This document shows, piece by piece, positions 1-64,000 of a DNA stretch of 64,000 bases (positions are counted from its first letter, which is position 1; each line of letters starts with the position of its first letter). The notes beneath the pieces were generated by a model, which was given only the letters and a program-made list of their open reading frames with translations, did no database searches and was not told the DNA's origin. Origin of the DNA: Heliocidaris erythrogramma (taxonomy: Eukaryota; Echinodermata; Echinoidea; Camarodonta; Echinometridae); contig CM046859.1 in the NCBI GenBank assembly GCA_025617745.1, forward strand, positions 30,214,744-30,278,743, in the 5' to 3' direction. A program made the position numbers and the translations under genes.

Positions 1-1138
1 TTAAGAATGAGTATGGCAGTTCCAACAGTTGCAAATCTGGAGGACGAATTTGATGTCGCTGATGCTCATTCACAAGAATTTGGCATGGTGGAGGATAATC
101 AAAAATTGAATCTCAAAAAAGTGGAGAGGACAAATGGACTACCTATTGCTAAAGGGAAAGATAAAGGAGGAAAGAAAAGGGATGTTAAGGAAAGTAGAGA
201 AGATGATGAGCCAGAAGCACTAAGTAAGTCCACAAGGAGACCAACACAGAAGGGTAAACAAGAGAATGAAAAAGGTAAGGGACAGAAGAAAAGAGAAATG
301 AAGCGGGGCTCAGAAATCCACAGGGATGATGATCATAAGAGATCAAAGGAAAGCCCTAAAGAGAATGCTTATGTAGATAAGGATGACTCCAAACCAGCCA
401 CAAGAGGCAAAAGGAGCAGAGGAAAGAAGCCCAACAAACAGAAAGACAGATTACAAACAAGCCAAAGGTCATCCGGCAGTGCGTCCCAAGGTAGCTCTTC
501 TGATACAGATGCTGACGCACAGCTTGATGACGACCAAGCCGATGCCATGCAGGATCACCAGAAGTATCGAAGAAAACAAGGACAGAAGAAAACCCCCAAC
601 CATCCTGCAAAGACTAGCAAAACTGGTAAGAACTCAGAGAAGACAGTCGGTGATAGAACCCTAGAGATAGATGAAGATAGCCACTCAACAGGCAAGGGCG
701 GTTCTAGCAGCCATGCGATCAGGTCGCGTCAAGGTCGTAAAAGTAGTGTCCACTTCACCACCAAGGACATGATCTCTGTAAGTGGAGACATCAGCATCCA
801 CCAAGTTACATGTAGTGAAGAAGATGTTGAAAACCACAAGAAGGCTGTTCCTACTCCAGCTGCTCTCTCAAAGGACAAGAAAAAGTCAAGAAGACCTTCT
901 AAAATCAATTCAAGTGGCACTGGTGCCAAGACACAGGACAAGCTAACAGAGGATGCTGGAAATGTGGAAGAACATTGGAGTGGTCAATCGAAAAGTGACA
1001 GCACAGCAGAGAGTGAAGAAGAGACAGCTGTTCAAGGACGCAGGATGAGAGGAGGGAAGAAGACCAAGAAGTCATCCAAGCGAAGATCCACAGAGGCAAC
1101 CTCCACAACCTCTGTGGCTGAAACTGAAGTAGTTTCAG
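1..1138 (+). CDS. CENPC: CENP-C exon (first in window), disordered charged region
   Basis: Open in frame 1 from the window edge. The first Met codon is at 7, but the frame is open upstream, so this need not be the start. It encodes about 379 residues of low-complexity Lys/Arg/Glu/Ser/Asp sequence with many basic patches such as KKTKKSSKRRS. It ends at a GTAAGA donor at 1139, phase 1. The size suits the long poorly conserved region that precedes the CENP-C motif in this family. Confidence 0.85.
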
Positions 1139-4100
1139 GTAAGACTTGCATGTTAAAGCTGAAACACATTTATTATTTTTTTGAGGGCTACTTTTAAACT
1201 AGACTTTGCAAGTGAATTATTATTCTACCTTATATTATTGAACATAATGAGCCAGATTGAAATCTAATTTGGAGATTCTGGTTATGGAATTACATTTTGA
1301 GAGTGGCTTTAATTAATTTTGATTTGTTTGTTTTAATGATGCAGTAGATAAAAATCAGAGTTCTCCTCTTGTTGGATTGCAAGACTTTATTGAAAGAAAA
1401 GTCTGATGCTAGCCCAGTGTGAGTGGGTAAAGACGGATTGCCCGCCTTATTTTTTTACATGTATGTCCTGTTGTCATTTTACCCGCCTTTGCCCGCCTTA
1501 TTTTTTTACATGTATGTCCTTTTGTCATTTTACACTGGAAGACCAGTGGCAGATGATACCATTGGGTAGGGGTGTTAAGAGGATATATCTTTACCCATTG
1601 AAAGTAGTCCTAAACCTGACACAATGGGAAGGATGTGCTTTCTAATCCAAAAGGGGAGTGGTCAAAGCAACACAATGGGGTATGGTTAGGGCTTATCAGC
1701 CCTGTAATCTTTCACTTAGACTCAGTAATTTTTAACAATTGACCTTGTACTTATCAAGTAACTGCGTTAGTGCGCAACATTTAACCTGCAATTGCCTATG
1801 TCATTGTACAACAATTACAATATGGCTCACCTACATGAATATTCATGGACATGTAAGGATAATCAGTAAACAAGTGGAAAGTCTTGACATCTTGTGGAAT
1901 TATTTTATGTTTTGAGTAACTGTTTCCATGGTTTGTTCAAACCATTACCAGCCCCCCAAAAAACAACAACAACAACAACAATAATAATAACACAACAAAC
2001 CAACCATGTATGTACAGTACATGTACTTGTAACCAGTGAGGGACTTAACTGTGGAAAGTTGTAACAGAGCTCTGGAAAATTGAATAAGAACTCTGGTTTA
2101 AAAAAGCAAAAACAAACAAAAAATCTAACATTGTCACAAGGAAATCACACAAATTCATATTATATTCCCAATGAGCTGCTGTGAATAAAAAAGTATTTTT
2201 TCATTGTCCTCTACCACGTTCCCTCTATCAAGGTGTTAAGAAGAAGAGAGTGAACAGACGGGAGCAAGAAACAAAGTCTGCCTCGGAGTCACAGAGTGAT
2301 GCCAGTGATGGATATGGTAAGGATACTTAGCTTTATAGAAAACTTCTTTTGGTAACAAAGCAAGATAGACAGGTGCACTGCAAATACATGTACAGTCAAA
2401 CCTGCTTTAGCGACCACCTGTATAGAAAGACCACAATTTTTGTTTCCCTTGAAAAATGTTTCTCATTGAAATATGTATGAAAGGAACCTGTACATAAAGA
2501 CCACCTGCTCATTAAGACGGCTTTCTTGTCTCCCTTGAGCGGTCTTTATAGACAGGTTTCACTGTATTACGAAAGGGAGTGTGGGGAAATGTGAGGAGAG
2601 AGGAAAGGGAGAGTGAGTGAGAGAGAGAGAGAGAGAGAGAATGAGATAAAGAAAGAAAGGGAGAGGGAGGGAGAAGAGATGGAGAGATGATTGTATATGG
2701 AGAGAGGGATAGAAAGAGAGCATAGCTGCCAATCATTCCTAATTTGGAGGAAAGATTCCTATTTTTTTTGCCTTTCAAAAGGCAAGGACTAATTTTGATA
2801 CATTTCACATATATCTGTATCATGTATCTGAACAAAAATTATCAATCTTGTAATGAAGTAGAAAATATATAATAGATATTGTCATGTTAGTAAACAAGGA
2901 CTAAGATGTGAAACAATGCCACCACTGAACCTGTTATCCAGTAAAACTGTGGGAATACGAGATGAAGAAATGCCATCAAACCTGCGAGGGACCACCTGCC
3001 TATGAAGACCATCAGTTTTTTTTCCTTTGAACAGTGTTTAAAGGAACCTGTACATACATGTAGAGGCCACCCGTCCACTAAACCATTTTTCTTGTCTCCC
3101 TTGAGTGGTTTTTAAACCCAACTTTTACTGTATCTTACATGTATAATGCATGATGTTTTCCCCCTTTGATCTACAGCCGATGATCATACTGCCCATGTGT
3201 CAATGGATAGCCAGGATATCAGTCACAGTCCAGCCACTGACCGGTCCACTAGTGGTCGCACCCCTGTGGAGTCTCCTCACACATCCAGCAGCGGTCATCA
3301 GGAAGGGAGGTCCGTGTCCACAGGCTCTATCCTCAAGGGCAGCAAGGGTTGGTCTGACAAACGCCAAAACAAGGGGAAGAAATACTCCATCCTCTTCACA
3401 GAGATACCACTCCAGAAGGCTTTTATTAGTAAGTGTGAATTTGTATGCTTAACAAAATAATGTTACAGTAGACATTCATTGATTTTTGAAAATTTAGAGG
3501 TAACAATTTTAGAACTCTTTGGAAGCAAATATTATACAAATATTGACTGCTTTGAGGGGTATGGTTAAAACTATTTCCCAAGGTGATCTAGAAACTATGC
3601 GCTTTCCCCTGAGACAAAGTCTCAGGGCATAGTGCAGTCTCAAGATCACCAAAGAGCTATAGTTTTAACCATGACATGAAAAACAATATTTGTTTCATTT
3701 ACGGCATCCTAAATAGTGGATTTTAAAATAGGGATATTTTGACAAATTATGCCTATCAAAATATATTCATTTGTAGGAATAGTGCGTTTGTCTCAATGCA
3801 CTTATACATTGTTAAATGTAATGTGTAGTGCTCCGGCCTGAAAATAATATTAATTGAATGAATAGAGCAAAATTAAACAAGCAAAACAATGAAAATTTCA
3901 TCGAAATCCGATAAAAAATACAGAAGTTATTGAATTTTTAAGTTTTGCATTATTTTGGGAAACAGTTCTATGCATGTCCTCATGAATATGTAATGAGTGA
4001 GCTGATGATGTCACGTCCCCACTTTCCTTTTTTAACTATATTATATGAAATCTTCATTATTTCATTTTTTCATACATATCTATAAAAAATATCTCCCTTG

Positions 4101-7100
4101 TAACAAAAAAAGTTACAGCAATGACGAACTTACACATTAAATAAGGAGTCAGTCCTTTTAGTTATAGGCTTGGAGCAAAAAATTTGAATAATTGCAATTT
4201 CATATAATAAAATACAAAAGAAAAAGTGGGGATATGACATCATCAGCTCACTCACTGCATATTCATGACGACGTGCATATAACTGTTTTACCAAAATAAT
4301 GCAAAACTTAAAAATTCCATAACTTCATTATTTTTCATCAGATTTCGATGAAATTTTCAGTGATTTGTTTGTTTAATTTTACTCTATTTATTCAATTCAT
4401 ATTAATTTCAGGCTGGAGTACCCCTTTAAATGTAATGTGAAGTTTTTGGTAGCCCTAAAAAAATTTTTGTCAGATTTCTTTGATTTTAGATGATAAAAAG
4501 CAATATACTAGTATAACTAAACTACTGTGAAGTTTTTTTCTCCTCAAGTTAATTATGAAACAAGTGAGAGGTAAAAAATGATTGAGATAACGGGACATAG
4601 GATGTGTACTCCTACAACGGAAAATTACACTAAAACGTGTACAGAAGTGTATTAGCCTATGGGGGACTGTGATATGCTATTCGCATGCTATCTCTGTGCG
4701 CAACACGGAGCTCGTTGAGCGGGCAGCCGTCGGGGTGAAAGGGTCTTAGCGTAGGGCATTGCATAGCTATTATCTAGCGTTCCTCACTGATATTTACGCT
4801 AAAATTCACCGGAAATCATCAATGGAATACCAAAAGATCTTGGACATATACATGTATATCGTTTATACAAGGAAAACAACATGAGACTATATTTAACGTG
4901 TTTGTCTCCAGTTTCCTTTTCGCTACCAAAACTGTGCTTAAAGTTCATGAGCATCTATCGCGTCCTAGCTAAAGTGAAATAATATTGGAGTGCCGTGCTT
5001 ACCTTGCATGATGGATATATTGTTAGTAAAAAAAAAATTATTATTATTTATTTGTAATTAATTATTATGATTATTACTATACTTTTTTATCATCATCATA
5101 TTTATTGTAATATTTATTAATATATGTTGTTATTTTTTATCACCATCACCATCATCATCATCATCATTGACACTTGTCTCTTTTCCTCCCTGCAGTCAAG
5201 CCTGATCAGGAAGATGGTGTCAGACGGACAAGACGTCAGAGGGTACGTCCTCTAGAGTACTGGCGCAATGAACGTCCAATCTACGAACGTCGTAAGTCAG
5301 GGGGCTTTGCTCTGGCTGGCATCCTCTCTCCTGAACAAGCAGAGAAAAGTGTACCGGGGAAGTCTATGAGACAACCAGCTAAACGTAAGTGTTACTATTA
5401 ACTACTAAGTATTGCCTATAGCCTATTCAAACATGACGTTGTAAAAATCCTTTAATCCGTAGCATTTCTTTTGGTCTCAATTTATCATTTACCCATCCTC
5501 AAATTGGCAACAATTATTATTTTCTACTCCTTTATAGTTTGAAATAGAAATAAAAGTGTTTATTAAATGAACCAATGTGAATGGAGACTGCCAAATTTAA
5601 CAGAAAATCAATACTTACTACAGGAAAATAGTAATTATATATGCGAGACTTTAATGATTAGTTATAATTACTGTGTGGGTAATGGATCATTCACATCTTG
5701 ATCTTGCATTTTAGCCAAAGGCCACCTCCCGGTGACGCCCACCAACATTTCGATTCATGCCACTCCTCCTGTGGGGACCAGTACTGTCTGCCAACCTACC
5801 ATCAATGTAGTCAATCCTGATTCCGACCAAGAGGTTGCTATAGGTGGGTACTCCACTCAAGTTCGATCCCAAGATAATGGTCAACAGTGTTGTAGTACCC
5901 TATGAGAAGGGATGCAGTATCAGTTAATTGTTATGAAGTCTTCTTCCTACCAATGTTCTCTTTGTCAAGAGAATGTGGAGTTCATGAGAAGGTGGAAAAT
6001 GATTTTCGGAGTGTTTCATTTTTTTCATGCCAATGAGGACGAATATCAGTATTATCACCTGAAAAGGAATTGCTCATCGGGGGAGGGGGGGGGGGGGGAG
6101 TCAGTCATATGTCAAATATATGCCGCATTCTTGTGCAGTCCCATGCACCTAAATCTGTGTAAACTGCTTTTCACTCTGTTATTATCAGCAAGATTGAATC
6201 AGTTTGATGTAGCTTTGATGATTCCAAAACCTTCAGTATAATTCTAGACAATCTCTTTCACAAGGAAATAGCATGACAAGTTCTCAGTATTATGATCTGT
6301 AATATGTTTATTTGCACACTTTAGATGCAGTGGCTACATCCAAGATGCTCAAGTTTACTGGTCCTAGTGGCTTGCCTGCTAAACCAGAAGATCCTATCAC
6401 CATCTCAAAGGCTCTCTCACAGAAAGCTTTCTCAGCAGGTAAAACAGATTTATTCTCATGCAAGATATATATTCTACTCACATCCGCTTTACCTACTTTT
6501 TAAAATTGAAATTACAATTTAACTAGAAAGACCGTCAAAGGCGGCAGACCCACGCCTTAGTGGCGCTACAGAGTAGTTGCAATACTATACTAACTAGTGG
6601 GTCAAAACTACAAGGTTACACAGAATTTGCAGGGGTCAACCGATCATCACCAAAATCTAATCGATTCTTTCCTGTCACTATCCGAACATTCCCTGAAAAT
6701 TTTATGCGAATCCGTTCACCCGTTCTCTAGTTATCTTGTACACAAACAAAGAAAGAAACAAACAAACACTATTCAGTGAAGGCAAATGGTTGTTCCTTTC
6801 AGCTCTTTTATGTCTTTACAGCACTCATCATTTCTCATTTCAGTCAGCTTGCATATACATGTTTTTGCATAGTTGCTACATTTATATTTCATTCTTTGAT
6901 ATTTTCCATGCAGGTGTCCTTACCGTACGTCCTTTCGAGGAGAAAGGTTCCCAGCTGGTACGACATGACACGATGGTATTTAATGTTGTTCGAGGCAAAA
7001 TAGCTATGACTCTCCATGAGACCAGTCAGATATTACAGAATGGAGATTGGTTCTTCGTTCCTAAAGGTGAATACTGTACTTTTTTTGTGTTCTCTTTTTA

Positions 7101-8384
7101 AAGTTTTTTAATGTTCGTCTAGTACCTACAGTGCAACTTTGATATTGATAATTATCTAAATCATAAACAGTAATTGAAGTCCTGCATTCAAAGATACACT
7201 GTAACAGTGTGGTTTATCATTGTGCTTTGATAAAGACCACGGTCCCTTGACACGAAGGTTTGCAATCAATTACAAATTTGAAACAATGATTCTGATTGGT
7301 TAATGGTCAACCTTGTGCACAATATATCCATGCAACGATGATCTTGACTGGTCATTGCCATTTTGCGAGTGATTGCAAACCTTTGTGTTACGGTGCCCAG
7401 CTGTGTTTAAAGACCACTTTTCTTGTCTTCCCTATGCAGTCTTTATATACAGGTGTAAGGTTTGTTGATGTCTGTATTGTTTTGTTTCTCTTCTTACTTC
7501 AGTTACAGTGTACCAGTCACCTGAAAAAATAATTTGTGTACAGCTAGAAAGTGTAAAATCAACCTCAAAGAACTTTATCTGGCATTCTATTGGTCATCAG
7601 TTAAGGAGTATGAAGGAAATAAAGGATAACATGAAAATGCTCCCGCGGAACCAAACTCCGAGTTTGGTTCCTGTGTGTCGAGTATTCTACACTCAAGTCG
7701 CTTTTACGTTTATAGAGAGTGTAAATTAAAATAGCAATATCTCTTTATTTGAAGCCCATATTTTGAATATAGTAAACAACATGGACCTCTAAGATACAGA
7801 CCACCTGTCCATAAAGAACACTGCTATTGTCTGTTTGAGCGGTCTTTATAATACGGGTTTCACTGTATTTTGATGCCTTGTGTTGTCTGTTTTTTGGGTG
7901 ATTGGTACCCGTTAATGGCTACAGCATTAAGAATGCTGATTCTCATTCACACCAGTAGTGAGGGGTGTTTCACAAAGAGTTAAGTTTGATTAACAGTCGC
8001 ACTTAAATTCCTAGTTGTGTGCGGTATATGACACATCACCGCATTGGTCAGATCATGCTCGGGGGACGCGCACTATTGGGTAATCTACCAATGAGATTAC
8101 GCGTTTAATACCGTATGCGCGTTGGCACTTACGCATGACTTTAAGTCAAATTTAACTCTTTGTGAAACACCCTCCTGGACTAACATTTACAAATAGACCA
8201 CCTGTCTACAAAGACCAATACGGTATTGTCTGTTTGAACGGTCTTTACGTACAGGTTTCACTTTATTTTCATGTCTTGTTTTGTCTGTTTTTTTGTTCTT
8301 CTTCCTTCAGGTAATGTCTATAATATCAAGAACCTACGCAAAGACGAGGCCAAGCTCACATTCTTCCAACTGAAGAGCACATGA
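1..8384 (+). CDS. CENPC: CENP-C (centromere protein C), 5'-partial, 8 exons
   Basis: Join of 1-1138, 2233-2316, 3177-3428, 5196-5384, 5715-5843, 6325-6438, 6914-7066 and 8311-8384, about 710 residues with the N terminus outside the window. CENP-C is the inner-kinetochore protein that binds CENP-A nucleosomes and links them to the rest of the kinetochore. Seen here: about 380 residues rich in Lys, Glu, Ser and Arg and probably disordered; a CENP-C motif in exon 4 (basic RRTRRQRVRP followed by LEYW); then a C-terminal Mif2/CENP-C cupin domain over exons 7-8 (HDTMVFNVVRGKI, NGDWFFVPKG, LTFFQLK). Each junction has GT/AG and keeps frame. All seven introns are phase 1, and the internal exons are multiples of three. 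The CENP-C motif and cupin together make the family call firm. The Mis12-binding N terminus is not in the window. Confidence 0.95.
2233..2316 (+). CDS. CENPC: CENP-C exon
   Basis: 84 nt, preceded by ..TATCAAG and followed by GTAAGG. Encodes 28 residues (VKKKRVNRREQ..., then Ser/Asp-rich). Phase 1 at both ends, so it joins the flanking exons in frame. Short and low complexity; supported by splice sites and frame rather than by homology. Confidence 0.8.
2391..2566. mobile_element. Tc1/mariner-pogo-like MITE in CENP-C intron
   Basis: About 175 bp bounded by TA on both sides. Inverted ends are CAGTCAAACCTG...at left and ...ACAGGTTTCACTG at right, and the interior pairs AAAGACCAC with GGTCTTTATA. 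No coding capacity. Related degraded copies occur at about 2975-3133, 7783-7868 and 8190-8272. Confidence 0.7.
2610..2700. repeat. (GA)n-rich microsatellite
   Basis: A run of GAGAGA with GGGA variants, on the plus strand purine only for most of its length. Simple sequence within a CENP-C intron. Confidence 0.8.
2975..3133. mobile_element. Degraded copy of the 2391-2566 MITE
   Basis: Shares the phrases GACCACCTG, TTGTCTCCCTTGAG and a terminal TTTTACTGTA with the element at 2391-2566. Ends are diverged. It lies just upstream of the CENP-C exon at 3177. Confidence 0.5.
3177..3428 (+). CDS. CENPC: CENP-C exon
   Basis: 252 nt between a CTACAG acceptor and a GTAAGT donor, phase 1 at both ends. 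Encodes 84 residues, Ser/Thr/Gly-rich then basic, ending KYSILFTEIPLQKAFI. Ser-Pro and Thr-Pro pairs could be phosphosites. No domain recognised. Confidence 0.85.
3830..4434. mobile_element. Long-hairpin MITE of about 600 bp in CENP-C intron
   Basis: The two halves are inverted copies. Left CCGGCCTGAAAATAATATTA pairs with right AATATTAATTTCAGGC-type sequence. Further in, AATTTCATCGAAATC pairs with GATTTCGATGAAATTT, and GATGATGTCACGTCCCCACT pairs with AGTGGGGATATGACATCATC. The right end GAGTACCCCTTTAA resembles the TTAA-flanked end of a piggyBac-type MITE. The left end is degraded. A direct repeat TTAAATGTAATGTG lies at both edges. Confidence 0.65.
5196..5384 (+). CDS. CENPC: CENP-C exon carrying the CENP-C motif
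   Basis: 189 nt after a pyrimidine-rich CTCCCTGCAG acceptor, with a GTAAGT donor. Encodes the conserved basic-aromatic CENP-C motif: RRTRRQRVRP then LEYWRNERPIYE. In known CENP-C the Arg contacts the H2A/H2B acidic patch and the Tyr-Trp pair contacts the CENP-A tail. All these residues are present. Phase 1 at both ends. Confidence 0.95.
5715..5843 (+). CDS. CENPC: CENP-C exon
   Basis: 129 nt between a TTTTAG acceptor and a GTGGGT donor, phase 1 at both ends. Encodes 43 residues rich in Thr, Pro and Val (GHLPVTPTNISIHATPP...), a linker between the CENP-C motif and the cupin. Confidence 0.8.
6325..6438 (+). CDS. CENPC: CENP-C exon
   Basis: 114 nt between a CTTTAG acceptor and a GTAAAA donor, phase 1 at both ends. 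Encodes DAVATSKMLKFTGPSGLPAK then a short helix-like stretch. This is the region just before the cupin. Confidence 0.85.
6525..6775. repeat. Dispersed repeat with AAAC-type tail in CENP-C intron
   Basis: Starts near AGAAAGACCGTCAAAGGCGG and ends in ACAAACAAAG/AAACAAAC simple sequence after TTCACCCGTTCTCTAGTTAT. The oligo-AAAC tail suggests a LINE/SINE 3' end. I do not recognise the family. Confidence 0.4.
6914..7066 (+). CDS. CENPC: CENP-C exon, cupin domain part 1
   Basis: 153 nt between a CATGCAG acceptor and a GTGAAT donor, phase 1 at both ends. Encodes the first strands of the Mif2/CENP-C cupin: GVLTVRP, then HDTMVFNVVRGKIAMTLHE and NGDWFFVPKG. This fold mediates CENP-C homodimerisation. 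Confidence 0.95.
7500..7785. repeat. Dispersed repeat, copy 1 (pair with 16255-16578)
   Basis: Matches 16255-16578 in the same orientation over about 290 bp, sharing AATAATTTGTGTACAG, AAGGAGTATGAA, a CGGAACC block and TTTGAAGC(C/T)CATATTT. It contains an inner hairpin around CCAAACTCCGAGTTTGG. No coding potential. Lies in the last CENP-C intron. Confidence 0.6.
7783..8272. repeat. Two partial pogo-like MITE copies flanking the hairpin MITE
   Basis: At 7783-7868 and 8190-8272 the phrases AGACCACCTGTC, TTGTCTGTTTGA(G/A)CGGTC and GGTTTCACT recur, as in the element at 2391-2566. The two pieces flank the MITE at 7961-8175 and may be one element split by it. Confidence 0.45.
7961..8175. mobile_element. 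MITE with 24-bp inverted ends
   Basis: Left GGTGTTTCACAAAGAGTTAA and right TTAACTCTTTGTGAAACACC are exact inverted repeats; the similarity continues a further few bases inward. About 215 bp and non-coding, in the last CENP-C intron. Confidence 0.7.
8311..8384 (+). CDS. CENPC: CENP-C last coding exon, cupin domain part 2 and stop
   Basis: Starts after CTTCCTTCAG and encodes GNVYNIKNLRKDEAKLTFFQ then LKST and TGA at 8382-8384. This completes the cupin barrel and ends where the family normally ends, a few residues after the last strand. Confidence 0.95.
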
Positions 8385-9470
8385 GAGTCTGACAAGCACA
8401 ACAGAGCCTTATATTTTTTGAAATAACCTTTCGCTTGCATGTAGCGTATGATGATCCGTCATAATTTTCCTGCAGAGCTGAAAGGTAGTACTGGTTTCTA
8501 GTATTTCATCCTGGAATTTGGGAAGACTGTCGAGAATTTCATTCTAATCACTGAATTTTCAAGATCCCCTGTCTGCTTCAAGATCCCCTGTCTGCTGTGT
8601 TATATTGAATTCCTTTGAGAAATACTGATTACCGCGATCCACTAAAGACTGAATATTGATATAGCCATTATAGTGATGAAATGTTCCAGTGAGAGTTGGC
8701 AGCTCTGCTTGTGTGTTAAATTCCAAACTCACAAAGATCCATTCTCATTCAAGCAGCAGAAGTGTGCCCATATATGTATTTTTATGCATAAATATAATAT
8801 TCCTTTGATAAAATGTAAAGATTGTATATATATTGTACTTTTTGTGGAACTATACATGTACTGTATGTGCATAGAAAATTGTGCAGAGAGATTGTAATCA
8901 TTAGTATAAGAGTTGTGAGATTTGTGGTTGCTTGTGCCAGACCATATGTGTTTTGGGGGGAATACATAGATATTTTTAATTTGGTACTTTAACTGCACCT
9001 CATCAATACTGGATAGCACAATCATTGTCAACTGAATTCCCCCCCCCCCCCCAAGATAAAAATTGTAATTTTCATATTGAAATGCTCAAAACAGGAGCCA
9101 TTCTAACCTGCTAATAAATGAGAAAAAGTGGTTCTTTAGTCATGTAAATTAGTCCCCTCATTGACTATCTCATATATTTTACTGTAAATATATTTTTAAC
9201 AAGACATACATGTATATTTAATTTACACTTGGATATTCAGTGTAAAATATTTTAGAAGTAGGTGCATTTGTGTGCAAGGTTCAAGTTGATAAATGCAGTA
9301 GATTTTTGGATGATAAAAGTATCTGTAAGTGCATTACATGAACTATACATGTACATGTTGTTAAATTTATTTGTTTAGTTTACATCTACATAGAATTTTT
9401 TAATGTTCTTTCCTATTCCCATGTATTATATCTTCTTGTGGTGTAAATAAAAGAAGTGTAATTCAGAATG
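8385..9470 (+). other. CENPC: CENP-C 3' untranslated region with poly(A) signal
   Basis: AT-rich sequence without a gene. An AATAAA hexamer lies at 9446-9451, followed by a GT/T-rich stretch (T16 then a long G run from about 9497), which suits a cleavage site near 9465-9475. A C14 run lies near 9039. The 3' end is inferred from the hexamer only. Confidence 0.55.
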
Positions 9471-9486
9471 CTTGCAATTCATTTTT

Positions 9487-9517
<31 letters not shown>

Positions 9518-9632
9518 GGGGTTATTGTATATACATATACCATTAAATTTGGATTTTTTTGGGGGGTGAATAAAAATCCATGTACAATAATACCTTATTT
9601 TGTGTTGTACATGAGAATTTTGTCTTGCTTAA

Positions 9633-9925
9633 AGGGATACTCAACCGCAGATTGTGGACGTTTTAATGCCGCGAGAGGGCATCGTGATCGTTACCTGATC
9701 ATGCCGTTGCCCCTCGGGGCGCAAACCTCGGATAGACTGGTCGCCGCACAAACATGTACGCTTCACCTGAGCTCGAGCTCTCGTGCTAGATTCGGTCGGC
9801 TTCGTGCAGTCGAAATGTAATCCCACTTAGTCCAACGGACGCGTTCGACGCACAAACTTTGTGTACGAGTGAATGGGGCTTACGCAATCCTGACTTTCCC
9901 CACGGCCGCCCGGTTGCGTATCCCT
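9633..9925. mobile_element. piggyBac-like MITE, copy 1
   Basis: 293 bp bounded by TTAA at 9629-9632 and 9926-9929, with ends AGGGATAC...GTATCCCT. TTAA duplication is the hallmark of piggyBac insertion. The interior is GC-rich and shared with the copy at 31015-31277 in opposite orientation. No transposase. Confidence 0.8.
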
Positions 9926-10859
9926 TTAAGGGGAGTCGCTTTGCCCCATGTGTAAATACATTGTGTAAATACATGTACCAGTAGTAATATTTTTGAAATT
10001 TGCCATGAAGACTTCTTCTTGTACAGCATCTCAAATGACTTTAAAAACATTATACATGTAATATCTCTACATTCAGTAAAAGGCAGAATAAGGGAAGTCC
10101 CCTTCTCAATGACCTGCTTAGTGCCAAAAGGACTCTGACTCTTTGTTCAAAAGTACTATCCAACTTTTGTACTCCAGCTTTTTGATAATTTTTGTGTGGA
10201 ATTCTTTTTTCTAACTCTATTTTCTTCCTTACACTGTGCATTTAGTACTGCACATATTAGCTGGATGTACTTGGGAGATTAATTTGTATATGAATTTTAA
10301 ATAAATTGTAAATAAATTTATGATTATCCATTAAACATAAAATATATCCACTATACAAGCCCTAGTTATAATACACTGATATGTATGAATGTATTTGTGT
10401 ATGACTACTCTATGAAATGCTTGCAGTGATGACAGACTGAAGATGAATAGCCAGGTTGATTATCTTTTAGCCGAACAATCAGTAAACAAAATAACATTTT
10501 GCGACATGTTTGCAAATCTGATAAATCATATGAAAAAAACCCAGATTTTGTACATTTTCAAGACATTTTTGATGACCAACTACATGTACACTCTGATGTG
10601 CTTGTAAATCTAATATTCTCTGTAAAATGAACATGTACCGTACATGTATTTGATAGTGCATCAGTGGTCGCATAATACTGTGATGAATTATCTAGAAATA
10701 CATATATTTGATTCTCATTATGTATAAAAATCTGAAAATATACCTTGCAAAACGGAAACCCCAAGAATCAGTGTACAAAATGCCTTCCTTCTTTTGGAGT
10801 CTATGTATTGCGTGTGTGATTTCTTTCCTTTCTGATTTCTTTCATCTGTACTTTGACTA
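9926..10859. other. Intergenic, no gene seen
   Basis: AT-rich sequence with ACATGTA words and only short open frames that look random. I see no splice-flanked coding sequence or named repeat here. Confidence 0.5.
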
Positions 10860-11022
10860 CCCTTGTAAAAAAGTACCATAGTACCCATGGTAATTTGACA
10901 GTAATTTGACCAAATTAACATCAAATCATGCAGAGTACTAGATCAAATTACCATGATTTGATGGTAATTTGGTCAAATTACTGTCAAATTACCATTGATA
11001 CTATGGTACTTTTTTACAAGGG
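10860..11022. mobile_element. Tc1/mariner-like MITE with TA duplication
   Basis: 163 bp flanked by TA at 10858-10859 and 11023-11024. Ends CCCTTGTAAAAAAGTACCAT are perfectly inverted, and the element is almost a full palindrome (TGGTAATTTGACAGTAATTT versus its reverse complement). No coding capacity. The preserved ends suggest a young insertion. Confidence 0.85.
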
Positions 11023-12660
11023 TATGTTTGTTTTTTTCTGCTGCAAGGGCATGACATCATTCTTAGGAAATGTAATCCCCCCATAAACATATTTGACAGC
11101 ATTCGTCTCAAACTACAGAGTACATGTTTATTATTCCATTATATGTACATCTACATCTACATGACATGTATCTGTAATACTACACTACATATTCTTAAAT
11201 GTCCTTTGCTTTAGATCAACCTGTATAAATACATCCTCTTAGCAGTTTCATTGTGCATTGCATCATCTGATACACCAAACATTGAGGAAGAACAATTTAT
11301 GTGTGTGTGTCAAAATCTTGCACTCAGTGAAAATCATGCACTCGGTGAAAATCATGTCCTTGCTGTGAGCGATTAGTGTTCAGTGATCGTTCGGATGCGA
11401 ACCTTAAGATGCACGCGTTCTGCAAGACCTGTCAGTCGAAAAGCTAAATTCACTTTCTGTGATTGATAAACAATGTACATACATGTACGGTGGAAACTCA
11501 CTATAACGAGGTCCTTGGGACCATGAAAATTGTCTTGTTAATATACCAGGAAATCTTGAATTGGGGTAAAAAAAACTAAAAGAACATAAGGACTTGGGAC
11601 CAGCAAAATGACCTTGTATATGTTTTATAATTCAGATGTTTCTATAATTCTGTTCCACCAAAATAATAAGATATAAAAACTTCTACATGTGCATCCATGC
11701 ACACTTTCTCCAGAATTGGGCACTTCATACGTAAAGGACACAATACCCTTGTTCATTTTCTTCCCATCGAATAATGTACATATATTTTGATTATATAAAA
11801 CAAATTTAGATGTATTGTGCTGCATGTGTTTTTGGTCAAAATGGACAAGGGTAATCCTCAAGCAAACTAAAAATCAAAGTTTATTTCAAAGTCAATGCAG
11901 TGGAACCTCATAACAAACTCTCATTATAACCAGGTAATTTTGTATTCTGTTGTGTTTTAGCCCTGATCTAACAAGGTTTTGATATAAAGAAGTAATTTCA
12001 CTTGTCCCAAGGAGTTTGTTATAACATGGTTCTGCTGCACCACTTGAAACAACTAACAAACAAAAACGGCAATCAGAGACAAATGTTCTTTCTACTAGAG
12101 ACATGGCAATTTAATGACAAGGTCATTTGCATGATTTGAAAAAGACATGCAAGCAGTACATGATGTACTTCACAATTAAAGAATACATTATCATCTGCAC
12201 GTTAAGAGTTCAATTTCTTGAAATGAAGAAATTAAGAAACAAAGAAGCACAAGGAATCACATTGTTTCACCAGTTTTGCCTGTTGAGTGCCAAAAGGGCA
12301 TTAACTCTGTTTATAAAACGGGTTCAAGAATGCAGCCATCCTGATTGGTCAAATAACACCATGTGACCGTGCAAAAAAAAGTACTAATGCACGGCAAAAA
12401 GGTACTAACGCACGGCTGAGCTGCGTGTACGCGTACCTCTGCTGCGTGCAAACTTAAAATGCAATGAAATTGTGTAGTTTGTCATTTTAGCGCAGGGATT
12501 ACATGCGCGCACTGAAACGCGCATGGCTTTTGTTGGCTGCGCTTCTGTGATGTCATCCAGGAAAGCAAATGGCAGCCTCCATGACACTGCGACTCGTGGT
12601 GTTTCTATGGGGTTCGTAACCATTTTTATATACTTCATCATCATATTGCCGACCTGTTTT
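11023..12660. other. Intergenic with degraded MITE pieces
   Basis: Contains MITE-like pieces at about 11487-11625 (GGTGGAAACTCACTATAACG) and 11898-12037 (CAGTGGAACC...GGTTCTGCTG), both of the pogo-like type that recurs at 15559-15718. No gene seen. Confidence 0.45.
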
Positions 12661-12663
12661 ATA

Positions 12664-12838
12664 AAACTATTAATACATGGTTGTGAGTTTGCGCGTTGGT
12701 GCGATCCGGCAACACGCAGGTTTTTATCGTGGTGTCCAACACACTCGGCTTGCACCTCGTGCGTATAGTACACCACGATAAAAACCTTTGTGTTGCCAGA
12801 TCACACCAATGCACACCCAACCACGTATTAATAGTATA
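12664..12838. mobile_element. Hairpin MITE with about 75-bp arms
   Basis: Left arm runs through ATTAATACATGGTTG, GGTGCGATCCGGCAACACG and CAGGTTTTTATCGTGGTG; the right arm is its reverse complement with a few mismatches (CACCACGATAAAAACC...CGTATTAATAGTAT). The central loop is about 30 bp. No coding sequence. Confidence 0.7.
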
Positions 12839-12839
12839 A

Positions 12840-14610
12840 TAAGATGGAATTAGTTAAGGCCCTTCTAGCTTTCTGCACACAATATTTAATAGTCACTTCA
12901 GGTCATTTAATTACTAAACGGCGTTGCACAAAGATTTATTGTGATTTGATGTTCAAAGACCAGTTTACTAAGAATTCAGATTTTGTGCGCTCTGCTTAAC
13001 TTTAAGTTGCTCTTCCTGAATAGAAATGTGGCTGGTGCTTGCCCAACATAGCAACAACTTATGTATTCTAGATTTCTGATTCCAGACAAGGAGATATATC
13101 TGTCAGATGAATTAAATTGCTTGTAAATAAAGTTTCTGGCAAAATGCAACAATACCTTTTGTACGCTGGTCCTTCTGGTCAACTATACATACTAATTGCA
13201 ATATAATCTTGCATAGCAAAAAATAAAGCCTGCATTTCAATGTAACAATTATCATTAGAATATACTGAATACTACATGATATCCACTTTCAACAGTATAC
13301 ATGTATGTCTTTGATTCTGATATTCCCATCAAGTTTCTTATTTCTGACAGTTGTCAATTTTTCTGTAATCAATAATCACTAAAAAAATGATTTACTGGTA
13401 GATGTTTGCACTTTACATGACTAGTACATGTATCTGGTTTCTGAATAGAAGATATCTGAATCAATTCATGACAATCTTATTTCACTTAAAATCACTGGTG
13501 TAGAAGGACAAATGGACAGGCACTATGACATAAATTCAGCATAAAGGACATACATGTAGGATTAAAACATATGATCACTTGGCTAAGCACACATGCACAA
13601 TATATAAAAGAAAGAGTCAAATGTTTAATCATACACAGGATAATGATGATTGGAATGTGGCAGTATAAAGTTGTCTTATCTCCACTATATATCTACATTG
13701 TATCTGAATATAACGTGTATTCAAACTATTATAAATGAATAATATGTTTCATTCTATATTTGTTCTTCTTAAAATATATATTCCTAAATTTTAGAATACA
13801 TTGTTGTTTGGCCCAAATTTTGTGAACTGAATCATCAAATCATGCACTAGCCATATTGCTGCGAATAGCATAGCTAGTCATTTCAACGATAGAATATTTC
13901 TACGGGACAAAACAGAAATGGAAGGTTTTCACCTTTTACCACCTAAGGACTAAATGCACTGGAGCCATTTCCTCCCTGCACTCATTGCTGAGTAAACCAT
14001 CTTCAGTTGCGGCGCAGACTCTGCTGCACGCAAAATCTTTCCACAGTAATGCAGTTTTCAACGCGGCTTCTACACGGCTTATGTCCAAAGATAGCACGCA
14101 CAAAATTTCATCACCCAAGATCCCCTACATTTGCGACCAGGCGGTACAGTGACTAAAGGGTTAAATAAAAATATAACTGTACGTACATGTATGTAAATGG
14201 CTCCAAAATAGCATGCTTAGGCAGGTACATGTACTAAACTCTTTGTAATCTGATAGAAAATACATAAATACTCTTTTCAACTGAATAAAAACCTCGTGGG
14301 TTTACAACTGGTGTGAGCATGTCAACATGTATACATCATGCAAGGCTTTGACTTATATTTTACAAATAATAAGATAAAATACATGTTCTTTCGCAAACAA
14401 CCAAAATTACCATTAAAAAAGGAGAAAACTCCATCAAGGTCTGTAATCATCACCTCGCCACAAAAAGGACATTACAGCCATTACTGATAGATGGCAAGAG
14501 TGTCCTTTTTGTACTAAGCTGACATACGTATCAGTTCATATACATATGTAAAGGCATAAATTATATAGCATAGAAATTATATTCAAACATAAATTATAGA
14601 AGCAACAGAA
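12840..14610. other. Intergenic, no gene seen
   Basis: AT-rich. A GTTGCACAAAGATTTA phrase near 12924 recalls MITE ends elsewhere in the window. Otherwise nothing recognised. Confidence 0.4.
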
Positions 14611-14639
14611 GTAGCTGTGATAGTAGATGTCACTGATGT

Positions 14640-14734
14640 GAGAGCAGTAGTAAGCAGAAGTAGAAGTAGTAGCAGCAGCAGTAGTAGTAGTCCTATTAAT
14701 AGCAGTAGCAGTAGCAGTAATAGTAGTAGTACTT

Positions 14735-14787
<53 letters not shown>

Positions 14788-14822
14788 ATAGTAGTAGTAG
14801 TAGTTGAACGTAGCAGTAGTAT
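14640..14822. repeat. (TAG)n / (AGC)n microsatellite
   Basis: About 180 bp of AGT/AGC trinucleotides, with an uninterrupted AGT run near 14732-14786. The open frame across it gives poly-Ser or poly-Val and is an artefact of the repeat. Confidence 0.9.
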
Positions 14823-14919
14823 ATAAATTATTATTAACAGTCACAGAAACAGTAGTGGTATTTCTCTCTCTTTCTGACTTTCACTGATCAATGTAAAAAG
14901 TTAAATCTAAATTGTACTG

Positions 14920-15365
14920 TAGCGTTCACCGTTAGATCTCAAATCTAGACCATCTAACATATAACTTGTCATTCCTTACAAGTTCGATCAAAGTTAGATC
15001 CAGATCTACAGTATTTAGTTTTTGATGAGGGATATAAAACAAAATTAATATAGGGTCTACAGGGCCTTTATTCAGAAATATGCGTCAATCTATGGGGTCG
15101 GTCTCAGCGACTAGTATCAATCGTCAATCTAAGTTGTAGCGTTCACTGTGTTACTACTATACTAGATATAACTTTGGAGGTCTAACGACATGAGATTTAG
15201 ACCATCTAACATCAACTTGTCATACCTACATCTAGATTAAAGTTAGATCCAGATCTATTTAGATTTGGATGAGGGATATAAAACAAATTTACAGGGCCTT
15301 TATCCGAAATCTAGTTCGATTTATGGGGTCGGTCTCAGTGACTACAGTCAATCGTCTATTGCCCC
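14920..15365. repeat. Tandem duplication of about 230 bp, ending in a hairpin
   Basis: Two units share TGTAGCGTTCAC, AGACCATCTAACAT, AGTTAGATCCAGATCTA, GATGAGGGATATAAAACAAA and TATGGGGTCGGTCTCAG. The second copy runs into an inverted copy of its own end (GACTACAGTCAATCGTC versus GACGACTGTAGTC) across 15320-15412. No gene. Confidence 0.65.
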
Positions 15366-15558
15366 TCGAGGAAATAGACGACTGTAGTCACTTCGACCGA
15401 CCCCATAGATCGCACTGGATATCTTCTTCATGTACATGTACACTGTACATTGTAGTTGGAGTCATTGTAGTCAAAGTCATAGTAGTTAATATACTCTTAC
15501 CAAGAGGTGTAATCATACTCATAGCAGTAGTCATAGAAGTAGTATTACATGTAGAAGT

Positions 15559-15718
15559 ACAGCTGAAACTCACTATAATGAGGACATTGGGACCATGAAA
15601 ATGAACTTGTTATATCAGGGTAAAAAAAAAGAACATAAAAGACTTGGGAGCAGAAAAATTACCTTTTTATACCAGGAGTCTGGTTATATCAGAGCTCTTT
15701 ATAATGAGTTTCCACTGG
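15559..15718. mobile_element. pogo-like MITE
   Basis: Inverted ends: left CAGCTGAAACTCACTATAAT and right ATAATGAGTTTCCACTG. The interior contains GGACATTGGGACCATGAAAA, also seen at 11515. About 160 bp, non-coding. Confidence 0.55.
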
Positions 15719-16254
15719 ACATGAAAATGTAGTAACTGTTGAAGTAGAAACTGGTTTCGTGGTATATAGCACAGCATGTATAAAAGAAATATTAGCAGAA
15801 GTATTCAAGTACCAAGTAAAGTAGTCCGTGTGAAAGCACTAAAAACATTTTGGTCATACATGTTAACCCAAGGTGACACTAGCATTATTTTTTTTTTTTT
15901 TTTTCATTTTTAATCTTATTAATATAAAACATGACAAGAAAATCTGCAAAGAATAGTCAATGGATCTAAAATCTATATTATAGTTTTAGTTTTCAAAAAA
16001 CTAAGAAAGCTTCATGTTGCCAAATATGAGCATGAAACAGATAGGCACTTTTCGCACATAGAGATAATAGATTTTACTTTTTTTTCTCCATATTTGGAAA
16101 AAAAGGGACATTTTGACAACAGTTCCAAGCCTACTAGACATACAAATAGTCAACAAAAATGGGCTCTGGGCTTATCATACAGCACAATATCTATCATTGG
16201 TTACTAGTAGAGAAAATTGGGTCTTTTTCGGGTAATATAAATAATACAAGGAGT

Positions 16255-16578
16255 TAAAGTGTACCAATTACCTGGAAAAATAATTTGTGTACAGTCAGGA
16301 TGTAAAAAAATCAACACCAAAACACTTTACCTGACCTTTTATGGGTCAACATTTAAGGAGTATGAATAAAATGAAGGAAAACATAAAACCCCTCCCACGG
16401 AACCCAATTTCGAGTTCAGTTCCGCACAGGACCTTATTCTATGTAAGTGCGTACGGGTGCGTCGTCTAATCTCCTCACAAGTCGCTGTCATACTGTTTAT
16501 GGATAGTGTATTTCAACTTGCAATATAGAATCAACATTTGAAGCTCATATTTCAAATATAGTATAGCGACATGGAACC
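16255..16578. repeat. Dispersed repeat, copy 2 (pair with 7500-7785)
   Basis: Same family and orientation as 7500-7785, including TAATTTGTGTACAG near the start and CATATTTCAAATATAGTA near the end. Non-coding. Confidence 0.6.
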
Positions 16579-16637
16579 CCAAACGTACAGAACAAATATT
16601 TTTTTGCGATTGGTACACTTTAACGCCCCTTCGAGCT

Positions 16638-16995
16638 CTATAATAATAATAATATTCCGCTTTTATAAAGCGCCTAATACATCAGTGATGTCTCCAAGCG
16701 CATTACAGATATATTATTACCCCGGTCATCGGATTCTGGCATGCCCGCACACAATGTATGCACATTCTCCGCTCCCTGGGGAGTATTCCAGCAATGGGCA
16801 GTACAGTGTTGCTCACATTGCTAAGCAAACGACATTAACTGTCACATCCTACAGGGTACCCATTTAACACCTGGGTGGAGAGTGGCAAATGTAGATTAAC
16901 GTCTTGCCAAAGGACGCTAGTGCTACGGTGGGATTCGAACCCCGGACCGCGTGGTTCACAGTCCGGGGACTTATCCACTGATCCACAACACCTCT
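16638..16995 (-). mobile_element. tRNA-derived SINE, copy 1
   Basis: On the minus strand the right end is a tRNA-like head: A box near GTGGATCAGTGGATAAGTCC and B box GGGGTTCGAATCCC, with acceptor-like GTGTTGT. The anticodon-like loop reads GTG. A body follows with AGGTACC-type and AAGCGC phrases, ending in (TTA)n. Same family as copies at 20193, 35191, 40585 and 46148. Confidence 0.75.
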
Positions 16996-16999
16996 AAAC

Positions 17000-19423
17000 A
17001 GATGATATGTCATACGCGATGTACCTTAAGTTCCGTTCGACATATGACATATATATGACATACAAGTACAGTAGGACTAAAAATTATATATCACTTCATA
17101 TGACCATTGGCTAACGTTTGTTTCTAGTCTCACTGTAATGACCACAAAACAATTTTTCATCTATTATTTGTATAGTCTGTAGGCTACAAAAAGTTGTCAA
17201 AACCTCTTTTTTACCATTACAGAATTGCCCAAGAGAGGAACAAGTATTAAATTCACACACCCCGCTTTACAGCATGCATTTTTACTCACTATGTACAAGT
17301 CATAAACAGCAAAATATATTCAAATGTGTACCAGATAAATGCTAAATCTCTCCATCCTTTTAGCTGAAGTTGACAACCAAATGGAGAATAATTTTTAATA
17401 TTAGCAGCAACAAAAAAGAGGAAGGATACAAGAAAGTCAGAAAATTGCCTCAGAACAGATATATTTGTTTTTTTCAGAGTCTGCTCATGATGAAAAACGG
17501 TAATGCTACAACATAATTAGCATATTAAAAATGAGAAGGAAAAATTCCACTGTATTGCACTACTTCCATATAATTATTCTAAACGTAACTATCAATAGGA
17601 TTTCTATCATTTTTACTCTAGACTTTTAAATCAAATTGCTTTTTTATGCTTTTCTCCATGTATTTTGTTATAATGGGAATATGAAATACATGACTATTTG
17701 ATCAAATTCAATCCACACTCCCCCTATCCTTTGCAAAGGCTTAGATGCCCTGCAGGGGGACAAAAAAACCCTTAGCCACCGATTACTGGCAGTGTCATGA
17801 CTGATGACTGCTTAACAAGTGTTTAACCCTAAAAAGATTGGGCTATTTTGGAGGTTTTGAGGATGGGGTAACCTCGCTAGTCATAAAGGACTGCTATTCA
17901 TAAGGACCACTTATTCATAAGGACCGCTATCCATAACGCGTGACTATAAAAATGAATAGTGATTTTGTATGAATAGCGGTCCCTCTAAATAGCGAGCAAA
18001 CCATAGACAAATTACCTCGCTTTTCATAGGGACCTCCATTCTATGCAAGAAGCTCTTTATAAACATTACAACATTATGAAAGAAAACAAATTTAAAGTGA
18101 TTGCAATTCTTATGTATTCTATTGTTTTACAAATTTCTTATATATTTCCTTGTTTTTCAACTTTAACTTTTTATTGTTTTTTTTTTAAAGTCTGCTGTTT
18201 CAAGGTGTTCTCTGGACCACTATTCAGTTAGAATAGTTAATAATAACAGCTTAAATACGAAATTATTGGTGATAATGGAGGTATATGAAGAAATGTCTTA
18301 TCCCATTTGTTTTGTACACAAAACTCAGAAATTCTCCATTTTCGGGATGACATGAAGTCACAAAAGATCACGTGACTCGGTAACGGTAGGACCGATTTTC
18401 ATAAACTTGCTGTCAAAAAATGTGCAAGACTTGAAAGAAGAAAGTCAGAAAGTGGCGTGGCCTGAAATGCAGTGGTTCAAGTTTCGTGGTGAAAATTGTC
18501 TAGGGGGCCATCATGGCCCCCCAGTCCTTTTTGGTTTAAGATCTACAATCTGCATCTACATGTAGATTGAACTACATTCATCAACTATACCACATAATAA
18601 ATTGATTGTGTTTAAAAATTAGAATTAATTCATAAATCTGAATTAAGCTGGTAAAGAAGGCTTCACTTATCAGACTATAGATATTAAACTTTGTCTGACT
18701 TTACTGTATACCACTGGCCTCATAGGGCAAGCGATTGAAACACACATCCCAACTCTATTACAATTAGGCAGGCACAAAAATCTCAGTACTTTTAAATATA
18801 CAATCCTCATCAGATCATTAGAAAATCACTTCAAATTATCATTTATACACTGCATTTCAGTCCATTATAAACATGATAATGATGATAAGAATAAATAGAG
18901 AAAGATATACACTGTATGAATATTTACAGAATAGTCGCTAGCCTATTTCAATGGACGGCGAGTTGATTAGAATTCTATTATAGACAAATTTTATAACACA
19001 CTTTAGAAAAAGAAATTAGCATAGAATTGCATGATTTCCAATCATTTTCATACAAATATAAATTTCATCAATCTAAAGAATTCACTTTGAATCACTTTGT
19101 ATACTCAAGGTATGTTTCAGTACACTTATTTGTATTTCTCTTTCCCAGGTACATTTCATATACATTATGTAAGAGCACTAAGTGCCGAATCAAATGGGGA
19201 GGGGATTAGGGTCAGTGTCCAAACTGCCATCCTGTTACCCTGTAAAAGAAAAGACAGCAACTAAAAGAAGGACAGTTCTTGAGCTGCATGTCTTGTTCTT
19301 TTTTTGAACAAACCAACTCAATTCAATGTAGGTGAGACATTGAAAAATACAAGTGAATAGCACATGTAGTTGGCAACCTTTAAAGAATTGCAGTTATGCA
19401 GAGTGTCACAGAAATGAGTGGCC
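17000..19423. other. Intergenic / likely 3' UTR of the TIR gene
   Basis: No coding sequence. The nearest AATAAA on the minus strand downstream of the TIR-gene stop is at 18175-18170, about 1.25 kb away, so the UTR may extend that far. Near 17876-18060 are repeats of CATAAGGACC(A/G)CTAT and AATAGCGGTCCCT that look like a MITE. Confidence 0.35.
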
Positions 19424-19755
19424 TTAGAGGATTGAGCAGATAGCACACTTAGTGACTGCCACCTGTTGTGCTTGCCTTGCCCCTCCTCCTGCCCCTCCTC
19501 CACCCAGGCTGTTCCTCCCGAGGCTGCTCTGGGTGCGTAGAGACTCTCCTCTGCTGGGGCTACGCAAGCTCTGCGGGGTCGTGGAGTCGGCCGACCGGGA
19601 GTTGTTGGTGGTGATGATCTTCACGGCTTGGTCTTCGATCTTAACGGCTGGTTTGACCTTGATGGGCTTGGTGTAACGGGTGATTTGATGGATTACATCC
19701 TGGTACTTCATCTCCTTGTCGGCCTTGACCCCTGACCCTCCGTGCCCTCCGACCC
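19424..19755 (-). CDS. Exon 20: Gly/Ser-rich tail and CaaX-like C terminus
   Basis: Starts after TTTTGTAG and runs to TAA at 19424-19426, 110 residues. A basic stretch (YTKPIKVKPAVKIEDQAVKI) is followed by Ser/Arg and poly-Gly, then TKCAICSIL. CSIL at the very C terminus fits a CaaX box, and Leu in the last place favours geranylgeranyl transferase I. A second Cys three residues upstream could be acylated. Confidence 0.85.
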
Positions 19756-22700
19756 CTACAAAAAATACACGGAGACCACGTTAATAAAAAATAGGTTGAA
19801 CAAAAAGGGTCAATCACATATATAAACCGTGTTTATTGCTTCCTTGTGTTGTACGCACAAAAAGAGCTATATCGCCCGTGCAATATTTCTCACTAATTTG
19901 CTCAATAGATATGATATGAGCAATCAACGGCCAATCTTATGCGTGCAGTTTTTACCGATCAGATACAACGTGGACTGCTCCTCATAAACTTACCAACAAA
20001 GGTAACATAGATGAGTTGAGACACGATGAGGGCCATGCCACCTGGGGGCGGCCACGGGACCTTCCTGAAGATGATGGGGATGATAGGCTTCTTGAGTTGA
20101 TCAGCAAGGCTCAACTCTCGATTACAGTTCTCAGAAATAATGTACTGTGGTGTGATGCAGCACACAAACACCTGTATCCATGAGTGCAGATGATGATGAT
20201 AATAATAATAGTAATAATAACAATGATCTGGATTTATATAGAACTTATGATAAATGACTCTAATTGCTTTACAAAAAGAATATTACCTCTGCTATGGGAT
20301 TCAGTTATACTCACATTAGGTGCACAATCTCCACTCCCCGGGAAATATTCCCATCACATGATCACTGTGGCGTATGGCAAATTTCAATCACAGTGGCTTT
20401 TAGCATCCCACCGAGTGTCTATTTATCTCCTTGCAATGAAGTGGCAAGTGTAGATTAAGGCCAGAGTTCAAACCCAAGACCTTTGCATTCCGAATCAAAC
20501 CATTCAACTATATCACTATGTAATAAAACATAATGATGCAGTCATGCTTAATCTTCGTGTTGGGAATGCCCTCATAGATCTTATTGTAGAATTGTCCTTC
20601 CCCTCCAAAGAGTAAAATAAACATGCATAAAGATTCAAAGTAAAAGTCTTCATAACCAATTCAAACCCACGTTAACAAAACAAAGCCATGCTTACCTTTG
20701 CGCTGTGAATGCCTTCATAGATCTTGTTGTAGAGCTGGTCTCCCCCTCCCATCTGACCGATGTCCATCCAGCAAGGGAACCCAGTCCGTTCCAAGTAGTC
20801 CCTCAAGTTCCTCACGTCCTCCTGGATACCCCAGTTATAGCTGATGAACACTGTGGGGGGATCTTTGTTCACATCTGCAATTAAGAAGTAAAGACTTGTC
20901 ATAATACTATCTGTATCTGCATCTGTCCAGTAAATTGCTGGTTAGTCACATTCGTGGATAAGGTTCTGTGTGTGTGTTTGTAATTGGGTTTTTACTGACG
21001 TGTATCAATCAGATATGATTATTTACGTCTGGGACCGACCTTTAACGTCACCATCCGAAAGACGTGACTCAGTCTCGAACCTGGGTCCGCTGAATCAGTT
21101 TATAACTTCCACTGGTAGCTGGATTACAGACGCACGCCACAATGCCCAGTTAGACACTTAAAGATAAAGTTGAGTTCTGGTCATGCGATTACATTGTGAA
21201 AGAGCTGTCTAAAAACATTTGGAAAAGGTTGAGCCTATCTAGATAAGAATTAGTGTACTCTGTGAGGTTTTAGAATCATTTAAAATGATAAGCACACTTC
21301 AGCTATTTCTATTTCAAATATGAGAGCATTTGAAGAGCAATCCTTTTTCAGGAGACATTTCTACAATGATCTTCTTCCAAACTGACATAAAAAGAATGAA
21401 AAAGATAAATCATTTGTCACCTTTCCCCGAACTCAACCTTCTCTTTAAATTCTGAAGGGGGCTTGTGACTTCAGACTGCTTACATCTCCCATATTTAACG
21501 TCGAATGTCAAGTTTGAGAGGATTTTCTAAAGATTGAAAGCATCAGAAGGTTTTCCAGAGAATGAAAGCACCAGAAAGTTTCCCTGTTCAAAACTCTGAT
21601 GAAACATTGGTACGAGTCAGATTTTTTCCATCAAAATCTTATCTCTACCATTCCTAACATTCTATAGGAATTTTGTAGATAGTAATTTTGGGTAATATAT
21701 TTTGGAGCAGATATCTCTGTGGGATTAAATTTACAGATCATTCATATTTTTGTGGTCCTATATAAAAGGATAACTTCAAGTATTATTCAACAATTCGCAG
21801 AAATTTCCCTTATTGTGTACACGTGTACATAATTATGGTCATATGTTGGATTGGATGAAAATGAGAACTTGACCGACCTTGACCTTTCTGGATGACCTCT
21901 ATGACATCATCCCTCTTCATCTGCTCCAGGTACGAGAGGAGCATTTCAACAGACAGGGCAGTGTTGCCGCTGGTTTGGAACCAGTCGATTAAGATGCACA
22001 AGGCTGGGTTGGGTTCATCCTCCGTCAGCTTCTGTATCTTGGCCTTCTTGTAACCTGGACACAGTAAAGGGCAGCAGATCAGTAATGATACACTTTAAAT
22101 GGCTTTTATCAGTTACTAAATTTAGACAGAAAGGGAAGATATTTGGTATTTTTATCATTGTTACTTTTATTATTTCTATTATAATCATCATTACCATCAT
22201 ACAATTATCAGTTGGTCCACTAGCTGAAAGGTCTATTGTTTGCAATTGCATGATATATAAAACCCCCCCAGCAACTTGAAAACTTTATATCCCGATAGAT
22301 ATGACATACCGAGCCTGTAGGCTAAGGAGAGCCAGTCTGCATTCTCTGTGCCCGAGTTGAGAAGCTTGGCTGCTACACGCACCCATGAAGGGACATCCTC
22401 CTCCTTTATGCTTTCTGCTGTACTCACTTTGACAGGCAAGGGGGCTGCGTATGTAACAATGAAATGAATTTTATTAAAGATGTTGAGTTCTGGTTATGCA
22501 AATTCAATGTGAAAGAAACCGTCTCTTAGTTACCACTCGGGGAAAATGTTATGTAGTAGATAAAACTTTTTTTTCTCTTTTCTTTCTGTGTTCATTCAAT
22601 GAAAATATAATCACAATATTTACAAACAATTAGTAGATAAAACTTGGTGTATGCTGTGATGTTTGGAATCATTGGTAATGACGTGGTGGCAGCGGTGGGA

Positions 22701-25700
22701 TACATACCCATGCCATTGAAATGACAGATGCCTAAAACCACTTATGTCCTGTCAAACCAAATGGATTGTCTCACCAGGTACAGCTGCTTTATCTGAAGGA
22801 AACCACTTCTGAAAGACATTGGTTCGGATCCGCCTCGACTCACACATGACGACCTTCTTGCTGAGGCATTCTTCAAGGCTAAGGAAGTGAAGACAGGCAT
22901 CCTCCGGGCAAGCTTGCTTCCCATGGGCCAGGCAGCGGCGGTTGCAGGGGCAGGCGACCACCAGCTGGTAACGGACTCTCTTCATGCACAGCTGCCGAAG
23001 GTCAGCCAAGGTGCTGTCCAAAAAGTGACGGACCTGCGAAAGGAAACAACACCATGTACATGTACATGTACCCCAACAAATTAAAGTTAGTGCATTGCAG
23101 ATTTCTCTGACCAGTTTCACCAGCATAAAAGCTAAACCCATAGCAGACTGAGGCAACTCAACTCCCATTTCAATGTCTCATACTATTTGGGAGCATTTTA
23201 ACTAGACACATGTACAGGTACAAAGTATTTCTGCAGGAGATTTGTTAGATTTTCATCTTTATAAATTCCTAGTGTCAATAATCTCATGGTGACTCAACGA
23301 AAATAGGTACAGACTGTGCAGAAATTGTATTTGCTCTTTCTGCCCATGCATTTGGAATACTTCTTAATGTTCTTAATTACAATAATTGTAACATGCCAAT
23401 TAACCACGAAATGTAGAATTTGTCCTCAATAAATTAGCAGAAACCATACCTTGGCACATGCCTCCTGACTGGCCTGCTCCAGTTTAGCTGCATCTGTTCT
23501 CTGCTCTTCAGCATCATAGATGTCAACACTCAATACCATGACCTATGATATCAAGAACATTCTATGTAAATACTTCAGCAAACTCTGATGTTCCCTGTTT
23601 AAGTACCGTATTTTCCCGCGTAAAGGCCACATCCCAACTTTGACAACTCATTTGGGAGAAAAAAAAACAGTATGTGCAGAGTTTCCCCACTTTGAAAGTT
23701 TAAGTACGCACAAAACTACATGTATCAAACTGTGAATGCAACTTGAAAACTGAGGCACAATCACAAACAAAATTGGAAAGGAAATGTTTCCACTACTCAA
23801 AAAAAAAATTGTTTTTAAGATATCTTACATGGGTGCATATTCCATCAAAAGTTCATTGTTTGTACATGATTTTCAGGAAAAATTTAGTGTTGATTAAATT
23901 TTGATAATTCCAAAACATCACATTGTCATGAACTCACAATTCAGGAAAAAAACTTCTAGACACTTTCTTTTACCATGATATTGCTCGACCAATAGTCTAA
24001 ATAAGCTTTAAGATTAAAGCAACTTGTTTCATGCCTCACAATATCTACCTTTATTCTGGCTAGTCTAGCAGGTGCCATTTCTAGAAGGGCATCGTGTTCC
24101 GTGTTGAGAAAGAAGCGGGTTTGTCTGAAGAAGAGCCGTGGCTCCCTGCCTCCTTGCTCCTGGCTCCAGCGTACCGCTCTGGTCAAAATGCGATGGAACA
24201 GACCATCTAGCAGAAAGCAAGTACAATGCATATTTTATGATCAATTCTATGAAGTCCTTTGAAAGACAATTATTCTGTGCCACTAAGATATTGAGTCATG
24301 GTCATGAATGAACTTTCAAGTGACAAATTTTGACTAAGATATATACTTTTTTTCATTGTTAATTTGGGTATAAATATATCCCATGGGAATAAACTTCCCA
24401 ATGATGATACCTGCTTGATGAAGAAAGAAAAAATCTTAGCCATTTGTGGCCTTAACCCTTTCATTTCCTTATATTTTTTAGAGCTCTGAATCAAAAGTTA
24501 TTGAGCCAAACAAAAAAATGTGGTCAATTGTCTTGAATTGTCATCATGGCTGTAGCCAAGGTTACAGTAGTAGTTTGCAGGCACCTTTAACACCCGGCCC
24601 CTGGGACAGACACATTTGTGTATGTTTGCAATAGGTGCGTATAGCCATTATTATGATGATTACTACATCATTTTGAAAATTGATAAAACAGTGCCTGTCT
24701 CGCTGCCATACTCACCTGGGAGAAAGCCATTGAAAGTAATGTAGAAGGCCACAGATGCATTGGTTTCAGCCATGAGGTCCTCTTGGTCGGGACATTCCCG
24801 TAATCTTGAAGGCACATAGTAACTTCTCTCTGCTCCAACTCCTGGTGACTGTTCATCAACACCAGGCAGCTAAAACAAAAGAAGGTGACAACAATAATGT
24901 CAGTCTCCAACAACAATTGCTGTGCAGTCATTGTCTAAAATTAGTTGAATTCCTAACTTCAATCCTGGACCAAATACTGTAGCTTACCTTTAACTGAACC
25001 TTAAACCTAACCTACAACCCAAACGCAACCAACACTGTATGCCCAAATCCTGCATCTTTAACAAAATATAGCCAGGAGCAAATGTTATATCACAGTACTC
25101 CCAACATCCGGGTTCTCCCCTAGATGTAACTTTACTGGGGTTTGGAGCTCAGCAACCTGAAAATTACTATGGTTGCCCAAAAAACAATCAAATTTTGCTG
25201 GTGAACAACAGCAGATTTACCAAAATTGTACTTGAAACGGTAACAATGAAGGTTTAGAGATATCTTTTAAATTGCCACCTGACAACTGAGCCACACAGAG
25301 ACTTTCACATTGTTTAACAAGCTTTGGTCAATGGCACACGGGCAAAGTACTGCTAATAACCCTGTATCACATTTACCTCACTGGGTGTCTGCCTCTCACA
25401 CAAGAGATCAAACTTCTCCATGAGTCCAACAAGAACTTCCTTCTGGTCTATCACATCATGCCACATATGGTCCAGGAGCTGGTCTTTTAGGATCCCATAC
25501 TCATCTAGCTTAGTCCAGGCATCCAGGAGCAGTGACCACTAGCAAAAAGAAAAAAAACAATAAAGTAAATCTTGAAACCTGGTGATGAAATTGCATTTCA
25601 ATAGAAACTGACTTAAATTAATTCTGAATTCTATATAACTATAGATGTCTTGTTTGACCAGCAAAATATTAACTAACAGTAACATGCACAAGGAAAACCA

Positions 25701-28700
25701 TATGTGTTCTGAAGCATGGTAGGTACTATATGTATTTTTATTTCCTTACCTTGCTTTGCTTATTTTGAAGTTATATTTATAAATACATTTTATACCAAAA
25801 TCATGTGGCAGATAATTTTTTGTAGTCTTAAATATTAAGTGTAGGTTTTATTTGATTTCTGTAAGAATCAACTTTCCGTTCCTACTGGTACTAAAGATTA
25901 GCCTACCGTACCTTTTAAAATAAAAGATATGAAAAAAACAACTTATGAACAGCTATCTAAAAGTCCTGCAGAACAAGCCCCATATTCCTGTATGGATAAG
26001 CCACAATCGATCAATTAAGGATCACAAAATTTTAGTTTTCCTGTTTTACAGATTGGACACCATTATACCTTATCATCGATGTCCTTGACCGTGATGACCC
26101 TCCTGAAGATGTCTACCAGCCACTGTGGACTCAGGATGACTGTGTTCCTGAGGGAGGTGTCCGAGGCCCCTGGACCCCCATAGTAGATGATCAGCCCTAG
26201 GTCATGGTAGAACTGAAGCATGGTCTGAAGACCAGCTTCAGAACTGATGCCCACAGTGGCTGCTACCTCACTCATCTGTGTAGCACAAGAAAAACACAAA
26301 TTAAAAGTATTTTGTATACACTGCCTCACGAGACTCTGGTTAAATTTATGAACGTAAGGTGACTGCAATAGATCTATTTCCTGATGTACTTATGTACTAA
26401 AAATTTCATGAATTACCGAAGAAAATACTGTATCATACCTCGATCCCATATATATGTTGTATATTATTAAACATACATGTATACATATTTTTTAAAAACC
26501 CTATTCTTTCATCAACGAAGAAGTATATCGAAACATATACATGTACCTTTGATAATCTTTATTATAAAAAAAACCCCCCAAACTGCTGACTAGGGAACTC
26601 AAGAGTAGTCAATTGTGTTTGGTCAATTATAATTGTAAAAATTCATATATGCACATGTATACAATTTATTTTATCCTTTATCAGATTTTCCTGACAATTT
26701 TAATTTCTCTTATTTTTCTGCTTCCACTGAAACCAAATTATCAGAGTGGGCTTCTCCTTCAACATAATTTTCTAGCAACTGTTTAATTTTTCAAAATTTC
26801 CTAACTTACATTGTCTAATGACATGTAGTTGATACCCTGAGAAACCAGATCAGCTACCCGCTGCTGGAACCGAAGCCATCTCAGGGGTATATGCTCTCCC
26901 ATGTAGGGCTCCTTGCTGGCAACTTCTTCCACGTGGTTACGAAGCTTTGCAACCTGACATAGCACCAATAAGAATAGGAAAAATTGAATTTAATCTCCTA
27001 AAATATCCACACAGAATAATTATATAATGTTCTAATGTAATCTCTTACTTTTTGAGTCTGTCTTTTGCTGTAGCTGTTTGTCTTCTCTTTTCAAATCCGT
27101 AATTTTGTAAGCGCTGTGGTACTTTCTGTTTTTAGCACTCTTAAATATGCAATATTATTCTTCTTCTTCTTCTTATTATTATTATATTATTATAACTGCT
27201 TACCGTGGATAGAACAAAGACAGTAACCATGGCTAGGCTTATGTCATTTTATTTTCATGAGGCATTTTCAAAGGCGGTTTACTACATCTACATGTACATC
27301 ATGTCGGAGCACGGCTTATAGAATTAGATGCTATTACCTGTTCATCGTCTCCCTCGTCAATGTTGTTCTCTACTGCATAGAAATTGGGTATGATGTGAGG
27401 TAGATACGGCTTACCCACGAGATTCTGCCGTATCCGTATAAACTTCTCTTCAACCTATATGAAACAATGGAGACAAATGTACATGTACCTCAGCCACTTT
27501 AGCATACTTGGATTTAAACCAGAATTCACACGCAGAATAAACTCAGAGGAAAAGTTTTAACGAGACAGTTCTTCTCAAGTTGAGATCACGAAGATTGATC
27601 CCCTTTAAAGTCATCTGTTTTAATTGTTGAGACCATGCAGCAACACATGGGCTTAGAATATAGAACAAAACAAGTTTGGTAGGGATACAAAAGTTGAACA
27701 AGTATAAGTGCTGAGTGACAAGCATAGAAAAATGAGAGAAATTGAGCCTGTTGAACAGTCCCGACCATGTGTCCAGCAATAAAACACATGGTTTAAGTCA
27801 ATGTGATTTCCAGCGAGTTTATGTTAATTTGTTCCCATCGTGCTGAATTAAACTGGGTCCAGTTTCATAAATCTTGTTTAATATCAATAACAAGTTGCAA
27901 TACCAGTTATAAGCTACTGAAATCCTTGAATCTGATTGGCTGAGAGCAATTTGTCATAGAAATGGAGCAGTTGTTATAGATAATAAGTTTTATGAAACAG
28001 GGTCCTGATCTACTAAACGATAAATAATTCAGAATTCCTGAATCGCTTCTCTATCAAAATGCAATATAATCGTCAGAAAATCAAAACTAAGTTTTAAATG
28101 GAGATTGAATGTGTTTATGACTCACCATCCTGGCTTGTTCCACCAGATCTGAGCTGAGGCTAGCCCTGTGGGTCCCCACCACAAAGATAGGAGGTGAGAG
28201 CATGGTATTATCTAGGGCACTGGTCCTATTCTCTGCCGTGTGGGCATGGATTGAACGCATCCAGAAGTCCATGAAATCCAGATTAGTGAACTCACTCTCA
28301 GCATATTCCACCTGGATGATATAGCGAGTACAAAGAATATCATTCCTTTTTTTTTTATCCCTCAATCCTTGACCTCTTGTGCAATACAAATTAATTAATT
28401 AATGACTTTCTGTCTTTGACAGATTTCACAGATTAACTATTTCATCACTAAAATTTTAGTACTTTGTACTGCAGAATTAAATTTGATGCAACCAACTTTG
28501 GTGTATTAAAAAAATTGAAAATTAATGAATATGTATTTTCTGAACCCATTGACATTACTTAAAATGGTGCATTACCTTAAAATCCTTTAGCCTTTATCAT
28601 ATGTTATTTTAATAATGTTTCAAAATTTGCCTGGATGTACAACAAACAAATACTACCACATGACATGAATGTACATTTGTCAGATATACTTTATATATAT

Positions 28701-31700
28701 TAATTTGTAATTAATTTGATAACACACTTTATGAAAAAATCTGCGATTCAGCTCACAGGCAGCAAATGATTTACATGAAGAAACCATTTTGAATGAATGA
28801 ATGAATTTATTTCATAATACCGCAGAAATCTGCCATGAACATTACAATTGAAAAGTATACATCGTTCAAAATTTCTAATACAGATATCATAATCAATAAC
28901 AATTCCAATGTACATGTAGCCAAAAGTGAAAAATTTACACTAGTCAATAGAAAAAAGCAGTATCATGGGAGAACCTAAGGAAAAGCACAGCTTGTTAAAA
29001 CAGGTTCCCCAATAACAGAGAGAATTACGAAATACATGTATGTAATTATGTATACATATACATATTATATAGCAGTAAAGGGACGAGACAAGACATGTGT
29101 GTAAAAGGAAAAAAAAACAAACAAAAAACACACACACACTAATTTTAAATCAATAATTAGTTATAACTAGATAGAAGTAAACTAGCCCTCACCGAATCAT
29201 CTCCTCTTCGTATTTGAGTTTGCGCTGGAGCGTCAAGATCATGAGTTAAATTGAAGACTATAATATAAACTGCTCTAGATGAAAGAAAGACCTGAAAACA
29301 AGAAGAACACAAATCATAGTGTTATTAGCAGAACTGAGTGTAGTCATATGTATCCTTTCATCTATGGCAATTTGATCTTACATCCTTTCAACTCTTGAAT
29401 GCTGATCAGTTTATCTTTTTATGCTTATAGGCAATTATAGTACTCAGCCAAGCTTGATTATAACTGTATCTAGTTCACAAAGCATTGCATTAACAAGATA
29501 TTTTCTGAAATCTGAAATGTTTTGCACTTTCATAACCTTCTTACTTTTAATTGACCCCTCACTTTCATTACCATGAATTCTAATCGGTTCATCTTTCACG
29601 TCTAAGCATATATTTACCTGAGCAAAGTTTGGTTATAATGGCACCTATCATTCCAAATTTATTGCAATAATGCTACACACATATTTTCTGATATTCTTTT
29701 TACATTTCTATGACCCTGTAATCTACATAAGGTCAGGTACGATAAGTATTAAGGTCACTGAAATGTTCCTGACCTGATGGGTAGTGTAGTAGACAGCTTG
29801 TCCAGCAAAGTCCCATATACTCAAGATGATTTTCTTGGATTCGTCCTGATCCACCGCCTTGTCTTCAAGGAGATCCGTCTTGCCGTCTTCTGCCTCTTTG
29901 AGGAATCTCTCCACTTGGGAGGTCACAAGGTTAAATGTCTCTTCGTCCAGCGACTTGACCAGATCGTCAAGCTGTTCTGCCTCAGCCTCAGTCTGCTCCT
30001 GATTATTGGGAAAATGATGATAATTGATGATAATAACAATAATAACAACGATGATGATGATGACAATATTAACTGCTTCCTTGAGGAGCCTCTCAATCTG
30101 GGAGGTCACAAAGTTAAAGGACTCTTCGTTCAGTGACTTGACCAGATCGTCAAGCTGTTCTGCCTCAGCCTCAGTCTGCTCCCGATTATTGGGAAAATAA
30201 TAATAAATGATGATAATAACAATAACAACGACGAAGATGATGATGACAATATCAACAGCTTCCTTGAGGAGCCTCTCAATCTGGGAGGTCACAAAGTTAA
30301 AGGACTCTCTGTTCAGTGACTTGGCCAGATCCTCAAGCTTGACTGCACTTTAATGAAATTTAATAAAAATTTTCTGCACAATAACTTCTCTAAATGCCTT
30401 GTATCACGTCTGTTGTAACATAAGCATTTTGAGGCAAATCTGAGATATTGCACATCATGGAAATACTGAAAAGGCAAAAATTATTTCTGGTGACTGGGTG
30501 GCATATCACATATACATGTACATCTAGCCTACACACAATTAATGGCTCTACCTGGTCTTCACTAGCATTATCACTGCTGCTGTCTGTGCCACTGGTGATC
30601 CATACATCGTCCTTAGAATCCTCCTTGCTGTGCGAGGAGTCCTCCTGCTGGATGACGGGACTTGAACCCTTGACCTTCTCTTCCTGGGCCCTCTTCTTCT
30701 TCTTCTTCCACAGGACCTTGGCAATATTGAGGCCCAGGGCCTGTGTGTAACTGTCCTGGAGACTTGATGAATTATCTGCAAGGTTCAGGAGATATTGGTC
30801 AGGTACATTTGGTGTTCATTATACAGTATTTGAGGAACAAATTTGACTTTGTCAACTGTCACATTTCTATCACATTTCTATTATCAAAGGTAATGCCTTC
30901 AATGGCTTATTTTAAATTTCATAACACATTTTAAGAATGGGCTGAGCTGTTTTATGCTAAAAAAAAATTTGAAAAGTGCTGTGTACAAACAACTGAGGCA
31001 GCCTTGGAAGTTAAAGGGATACGCCACCAGGTGACCGTGGGGAAAGTCAGGATTGCGTAAGCCCTATTCACTGGTACACAAAGTTTGTGCTTTGAACGTG
31101 TCCATCGGAATCTGAATCTTGCACGAGAGCTCAAGCTCAGGTGAAGTGTGCATTTTGCACGGCGACGAGTCTGTCCGGATCGAGTTTCCGCCCCGCGGGG
31201 CAACGGCATGATCAGGTAACGATCACGGTGCCCTCTCGCGGAATAAAAACGTCCACAATCTGCGGTTGAGTATCCCTTTAAAACCGTTTGGCAGATAACA
31301 TATATATGTACATGAAACTTTGAAATTCCCAAAGTTTCGTTAGATTCTGTACGAATTCCTTTTCCGACATCAGTGGAACTCAAGATCAAATTTAGGGAGT
31401 TAAACATACCAACAGTATTTTTGGACGTCTCTTGTTCCTCTCCTCCTTGCACTTTCCAACCTGTAGCATTCTGGATGTTGATTTCACAAGCATCCATTGT
31501 GTCAATCCCATCTGTGCTTACTTCTCCGGAGTTGTAACTAGAAAATAAGTTAACAAAATAAACAATTCATTCATTCATAATCTACTGTAATAATATATAT
31601 ATATATATATATGACAGAAAATGCCTTGACTTTAGCAGCGTATGGCATACTCCATTTCTACAAAGGTAGCTACATGTACTTGCCCACAGCCCCCAGGCGC

Positions 31701-33132
31701 TCCCGCTTCGTACGAGACTGAAGTACAAGTCTACAAACTTGACACAATTTAAAAAATATTTTCAAGAAGCATATTCATTAGATGTTCATGTTAAATGCAT
31801 TACATAACCATGACCCCTATGGATGCACCCCAATTTAATGTATACTCAGGGTTTCTTATGTGTATTGGATCCTGTTAATGTTAAGCCCTGCAGTATGTAG
31901 GTTTAAATGTAGTCCTAGACTAGCTTTGGCTATTACCCTTGGCCAGTAAGTGACCTCTTCAGACTGGTCTTGCCAACACGGTCCTGGCCCACCAGCATGA
32001 GTCTGGTCCTGAAGATGGGCTTGGTCCCATTTGTGGCTGCCTGCTTGAAGGCCTCCATCGCATCCGGACCACGGGATAGGATCTCTGCCGGAGCGCCATC
32101 TTGTGCTGAAAATGGGTGACAGAAAAATGAGATACAATGAACAAATCTCACAAATTTACTCTAAAAGTGGTCTTTAAGTTGTGGTAATTAAAGAAAATAA
32201 AGTCTTCCAGAGTCAAACTAAGTTTGCATTGATATATTCAAAACTAAATATAAATGATTTACTATTTTTTTCATCAAACAATTTTGTTATTACAGCTGAG
32301 TACTGACCGATGAAAATAGAAAAAAAATCAAGCTAGTTGTCCCACGCACTTGTAGAACATGTTGTCTCATATAATGCACATTGTGCAAAGGTGAATTGTG
32401 CTTTTCGTTGAATGAGACTTCCAGGAGGTTTTTGTTAGTTTTGTTCATACCTTTTGCTGGTTGAAACAATCCTATCTAAGGGTTGATAATTGATAATTGT
32501 AATATGTATTGTGGGGACCTTGCTTCTTGACATCAATATGGAAGTACATGTACATGTAAATGCCGGGAAGTATTTCACTGTCATTTAGTTCTGCATAAAT
32601 CTACAAAATTAGGTTGCTCTAGCTGTGTATCGAAATTGGATACCTTACCTTCTCCTTTGATAGCTATACTAGTTGTCGTGCCATAAACGTCTAGCATAAC
32701 CCAGACAGGCTTCTTCACATCAATGTCCCCAGGTGCAATTTTGTCTGTGGATATTGTCTCATTGTTCACAAAAGAATATACTTCTCCATCTTTTGTCAAA
32801 TAATATGAAAGTACATAGCCCTTTTGATTGTGCTTGGTGTTCAACGCCCTCGCCCAGTAGCCAGGCTTTGAGGAGAGGTTGGGCATCACATACGGAGGGA
32901 GGTTTTCAGAAGGAATGGTCCCTGGGGATATGTTGGTGAAGCCATAGCGTATGGATCCTGACCAGGTCCCACCGACGTCTCTGAGCTCCACCGAAACCTT
33001 CTCCCCGATCGGAAGCGGCTCCGCACCGAACACAATCCCATTGTTGAAGCCACTAGAGCGGGTCGCAGTACAGTCATCCTCCAATGTAATATTCCTGCCA
33101 TGGCAAGTAGCGCATAAAGTCAAAAGCTGCAT
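19424..33132 (-). CDS. NHR-Roc-COR-Death-TIR protein (ROCO-type signalling protein), 20 exons
   Basis: Reading right to left I join 20 exons with GT/AG sites and unbroken frame into about 1,267 residues (numbered from the Met at 33132). Order: Neuralized homology repeat, about 10-155; Roc GTPase with P-loop GQDRVGKTS (201-209), switch II DFAGQ (398-402) and GTHR in the NKxD place (489-492); COR, about 545-870; Cys-rich block (CPCNRRC...CPEDAC), about 870-935; Death, about 950-1035; TIR, about 1040-1157; Gly/Ser-rich tail ending CSIL, a CaaX-like box. By family logic NHR binds a protein target, Roc-COR acts as a nucleotide switch and dimeriser, and Death and TIR recruit signalling partners or, for TIR, cleave NAD. 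The complete architecture is one I do not recall from vertebrates. The start codon is uncertain because 5' exons may lie further right. The function as an immune sensor or adaptor is inferred. Confidence 0.88.
19994..20171 (-). CDS. Exon 19: TIR domain part 2
   Basis: 178 nt between ATACAG and GTTG|GTAAGT, phase 0 in and phase 1 out. Encodes VFVCCITPQYIISENCNREL then KKPIIPIIF. The Glu in CNREL sits where catalytic TIR NADases carry their glutamate. Confidence 0.93.
20193..20515 (-). mobile_element. tRNA-derived SINE, degraded copy in TIR intron
   Basis: Shares TTTATATAGAACTTAT, CTCCCCGGGAAATATTCC and AAGTGTAGATTAAGG phrases and the (TAA)n 3' tail with the SINEs at 16638 and 40585. The tRNA head at the right is degraded (TTCAAACCCAAGACC). 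Confidence 0.6.
20536..20612 (-). pseudogene. Dead duplicate of the 3' part of TIR exon 18
   Basis: On the minus strand this reads FYNKIYEGIPNTK, a close copy of LYNKIYEGIHSAK at the end of exon 18, and the similarity continues into the intron (AAGCATGAC versus AAGCATGGC). The donor GT of exon 18 is AT here, so the copy cannot splice normally. It lies in the intron between the two TIR exons. Confidence 0.75.
20696..20874 (-). CDS. Exon 18: TIR domain part 1
   Basis: 179 nt between ATTGCAG and GCAAAG|GTAAGC, phase 1 in and phase 0 out. Encodes TIR box 1 (PPTVFISYNW), LERTGFPCWMDIGQMGGGDQ and the helix ending IYEGIHSAK. Confidence 0.95.
20966..21149 (-). mobile_element. SINE with 7SL/Alu-like head, copy 1
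   Basis: On the minus strand: TGGGCATTGTGGCGTGCGTC, TGTAATCCAGCTACC, then GGACCCAGGTTCGAGACTGA, which line up in order with Alu/7SL (GGGCGCGGTGGC, TGTAATCCCAGCTACT, GCCCAGGAGTTCGAGACC). The non-7SL body ends in a (CA)n tail. A second copy at 42529-42703 has the same end. The Pol III A/B boxes are implied by these matches. Confidence 0.6.
21884..22054 (-). CDS. Exon 17: Death domain part 2
   Basis: 171 nt between GTCCAG and CAGAAAG|GTCAAG, phase 1 at both ends. Encodes helices 3-6: PALCILIDWFQTSGNTALSV then LLSYLEQMKRDDVIEVI, matching the Death-domain WxxxxGxxATxxxLxxxL tail. Confidence 0.9.
22310..22444 (-). CDS. Exon 16: Death domain part 1
   Basis: 135 nt between TACGCAG and CTCG|GTATGT, phase 1 at both ends. 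Encodes VPSWVRVAAKLLNSGTENAD then WLSLAYRLG, helices 1-2 of a Death fold (VAxxLxxxWxxLAxxLG pattern). Confidence 0.88.
22775..23033 (-). CDS. Exon 15: Cys-rich post-COR segment
   Basis: 259 nt between TTTCGCAG and CCTG|GTGAGA, phase 0 in and phase 1 out. Encodes a block with six or more Cys/His (ACPCNRRCLAHGKQACPEDA then CLHFLSLEECLSKKVVMC). It may bind a metal; this is inferred from spacing only. Confidence 0.88.
23450..23542 (-). CDS. Exon 14: COR-B helix
   Basis: 93 nt between ATCATAG and GCCAAG|GTATGG, phase 0 at both ends. Encodes VMVLSVDIYDAEEQRTDAAK, a polar helix leading to the Cys-rich block. Confidence 0.85.
24049..24206 (-). CDS. Exon 13: COR-B
   Basis: 158 nt between TCTGCTAG and ATAAAG|GTAGAT, phase 1 in and phase 0 out. 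Encodes DGLFHRILTRAVRWSQEQGG then LFFRQTRFFLN, typical of the COR-B sheet. Confidence 0.9.
24716..24869 (-). CDS. Exon 12: COR-B start
   Basis: 154 nt between GTTTTAG and CTCCCAG|GTGAGT, phase 0 in and phase 1 out. Encodes RSYYVPSRLRECPD, the YxVPSxL motif of COR-B, then FYITFNGFLP. Confidence 0.92.
25377..25538 (-). CDS. Exon 11: COR middle
   Basis: 162 nt between TTGCTAG and AGTGAG|GTAAAT, phase 0 at both ends. Encodes YGILKDQLLDHMWHDVI then LVGLMEKFDLLCE, conserved COR helices. Confidence 0.93.
26069..26275 (-). CDS. Exon 10: COR winged-helix part
   Basis: 207 nt between CTACACAG and GATAAG|GTATAA, phase 0 at both ends. Encodes LQFYHDLGLIIYYGGPG and VILSPQWLVDIFRRVITVKD. 'FxHDLGxIIxY' and 'LxPQWLxDxFR' are classic COR phrases. 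Confidence 0.95.
26810..26953 (-). CDS. Exon 9: COR start
   Basis: 144 nt between ATGTCAG and GACAAT|GTAAGT, phase 0 at both ends. Encodes GEHIPLRWLRFQQRVADLVS, matching the conserved IPxxWLxF entry of COR. Confidence 0.9.
27338..27454 (-). CDS. Exon 8: end of Roc / Roc-COR link
   Basis: 117 nt between CATATAG and GAACAG|GTAATA, phase 0 at both ends. Encodes GKPYLPHIIPNFYAVENN, the strand and acidic turn that closes Roc (the PxFYAVEN text recurs in this family). Confidence 0.88.
27853..28005. mobile_element. MITE in Roc intron
   Basis: Ends AGTTTCATAAAT...TTTTATGAAACAGGGTCC are imperfect inverted repeats. About 150 bp, non-coding. Confidence 0.5.
28126..28311 (-). CDS. Exon 7: Roc G4 region
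   Basis: 186 nt between ATCCAG and AGGATG|GTGAGT, phase 0 at both ends. Encodes FMDFWMRSIHAHT and PPIFVVGTHRASL. GTHR sits where Ras-like proteins have NKxD; His in this place is usual for ROCO proteins. Confidence 0.9.
28795..28990 (-). mobile_element. LINE 3'-end fragment in Roc intron
   Basis: Minus-strand 3' tail made of (ATTC)n, with upstream TATGAAATAAATTC and GGCAGATTTCTGCGG. Tetranucleotide tails of this kind are typical of CR1/L2-type LINEs. No ORF left. Confidence 0.5.
29193..29291 (-). CDS. Exon 6: Roc beta strand after switch II
   Basis: 99 nt between TTTTCAG and GATTCG|GTGAGG, phase 0 at both ends. Encodes VFLSSRAVYIIVFNLTHDL, the typical strand after switch II in ROCO GTPases, then a polar linker. 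Confidence 0.9.
29774..29998 (-). CDS. Exon 5: Roc switch II
   Basis: 225 nt between AATAATCAG and CATCAG|GTCAGG, phase 0 at both ends. Encodes an acidic helix (EQTEAEAEQLDDLVKSL), then KKIILSIWDFAGQAVYYTTH with the DxxGQ switch II. Two extra copies of its first part lie upstream in transcription order (see 29999-30350). Confidence 0.9.
29999..30350 (-). repeat. Two extra tandem copies of the start of exon 5
   Basis: At about 30065-30180 and 30253-30350 the minus strand repeats the coding text of exon 5 (QLDDLVKSLNEESFNFVTSQ) with a period of about 182 bp. In the middle copy the acceptor AATCAG has become AATCGG. The frame is open through all three copies and the intervening ATC-rich sequence, so either dead exons or one enlarged exon with a hydrophobic insert is possible. 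Confidence 0.8.
30552..30775 (-). CDS. Exon 4: insertion within Roc, basic and Ser-rich
   Basis: 224 nt between CTTGCAG and ACCAG|GTAGAG, ends in phase 0. Encodes YTQALGLNIAKVLWKKKKRA then an acidic/Ser-rich stretch ending TSGTDSSSDNASEDQ. The KKKKR run could be a localisation or lipid-binding signal; that is a guess. Confidence 0.75.
31015..31277. mobile_element. piggyBac-like MITE, copy 2
   Basis: 263 bp bounded by TTAA at 31011-31014 and 31278-31281, with ends AGGGATAC...GTATCCCT. It is the inverse orientation of the copy at 9633-9925 and shares its GC-rich interior. Lies in the intron between exons 3 and 4 of the TIR gene. Confidence 0.8.
31410..31537 (-). CDS. Exon 3: insertion within Roc
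   Basis: 128 nt between TTTTCTAG and GTTG|GTATGT, phase 2 in and phase 1 out. Encodes 43 polar residues (MDACEINIQNATGWKVQGGE in the middle). It lies between P-loop and switch II, where most Roc domains have only a short loop. Confidence 0.75.
31591..31612. repeat. (TA)n microsatellite
   Basis: Uninterrupted AT dinucleotides in an intron of the TIR gene. Confidence 0.85.
31937..32105 (-). CDS. Exon 2: Roc P-loop
   Basis: 169 nt between CATTTTCAG and CCAAGG|GTAATA. Encodes a short pre-helix and the Walker A strand-loop-helix LMLVGQDRVGKTSLKRSLTG, matching GxxxxGK(S/T). Phase 1 in, phase 2 out. Confidence 0.92.
32649..33132 (-). CDS. Exon 1 (provisional): Neuralized homology repeat
   Basis: Encodes about 161 residues: CHGRNITLEDDC, GIVFGAEPLPIGEKVSVEL, GGTWSGSIRYGFT, PGYWARAL and PVWVMLDVYG, a clear NHR beta-sandwich. 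The donor is GAAG|GTAAGG, phase 1. The start at 33132 is the only in-frame ATG just before the domain. The frame stays open to a stop near 33202, so an upstream acceptor and further 5' exons are possible. Confidence 0.85.
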
Positions 33133-33204
33133 GATGCTAGGTGGTGTATGGCAGGCAGGACCCGATTGTAGTCCCACACTAACACCTTCATGTGATGTTT
33201 CTTG

Positions 33205-35185
33205 TTAGCTTCCCTCCATGGTTGCAATTGTTCACACACATTAGAAGTTTATGTCATCCTCCATGAATTTAGATGCATGGTGCCAGGAAGTATTTTACGG
33301 TCTTTTAGTTCTGGCGAAACAAATAAAAAGAAAAAAAATCACTTACAAAGAGCACGACAAACTGTTTTCATCATTTAATCAGAATAAAAGTATATGATCC
33401 AGAATTGTTCGGATACATTTTAGAGGGTTCAGAAACCTAGGGATCAACCCAGGAATACTCATCTCTTAAAAAAATAAACTAATCACAATTATTCTGGAAA
33501 AAAGGAGAAAATTGAAAGTGAATTTATTTGCTATTTCTATGATTAGAATTCTATTTATAGGCCTATACTGTAACATTCTACAGATGGTGCATAATTCATT
33601 ACATACTGTATGAACTGAGATATTCAGAATTCCCCAAATGTTTTCATATTTCACCGATGCCACAGGCCCAAGCTTGAAATATAATGATAAAGGGGAATTC
33701 TTAATTTGGAGGTAAATATGAGTCATAAAAAACAAATGTATGCATGCAATATAAATTTGCAATCTTATGCCTTCCTTCTCCTCGAGTCATCCTTCAGCAC
33801 TTGGATTGCATTCATATGCATACAGCTAAGACAATGCAAACAATATATATGCGCAGTATGATACCGCTTCGTATAAGTCGTGCAATAAAGGCTGTTACAC
33901 ATGTCATGTATACATGTATATTGCAATTGCATCCTATAATTCCTCTTTGTCACACTAAAAATGCATTTATTGTATTTTATCTATGTTTCCCAGGAAAGCT
34001 TGCCAACTTTCATCTAATTTTCACTCCACAGCCAGGTTGCTAAGAGACAAGAAGTTAATTTTATGTAGCAATGAGAAGTGTGTGAGGAGAATCTGTGTGA
34101 GAGATTCCTTTTACCAGCGATGACTGACTTGAGTTAATTTACATTTCTATTGTAAGTTGTGTGCAGGGTAGTAAACTTGAATACCAGTAGGTCTTTTAGT
34201 TGAGCTCATGTAGTGAGCCTATGCTTTTGAACAGCTGCTTGGGATGCTTTTAGGGAAGAGTAATTGTGGGAGTAGACCTTAGTACTCTTCCAGTAGTTTT
34301 CTGGGGAGAACATCTTTTAAACTTTGTGGAGCACACATGTGCAGTTTGAGGCAGAATTAGATTTTTGGCTGAAGCTATTTGAACCTGTATGAGGCCAGAT
34401 TAATCAGAATTTATACTGATGTTGTTATGCCTGAATTAAAGAAGTCATCGGTAAGTTAAACTGTGATTTCTTCTGTTATCTAAATGTGTACAAAAAAAAA
34501 GAACTTAAAGAACTTCAGACATGGTCTAAAATTTTGATGTAAATATTATAAACTTTTTGGAATATTTTGAAATGTACTTTTGAAGGAGAATGAAAGTATT
34601 CTAAAACATGGTATTTTGCAAGTTTATGTGATATTAAAAATCATGCTTGTAATTGATATTCTTGAATGTGATTTTTAACTACAAGTTTGATAATAGAAAA
34701 TTCAAGCAAATTTTTATCAATTATAGTATGATATACCAAAAGAAAATAATTTACATTTGTAATCGTTGGGACATATCTTAGAAAGATTCTTGGTTTTGTT
34801 TTTAATTATAGATGGTTCCAAGATCGGGACATTTTCCAAGATTGGTTCGTTCTTAAGCCTGGGATATCTTGTTTCTACAAGGGTCGGTGAATTGTTTTGG
34901 GCTGACGAGATACAGCGCCATCTTTGGTGGCAGTTTTCGGCCAACGATTACAAGACCTGGTCACGGAGTTTTGCATAAAGAACAGCGAGAGAGAATGCGG
35001 AATAACGGGGGGGGGGGGGGGGGGGGGTTCTTCTGAATATCAAGGAAATCTGGCAGATTGACTTTGCGACTAAATATTCAGACAAAGCGGACTCTCAGAA
35101 GATGAGTGAACATTTGATAGTGAGGAGGGTTATTTTGAATTTGGATCAATGTACATGTAAGACTTAATGATTTCAGATGATAAGG
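33205..35185. other. Intergenic 5' of the TIR gene
   Basis: No exon recognised. The segment around 34100-34960 has a splice-like AAGTCATCG|GTAAGTT at about 34451 on the plus strand, and a leader-like ACGAGATACAGCGCCATC at about 34906; it could be a decayed LTR-type element or an unrelated 5' UTR. A G23 tract lies at about 35006-35028. Confidence 0.3.
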
Positions 35186-35190
35186 TGTAG

Positions 35191-35457
35191 AGGTGTTGTG
35201 GTGTAGTGGATAAGTCACCGGACTGCAGATCACAAGGTACGGGGTTCGAATCCCACCACAGCACTAACGTCCTTTGGCAAGACAATAATCTACATTGCCA
35301 CTCTCCACCCAGGTGTAAATGGGTACCTGATATGCTTGAGCGCTAGTTACTTTGGCAGCTCGGCTATAACCAGGGTAATAATAATGTCTAAGCGCCATGA
35401 GCGTCACTGCGTGACGGATATGAGCGCTATATAAGTGGCCACTATTATTATTATAAA
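35191..35457 (+). mobile_element. tRNA-derived SINE, copy 2
   Basis: Head folds like a tRNA: GTGTTGT pairs with ACAGCAC, A-box TGGTGTAGTGGATAAGTC, B-box GGGGTTCGAATCCC, and a Cys-like GACTGCAGATC anticodon arm. The body contains GTCCTTTGGCAAGACA and CTCCACCCAGGTG and ends ATTATTATTATAAA. Same family as 16638, 40585 and 46148 (opposite strands). Confidence 0.8.
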
Positions 35458-36189
35458 TTGAGTTTTGAGTCAGTTATGAAAATAGAGACTTGTAGAGATA
35501 GAAGTTAGACAGTTGAAGAAAAGGTCAAGTTGAGGCGAGATAATGTTTGAAGCTTTATATGAAATGTGATCAGTAAATGCAGTAGTTAGGAGAAATTGGT
35601 TGAACTTCTAATTCTACGAAAGTGGATCAGTACAGGGTCCTTTCATAAGAATGTTTTAAAGGAGCTATGATTGCATAAAGAAATGAAAGATTTAAAGGTT
35701 AAATTGATATTTCTTGGAGGTTATTGGAGGTGGTAGGTATGATACACTGATGATGAAGTTGGTTTGATTGTGATTACATTAGTGCATGATCTATTCATGC
35801 ATGTTTGAAGTTATTATTTGTATAGAGACAAGGTCAGAGTTGAAAGATATTGAATATTGTGTATTGGATCAATGCAGGATCCTCTGCCTATTTGTCAGGT
35901 TGAATTTCGTGGTTGTGAAAACAGAGTAATCATTTGAAGTAATATACTTTGTCGTTTTCGATGTGGTAAAACATTTTTTTTTCTTTCATCCGATTTCATG
36001 TTGACAATACTGAATTTCACAGAGATCTGTGTTGATATCGGAGTTTTTTATATATACTGGAATAAATTATAAATCTGTCTTGACTGGCACAAGTTGCATG
36101 AGCATCGATCATCTGGAAATTTATTTGAGTCCGCCCATGTGACACTCTTACACATAGGCAAACAAATTATTAAAGTTAAGTTAAGTTAG

Positions 36190-36693
36190 TTTAAAATGAA
36201 GCAGGAAAATTAAAGAAACAGATCAATGATAGTTTGAGCAAAATCTGATAAGAAAGAAGAAAGTTATGAATTTTTGAAGTTGTATTCAATCAAACACAAA
36301 TTGGCAATTCTGACGTATCTAGCAAGCTCCTTTCCCATTTGTCCTGTACTGAAAATATGATAAATTTCCATTTTCTCTAAAGAAAATATTTTATCATACA
36401 TGCATCCTAGATACAATCATTTCACCCATGCTTTTACACAAAACCCGAATGATACAAATCTATTCCCTCATCAAAAATAAAATAAAGGGAAAATGGAAAG
36501 TAGCTCGGAAGATACGCAGAGATACACAAGCTCACAGAGTTGCCAATTTGTGTTTGATTGATTACAACTTTAAAAATTCATAACTTTCTTGTTTCTTATC
36601 AAATTTTGCTCAAACTTTAATAGTGATATGTTTCTTTATTTTTTCTGCATCTTTTAAAACCAACTTAATATCAGGGTGGACTATGCCTTTAAA
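36190..36693. mobile_element. Long-hairpin MITE of about 500 bp
   Basis: Inverted halves: GTTTGAGCAAAATCTGATAA pairs with TTATCAAATTTTGCTCAAAC; CAAACACAAATTGGCAA pairs with TTGCCAATTTGTGTTTG. The right end reads TGGACTATGCCTTTAA. Half copies of a similar unit occur at about 54795-54917. Non-coding. Confidence 0.65.
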
Positions 36694-36874
36694 TTTCACA
36701 TGATAGTCTTTCAACTAATTGATACTTTCTAACAAATACCCTACTGTGAGAAATGTTCCTCAAACACAATGCTGGTGGTCACTCATAGTTGTTTCAGTGG
36801 AAGGTACATGTATAGTGAAAGAAATGATCACTATGAGACGGTCGTAGCTTTTATTATCCTATACATATCCTATA

Positions 36875-36877
<3 letters not shown>

Positions 36878-36912
<35 letters not shown>
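36878..36912. repeat. (TA)n microsatellite
   Basis: TATATA run. Confidence 0.85.
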
Positions 36913-36914
<2 letters not shown>

Positions 36915-37014
36915 TGAAAGGAAATGAGAGAATAATGGTTGCATATTAAACTTAAATCAAAGATCCCCAGAGCTGTCCTCCCTTTTTGAAATTTTTTTGC
37001 AAAGGCTGAAAAAA

Positions 37015-37086
37015 TGTCTCCGCCGGGAATCGAACCGGGGTCTTTGGCTTAGAACGCCAATGCCTTAACCACAAGACCACGGAGAC
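37015..37086 (-). tRNA. trnR-UCU: tRNA-Arg (anticodon UCU)
   Basis: 72 nt on the minus strand that fold as a full cloverleaf. The acceptor GTCTCCG/CGGAGAC is perfect, the D stem is GTCT/AGGC, the anticodon stem TTGGC/GCCAA is perfect with loop GTTCTAA (anticodon TCT, reads AGA), and the T-loop is TTCGATT. It has a discriminator A followed at once by TTTTTT, a Pol III terminator. The one blemish is a C:C mismatch in the middle of the T stem (CCCGG/CCCGG). No intron. It could be a slightly decayed copy. Confidence 0.8.
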
Positions 37087-37089
37087 GGG

Positions 37090-38365
37090 TCAGTGGTTTC
37101 GGCGACACCAGATTCAATTGACCGACAGATTGACAAATCTTCAACCTTATTAAACCATTGCTATGACGTCAATCTATTCAATAAAGTGTAGATTATTTGT
37201 ACGAATGTACGCAATGGTTTAAATCAGAGAATAGCCTTGGAAGTGTAGATTCGCCACTCCCAATCTACTCGGCTACGCCTCGTAGATTCGGAACTACGAA
37301 TCTACACTTTCTCGGCTATTCTCCTTCATTTAATCAATATACATATAAAGGTCTATCTCCTACGGAAAGGTGAATCCTAATGCTGTTCATTCCGTCACAA
37401 TAGAAATTTAATGTAAAAGCGAAGGCGAATGTGCGTTATGGCGAATTTGTACAATAGGCTGAGATAAAAGGATTCCCTTGAACGCTGCATGTAAAGAAAC
37501 ATATAAACCTAGATTCAACGAAGGGGTGATGATAATTTTCAATTCTTCAATATATATAGCAGCGCAAACTGATGTTAGAGAGGATTATTGGATTTAAAAT
37601 GTTAATACGTTTAAAATTAATTTGATTAAATTAGAATTTATGGAAAAAAGAATCGTATGACTACCTCTTGTGTGTGCGATAAGGTAAATTAGTAAATCCC
37701 CAAACTATTTGATGTAATCAAGAAAAACTCACTTCACCCTAAGACAAACCTTCGAGGATGCTAGATCCGCAGAGTTATACATATATAGATTTCCACGTTA
37801 TATTATACATGTATGAAAATGAGTAATAATACTTTGTAGCAATATTAGTAATTTGGCACCCTCTATGTTTATATAGATCGCATGCCTCCTACCCCTACAG
37901 AAATGGGAAAAAACAGCCCCTAGAACATTCTGGCGAATCGAAAAAATTCCCCCATCAGTTGATTTTTTTTTAGGACTTTTTTTGCTTAGGACTTCACCTT
38001 AAGTAGGATTTATGTAAATTTATATAAAATATATACGGTATACATGTCTGTATTGATTTTGTTTTTATTCATCTACAAGAATAACATGTATACAAAATAT
38101 GCCTTTACGATACAAAGAAATATTACAGAAGTGAAACATTAATGAAAAGCTGGTAAATGGGACCAGAAAATAGCACGTGCTGGTCGAGCATTAACGATAG
38201 CGTTATTTCACATTTTGATTACATCATATAGAGATCGAGTCTACAGCTAGATCAATGATGACAGTAATAATGTATGGTTGTTCAACTAGGTCTACATTGT
38301 AATATTGTACGGTATCATCGCCAAATAGGACAAATATAATTATGATACTAATAAATCATCATTAT
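37090..38365. other. Intergenic, no gene seen
   Basis: An AT-rich stretch with one palindromic patch near 37235-37310 (GTAGATTCG..CTCGGCTACGCCTCGTAGATTCGG..CGAATCTAC). Nothing else recognised. Confidence 0.4.
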
Positions 38366-38367
38366 TA

Positions 38368-38694
38368 CAGGGCTGTCAACTTGGGAAACTGCTTGGATGG
38401 AGATTCTTTTCTTTTTTCTCTCGTCCAGTATGACCAGCGCCATATTATGTTCAAAAAAATTCTGACAAGCCAATTAAAAAGGAAAAAAAAAGAAAAAGGT
38501 CATCAGCTTTTTTACACACTTTGTGGGAGTTTTTTCATAAAGCAGGAGCTTAATTTACATGCTTGGCAGGAGAGCGGGAGGAAGGGCATGGTGGTGAGAA
38601 TCTCCAGCCACGACGCTGGAGGGACGGCGGGAGAGTAATGAGCGTGGTGGCATATGAGACTCTCCCGCCAAATGCGGGAGAGTTGACAGCCCTC
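38368..38694. mobile_element. MITE with CAGGGCTGTCAACT ends
   Basis: Left CAGGGCTGTCAACTTGGG and right GAGAGTTGACAGCCCT are inverted. The interior repeats CTCTCCCGCCA and GGCGGGAGAG. CAGGG-type ends recall hAT elements, but I could not find a target duplication. Confidence 0.55.
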
Positions 38695-39021
38695 TTGTAT
38701 AAAAAGTTGCGATTAAACACAAATCAAAAAATTAAACACTAGTCCAAAATATGCGATCCTGATTGGTTGAAAATCAAGTTGCGTCAAATTTACTGATTAA
38801 CATTATTTATAGTTAAATATAATCAATGTTAATTAATCAACCAAACGAAATGAATATGTAAGATCAACAGGATAACTAGCAACCACTACTATATCATGTA
38901 TATGACTCAAAGTACCTCCTTGGTACTACCCACAGTCAGTCGAGACAGTTCTATAACTTATAAGTCAATTGGTACTACTGTTTACATTAACCCACTCATT
39001 GACATATAGTACATTACATAC

Positions 39022-39131
39022 TAGCTGTACGACGAGCTCCTTGGCATCAGTCTGGTACTGGCCTATGTAGGCCTGTACCACTACCAGAATGATAAGCCAA
39101 GGAGCTCGTACTTTTCGTAGTCGTACAGCTA
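39022..39131. mobile_element. Short hairpin MITE
   Basis: TAGCTGTACGAC...GAGCTCCTTGGC at left is inverted at right as GCCAAGGAGCTC...GTCGTACAGCTA. About 110 bp. Confidence 0.6.
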
Positions 39132-39893
39132 ATTTACATACACGAATTTTTGGCTATATAGTATAGACATTAATAATAATTATTAATACACAATACATTG
39201 ACATGTCCAATAATAATACTTACATTTGTTACCAAAAATACTTACAATCATATTTCATGATCCAGAAATATCCAGACTACATGGTGATTCATGATAACAT
39301 TCCCATATCATGTGACGTAAAACTTATACGAAATACTAGCAGAAATTCTTTGCCTCAAGGATCGCGCGGCATTACATCCATCACTCCCCACCTCTTTCAC
39401 AGTACATTCATGTACACTTGCATTGGTTTGGGTGCAGTGTGTAAGGGATTTGTACTACCGTACCGTATTCTCACGGGTAGTGAACGGCCATAGACATGGT
39501 ACGGGGGAAAATTATGGCTTCTTTGGTCGTGTAGGTGACGGTATTTTGGTATCTGCGCAGATTGAACTGCGCATGTCGTGAATGTTTACTTTAGCGGCTC
39601 CACTTATGTTAGCGCTCCATTAGCATTTAGTGGATTGAAGAGTTTTCAGTTTAAAATTGGAAAACATCCTGATAGACTTTGACACTTTGTGATGTGTGTC
39701 AAGTCTTTGATAGCATTCAACATTTGTTATTTCTATGTGCTAAAAATAAAGAAAACAGAATTAAATTAAATGATACCTTGAAATGCCCATTTAATCAGAT
39801 GTCACTTAGGGACATCTTTAAAGATAAGTGTAGTACTACACTAGTTGTTAGATTCATTATAAATAGTGGTATTCAAATATAATTTCTCGATGT

Positions 39894-39919
39894 TGGGGGG
39901 GGGGGGGGGGGGGGGGGGA
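39894..39919. repeat. Long G homopolymer
   Basis: About 26 G in a row. Similar tracts occur at about 9497-9521, 35006-35028, 41497-41510, 56971-56988, 57313-57326, 57605-57620 and 58819-58832. Confidence 0.85.
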
Positions 39920-40584
39920 GGCATACGTGGGATTGTCTTGTATAGGGTTAGGCCTAGGCCTGTATTGCTAGAGCCCTTGTGAGTGATGAGCCTGCGGGAC
40001 GGCCCTTTGGGTTTTCCTTAAACTGCAAGAACAGGGCGGTATAACCAGGCACCTGTCCTCTGTAGTTTAGACTCTTCACAGGACTTCTTGCTTTTGCTTC
40101 CTTCTTTAAATACACAAAGTAAATTATACTTCTTTCATTAATCTGTTTCTATTGTGATAAAGAGTAATGATATGATCGCATGTATGCAATACACTATATG
40201 AAAGTGATGTAGTGACATTTTAAATTTTGGTTGATTAGTTTTGCATGAAAAATTAAATTATAATATGTGTTGATGCTAATTAAAAACTTGTTTTTCTTTT
40301 CTTTCAGAATACTTTATTCTGGAAAACTAGTGTACACACCAAACAACCACTTGACTAACTTACGACTGTATCGTAACTAGGTCAAAGTGCCATTTTATTT
40401 TACTCAACAACAACAACAACACTACTTAGCTCTCCATTATGTTAAATGTTATGGATCAGATAGAAATAAAAAGTGAAGTGTTCAGGAAATTTCAAGACAA
40501 AAAGACCGTTTTAACAGTGCGTTTGAAATATACGTATTCATCTATGGGCTATGTCCAGGGTGGAATTTCAAATTCGAACATTAT

Positions 40585-40908
40585 GTAATAATAGTTGTTT
40601 CTTATAAAGCACCTTACCAGTTACAATGTAACCGACCAAAGCGCTTACAGCATTATTATACTGCACATAACGTACAGTACACGTTATCCACTCCTCTGGG
40701 GAGCATTCCAGCGCAGCCAGTCGCCTGTTTCCAAGCGCGCACATGCTAAATACAACCACAATAACGTTCGCATCCTACCCGTCCACGGGCACCTGGGTGG
40801 AGAGGAGCAATGTAGATAAAATGCCTTGCTCAAGAGCATATGTGCCGTGCCGGGGTTCGAACCCACGACCTTTGCATTCCCAGTCAAGTGATTGAAACAA
40901 CACATGTA
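40585..40908 (-). mobile_element. tRNA-derived SINE, copy 3
   Basis: Minus-strand tRNA-like head at the right (B box GGGTTCGAACCCCGGC), then the shared body (CTCCACCCAGGTGCC, AAGCGCTTTGG). Same family as 16638 and 35191. Confidence 0.65.
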
Positions 40909-42239
40909 GAGGCGGGTGGGGGGAGGGGAGGGGAGGGCGGGAGGGGGTGTTGTCAAGTTTTATGTGTCATGTTGAAACTCGTATCAGTTTCACGCTGTTG
41001 ATAATAATTAATTTCGTTGATGTCTCAACCTCCATCAGACTATATATATATATATATTCATTTTTGTGTTACTTGTCAAAGAAAATCTGGACACGATGCT
41101 ACGCCACCCGCCCCCCCCCCCCGGGACATAGAACCATGGATCCGCCACTGATTTGATGACATAGTCCGGCGATGCACGAGTTGACGAGACAACTAAAGAC
41201 CACAACACCTCTATGACTAGGTTGTGGTTGTTTAACAAAAAAATCGCCATGGCGTATCAAGGGTCCAGTCACAGGGGAGGGGTGGGGTTTACTAAATTGC
41301 TAGGCCTATACTGGTCTTATATTATTGCAGATGAGAAGCAGAGCGGGATGCGGTATATGCGTGGTGAGAAGCAGGGGCCGCGGGGCATTTTTGAAAGTGG
41401 GGCGGGAGGGGCTGCTCTGATTTCACTCATTAATGAAAATTTTCGAACGTTTTTCCCGAGATTTTATAAACGTGTCTACTCAAAAAGTGTGTGGGTGGGG
41501 GGGGGGGGGGACTAACCCCCCCCCCTCCGGTTCCACGGCCCATGAGAAGTAATTGGAGAGGGTAGTATGATATTATTTATTTCTCCCCCACTTTCTCTAT
41601 TCTGTCTGAACTTTTCCATTTTAGTCTCTTTTGGCCACTCCATGGGGGTTAGGCAAGTCCTCCAGTGGACCCTCCTCGATAACTATACGGCACTAAAAAC
41701 ATGTAAATTAGTCAGAGGTGGATTTGAGGCACAAGTCGCCCATGTCCCCATTTCAAACTGTTGCATACTTTAAATACACGGAAGACAAATGGTCCCCCAA
41801 ATTTTATGCCCCTTTCAAATTTTTACCCCCCAGTCCAAGCTAGATGTGATAACCTTTCCCCCTTCCCCCTTTTTGTTTCATTTGTTTGTTTGTTGTTTGT
41901 TTTCAGTGTTTTGTTTTTGCTCGTCAGAGATTTTCTATTTAGAATAATGAATGTGTACTTCAAAATATATGACAGTTTCCTTTACTCCATTTCTTTTTCT
42001 TGTAAAAATGTTTTCGGAATTTTGCAACCCTCCCCCTTCCAGAATCCTTGTTCAGCCAATATTTTAAGGGTTGAAAATACATGTGTATTCGATTTAACGG
42101 GGAATCATTTATTTATTTTATTTTTCATTTCCTTTTATTTTTATTGGTTGCGCTCGCTGTTGGAAAGACACGCTTCTCCTTGATATGTATTACGCCCCTT
42201 ACGGTGATAGAAGCACCGGGGGTAAGTTACAGCATAATT

Positions 42240-42455
42240 TGCGGTTCCATGACGTTCGCTCCTGCGACAGTTGCTCCGGTCTAACTTTGCCATCTAAACC
42301 TAACCCTAACCCTAACGCTAACCCTAATCCTAATCTTCACATTGTTCTTAACAAAAAAAAACAAAAAAATCATGACCTTGACCTTAACCTTTGACCTTTC
42401 GAGATATGAACGGAGGATCGAATGTCGCAGGAGCAAATGTCGCGTCACCTAATTT
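42240..42455. repeat. Hairpin repeat holding a telomere-like CCCTAA run
   Basis: 42297-42332 is a run of CCTAAC/CCCTAA units with two variants. It is flanked by imperfect inverted copies of GCTCCTGCGACA(G/T)T. It is either an internal telomere-like tract or simple sequence inside a MITE. Confidence 0.5.
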
Positions 42456-42528
42456 GCAGGCACAAACCCTGGTCAGTCGTAGTCTCTACTAATCGAATTG
42501 CTCCTGTACTAAAGTTGCTCCTGATCGT

Positions 42529-42703
42529 GTGTGTGTGTGTGTGTGTAATTGGGTTTTTACAGACGTGTATCAATCAGATATGATTATTTACGTCTGGGAC
42601 CGACCTTTAACGTCACCATCCGAAAGACGTGACTCAGTCTCGAACCTGGGTCCGCTGAATCAGTTTATAACTTCCACTGGTAGCTGGATTACAGGCGCAC
42701 GCC
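42529..42703 (-). mobile_element. SINE with 7SL/Alu-like head, copy 2, interrupted
   Basis: Near-identical to 20966-21149 from the (CA)n tail to GGCGTGCGCCTGTAATCCAG (minus strand). Its 5' head continues beyond the foldback element at 45362-45380 (CTGGGCGTTGCTGGCGTG on the minus strand), so this SINE is the target of that insertion. Confidence 0.65.
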
Positions 42704-42729
42704 TATGGCAAGCCTAATGCCCAATAAGT

Positions 42730-43258
42730 CAGATAAACTCAGTTTATCGCCGATAAACTGAGTTTTTCGCCGATAAACTGAGTTTTTCGAGCGAAAAACT
42801 AAGTTTTTCGAGGGAAACTCTGCATATCAACTGATAAACTTAGTTTTTCACGATAAACTAAGTTTTTCACTCGAAAAACTTAGTTTATCACCGATAAACA
42901 GGGTTTTTCTCGATAAACAGAGTTTTTCATTTGATATGCAGAGTTTCTCTCGATAAACTCTGTTTATCACTCGAAAAACTATGTTTTACGGTGAAAAACT
43001 TAGTTTATCGGCGATAAACTCAGTTTTTCAATTGATAAGCAGAGTTTCTTGATAAACTAAGTTTATCACTTTGAAAAACCTTGTTTATCGAAGTGATAAA
43101 CAGGGTTTTTCGAAAAACTATGTTTATCAAACGATAAACACGGTTTTTCGGTGATAAACTAAGTTTATCGGCGAAAAACTCTGTTTATCAATTGATAAAC
43201 AAGGTTTTTCGAAAAACCTTGTTTATCAAACGATAAACAGGGTTTTTCGATATGCAGA
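42730..43258. repeat. Array of 7-3-7 palindromes, left arm
   Basis: About 27 units of GAWAAAC-NNN-GTTTWTC separated by 0-5 nt. Cores seen include TCA, TGA, TAA, TTA, AGG, AGA, TCT, TAT, CTT, ACG and AAG. The 7-nt half sites are nearly constant, apart from T/A at the third place and a few units with GATATGC/GAAACTC variants. Confidence 0.9.
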
Positions 43259-43345
43259 GTTATTGGAAATCTACCGCGAGTGGGCGCTACAAAAGTACAT
43301 AAAGAAAGTGGCCTGTGAGCATCGAACTCAAACATAGTCAGCAAA

Positions 43346-43399
43346 ATGCCTTCTTGTGAAGCCATCAACTGTACCGATCGACTTCTTTCTTTCATTTAA
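43346..43399 (+). pseudogene. Possible THAP-like N-terminal fragment in foldback arm
   Basis: ATG followed by PSCEAINCTDR and a stop at 43397. The Met-Pro-x-Cys...Cys-x-x-Arg start recalls the first residues of THAP zinc fingers, found in P-type transposases. The same text is present inverted in the right arm near 44755. Very short, so only a suggestion. Confidence 0.3.
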
Positions 43400-44710
43400 T
43401 ATATCTTCTTCAAAGAAATCCATAAGGAAAGCGAAGGGAATAGATAGAAGGAAAAAACAAGGAAATATAAAGAAGGGGGAGAGGATAGATGGAAGGAGAA
43501 ACAAGGAAATACATAAAGAAAGGGGATGATGGAAGGAAAAACGAATAAATCCATAAGGAAAGAGAAGAGGATAGATGGGAGGAAAAGCAAAGAAATATAT
43601 AGGGAAAGGGGGGAGGAACGCTGAAAATAAAAACAAAGACATACATAAGGATAGAGAAGAGCATAGATGGAAGGAAAAGGTAAGGAAATATAAAGAAGCG
43701 GGAGGATAGGTTGAAGGAAAAACAAAGCAATACGTAAAGAAAGGGGAGACGATGATAGATGGAAGGAAAAACAAAGAAATCCATAAGGAAAGAGAAGGGG
43801 GTAGATCAAATGAAAAACACAAAGAAATACAGTATGGAAAGGAGACGAGGAAAGATTAAAGAAAAATAAAGAAATGCATAAGGAAAGAGAAGAGGATATG
43901 AAATGGGAAAACAAAGAAATACAAAAGGAAAGAGAAGAGGATAGATGGAAGAAAAAACAAAGAAATACATCAAGAAAGGGGGGAGGATATAGATGAAAGG
44001 AAAAACAGAAAAATTCATATGGAAAGAGGAGATGATATATGGAAGGAAAAACAAAGAAATATATAAGGAAACTGGAGGGGATAGTTGGATGGAAAAACGA
44101 AGAAATACAAAAAGAAAGGGGAGAGGATATAGAAGAGGAAAAGCAAAAAAAAAAAAAAAAAAGGAAAGGTAAAGGATAGATGAAAGGAAAACAAAAAAAA
44201 AAATACATTAAATTCTATATCCTCTGTTCTTTCCTTATGTATTTCTTTGTTTCTCCTCCAATCTATCCTCTTCTCTTTCCTTATGGATTTCTTTGTTTTT
44301 CCTTCCATCTATCATCGTCTCCCCTTTCTTTATGTATTGCTTTGTTTTTCCTTCAATCTATCCTCCCGCTTCTTTATATTTCCTTGCTTTTTCCTTCTAT
44401 CTATTCTCTTCGCTTTCCGATTATGTATTTCTTTGTTTTTCCTTCCATCTATGCTCTTCTCTATCCTTATGTATGTCTTTGTTTTTATTTTCATCGTTCC
44501 TCCCCCCTTTCCCTATATATTTCTTTGTTTTTCCTCCCATCTATCCTCTTCTCTTTCCTTATGGATTTATTCGTTTTTCCTTCCATCATCCCCTTTCTTT
44601 ATGTATTTCCTTGTTTCTCCTTCCATCTATCCTCTCCCCCTTCTTTATATTTCCTTGTTTTTTCCTTCTATCTATTCTCTTCGCTTTCCTTATGGATTTC
44701 TTTGAAGAAG
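43400..44710. repeat. Purine/pyrimidine minisatellite inside the foldback element
   Basis: Units built on GGAAGGAAAAACAAAGAAAT and ATAAGGAAAGAGAAGAGGAT on the left, and their complement on the right. The long open frames rich in Phe, Ser, Leu and Pro are by-products of the unit having no stop in those frames; I do not treat them as genes. Confidence 0.85.
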
Positions 44711-44857
44711 ATATATTAAATGAAAGAAAGAAGTCGATCGGTACAGTTGATGGCTTCACAAGAAGGCATTTTGCTGACTATGTTTGAGTTCGATGCTCAC
44801 AGGCCAGTTTCTGTATGTACTTTTGTAGCGCCCACTGGCGGTAGATTTACAATAACT

Positions 44858-45333
44858 CTGCATATCGAAAAACCTTGTTTATCGTTTGATAAACAAGGTT
44901 TTTCGAAAAACCTTGTTTATCAATTGATAAACAGAGTTTTTCGCCGATAAACTTAGTTTATCACCGAAAAACCGTGTTTATCGTTTGATAAACATAGTTT
45001 TTCGAAAAACCCTGTTTATCACTTCGATAAACAAGGTTTTTCAGAGTGATAAACTTAGTTTATCAAGAAACTCTGCTTATCAATTGAAAAACTTAGTTTA
45101 TCGCCGAAAAACTGAGTTTATCGCCGATAAACTAAGTTTTTCACCGTAAAACATAGTTTTTCGAGTGATAAACAGGGTTTATCGAGAGAAACTCTGCATA
45201 TCAAATGAAAAACTGTGTTTATCGAGAAAAACCCTGTTTATCGGTGAAAAACTAAGTTTATCGTTAAAAACTAAGTTTTTCAGTTGATAATCGCTCGAAA
45301 AACTGAGTTTATCGGCGATAAACTTAGTTTATC
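44858..45333. repeat. Array of 7-3-7 palindromes, right arm
   Basis: Inverted counterpart of 42730-43258. Most units match in order, but several cores differ (for example AGG at left versus AAG-equivalent at right next to the inner edge, and TCT versus TGT), one unit is extra and one is truncated. Half sites stay intact. Confidence 0.9.
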
Positions 45334-45379
45334 TGACTTATTGGGCATTAAGCTTGCCATACACGCCAGCAACGCCCAG

Positions 45380-46145
45380 ACCGGTAGGAACCTGGATTAG
45401 GCTTTTCTCAAGACACAATGATTTTCTAATAAAGTGTAATATTGGGGTCTGTGCTTGCAGACTAGAAAGAAAGATGAAAATCAACGATGTGGTATTATGT
45501 CGATGGTGAAAATAGATAGTGTGTAAATCAAACCAACACATTATCATCTCATGTATTATGTTCCCGATGAGGCCTGTGGCAGTTTGTAATTTTTTGTTCC
45601 ATCTCTATTATTTGTTACTCTAACATTGTCATTTCTTTCCCTGTTATTCCTTAATTACTAAACCGAAATTTAAAAATGATCCTTCATGTTTGAAGTAATT
45701 TTGAAGTTGTTTGTGTAAATCAAAGCACCATAAAGGGCATGGGGGAGGGGCGTTGTTGGGTACAGTATAGCGTAGCGTGAATCCAGCAGATGAAGGGGCA
45801 CTGGTCTTACTAGGAAATTAAATGTAATGTGAATTATCGAGGCCATTGATTAGGGGCAGGGTGCGGGAAGGGGTCCTATCTTATTTTCTCGTTCTCCTCC
45901 CCTTCTCGTTTTCCTTTTCGCTCTTTTCTCCTTTTCCTTTTTCCAACCATTCGAGTGTGGGCGGCACGTGCCCCATGTGCCCCCTGTATCTACGCCACTG
46001 GTGGGGTTTGAAATCGATTTCAAACGTGTTATCTATTTTAAACAATGAAATCAATCATACCCCAATATAATTATTTTCCAATATAATTTTTTGCGAGAAA
46101 GAATAATAAGCAGTAAAGTGCTTAAATTTGCTTTTTAATATTTAG
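45380..46145. other. Intergenic with one hAT-like end
   Basis: GTATCTACGCCACTG at about 45988-46002 is the right-end sequence of the hAT-type elements at 56482-58546. Its left partner was not found. No gene. Confidence 0.4.
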
Positions 46146-46147
46146 AT

Positions 46148-46235
46148 TATAATAATAATGGCCACTATATAGCGCTCATATCCGTCACGCAGTGACGCTC
46201 ATGGCGCTTATAGACATTATAACCCTGGTTATGTC
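46148..46235 (-). mobile_element. tRNA-derived SINE, 3' body fragment
   Basis: Reverse complement of the end of the 35191 copy: CACTATATAGCGCTCATATC and GTCACGCAGTGACGCTCATG. Truncated before the tRNA head. Confidence 0.65.
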
Positions 46236-48119
46236 GATAATAATTCGTCGTCAAAGGTGCAGTCTGTTGGACCCATCTCTTTCAAGGTAGGAAAGGGAAT
46301 AGGGCGAGATCCCCTCCACCTGAAACCTAATGATTTTTCCCCTGAAAAGCATTTCCATATTTTTGTTTGTTTTGTTTTGTGTTCAATTAAGGGTGGCCGT
46401 TTAGGACACTGGATTCGCCTTCCTTAATGTATGACTTATGGGCGTCAGCCTGTATGCCCTTTTTTGTGGGGTGGGGCTGTTATAAAAGAAAAACCCTGCA
46501 TATTTTGCTTTTTTCGGGTAGGAAGGCTCAACATCAAAACAGGAAAAAAGTGAACGATTAAAGGTTGTGTGTGGATTATACTTTCTCACTTTAAAAATAT
46601 ATTTTCACTGATCATGATGATAAGTGATTAGCAGGATTATACAGTGCGTATCAAAAAAAAAAAAGTATACCCAAATTTGGTGGCTTCTAATTAAAAAGTT
46701 ATAACCTCGATGAGCTTGAGATTTATTTCTTAGTAAAGAACAACTTATATTCTGTGTAATGATACCTTATTCATAACTTTGCTGCCACGGATGACTGAGA
46801 AGCAGACTTTTCAAAAATTATTGTCAAAATCCTATTGTACCAAGTTTGGGCTGAAGCAGCGAGTGTGGGTCAAACCAATTATTTGATTTTGATTTGATCT
46901 ATTTATTTGTGCTTGATTTCTCAATTCATCAAATAATGGAATACATACATTATACAAATTATGCGATATACAATACAATGGAACATCATGACATTAATAT
47001 ATCTTAAACTACAAGGCTAACAGTAAGATTATATAGAGAGAAAAATCAAACAAGAAGGTTTTCATAATAAGCCGAGGCTTGACAGCATGAAAGCCCTTTG
47101 AGATAAAATATAATGATAAAATAATGAGAAAGAGAAAGAGCAGAAAACACAGAGAGAAATAGGGATGAAGAGAGGAGGATAAAGTGAGGCAATTGTACCT
47201 TTCCAAATATTTGAAATAACAACTGTATTAACAAGAGTAAATCATCCGGTTTGAGAGGCAGACATGATATTAACATAATAGCAAGTGGTAAACTCGTTTT
47301 GTAAACGGATATCATATCTGCCTCCCAAAGAGGTGAAAATGTGCCAAGTCATGGGTCCTATTTACATAATTATACAAGGTATTATGGGTGTACTACAAAA
47401 TCATTATTGTGGGGAATATTGCTTAATTAGGTGATTTTTTGCTGCTCGCTTGAAAGAGTACATTAAAGTCATGTTTCTTATTTCGGGAGGAAGGGAATTC
47501 CATATACATCAGGGCCAGAGTGTCTAATAGAATTATGTGCAAGAGCAGTCCTGGGGTTAAATAAATGCACATTTTTTTATTGTCTGGTGGGATATGCGTG
47601 AATTTGTGTGTTCGATTGAAATAATGTTGCAAATACTGGGGGTAAAAGGTTGGAGTTATACTTAAACATGAATAGAGCTTTTTGCAGGAAGTTAATATCA
47701 TTGACCTTGAGGGACTTATGCATTAGTTACTTCCGTTGGAAGACAATTACTTAGTTATTTCCACATGATTTTGTGCTTTTGAATAGAAAAGGTGTTAAAG
47801 TCAAACTAAAACTCAAGAAAGGGCTTATTACAAGTGTACAACAGTGTAGTCTCATTTCAAGTCCAACCAGAACATAATATACACAAATTAAAACAGAATA
47901 AACATACATGTGAATCAACTCAAAATCCACTCTTAAAATTCATAAATAGAGGGAACACAATTATTATAAAAAACAAACATTAACAATAAACAGAAAAGAA
48001 ATGCACAATATACATGTAAATACTGAATGAGAATAACAAATTGCACAATAACAAAATTAACTAAAAGAAACCGAAATGAAATGGAAGAAAGAAAAGGTCA
48101 ATTTATCTGAATAGCATAA

Positions 48120-48617
48120 TTATAAGAGAAACTGGAAAGTGTGCACTTGCTTTTTCAAACTTTGCAAAGATTTACAATTTTGAATATTACATGGCAATTT
48201 ATTGTACAGTTTAGCCCCTGAAACCGCCAAGGTTTTACATTTCAGTATAAATAAGGGGCTATTCATAGCATAACGCGTGGAATATACTATCGGTCTTTTG
48301 CTAATACATGAGCTTAGATAAGGTGGTGATAAATCATTAATAATTTTAAAAATCATAATGCATTTCTGATATTTAATTCTTTCCTCTACTGTACTGATTG
48401 CCATTTCAATTTACTCATTAATGTACTTTGGGGTGTGAAGTATTCAGCACTAAGAACCAGTCGTGCATACCTATTTTGCAATTTTTGCAACTTCGTTAGA
48501 TTTTGTTTCGACGTATACCGCATGCTGTAACATAATAATCTAAATGTGGTAAGATAAGTGAATAGTATAATGTTATCAAGTTCTTTACGGGAAATATAGT
48601 CCAGTAGAAGTTTTTCA
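48120..48617 (-). pseudogene. LINE-A RT thumb and C terminus
   Basis: NLITLYYSLILPHLDYYVT and then KCIMIFKIINDLSPPYLSSC, typical after the RT palm in CR1/L2-type LINEs. Broken by at least one frameshift. Confidence 0.7.
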
Positions 48618-49997
48618 GACCTGGAAAAGTTGTTAAGTACAAGGTTTTTTTGTCGATTCCTATTCTAGATGGGTATTGGGGTAAATTCAGCTTGGTTGCC
48701 ACCTTGGCAACCTTGAGGAATTTGTTTAATTAGCCTAATTAGCATAATCATCTAATTAGCATATGTGCAATAAGTAATATGTTGCTAATCTTAATCCAGA
48801 AAGGCTGAAAACATGAATAATACAACTTTTCTAGGGGCTTTTATGACGAGGAATTCATTTATGACATCAATTTGTATTTTTAAGTAATGCAATTGACATA
48901 AATAGCATAATTAGCATAATGAGCTAATTAGCATATGTGCAATATATGGACTTCTTTGTCATTGTTTATCCAGAAAACCTGAAAACATAAATAATTCAAC
49001 TCTTCTAGGGTTTTCTATGATGAGGATTTCATTTATGACGCAATTTTTCATTTTTAAGTAATGCAATTCTCACAAATAACATTATTAGCATCTGTGCAAT
49101 ATGTAGACTTCTTTGTCATTATCTAAAAAGCCTAAAAATGGTGCAATGCAACATTTTAAAACACTTTTTAAAGACAACAAATTAGTTCATGAGAAGATGT
49201 TCCATGTAAATCATACAATTAACCTAATTAACATACAGATTGTAATAAATGAATTTTCATATTTGCTTTTATTGATATAGTTAATCCAGAAAATTCTGGG
49301 ATGACTGATTTAATGTGTTTACATTTTTATAACGACCAATATTTACCTCAGAGGGCAACCATGTTTAATGTGGCAAAGGATTTTAACTTTGTAAATTCAT
49401 TACCTATATGCATCTGAGTAGAAGCACTATACCTTAGACTGTCATGTACTAATATGCCCAGACAATACATGTATACAACAAATTCTCTTAATTCTGTCCC
49501 AAACACCTATAAACTCAAAGAAGAAAAAGAAGAAAAGAACAAAACTCTAAATATACTTTACCATCATTACCATCTTTCAGTCGACCCAAACATTTTCTTT
49601 ATATATTTAATAACTTACTGGTCTCTGTCATGACTGTTCATTCTCTTATCACTGGTACAGTGGGAAATTACAAATGAATACCTACGTATTCTGTCCTGTC
49701 AGAGAGAAATTCAAGAGGCCACTAGGCAATTGCCTGATTAATATGCTAATTACGCTAATAAGGGTAATTATTATTCGTGTCAACATGGTTGGTCAGAATG
49801 AAAATGTATACACATTAAATCTGTCATCCCAGAATTTTCTGGATTAACTATATTAATAAATGCAAATATGCGAATTTACTTATTATGTTAACTGGGCTAA
49901 TTATACTACATCTGCATGGAATATCTTTGCACTAATTTGTTGTCTTTAAAAGGTGTTTTCAGGCTTTCTAGATAAACAATGACAAAGAAGTCTACAT

Positions 49998-51655
49998 GAT
50001 GCTCCTATATAGCGTATTTGATACCATAGATCAGTCTTGCTTTTTTTATTACTGGAAACGCTGAAGATCTGCTTTGACATTGATGATGCTCTCAGATGGA
50101 TTGAGTCATTGACAGGTAGACATCAAAAGATCAAGATTGATGATGCTGTCTCTGATTATTTTCTAGAGCCCTTCGGGGTCCCACAAGGTTCTCGGTTGGG
50201 CCCTCTGTTATTTACTCTGTACACAGGTAATCTCTTTACAAAGGTCCACAATAAGTTTCCTGGAATATAATGCCACTGCTACGCCGATGACATACAGATT
50301 TACTTGTCATTTAGACCCTGTGTATATGCTTAAGAGCAAAGCGTCTCGCTCATAGAAGCATGTGTCAGTTATATACGTGAATGGATGCTGCAAAACAAAC
50401 TCATGCTAAATGACAGTAAAACTGAATTGTTGCTCATTGGCACATCTAAACAGGTATCCAAACTTAATTTTGATTGTATATTTGTTGGAGGTTCTGTTCA
50501 TAAAACCATCCATGAATGCTAGAAATCTGGTAGTGCATTTTTACAGTCATTTGAATATGGAAGCACACATTATGAATGTATGTACATCATCATATTGCAT
50601 TTTATATAATATCAGACATATTAGAAAATATATTGATCAGGATAGTATGAAAACAATTGCTCTTGCATGCATCACTAGCAAGATTATTGTAATGGGTTAT
50701 TGCATGGACTCCCTGACTCTCAAATAGGACGACTGCAGCGGGTCCAAAACCTTTGAACACCATTGTCTTCAAAATTCTGTGCAAAATTCCAGTTGGTTCA
50801 CTTTCTTGTAAAACGCAATAGGCATGGTTTGGGTTGAATGACTTCTTTGTCAACTAGCTTGGTAGCTCTTTATCTGTTTATGGCCATCCGTTATTAAGCA
50901 AATCTCATAATGATTAATTTTACGCCTTAACAAAGGGTCTTATGAACTTCGCAAAGCACGGAACGAGTTGTTAGTCATACACTTATGACCAAGAGGAAAT
51001 GAGATCTTCCGAGAACACAGAAAACATCTTCGTTTGTCTTGAGTGCTGCAGGGGTCTCCGTCAATTTTCAACTAAAGTTGAAATTTTGAAAATCAGCAAA
51101 GTAAAATCTTCACTCACACGCATGAGTTTCTGATTTTCCTTATTTATACTCTTTGTTTTTGATTTGCAATTCTTAGTGATATTGCAATCCTTTTGGTTCG
51201 AACTGGTTTTTTGGCATGTACCCTTCACCGAGACTGTCTTCTTTACAAAATGATTTTTATCTGAAAAGGGTTTTATAAAGCAAAAATCCTGAATCACGGG
51301 TGAATAACATCTCATTAACACAAATTTGAAAAATAAAATTATGCGCAATGGGAATTGGAGCAACCAGGCCATTTCACAAAAGTCATCTCGTTAACATCAT
51401 GCCTATTGTGTTTTACAAGGAAGTGAACCCCATAGATATTTGCACAAAATGTTGTTCAATGATGCATGACCCTGGAACCTTAACAACTTACCATTGGAAA
51501 TATGAATTGCTCTTTCTTATGGTATGGATTTCATTGTCGGTAAACATATAGTTCATTTACAGGAATTTTGCAAAGTTGGGTTTCCTTTTTTTGAAACGCC
51601 CAGTAATACATAATTTCTGTACTTTATGAATTATTATTATTATCATATTATTATT
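49998..51655 (+). mobile_element. LINE-B fragment (CR1/L2-like) nested in the right arm
   Basis: Interrupts the inverted repeat at CAAAGAAGTCTACAT (49997). Plus-strand RT pieces: FGVPQGSRLGPLLFTLY, then CYADDIQIYLSF in a second frame, MLQNKLMLNDSKTELL, NIRHIRKYIDQDS and GRLQRVQN. Several stops. The 3' part after about 50830 is unrecognised. Confidence 0.7.
50037..50330 (+). pseudogene. LINE-B reverse transcriptase palm fragment
   Basis: GVPQGSRLGPLLFTLY followed, after two stop codons, by YADDIQIYLSF. Different from LINE-A, so a separate family. Confidence 0.7.
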
Positions 51656-51659
51656 GTTG

Positions 51660-52390
51660 CATATATGCTAATTATGCCAATTACGTCAATTGCATTACTC
51701 AGAAATAAAAAATGGTGTTATAAATGAATTCCTCATCATAGAAAACCCTAGAAAAGTTGCATTATTCATGTTTTCGGCTTCTGGATAAACAATGGCAAAG
51801 AATTCCATATATTGCACATATGCTAATTAGCTCATTATTAGCTCATTGTGATTATTATGCTAATTACGTCAATTGCGTTACTTGAAATTAAAAACTGGTG
51901 TCATAACTGAATTCCTCGTCACAGAAATCCCTAGAAAAGTTGTATTTTTTATGTTTTCGTGCTTTCTGGATAAACAATGACAAAGAATGCCATAAAGTGC
52001 ACATATGCTAATTAGCTCATTATGCTAATTATGCTATTTATGTCAATTGCATTACTTAAAAATACAAATCGATGTCATAAATGAATTCCTCGTCATAAAA
52101 GCCCCTAGAAAGGTTGTATTATTCATGTTTCAGCCTTTCTGGATTAAGATCAGCAACATATTACTTATTGCACATATGCTAATTAGCTCATTATGCTAAT
52201 TATGCTATTTATGTCAATTGCATTACTTAAAAATACAAATCGATGTCATAAATGAATTCCTCGTCATAAAAACCCCTAGAAAAGTTGTATTATTCATGTT
52301 TCAGCTTTTCTGGATTAAGATCAGCAACATATTACTTATTGCACATATGCTAATTAGATGATTATGCTAATTAGGCTAATTAAAAAAATT
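51660..52390. repeat. Tandem units of about 170 bp, right arm
   Basis: Four to five copies carrying GCACATATGCTAATTAGCTC, GTCAATTGCATTACTTAAAA and CTAGAAAAGTTGTATTATTC. The left arm holds about three, inverted. Confidence 0.75.
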
Positions 52391-52491
52391 CCTCAAGGTT
52401 GCCAACGTGGCAACCAAGCTGAATTTACTTCAATACCCATCTAGAACACAAATCAACCAAAAAACCTTGTACTTAACAACTTTTCCAGGTC

Positions 52492-53530
52492 ATGTACATG
52501 GTATATGGTACCGTCTACTGGAGTATAGTGTCGTATCCTTCTGATGCAGGCAATCGTACCTGATATTTTCTTAACGATTTCTCTTACATGTAACGACCAC
52601 GTTAAGTATCTGTCCATTGTTACACCAAGGTATTTTATACTTTCAACCGAATCAAGTAAATTATTATTGTAATGAATAGAAATATCATCATTTTGCATTT
52701 TCCTCTTAGAACCAAAACGGATTGTTTTAGTTTTACTTGCATTTAGAAACATACCATTATAGTGTAGCCATTTGGCTATCTCAGAGAAATATTTTTGAAG
52801 GTTATGTTCACAAAGCTTGTAATCTTTCCCATGGTGAAATAATGCTGTGTCATCTGCATATAATGAGATCTTTGTCATAAAGTGTAGTTGTAGATTACAA
52901 ATACCATTCACAGACAGGCAAAAATCAATGGACCCAAAATGGATCCCTGTGGAATTCCCGATTTTACAGTGAGAAGGTTGCTCCTGGTTCCTTGTAAAAA
53001 ATACACATTGTTGTCTATAAGATAAATATGACTCGAACCAAGTTCAACCCCTCTAATATCATAAGATAACATTTTCTGGAGAATCAAGTGATGTGGTATA
53101 ACGTCAAAGGCCCTTTTCAGATCAAGAAAAACAGCACCAGTGACCAGGCCTTTTTCCATAATAGTATATATTAAACTATTTCTGTCAAGCATGTCAATGT
53201 TGATGTCCGGGCCTAAACCCCGATTGACGTTCACCTAACAAAGAATGTTTGTTAAATAGCCTTCTCAAATATCTTGGAGATTGTGAGGAGTACAGAAATA
53301 GGTCGATAGTTACTTCATTCCATTTTGTTTCCACCTTTGTGAATAGGGGTTACTTTGGCAACTTTGAATTCATGGGGTATACATCCTTTTGACAACGAAC
53401 AATTGAAAAGTACTGTTATGATTCTAGCTATGAATGGGGCAGCTAGTTTCAGTAGCTTTGGATGAAGATCATCAACACCAACTGCCTTTGAAATATTAAG
53501 TTTAAGTAGTTCTTTTAATATAAAACATTC
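52492..53530 (-). pseudogene. LINE-A reverse transcriptase, N-terminal and palm part
   Basis: RT motifs in order, minus strand: KVTPIHKGGNK, DLKRAFDVI, SGIPQGSILGPLIF, YADDTALF, KTKTIRFG, and KYLGVTMDRYLTW. There is a stop near 53236 and a frame change near 52910. The Y-A-D-D catalytic box is intact. Confidence 0.8.
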
Positions 53531-53546
53531 TTCTATCTCAGTGAAT

Positions 53547-53870
53547 AAGCCAGTTCGGGGTTAGCGCATGGTACAAATGACCCCAAATATCCACAGATAT
53601 TTTAGACATGGAGGGTCCCTTTATGTGCACTTCAGAAAAATAACTCTGGGAGTGATAGAGGTGCCTCATGAATAGCTTTTGTTTCCCCCTTTAAAAAGAA
53701 TACTTCCACCTGGATATCATGGAATGCACCATTAGTGCATAATTGAATAATGATTACATGACATTCATGAGCACATATCGAATATTAGTGTCAGTGGGTT
53801 TTAGAATTTGGTACAGATGACCTTTATCTGCTCATGCTCAAACTGCATCTCCGAAGTGGCTTATTCAAAT
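53547..53870. mobile_element. MITE-like insertion inside LINE-A
   Basis: Ends GAATAAGCCAGTTCGG...CCGAAGTGGCTTATTC are inverted with one mismatch. It breaks the LINE reading frame between the linker and the RT. Within it GGTACAAATGACC at left pairs with GGTACAGATGACC-like text at right. Confidence 0.55.
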
Positions 53871-53939
53871 GTGTGCTCTGTTTGAGGTATAAGGTTTGTA
53901 ATGCATTTACATCAAGTGAATGAATATCATTTGTGCCTG

Positions 53940-54440
53940 TTAAATGGCTTTGAACATTTTTAAATTTTCATTAAACAGTTCTGCAACTTTTCCTTTGTCT
54001 ACTACAATTTCATAATTTACAAGAATTTTATATTCAGTAGTGCAATCCTTCTTTGGGAGTAAGTTTTTGAGAGTTCTCCAAGTTTTTTTCATATCATTAC
54101 CATATTCTATGCAAAGATTTTTATGATATTGTTTCTTTAACTTCTTGTTCAACATGTTTGCTCTGTTTCTAAAGTTTTTCCCAATATCTTGCAGTTTTAG
54201 ATTTATTAAAATTGCGTTTGCGTTTAAAGTAATCTCTATCTCTTGCAATACATAAATACTCGTTAGTAATCCAGATCGTTTTTTAACAGTGACATACGGT
54301 ACGTGATGTTTACAAACATCTTCGAACTTACATTTGAAAATATTCCACATGTTCTCTACACTGTCATCGTTTGAATAATAGTCATCCCAGCTTATGTTTT
54401 TAAAGGTATTGTCATCAAAATATCTAAATGAAGTGCTCAC
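53940..54440 (-). pseudogene. LINE-A linker between endonuclease and RT
   Basis: 166 residues with WDDYYSNDDSVENMWNIFK and KKTWRTLKNLLPKK, the usual helix-rich link of CR1/Jockey-type ORF2. One frame only; no stop inside. Confidence 0.65.
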
Positions 54441-54524
54441 AGAACTAGACCGAAAAATCAGTCTAGTTCGTTCGGGGATATGCTCCGCTGAGAATCCCTC
54501 TCCTACATAGGGGAGCTTCGAAAG

Positions 54525-54797
54525 TCAAAAAATGTTATAAAATCCTCCAAACAGACGGATTTTTCTGTCTGTCACAGAACACACTGAAGATGGTTGTTTT
54601 TCTTTCAGTACAAGGTAAATCAATGAATGATCACTTAGACCGACACACTGTGTACCACTCTCAAGAAATTTCAAATTATTTGACACAAGGATTAGATCAA
54701 TTAGGGTTGTACTATTAATAGTTATATACACGTAGGGGTTCTTATAAGCTGAGACAATTGCATATCTTCGTATAGATGTAGAGATCTCATTTTTCAA
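54525..54797 (-). pseudogene. LINE-A endonuclease C-terminal fragment
   Basis: IDLILVSNN and GLSDHSLIY match the DxIxxS and SDH motifs of APE-type endonucleases in non-LTR elements. The catalytic N-terminal part is missing. Confidence 0.7.
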
Positions 54798-54829
54798 ACA
54801 TCCATAACTTTCTTATTCCTTGTCCGATT

Positions 54830-56370
54830 TCTTTCAAACTATCACCATCCTGTTTTTCTTATTTTTCTGCTTTCACACAAATCATCTTATTACCAACGTT
54901 GGATTGCCCTTTAAGATTGGGTTGTAAAATGCCCGTTAATTGATACAAAAACTCTTATGAAATTAAATCGTAAACTAGAATTTCAAAACTAAAATCTAAA
55001 AGATTATATACCTGTCTTTTATCATTTATCAGAGTAAGTAGCAGTGAAGGGGTTCATATCTTTCATCCCAATCGCTGACAAGTATATAATGAAATAAGAG
55101 TTTACAAATTTGCAAATTTATCGACTTGTACGGATGTATATCTTTTTAATTTACAAAATGTATCTGCACTAAATTGGTTCTCCCCTTTCTTTCTTTCTTT
55201 TCTCCTATTTTCTCTCCCCCTTCCTTTCTCATTTCTCACTTCATCTCTCTTTTTTCTTCATCCATCTCCTCCTGGTCTCCCCTCACAAGAATCAGTGCGG
55301 CATATTCATTGTTTGTTTTGATTGCTTTTATTTCTGTGTTCTAATAACAAATACAATAAAATATTTTTTTTACATAAGTATAGAAAATCACCATAATACA
55401 AAGCATACAAACAAAAATAAGGAATTTAATAGACTTATGTGAATATTTTTGCGCCAATGAACTAGAGAGGTAATTTAAAACGCAGGATACCGCCATCGTG
55501 AGCGTTGTAAAACAACTATATACTTCTTGTTTGTATTGAATAAATCAATGTTTGAATTTTTAGATGACTGTTATTTTTACGGTTTTCACTGTATTGGAAT
55601 AAAAATTGATTCACCTGTGAAATTTTCTGTCATGTGTCACAGCATTCATAATTGTTGTGTGATTATCAAGATTATCTGGGTCATTTTGATGACGAGAGTG
55701 CCATACTGACAAGGTTCTGATCAAATTTGACTAGATTCCCTAGTCAAACTTTACTAGATTTCTGGTCAAAATGCTTGACTAGATTTTTGTCATTTTGTGG
55801 TCAAATTTGACCACATCCCCTAATCATAGACTTTGACTAAATTTCTAATCAAAATGCTTGACTAGATTTTCTGGATCAAGAATAGTGCAGGTGCCCGTGG
55901 GAATAGTACTGTTATTCTAGTCAAATTTGACTAGATTGTTTGTGTACGTACTTGTTATGTATTAACAATGTTTGTTCACGTTTGTTTATTTTATGATATC
56001 CATGTTTGATCATATATACGAGTGTTACTTTATTTTACGTGCTTATATATATCTATGATATAAATTTTATATTTTTACATGTGCAATAAATGTTTTATTG
56101 AAGTGAATTGAAGCGGCCCATATTTTAATCCAGAAGAGCTGAAGTAGCCTGCAGAAGCTGTTTTGTTATGTTGTAATTTAATTGTGTTATGAGATCAGAA
56201 TGGGGTGGACTTGTCAGTCGAAACGCGTTACAGGTTGTCTGAACTGTAATACCACCACAGGCCCTGTAACACAGCCAGATACAGGGGTGTCGATCCGTGT
56301 TCTTGAATGTATCATAATTCTTATTTATTTTATCCAAAAATATTTGGGGTGGGGGATAATATAACAGACC
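54830..56370. other. Intergenic, no gene seen
   Basis: Carries repeated short phrases CTAGATTTTTGTC / TGGTCAAATTTGACC around 55720-55940, an imperfect tandem array of about 50 bp units. Otherwise AT-rich non-coding sequence. Confidence 0.4.
55725..55945. repeat. Degenerate tandem array of TCAAATTTGACTAGATT units
   Basis: Five or more variants of GGTCAAATTTGAC(T/C)A and AATGCTTGACTAGATTTT within 220 bp; the half units are inverted to each other. Confidence 0.6.
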
Positions 56371-56386
56371 ATCCCCACATCATTTT

Positions 56387-56387
<1 letters not shown>

Positions 56388-56424
<37 letters not shown>
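56388..56424. repeat. (TA)n microsatellite followed by C13
   Basis: TATATA run directly followed by about 13 C. Confidence 0.85.
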
Positions 56425-56426
<2 letters not shown>

Positions 56427-56567
56427 CCCCCCCCCCGGGATCGACACCCATGGCCAGAGACTGGCAAAGTTAGGCTCTACTCAGTGGCGTATCTATAGGT
56501 ATTCTGGCGCCCGGGGTAAACTATCAAATCTGCGCCCCCATGCCCAAACTCAGATTTATGAGCATTT

Positions 56568-57842
56568 TTAGCTCACCTGAGCCTATGGCTCGAGTGAGCT
56601 ATTGCGATGGAAATTTGTCCGTCGTCCGTCGTGCGTCGTCCGTCGTGCGTCGTGCGTCGTGCGTCGTGCGTCGTGCGTCGTCCGTTAACTTTTTACATTT
56701 TCATCTTCTTCTCCAAAACCCATGATCGGAATTCAGCCAAACTTGGTAGGAATCATCCTTGCTAAAATGGTACATGTGGCCCCCAGGGGGGCCCAGGGGG
56801 AGGGCCCCAATTGTAAAAGCTATGTAAATTTCAAACATCTTCTTCTCCAGAACCAGGCATAGCTCAGACTTGGTATTTTGTATGGAGATACCTCTATAGA
56901 TGAAGAATGAATGTTGTTCATGAAATTTCTCTGAGTGGCCCTATAGGGGCCCTGTGGGGGTAACATACTGGAGGGGGGGGGGGGGGGGGCGTGCGTTGCC
57001 AGGCCAAATGTACATTCTGATCTTCTTCTCCAAAACCCATGATCGGAATTCAACCAAACTTGGTAGGAATCATCCTTAGGGGTAGGGGACCCAAAGTTGC
57101 TAAAATGGTACATGTGGCCCCCAAGGGGGCCCAGGGGGAGGGCCCCCAATTGTAAAAGCTATGTAAATTTCAAACATCTTCTTCTCCAGAACCAGGCATA
57201 GCTCAGACTTGGTATTTTGTATGGAGATACCTCTATAGATGAAGAATGAATGTTGTTCATGAAATTTCTCTGAGTGGCCCTATAGGGGCCCTGTGGGGGT
57301 AACATACTGGAGGGGGGGGGGGGGGCGCTGCCAGGCAAAATGTACATTCTGATCTTCTTCTCCAAAACCCATGATCGGAATTCAACCAAACTTGGTAGGA
57401 ATCATCCTTAGGGGTAGGGGACCCAAAGTTGCTAAAATGGTACATGTGGCCCCCAGGGGGGCCCAGGGGGAGGGCCCCCAATTGTAAAAGCTATGTAAAT
57501 TTCAAACATCATCTCCAGAACCAGGAATAGCTCAGACTTGGTATTGTGTATGGAGATTTTTTTCTGAGTGGCCCTATAGGGGGTCTGTGGGGGTAACATA
57601 CTGGAGGGGGGGGGGGGGGTGGGGCAAGTTGTCCGCCATCCATAAACTTTTTACATTTTCAGCTTCTCCAAAACCCATGATTGGAATTTAACCGAACTTG
57701 GTAGGAAGCTCAGACTTGGTATTGTGTATAAAGATACCACTATAGATGAAGAATGAAAGTTGTTCATGTGCTAGAGAGAACATGCACCAGATGTGAATTG
57801 ATCCACCTCAGGTGAGCGTCGTGCCCCCTGGGGCTCTTGTTA
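56568..57842. mobile_element. AGCTCACCTGAGC repeat nested in the hAT element
   Basis: Starts TTTAGCTCACCTGAGC and ends CACCTCAGGTGAGCG...GGGGCTCTTGTTAA, so the ends are partly inverted. After a CGTCGTGCGTCGTCC array (56625-56690) come about three units of 310-340 bp with CTCCAAAACCCATGATCGGA and TTGTAAAAGCTATGTAAATT. I have seen this style of repeat in marine invertebrates. Non-coding. Confidence 0.65.
56625..56690. repeat. CGTCGTSCGTCGT minisatellite
   Basis: About nine units of CGTCGTGCG / CGTCGTCCG. The basic peptide read from it is an artefact. Confidence 0.85.
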
Positions 57843-58791
57843 ATTTAGAAATGATGGCACTACTTAAAAATGAGTTTTGATGCACATAACATGGGATTGT
57901 TAGCCCAAATTTGATGAATTATTGTATAAGCGAGAGAGCAACGCGACCGAGCGGCAATTTTTTTCCCCCTTTCACCCCTCAAATTGAATTTCGTATGTAT
58001 ATTACCCTTTAAAAAATCCAAGGGAATACAGCGACCTAGCATACATTTTTTTTTTAATTGTGAAAATTCCTATTTTGGGGGCGCAAAATTAATGAAAATC
58101 CTGAAGAAATATATTTGAGGAATTTAGCCAGGCAATTGCAAAGCAATGTTATGATTTTTTCGAATGTTCTATACTTTGAAAGTGCTTTCTATGCACATTA
58201 TATGATATGGGGGCGCAAAATTTAACAAGCTCCTGCCTTATGCGGAGGAAGGGGGTGGGGGTAAAGCAACTAGAGTCAATTAATGATTAACACTTTAAAA
58301 ACGCCATTGGGGGTGCGAAATAGCTAGATCATGAACATAATTATGCGAGGGAGCAAAGCGACTGAGCTTTAGAAAAAATTTCACATTTCAAACCCTATAA
58401 AACACCACACGCATTTTGTTCTTAAAATACCCTCAATGATCATAAACTTTCTCCCCCTTTTCTTTCTCCCTTTCGCGTCTTTTGCGCCCCCTTCAAGTGC
58501 CGCCTGGGGGAACGTGTCCCCTCTGCCCCCCGTAGATACGCCACTGGCTCTACTCAAGGCTTTATGGAATTGTGTTTAAGTGTCAAAATAGGGTCTGTGA
58601 CTACAGACTAGGATGGAGTTGCAATGCCACTTCCCGATATTTCCCAAAGAGCCCTTTCAAATGGCTAAATACAGCCAAGTTATTTAAAAAAAAAAGGGGG
58701 AGAGGAAAAAAGGCTGCGCTGGCATGCCGAGGTAGTCTCTGCCCGAGAGAGTTATTTAGGTACCCCACTTCCTTGGAAAGTAAGGTATTTG

Positions 58792-58950
58792 CAGTGGCAG
58801 ATCTAGGAATATGAAATGGGGGGGGGGGGGGGTGCCAGCAGCGAGGGAGCTGAGGGTGTGAGAGGGGGTCCACCTCCCACGGTAAAAATCACAAAACAGC
58901 AAAATTAAAGGAGAGCGCGCCCTTGGCGCCCCATCCTGGATCCGCCACTG
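58792..58950. mobile_element. Short hAT-like MITE
   Basis: Ends CAGTGGCAGATCTAGGA...TCCTGGATCCGCCACTG, flanked by TATTTG on both sides. About 160 bp with a G14 tract near 58819. Related to the ends of the element at 56482-58546. Confidence 0.65.
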
Positions 58951-60280
58951 TATTTGGATAGGCCTATAGATAATACAGTGCATCCCCCAAAAGTTAACAG
59001 TCAGAAAAAGTCTCCCCAAATAAACATTTCAAAATATTTGTCGGAAAGAACTGGCGATATTTTAACTCGAGTGACCAAAAGCCACTTTTGCGAAAGGGTG
59101 CAAAATCCGGACTCGACAAGAATTATTGGCACTTGTTCTGGCTGGTATTAACAATTTTTGAGAACTTTTAAAAGTTGACAGTCTCCCCACATGAGCATTT
59201 CAAAATATGCTCACGAATTTCTTATACATATGGATAACTAAGGGTCTCTCCTATATCAAATGACACCCAAACATCGAACGATATTTTACGCTTGAGTGAT
59301 GAAAATCCATTGCTGTCAAATGGTGCAAAGTCCATGATTGACAAAATATAAGTTCTCGCTTCTATCAGCAAAGTTGAGAGTTTTGAAAAGGCTTATACAT
59401 TGTCATATTGTGATTATCAAAAGAAAATTTATGAAAAGATAGGCTTTGTATGTCCTGACATATGCCATCAAAACTTTATGGTTGACTGAGAAAGCCAGCT
59501 TGAATTAAATACTGGCCTAAATTAATATTTCATAACACTCAATAAAATAGTTAATTGCTCACTGAAGCATAATAATGTTGATGAGATACGTAATTAAAAA
59601 AAAAAAAAAACAGAACCGGTTATTTCATAAATTGTCTGGTATTGATCAAAATATGAACATTTCTAAGCCTTTACATGACTCTCAACTGTGCTGATATATA
59701 CAAGCCAGAAAATACTACCAATTCTTGTCAAGTCTGGATTTTGCACCTTTTCACAAAGGTAACATTAATTTGTTCACTCAAGCATAAAATAATGCCAGAT
59801 TTAGGTTTTATTTAATAAAAGAAACCCTAAGCTATACACAGGTATGACATTTTGCTTCAAATGTTTTGAAATATTCATTTTGGGAGACTTTTCTTGACTG
59901 TCATCTTTTTTTCTGGGGCGCACTCTAGATATTTTTAAACTCTGATCATTTCTACAATATAGCCCTATCAAAGTCCATTCATCTCTGAACAACTAAATAA
60001 ATTTCCGTGCCATATATCAACCTACAAAAGTTTACACAATTTTACTCATTCAAGTTTTGCAGTGACTTCGAACTTTGAATATTTTTTTGAAAGGGAGCAA
60101 AAGTGAAGACTTGCTTTGGGGGAGAGGGGATTTCGAAATCTAGTATGACACACATTAATTTGAAACTGTATGTTTGAGTTTACCTCTTTCTTGTGAATAG
60201 CCATTTTCCCTTAATTATCCTTTCGCAAGATGTGCACCGTTTGTTTAAAACTATTATGATGTATCTCGTCTTGGAATCCA
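58951..60280. other. Intergenic with an inverted pair of a dispersed phrase
   Basis: Phrases such as AACATTTCAAAATAT and GCAAAATCCGGACTCGACAA at 59020-59130 reappear inverted at 59725-59890 (TTGTCAAGTCTGGATTTTGC, ATATTCATTTTGGGAGACTT). A decayed long hairpin, no gene. Confidence 0.45.
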
Positions 60281-60284
60281 TATA

Positions 60285-60341
60285 CTTTTCTTCTTCTTCT
60301 TCTTCTTCTTCTTCTTCTTCTTCTTCTTCTTCTTCTTCTCC

Positions 60342-60372
<31 letters not shown>

Positions 60373-60999
60373 CCTCCTCCTCCTTATCCTATTCCTCCTT
60401 CTTAGTTCTCCTTCTTGGCTACTTTTTCTTTTTCTCCTTCCTTTTTTTATTTTTCTTCTCCTTCTTATTCTCTTTTTTTTTTGCTTCTTCATGTTCTTCT
60501 TTTTTCTGCTAGTTTTTCTTCTCTTTATTCCTCTTCTCCTCCCTCCCTCCTCCTCCTTCTTCTCTTCATTTCTTTCTCTTCTTCTTCTTCTTCTCTTCAT
60601 TCTTTCTCTTATTTCTTCGTCTTCTTTTTCTCCTTTTTCTTCTTCTTTTTCTCCTTCCTTATTTTTTCTTCTTCTTCTTCTCCTCCATATCCTATTCCTC
60701 CTTGGCTACTTTTTCTTTTTCTCCTTCCTTTTCTTCTTTTTCTTCTCCCTCTTCTTCTCCTTCTTTTTGCTTCTTCATGTTTTTCTTTTTTCTTCTAGTC
60801 TTTCTTCTCTTTATTCCTCTTCTCCTCCCCTCCTCCTCCTCCTCCTTCTTCTTCTCTTCATTTCTTTCTCTTCTTCTTCTTCTTCTCTTCATTTCTTTCT
60901 CTTCTTTCTTCTTTTTCTGTTTCTCCTTCTGTTTCTACTTCTTTTTCTCCTTCCTTTTTTCTTCTTCTCTTCATTTCTTTCTCTTCTCCCTTTCCTCTT

Positions 61000-61031
<32 letters not shown>

Positions 61032-61290
61032 ACCTCCTTCCTTTTCTTCCTTTTTTCTCCTTCTTCTCCTTCTTTTTTCTTCTTTTTCCTTCTTCATTTT
61101 CTTCTCTTTGTTCTTCTCTTTATTCCTCTTCTCCTCCCCTCCTCCTATTTTCTTTTTTCTTCTTATATATCTTCTTCTTCTTTTTCTTCTCTTCATTTCT
61201 TTCTCTTCTTCTTCTTATCCTTCTCCATTTTCTTCTTCTTCTCCTCCCACTCCCCCTCCTCCTTCTCCTCTTCTCTCCTCTCTCTTTTAC
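60285..61290. repeat. 1-kb (TTC)n-type polypyrimidine tract
   Basis: Almost only T and C on the plus strand for about 1 kb, with CTT/CTC units and larger repeats of about 280 bp (TGGCTACTTTTTCTTTTTCT at 60415 and 60702). The long Phe/Leu/Ser frames and the Arg/Lys/Glu frames on the other strand are composition artefacts. Such tracts can form triplex DNA. Confidence 0.92.
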
Positions 61291-61805
61291 CCTTCATTAG
61301 TTTACATGGGGGGGGCACGTGGGGGGCGCCCCTCCCTGGTAACGCCGCTCCTGATTGACCTATATTCGAGTCTGCATGATAAATAATCTCCTATATTTAT
61401 ACTTAAACAAATGTATTAATTTGCTGTCTGCATGTACACGTAGGTCTACACGAGTAATTGTTTCCATAACCATATCCTCTTCAAATCAGTAAGAAGGTTG
61501 AAAACCCCATGTCATTGTTTGTTCAAGCCGAGATATAGGCGTGAGAGGTATTTCATTTCTGGGATTGATCTGGGTGGTGCGAGGGCTTGGGGAAATTCCA
61601 CGCTTCTGATTGGTCGACCAATCTAGTTGCACGTGCACCGGTACCCTCGCTGGGTACGTGACCCAAAACACTGACTCAGGCCAGCTGGGCTCTGGTGTGA
61701 TTGTGTATTGAAAACTGCCCTTTGGCTTACGGGGAAGGAGGAAATTATTACATTTAAATGCACATGAATTTTCGTTTTCTGAACAGATTTGATAGCTGCA
61801 CTCAC

Positions 61806-61839
61806 CGGAGAGGCCAGCATTACTACTCATCTCTTTCAT
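61806..61839 (-). CDS. Possible first coding exon of an unknown gene
   Basis: Minus-strand ATG at 61839 encoding MKEMSSNAGLS and then a textbook donor CCG|GTGAGTG at 61805, phase 1. The local sequence is less AT-rich. No downstream exon to the left with matching phase could be linked with confidence, including the NHR exon at 33 kb. This is a guess from splice and start context only. Confidence 0.25.
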
Positions 61840-64000
61840 CTATGTGTTCTGTAGTGTTGTTGTACTCGTGTACAGATTTTTAAAGTGGTAAGCACAATAA
61901 TCCTTTTGTTCATATCGATTTCCATGCTCTGCAGCCTTGCACTTGCAGGTGCCGGTGGGTACCTGGTCCTGCTGCTGGTGGGTATTCTTCTTTTCGGGCT
62001 ATTGCATTCGCGACCCTACACTGAAATAGACCGCTTCTGTATTAAATATATGCAAATTTTATGCATACCTTTCAAACAAAGGTTGTTCTTGACAACCTGA
62101 AAGCTTGCCGGGCATAGCAACAAGTAATGTATGCAAACTGGATTCCAAGCATTGAGGCTCATTTATAAAAAGCATATACAATTTACAGAAGCGGTCACCC
62201 ATCTGAAACTTCACTCCGTCCTGCCTAATTACATGAAACAATTTCTTTATGTAAAACCGCTACCGAAGAGTCTCGGCTAAACTGAAATCTCGCCCTAGAA
62301 ACTACAATATACTAAACATCAAAGTCCAGAATAAGAGTTGCTTTGCCTTTAACTCGTAATTATTAATATCACTTGTCAAATAATTTTTTAATTTGTGAAA
62401 ACTTAGAGAAATGCACTCATCCAAATTTAGGTTATGATTATAACCTCGTACTCCTCTTCTATTATGGGTACGCTGAAACTATTAAAGTTTCAGGTACAAA
62501 TTCATGTTTTATTGCAATATGCAATAGAAAGTTGTACATTTTACATTTCTAGGGGATTCAACTTAAATGATTTATTTATTTAGATAAATATTCAAATGAA
62601 ATAGTAATACAAAAACCACAAAATTCACTTGAAACTATGGTGTTCGTGCATCATGTGACAGAAAATTTGAAAGCAATTTTTAACATGGTAGCACATCAAA
62701 TTGAGATCGATCGCTTTTGCCTACACATATCCCAGGCGTTAATTGTTATCGATAATTGTTTTACACGAGAACCTTATCTAAAATGTTGACGCAAATCTAT
62801 TTTGGCAATAGCGTATAACAACTTTCAACATTCCACATTCTGTTAGGCAATGCGACTACCTCATTTCAATTATTTTTTGCCACCGGACGTCGGGGGGAAA
62901 AGTCTATGTACACTTTAATAGCTCAGGTTGTTACTAAGCAATTGACACGGAACAAGAAAATTTGACCCAAAAATTACATCTTTGAAGTGATCACAAGAGG
63001 GCAGCAAAATATGTAAAAATAGCGCAGGCAGCTGCTTGTTTTACCTCTGTCACTTCAGACAAAGTCTAAGCCTCAAATTTAACATTTGTTACTACATTTG
63101 TTACTACCTATCAACACTGAAGATTATACCTGAGAACATTTTGGTGAACTTTGATATTTTCCATATGATTCAAGTATAATTTTAAGCCACCTTTAACTCG
63201 GGCATTGCATCCAATCTCGGCTACGTAGTTTCAAGAGATGCTGAGGGGTTCCGAAGCACGAGTGGAGAAATGAGTAATTTCTTCTTTTTTTTTTTAGTCT
63301 GAAAATGTAGCAGTATTTTCACATTTGCCATCGCTGCGCAAGATCAAAACTTTCAGATATGAAAAATCAAAGTGCATGTATATTGAGGGGATCCTCCAAA
63401 TATCTTTTCATAATTATCTGTCGAACGATTACGTCAGGAAAAATCGAAGACAATGTGATTCATGAACCCTCGGCTGTTCTTCACAGAAGTTGAAATGTAG
63501 TCCCACGTATAGTGGTGCATGCAGGATGGTTTCCACTCGAGTGTAGTCCCGTGTACTACGTACATGCACGTGCAGGATATTTTACACTCAGCTCAATGGT
63601 GTGTTGGACTGTCGCGATAAAACATAAAGGCCGATATTGGGCAATAGAACGACATACATGTACATGTAGATCCAATAGAAGATTATAGAAATCAATCAGG
63701 GTAATCTTAAAATAAGGTGGATTGCTGCAAACTGTACAACTCACTGGATTGGACTGTAGCACTTTTTCCCCTTATTAAAAATTAATCTACCGCACACGCT
63801 CGACTGCGCATGTGTGTGTGTGGCGTGGATCATGGACCAACTAGACATCGACATGACAGTATGTATAGTATACAGGCAAGCGGCAGCGTACACACGAGCA
63901 AGGTTCTCGTCAGTGTAGAATACACGTGTCGCGTGCGACACGCGCAAGTTTCAGGAGACTCACTTGCGTCGCACGCAAAATCCGAGCGACGCGTGAAAAA
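61840..64000. other. Intergenic, no gene seen
   Basis: AT-rich to 63.2 kb, then more CG-containing sequence towards 64 kb (CGCACACGCTCGACTGCGCA, GCGACACGCGCAAG), which may be the edge of a promoter region lying beyond the window. Confidence 0.35.

Follow-up and report, generated by a model that had tools for sequence, protein, structure and literature searches.

Does one gene of the sea urchin Heliocidaris erythrogramma join an NHR domain, a Roc-COR module, a Death domain and a TIR domain in a single protein, and what would such a protein do? The question was raised by the window, a stretch of 64,000 nucleotides (GCA_025617745.1, contig CM046859.1), in which an earlier note had read a single gene of 20 phase-matched exons between 33132 and 19424, in the order NHR - Roc - COR - Cys-rich - Death - TIR. 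Exons were picked by hand and checked with a script. They give a single chain of 1269 aa from 20 exons on the minus strand with the same two ends, all 19 introns are GT-AG, and the phases are consistent across all exon joins. The domain order was confirmed by Pfam on the spliced chain and by orthologs with the same order. In this domain search, which the note had proposed, NHR, Roc, COR-A, Death and TIR_2 score above the cut-offs and COR-B is marginal.

Exon 1 (32649-33132; all coordinates on the minus strand) carries the start codon and the NHR domain (residues 10-158, 33105-32659), recognized by Pfam and by the match of an ortholog model to the 4kg0 fold. Roc begins in exon 2 (31937-32105) with the P-loop GQDRVGKT (31989-31966) and continues through exon 3 (31410-31537), with the presumed switch I region STDGID, exon 4 (30552-30775), an insertion whose residues 251-380 have a mean identity of 21%, exon 5 (29774-29998), with the end of the insertion and the G3 motif WDFAG (29815-29801), exon 6 (29193-29291), exon 7 (28126-28311), with the G4-like motif GTHR, and exon 8 (27338-27454), where it ends. 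These seven exons follow from the splice chain, with alignment to orthologs in exons 2 to 5 and 7 and Pfam in exon 2. By the splice chain and Pfam, COR-A starts in exon 9 (26810-26953), occupies exon 10 (26069-26275) and ends in exon 11 (25377-25538). COR-B lies in exon 12 (24716-24869; marginal Pfam and the Roc-COR fold in ortholog models) and exon 13 (24049-24206; splice chain and ortholog model fold), and exon 14 (23450-23542; splice chain) is its end or a linker. A Cys/His-rich module, CPC...C..H...C...C.HFL.L.ECL...V.C, is found in exon 15 (22775-23033; splice chain and ortholog alignment). The Death domain (22367-21885) is divided between exon 16 (22310-22444) and exon 17 (21878-22054), both backed by the splice chain and Pfam and the latter also by ortholog junction residues. 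The first part of the TIR domain, with CWMDIGQMGGGD, is in exon 18 (20696-20874; splice chain, Pfam, alignment), and the second part is in exon 19 (19994-20171; Pfam, alignment), where Glu1119 (20117-20115) falls at the place of the Glu that NADase TIRs conserve. Exon 20 (19424-19755; splice chain, alignment) holds the end of the TIR region (GVGGHGGSG), a low-complexity tail, the CaaX box CSIL (19438-19427) and the stop codon (19426-19424).

Exon 17 has two frame-keeping GT donors six bases apart, and the downstream one was used in the gene model; three urchin orthologs share the junction residues KGQDVNK. A 183-bp tandem repeat of 2.5 copies (29890-30339, minus strand) covers the last part of intron 4 and the first part of exon 5. 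It is open in frame through every copy, and the acceptor site is present in two copies, the AG being intact only in the last copy and replaced by CGG in the other. The in-frame copies were rejected as added coding sequence, since exon 4 is in phase with the last copy, the sole one with an acceptor AG; inclusion of repeat copies in some transcripts is possible.

Elsewhere in the window, a match to the C-terminal domain of CENP-C (Mif2) was found in an exon of a neighboring gene (6697-7101, plus strand), together with a tRNA gene (37015-37086, minus strand, 54 bits in Rfam), a reverse-transcriptase fragment that is apparently from a retrotransposon (52453-53043, minus strand), and two low-complexity repeat arrays (43396-44214 and 44180-44787) that resemble an inverted pair, with GATAAAC-type tandem repeats on either side.

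Two adjacent genes, one NHR-ROCO and one Death-TIR, could have been wrongly joined. Intron 17 (21877-20875) is the longest intron, and two Strongylocentrotus models (P0002, P0003) seem to run out of exon 18 without the remainder, both in line with such an error. Against it, the splice chain is phase-consistent, and full-length orthologs exist in many phyla, together with transcript-sized contigs that carry the whole frame, so that we find a false join hardly credible. The contigs are eight 'lgn' rows of 4.1-6.3 kb, each with an entire frame of 1.24-1.32 kaa and all five domains (P0027: 1273 aa in 4058 bases). They are most simply spliced RNA, since the urchin gene needs 13.7 kb and 20 exons for the same.

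The domain order is less new than the earlier note had implied: the databases contain a widespread bilaterian ortholog group, one member of which is named 'neuralized PATS1', and PMC5094078 and PMC9334734 mention the combination in passing. From a search of 5.8 billion proteins, 58 ortholog rows (P0001-P0058) were obtained, 45 of them listed with all five Pfam domains; the remaining 13 include several partial models. One alignment drew on 36 of these 58 rows. A profile search added two further orthologs, and with the Priapulus protein as query another four were obtained, including those of a tick and a sea spider. Going by row names, orthologs with the same order occur in nine phyla. The look into other echinoderms that had been proposed found them in sea urchins, sea stars, a brittle star and crinoids; the remaining named taxa are hemichordates and amphioxus among the other deuterostomes, bivalves, gastropods, cephalopods and a chiton among the molluscs, and annelids, nemerteans, a bdelloid rotifer, a priapulid, the tick and the sea spider. 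The nearest orthologs are those of Lytechinus pictus (84% identity over 100%), Strongylocentrotus (89% over 87%) and Diadema (70% over 100%), as expected of a sea urchin gene. The mitochondrial contig of the same genome has a COX1 with in-frame TGA; its frame stays open under codes 5, 9 and 13, and Asn for AAA, as in the echinoderm code 9, agrees with conserved COX1 positions. The 'neuralized PATS1' of Saccoglossus kowalevskii (51% identical, same domain order over the full length), LOC129271251 of L. pictus and LOC755988 of S. purpuratus represent this gene in other species. Of these, the first two have the same kind of CaaX end (CSIL, CAIL), and the S. purpuratus models are without the last part of the TIR and the tail.

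No vertebrate, insect or nematode was named among the ortholog rows. The evidence for absence from these groups and from tunicates is weak to moderate, because about 8000 top word-sharing candidates were scored per search and many rows carry no species name. Vertebrates and nematodes are represented in the database, since the profile search picked up LRRK1 of a vertebrate and an LRR-ROCO-TIR row of a nematode. A passage of PMC5094078 describes Strigamia and oyster proteins in which a 'neuralized' domain replaces the kinase and SH3 of an otherwise NG3-like architecture. Strigamia is not named among our matches, so some orthologs seem to have escaped the searches.

A maximum-likelihood tree of the Roc-COR-Cys core was built by a quick method from 710 columns and 47 rows; of 143 rows matched, 108 cover more than half of the core, and the 47 were picked from these by hand. 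A branch with an SH-aLRT of 97 separates all 21 NHR-ROCO rows from the 26 other ROCO rows. Urchins, sea stars, hemichordates and molluscs each cluster together. The deeper order is unlike that of the species, with hemichordates beside amphioxus and protostomes and the crinoid apart; several of these forks are weak, and the meeting of two long branches (P0085 and P0104) calls for caution. The domain architecture is old and already in the databases, and among the matches listed for open-licence PMC papers we found no study of the function, orthology or CaaX box of the NHR-ROCO gene. One figure legend of PMC9334734 names NHR, ROC, COR, Death and TIR for Aplysia, and PMC4104024 and PMC11378527, which survey ROCO architectures, do not use the word 'neuralized' in their main texts. 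The sole paper found there that names 'neuralized PATS1', and the sole source of an expression datum, tabulates it as reduced 759-fold in the focal response of clams to QPX (PMC4769524); being a strong down-regulation, this entry does not show induction on infection.

In the GTPase module, Roc has a Pfam E-value of 4.5e-15 in the spliced protein, with G1 and G3 intact, and COR follows directly (COR-A, E 2e-18); for its COR-B half, support comes from ortholog models whose folds align across Roc-COR. Structure comparisons were made with models of the orthologs P0002, without the second TIR half, and P0013, without the NHR. The Roc of an ortholog model aligns to LRRK2 and Rabs, and the PDB comparison of the Roc-COR model barely covers residues beyond 940. 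The P-loop Lys is kept in 58 of 58 ortholog rows, Gly206 in 56 of 58 and WDFxG in 60 of 60. The freshwater mussel orthologs P0039 and P0055 have a P-loop Gly-to-Glu change, and by this substitution their lineage possibly lost GTP binding. Since the tick ortholog also scores just under the Pfam cut-offs for Roc and COR-A, GTPase activity may not be universal.

The stretch from G1 to G3 is 188 residues long here and 155-238 in 59 of the 60 NHR-ROCO rows measured, the 60th giving 13, probably from a chance motif match (both motifs were located in 60 of 65 NHR-ROCO rows and in 75 of 94 others). Most bacterial and LRRK-type rows have about 37-66 residues, some up to 89, and the outliers are one vertebrate LRRK1 with 25 and one amoeba row with 182. 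The long stretch was rejected as a mark unique to the NHR-ROCO gene, as related ROCO rows of animals have it too, with about 127-265 residues in most and a few values on either side of this range. A motif search in 8 rows detected no conserved helix within the insertion.

Between COR and Death, the Cys/His-rich module of exon 15, which alone matches no Pfam family, keeps its outer Cys and His residues in each of the 8 representatives that were aligned, three of which lack the middle part. The CxC, the His of HFL and the last two Cys are kept even where orthologs have a shortened module. The preservation of the outer residues around a variable middle suggests a metal site.

No kinase, LRR, ankyrin, ARM, SAM or RING domain is among the nine Pfam families at E <= 0.1 in the spliced protein. 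We therefore rejected the UniRef label 'serine/threonine kinase' of several orthologs, which may stem from ROCO kinases, and, for want of a RING, a Neuralized-like E3 ligase. The NHR domain itself is clear (Pfam E 1e-34), and its fold in the ortholog model matches the Neuralized NHR1 structure 4kg0, the NHR1 of Drosophila Neuralized being the nearest. This likeness would fit a non-immune regulator of trafficking or development that works at membranes in the manner of Neuralized, with Death and TIR as oligomerisation modules. The presence of one locus in the own genome, among the matches listed, and an order kept across phyla, unlike fast-expanding immune receptors, also agree with such a role. 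However, a protein without a RING by Pfam should not ubiquitinate alone as Neuralized does, and Death-TIR pairs are otherwise known from immune and cell-death proteins. We consider such a regulator unlikely.

In the own genome, among the matches listed, the NHR exon of this gene is the only one that stands beside Roc-COR exons. Other NHR matches are on contigs C13, C14 and C16, and the Roc/COR matches of C14 are more than 11 Mb away. Four Death-TIR-TIR loci (L028-L035) were found on C2, C10 and at two places on C17. Their TIRs are of the same CW-D-QMGGGD type as the NHR-ROCO TIR, and the 15.5-20 kb around each contain no match to the Roc/COR part of the protein.

The point that is new here is the C-terminal end, KCAICSIL, where CSIL forms a CaaX box with Leu as X. 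The earlier note mentions neither this box, nor the long insertion in Roc, nor the likeness of the TIR to the enzymatic kind. The Cys is fourth from the end, a2 is aliphatic, X is permitted and a flexible linker stands ahead; in the P0013 model the tail (residues 1022-1076) has a pLDDT below 50. A C-x-x-L terminus is found in 53 of 60 orthologs, and in 56 of 64 with the four later rows (Mercenaria CTIL, Dreissena CSIL, tick CSLL, and a partial model from the sea spider). The seven others of the first 60 (P0002, P0003, P0044, P0049, P0051, P0056 and P0058) all stop before the tail. CTIL is the commonest tetrapeptide (13 of 53), and 47 of the 53 have a further Cys at the seventh position from the end. 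Mean identity to the window protein is 21% over the 76 residues ahead of the last eight (45 rows), against 60% over the last eight (51 rows), and the Cys content of the preceding tails is 0.29%. The pattern was noticed post hoc, by inspecting protein ends. Even so, 56 of 64 matching ends behind a divergent tail cannot be chance, and the box is the best-kept feature of that tail. Among 94 other homologs, six have a Cys fourth from the end, four of them rotifer Death-TIR rows, and none ends in C-x-x-L.

According to the parts of PMC1175975 consulted, GGT1 prefers Leu at X, and CVIL, CVLL, CAIL and CCIL are valid boxes that farnesyltransferase can use too. We predict that CSIL is prenylated. In the innate sensor OAS1 p46, a C-terminal CTIL box is required for antiviral action and places the protein on membranes (PMC7612834, in part); the enzyme is unrelated and the parallel concerns the mode of targeting only. 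Among the matches listed in open-licence PMC papers, no report of prenyl-type lipid anchoring of a TIR or ROCO protein was found.

At three of the four Death-TIR-TIR loci, open frames continuing the second TIR end in CLLL, CLLL and CLLQ, and at the fourth the frame reaches a stop without a CaaX-like end. Four of five rotifer Death-TIR rows end in CSIM, CSIM, CSLM and CSLM, and one has no CaaX end. The lipid box may thus belong to a wider Death-TIR class. Carried further, these ends would define an overlooked bilaterian-wide class of lipid-anchored Death-TIR proteins, absent or not found in vertebrates and insects, with the CaaX box common to NHR-ROCO and several Death-TIR-TIR proteins as its hallmark. 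The best-kept member would then be a GTPase-gated NAD+-cleaving enzyme, in which NHR would sense a membrane target, Roc-COR would drive assembly and TIR would destroy or convert NAD+. We put this forward as a tentative and rather doubtful proposal. Amphiura has a 2078-aa relative (P0059) with Death, TIR, macro, Roc and COR in one chain, where the TIR stands ahead of Roc.

What the TIR domain does is the next question. Its mean identity (61.6%, 50 rows) exceeds that of every other region compared, its CWMDxGQ is invariant in the 58 ortholog rows with letters, and the Glu at the NADase position (C-x-x-E) is present in 55 of the 57 rows with a letter. Both exceptions are the urchin models P0002 and P0003, which seemingly read past exon 18. 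A PDB search with a profile built from 8 TIRs gave 50 sequences at E <= 1, led by bacterial TIR proteins, including the NAD+ hydrolase AbTIR and the CRISPR-linked Cat1, then TRR-2 (a Toll-receptor-related TIR that scores in the NADase range) and SARM1, with weaker matches to IL-1RAcP, TLR1, TLR2 and TLR6. In Foldseek, the top 50 for the P0013 model, on which all our statements about the TIR fold rest, contain the TIRs of SARM1, C. elegans TIR-1, SPARTA TIR-APAZ and RPS4. Profile and model both favour a closer resemblance to the enzymatic NADase kind. Within our best explanation, an NAD+-consuming TIR is slightly the likelier case, only a little over even, because TRR-2 is not known to be an enzyme and the same Glu is also found in the non-enzymatic TIRs of TLRs.

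A scaffold of the MyD88 kind has to be weighed at this point, that is, a non-catalytic Death/TIR adaptor recruiting TLRs or IRAKs, with assembly regulated by Roc-COR and NHR and the lipid tail keeping it beside membrane receptors. As in MyD88, Death is directly followed by TIR, the Death domain has weak PDB matches to MyD88 and other Death proteins, and TLR and TRR-2 TIRs are among the profile matches. PMC9334734 also lists an Aplysia protein with Roc-COR among MyD88-like proteins. MyD88 is not known to have an NHR, Roc-COR, Cys module or lipid box. The urchin TIR is a TIR_2, nearer to NADase TIRs, which are the majority of the best profile and fold matches, and the Glu is conserved almost without exception. 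No MyD88 TIR is among the 50 PDB sequences at E <= 1, a sequence ranking that is weak evidence. We regard a scaffold as a serious possibility that falls short of being probable.

Other known proteins share parts of this design. LRRK1/2, MFHAS1 (MASL1) and DAPK1 are ROCO proteins too, but the urchin protein is without their kinase, LRR or ankyrin by Pfam and has instead the long G1-G3 stretch, Death-TIR and a CaaX tail. SARM1 and the bacterial and plant NADase TIRs have in common with it the TIR fold and the position of the conserved Glu, whereas it has no ARM or SAM by Pfam, and regulation would be via the GTPase module. Likewise with Roc-COR, Death and TIR in one chain, the cnidarian NG3 (kinase-SH3-Roc-COR-Death-TIR), as given in part of PMC5094078, has kinase and SH3 where the urchin protein has NHR.

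We suggest, with about an even chance of being right, that this is the sea urchin member of an old gene family of Bilateria whose product, a ROCO signalling protein anchored by a prenyl group, clusters Death and TIR domains at membranes under GTPase control. The Cys of CSIL would carry a geranylgeranyl group, the Cys three positions before it perhaps a palmitate, and the lipid tail would make the protein work on a membrane. The N-terminal NHR would bind a partner or ligand, and GTP/GDP exchange in Roc-COR would alter dimerisation, as proposed for other ROCO proteins, for which sections of PMC6337361 describe a membrane-linked dimer cycle. The dimer or oligomer would bring the Death and TIR domains together, and TIR would then act, with NAD+ consumption of the SARM1 kind slightly favoured and a scaffold otherwise, to start a defence or cell-death signal. 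Prenylation, NADase activity and an immune role are predictions of this scheme, and the layout of sensor (NHR), GTPase switch and effector that the earlier note proposed is plausible.

Bench work would best address the conserved CaaX box and the NADase-like TIR. Should the tail be prenylated, a lipid would keep a ROCO GTPase with a TIR on membranes, as is known of the human antiviral sensor OAS1 p46. The gene is tractable, being at one locus in its own genome among the matches listed and kept in clams, urchins, amphioxus and a tick, and offers a case in which to learn how a ROCO switch controls an effector that is not a kinase, which matters for LRRK2. It also lets one ask whether non-vertebrate animals run a GTPase-controlled TIR pathway.
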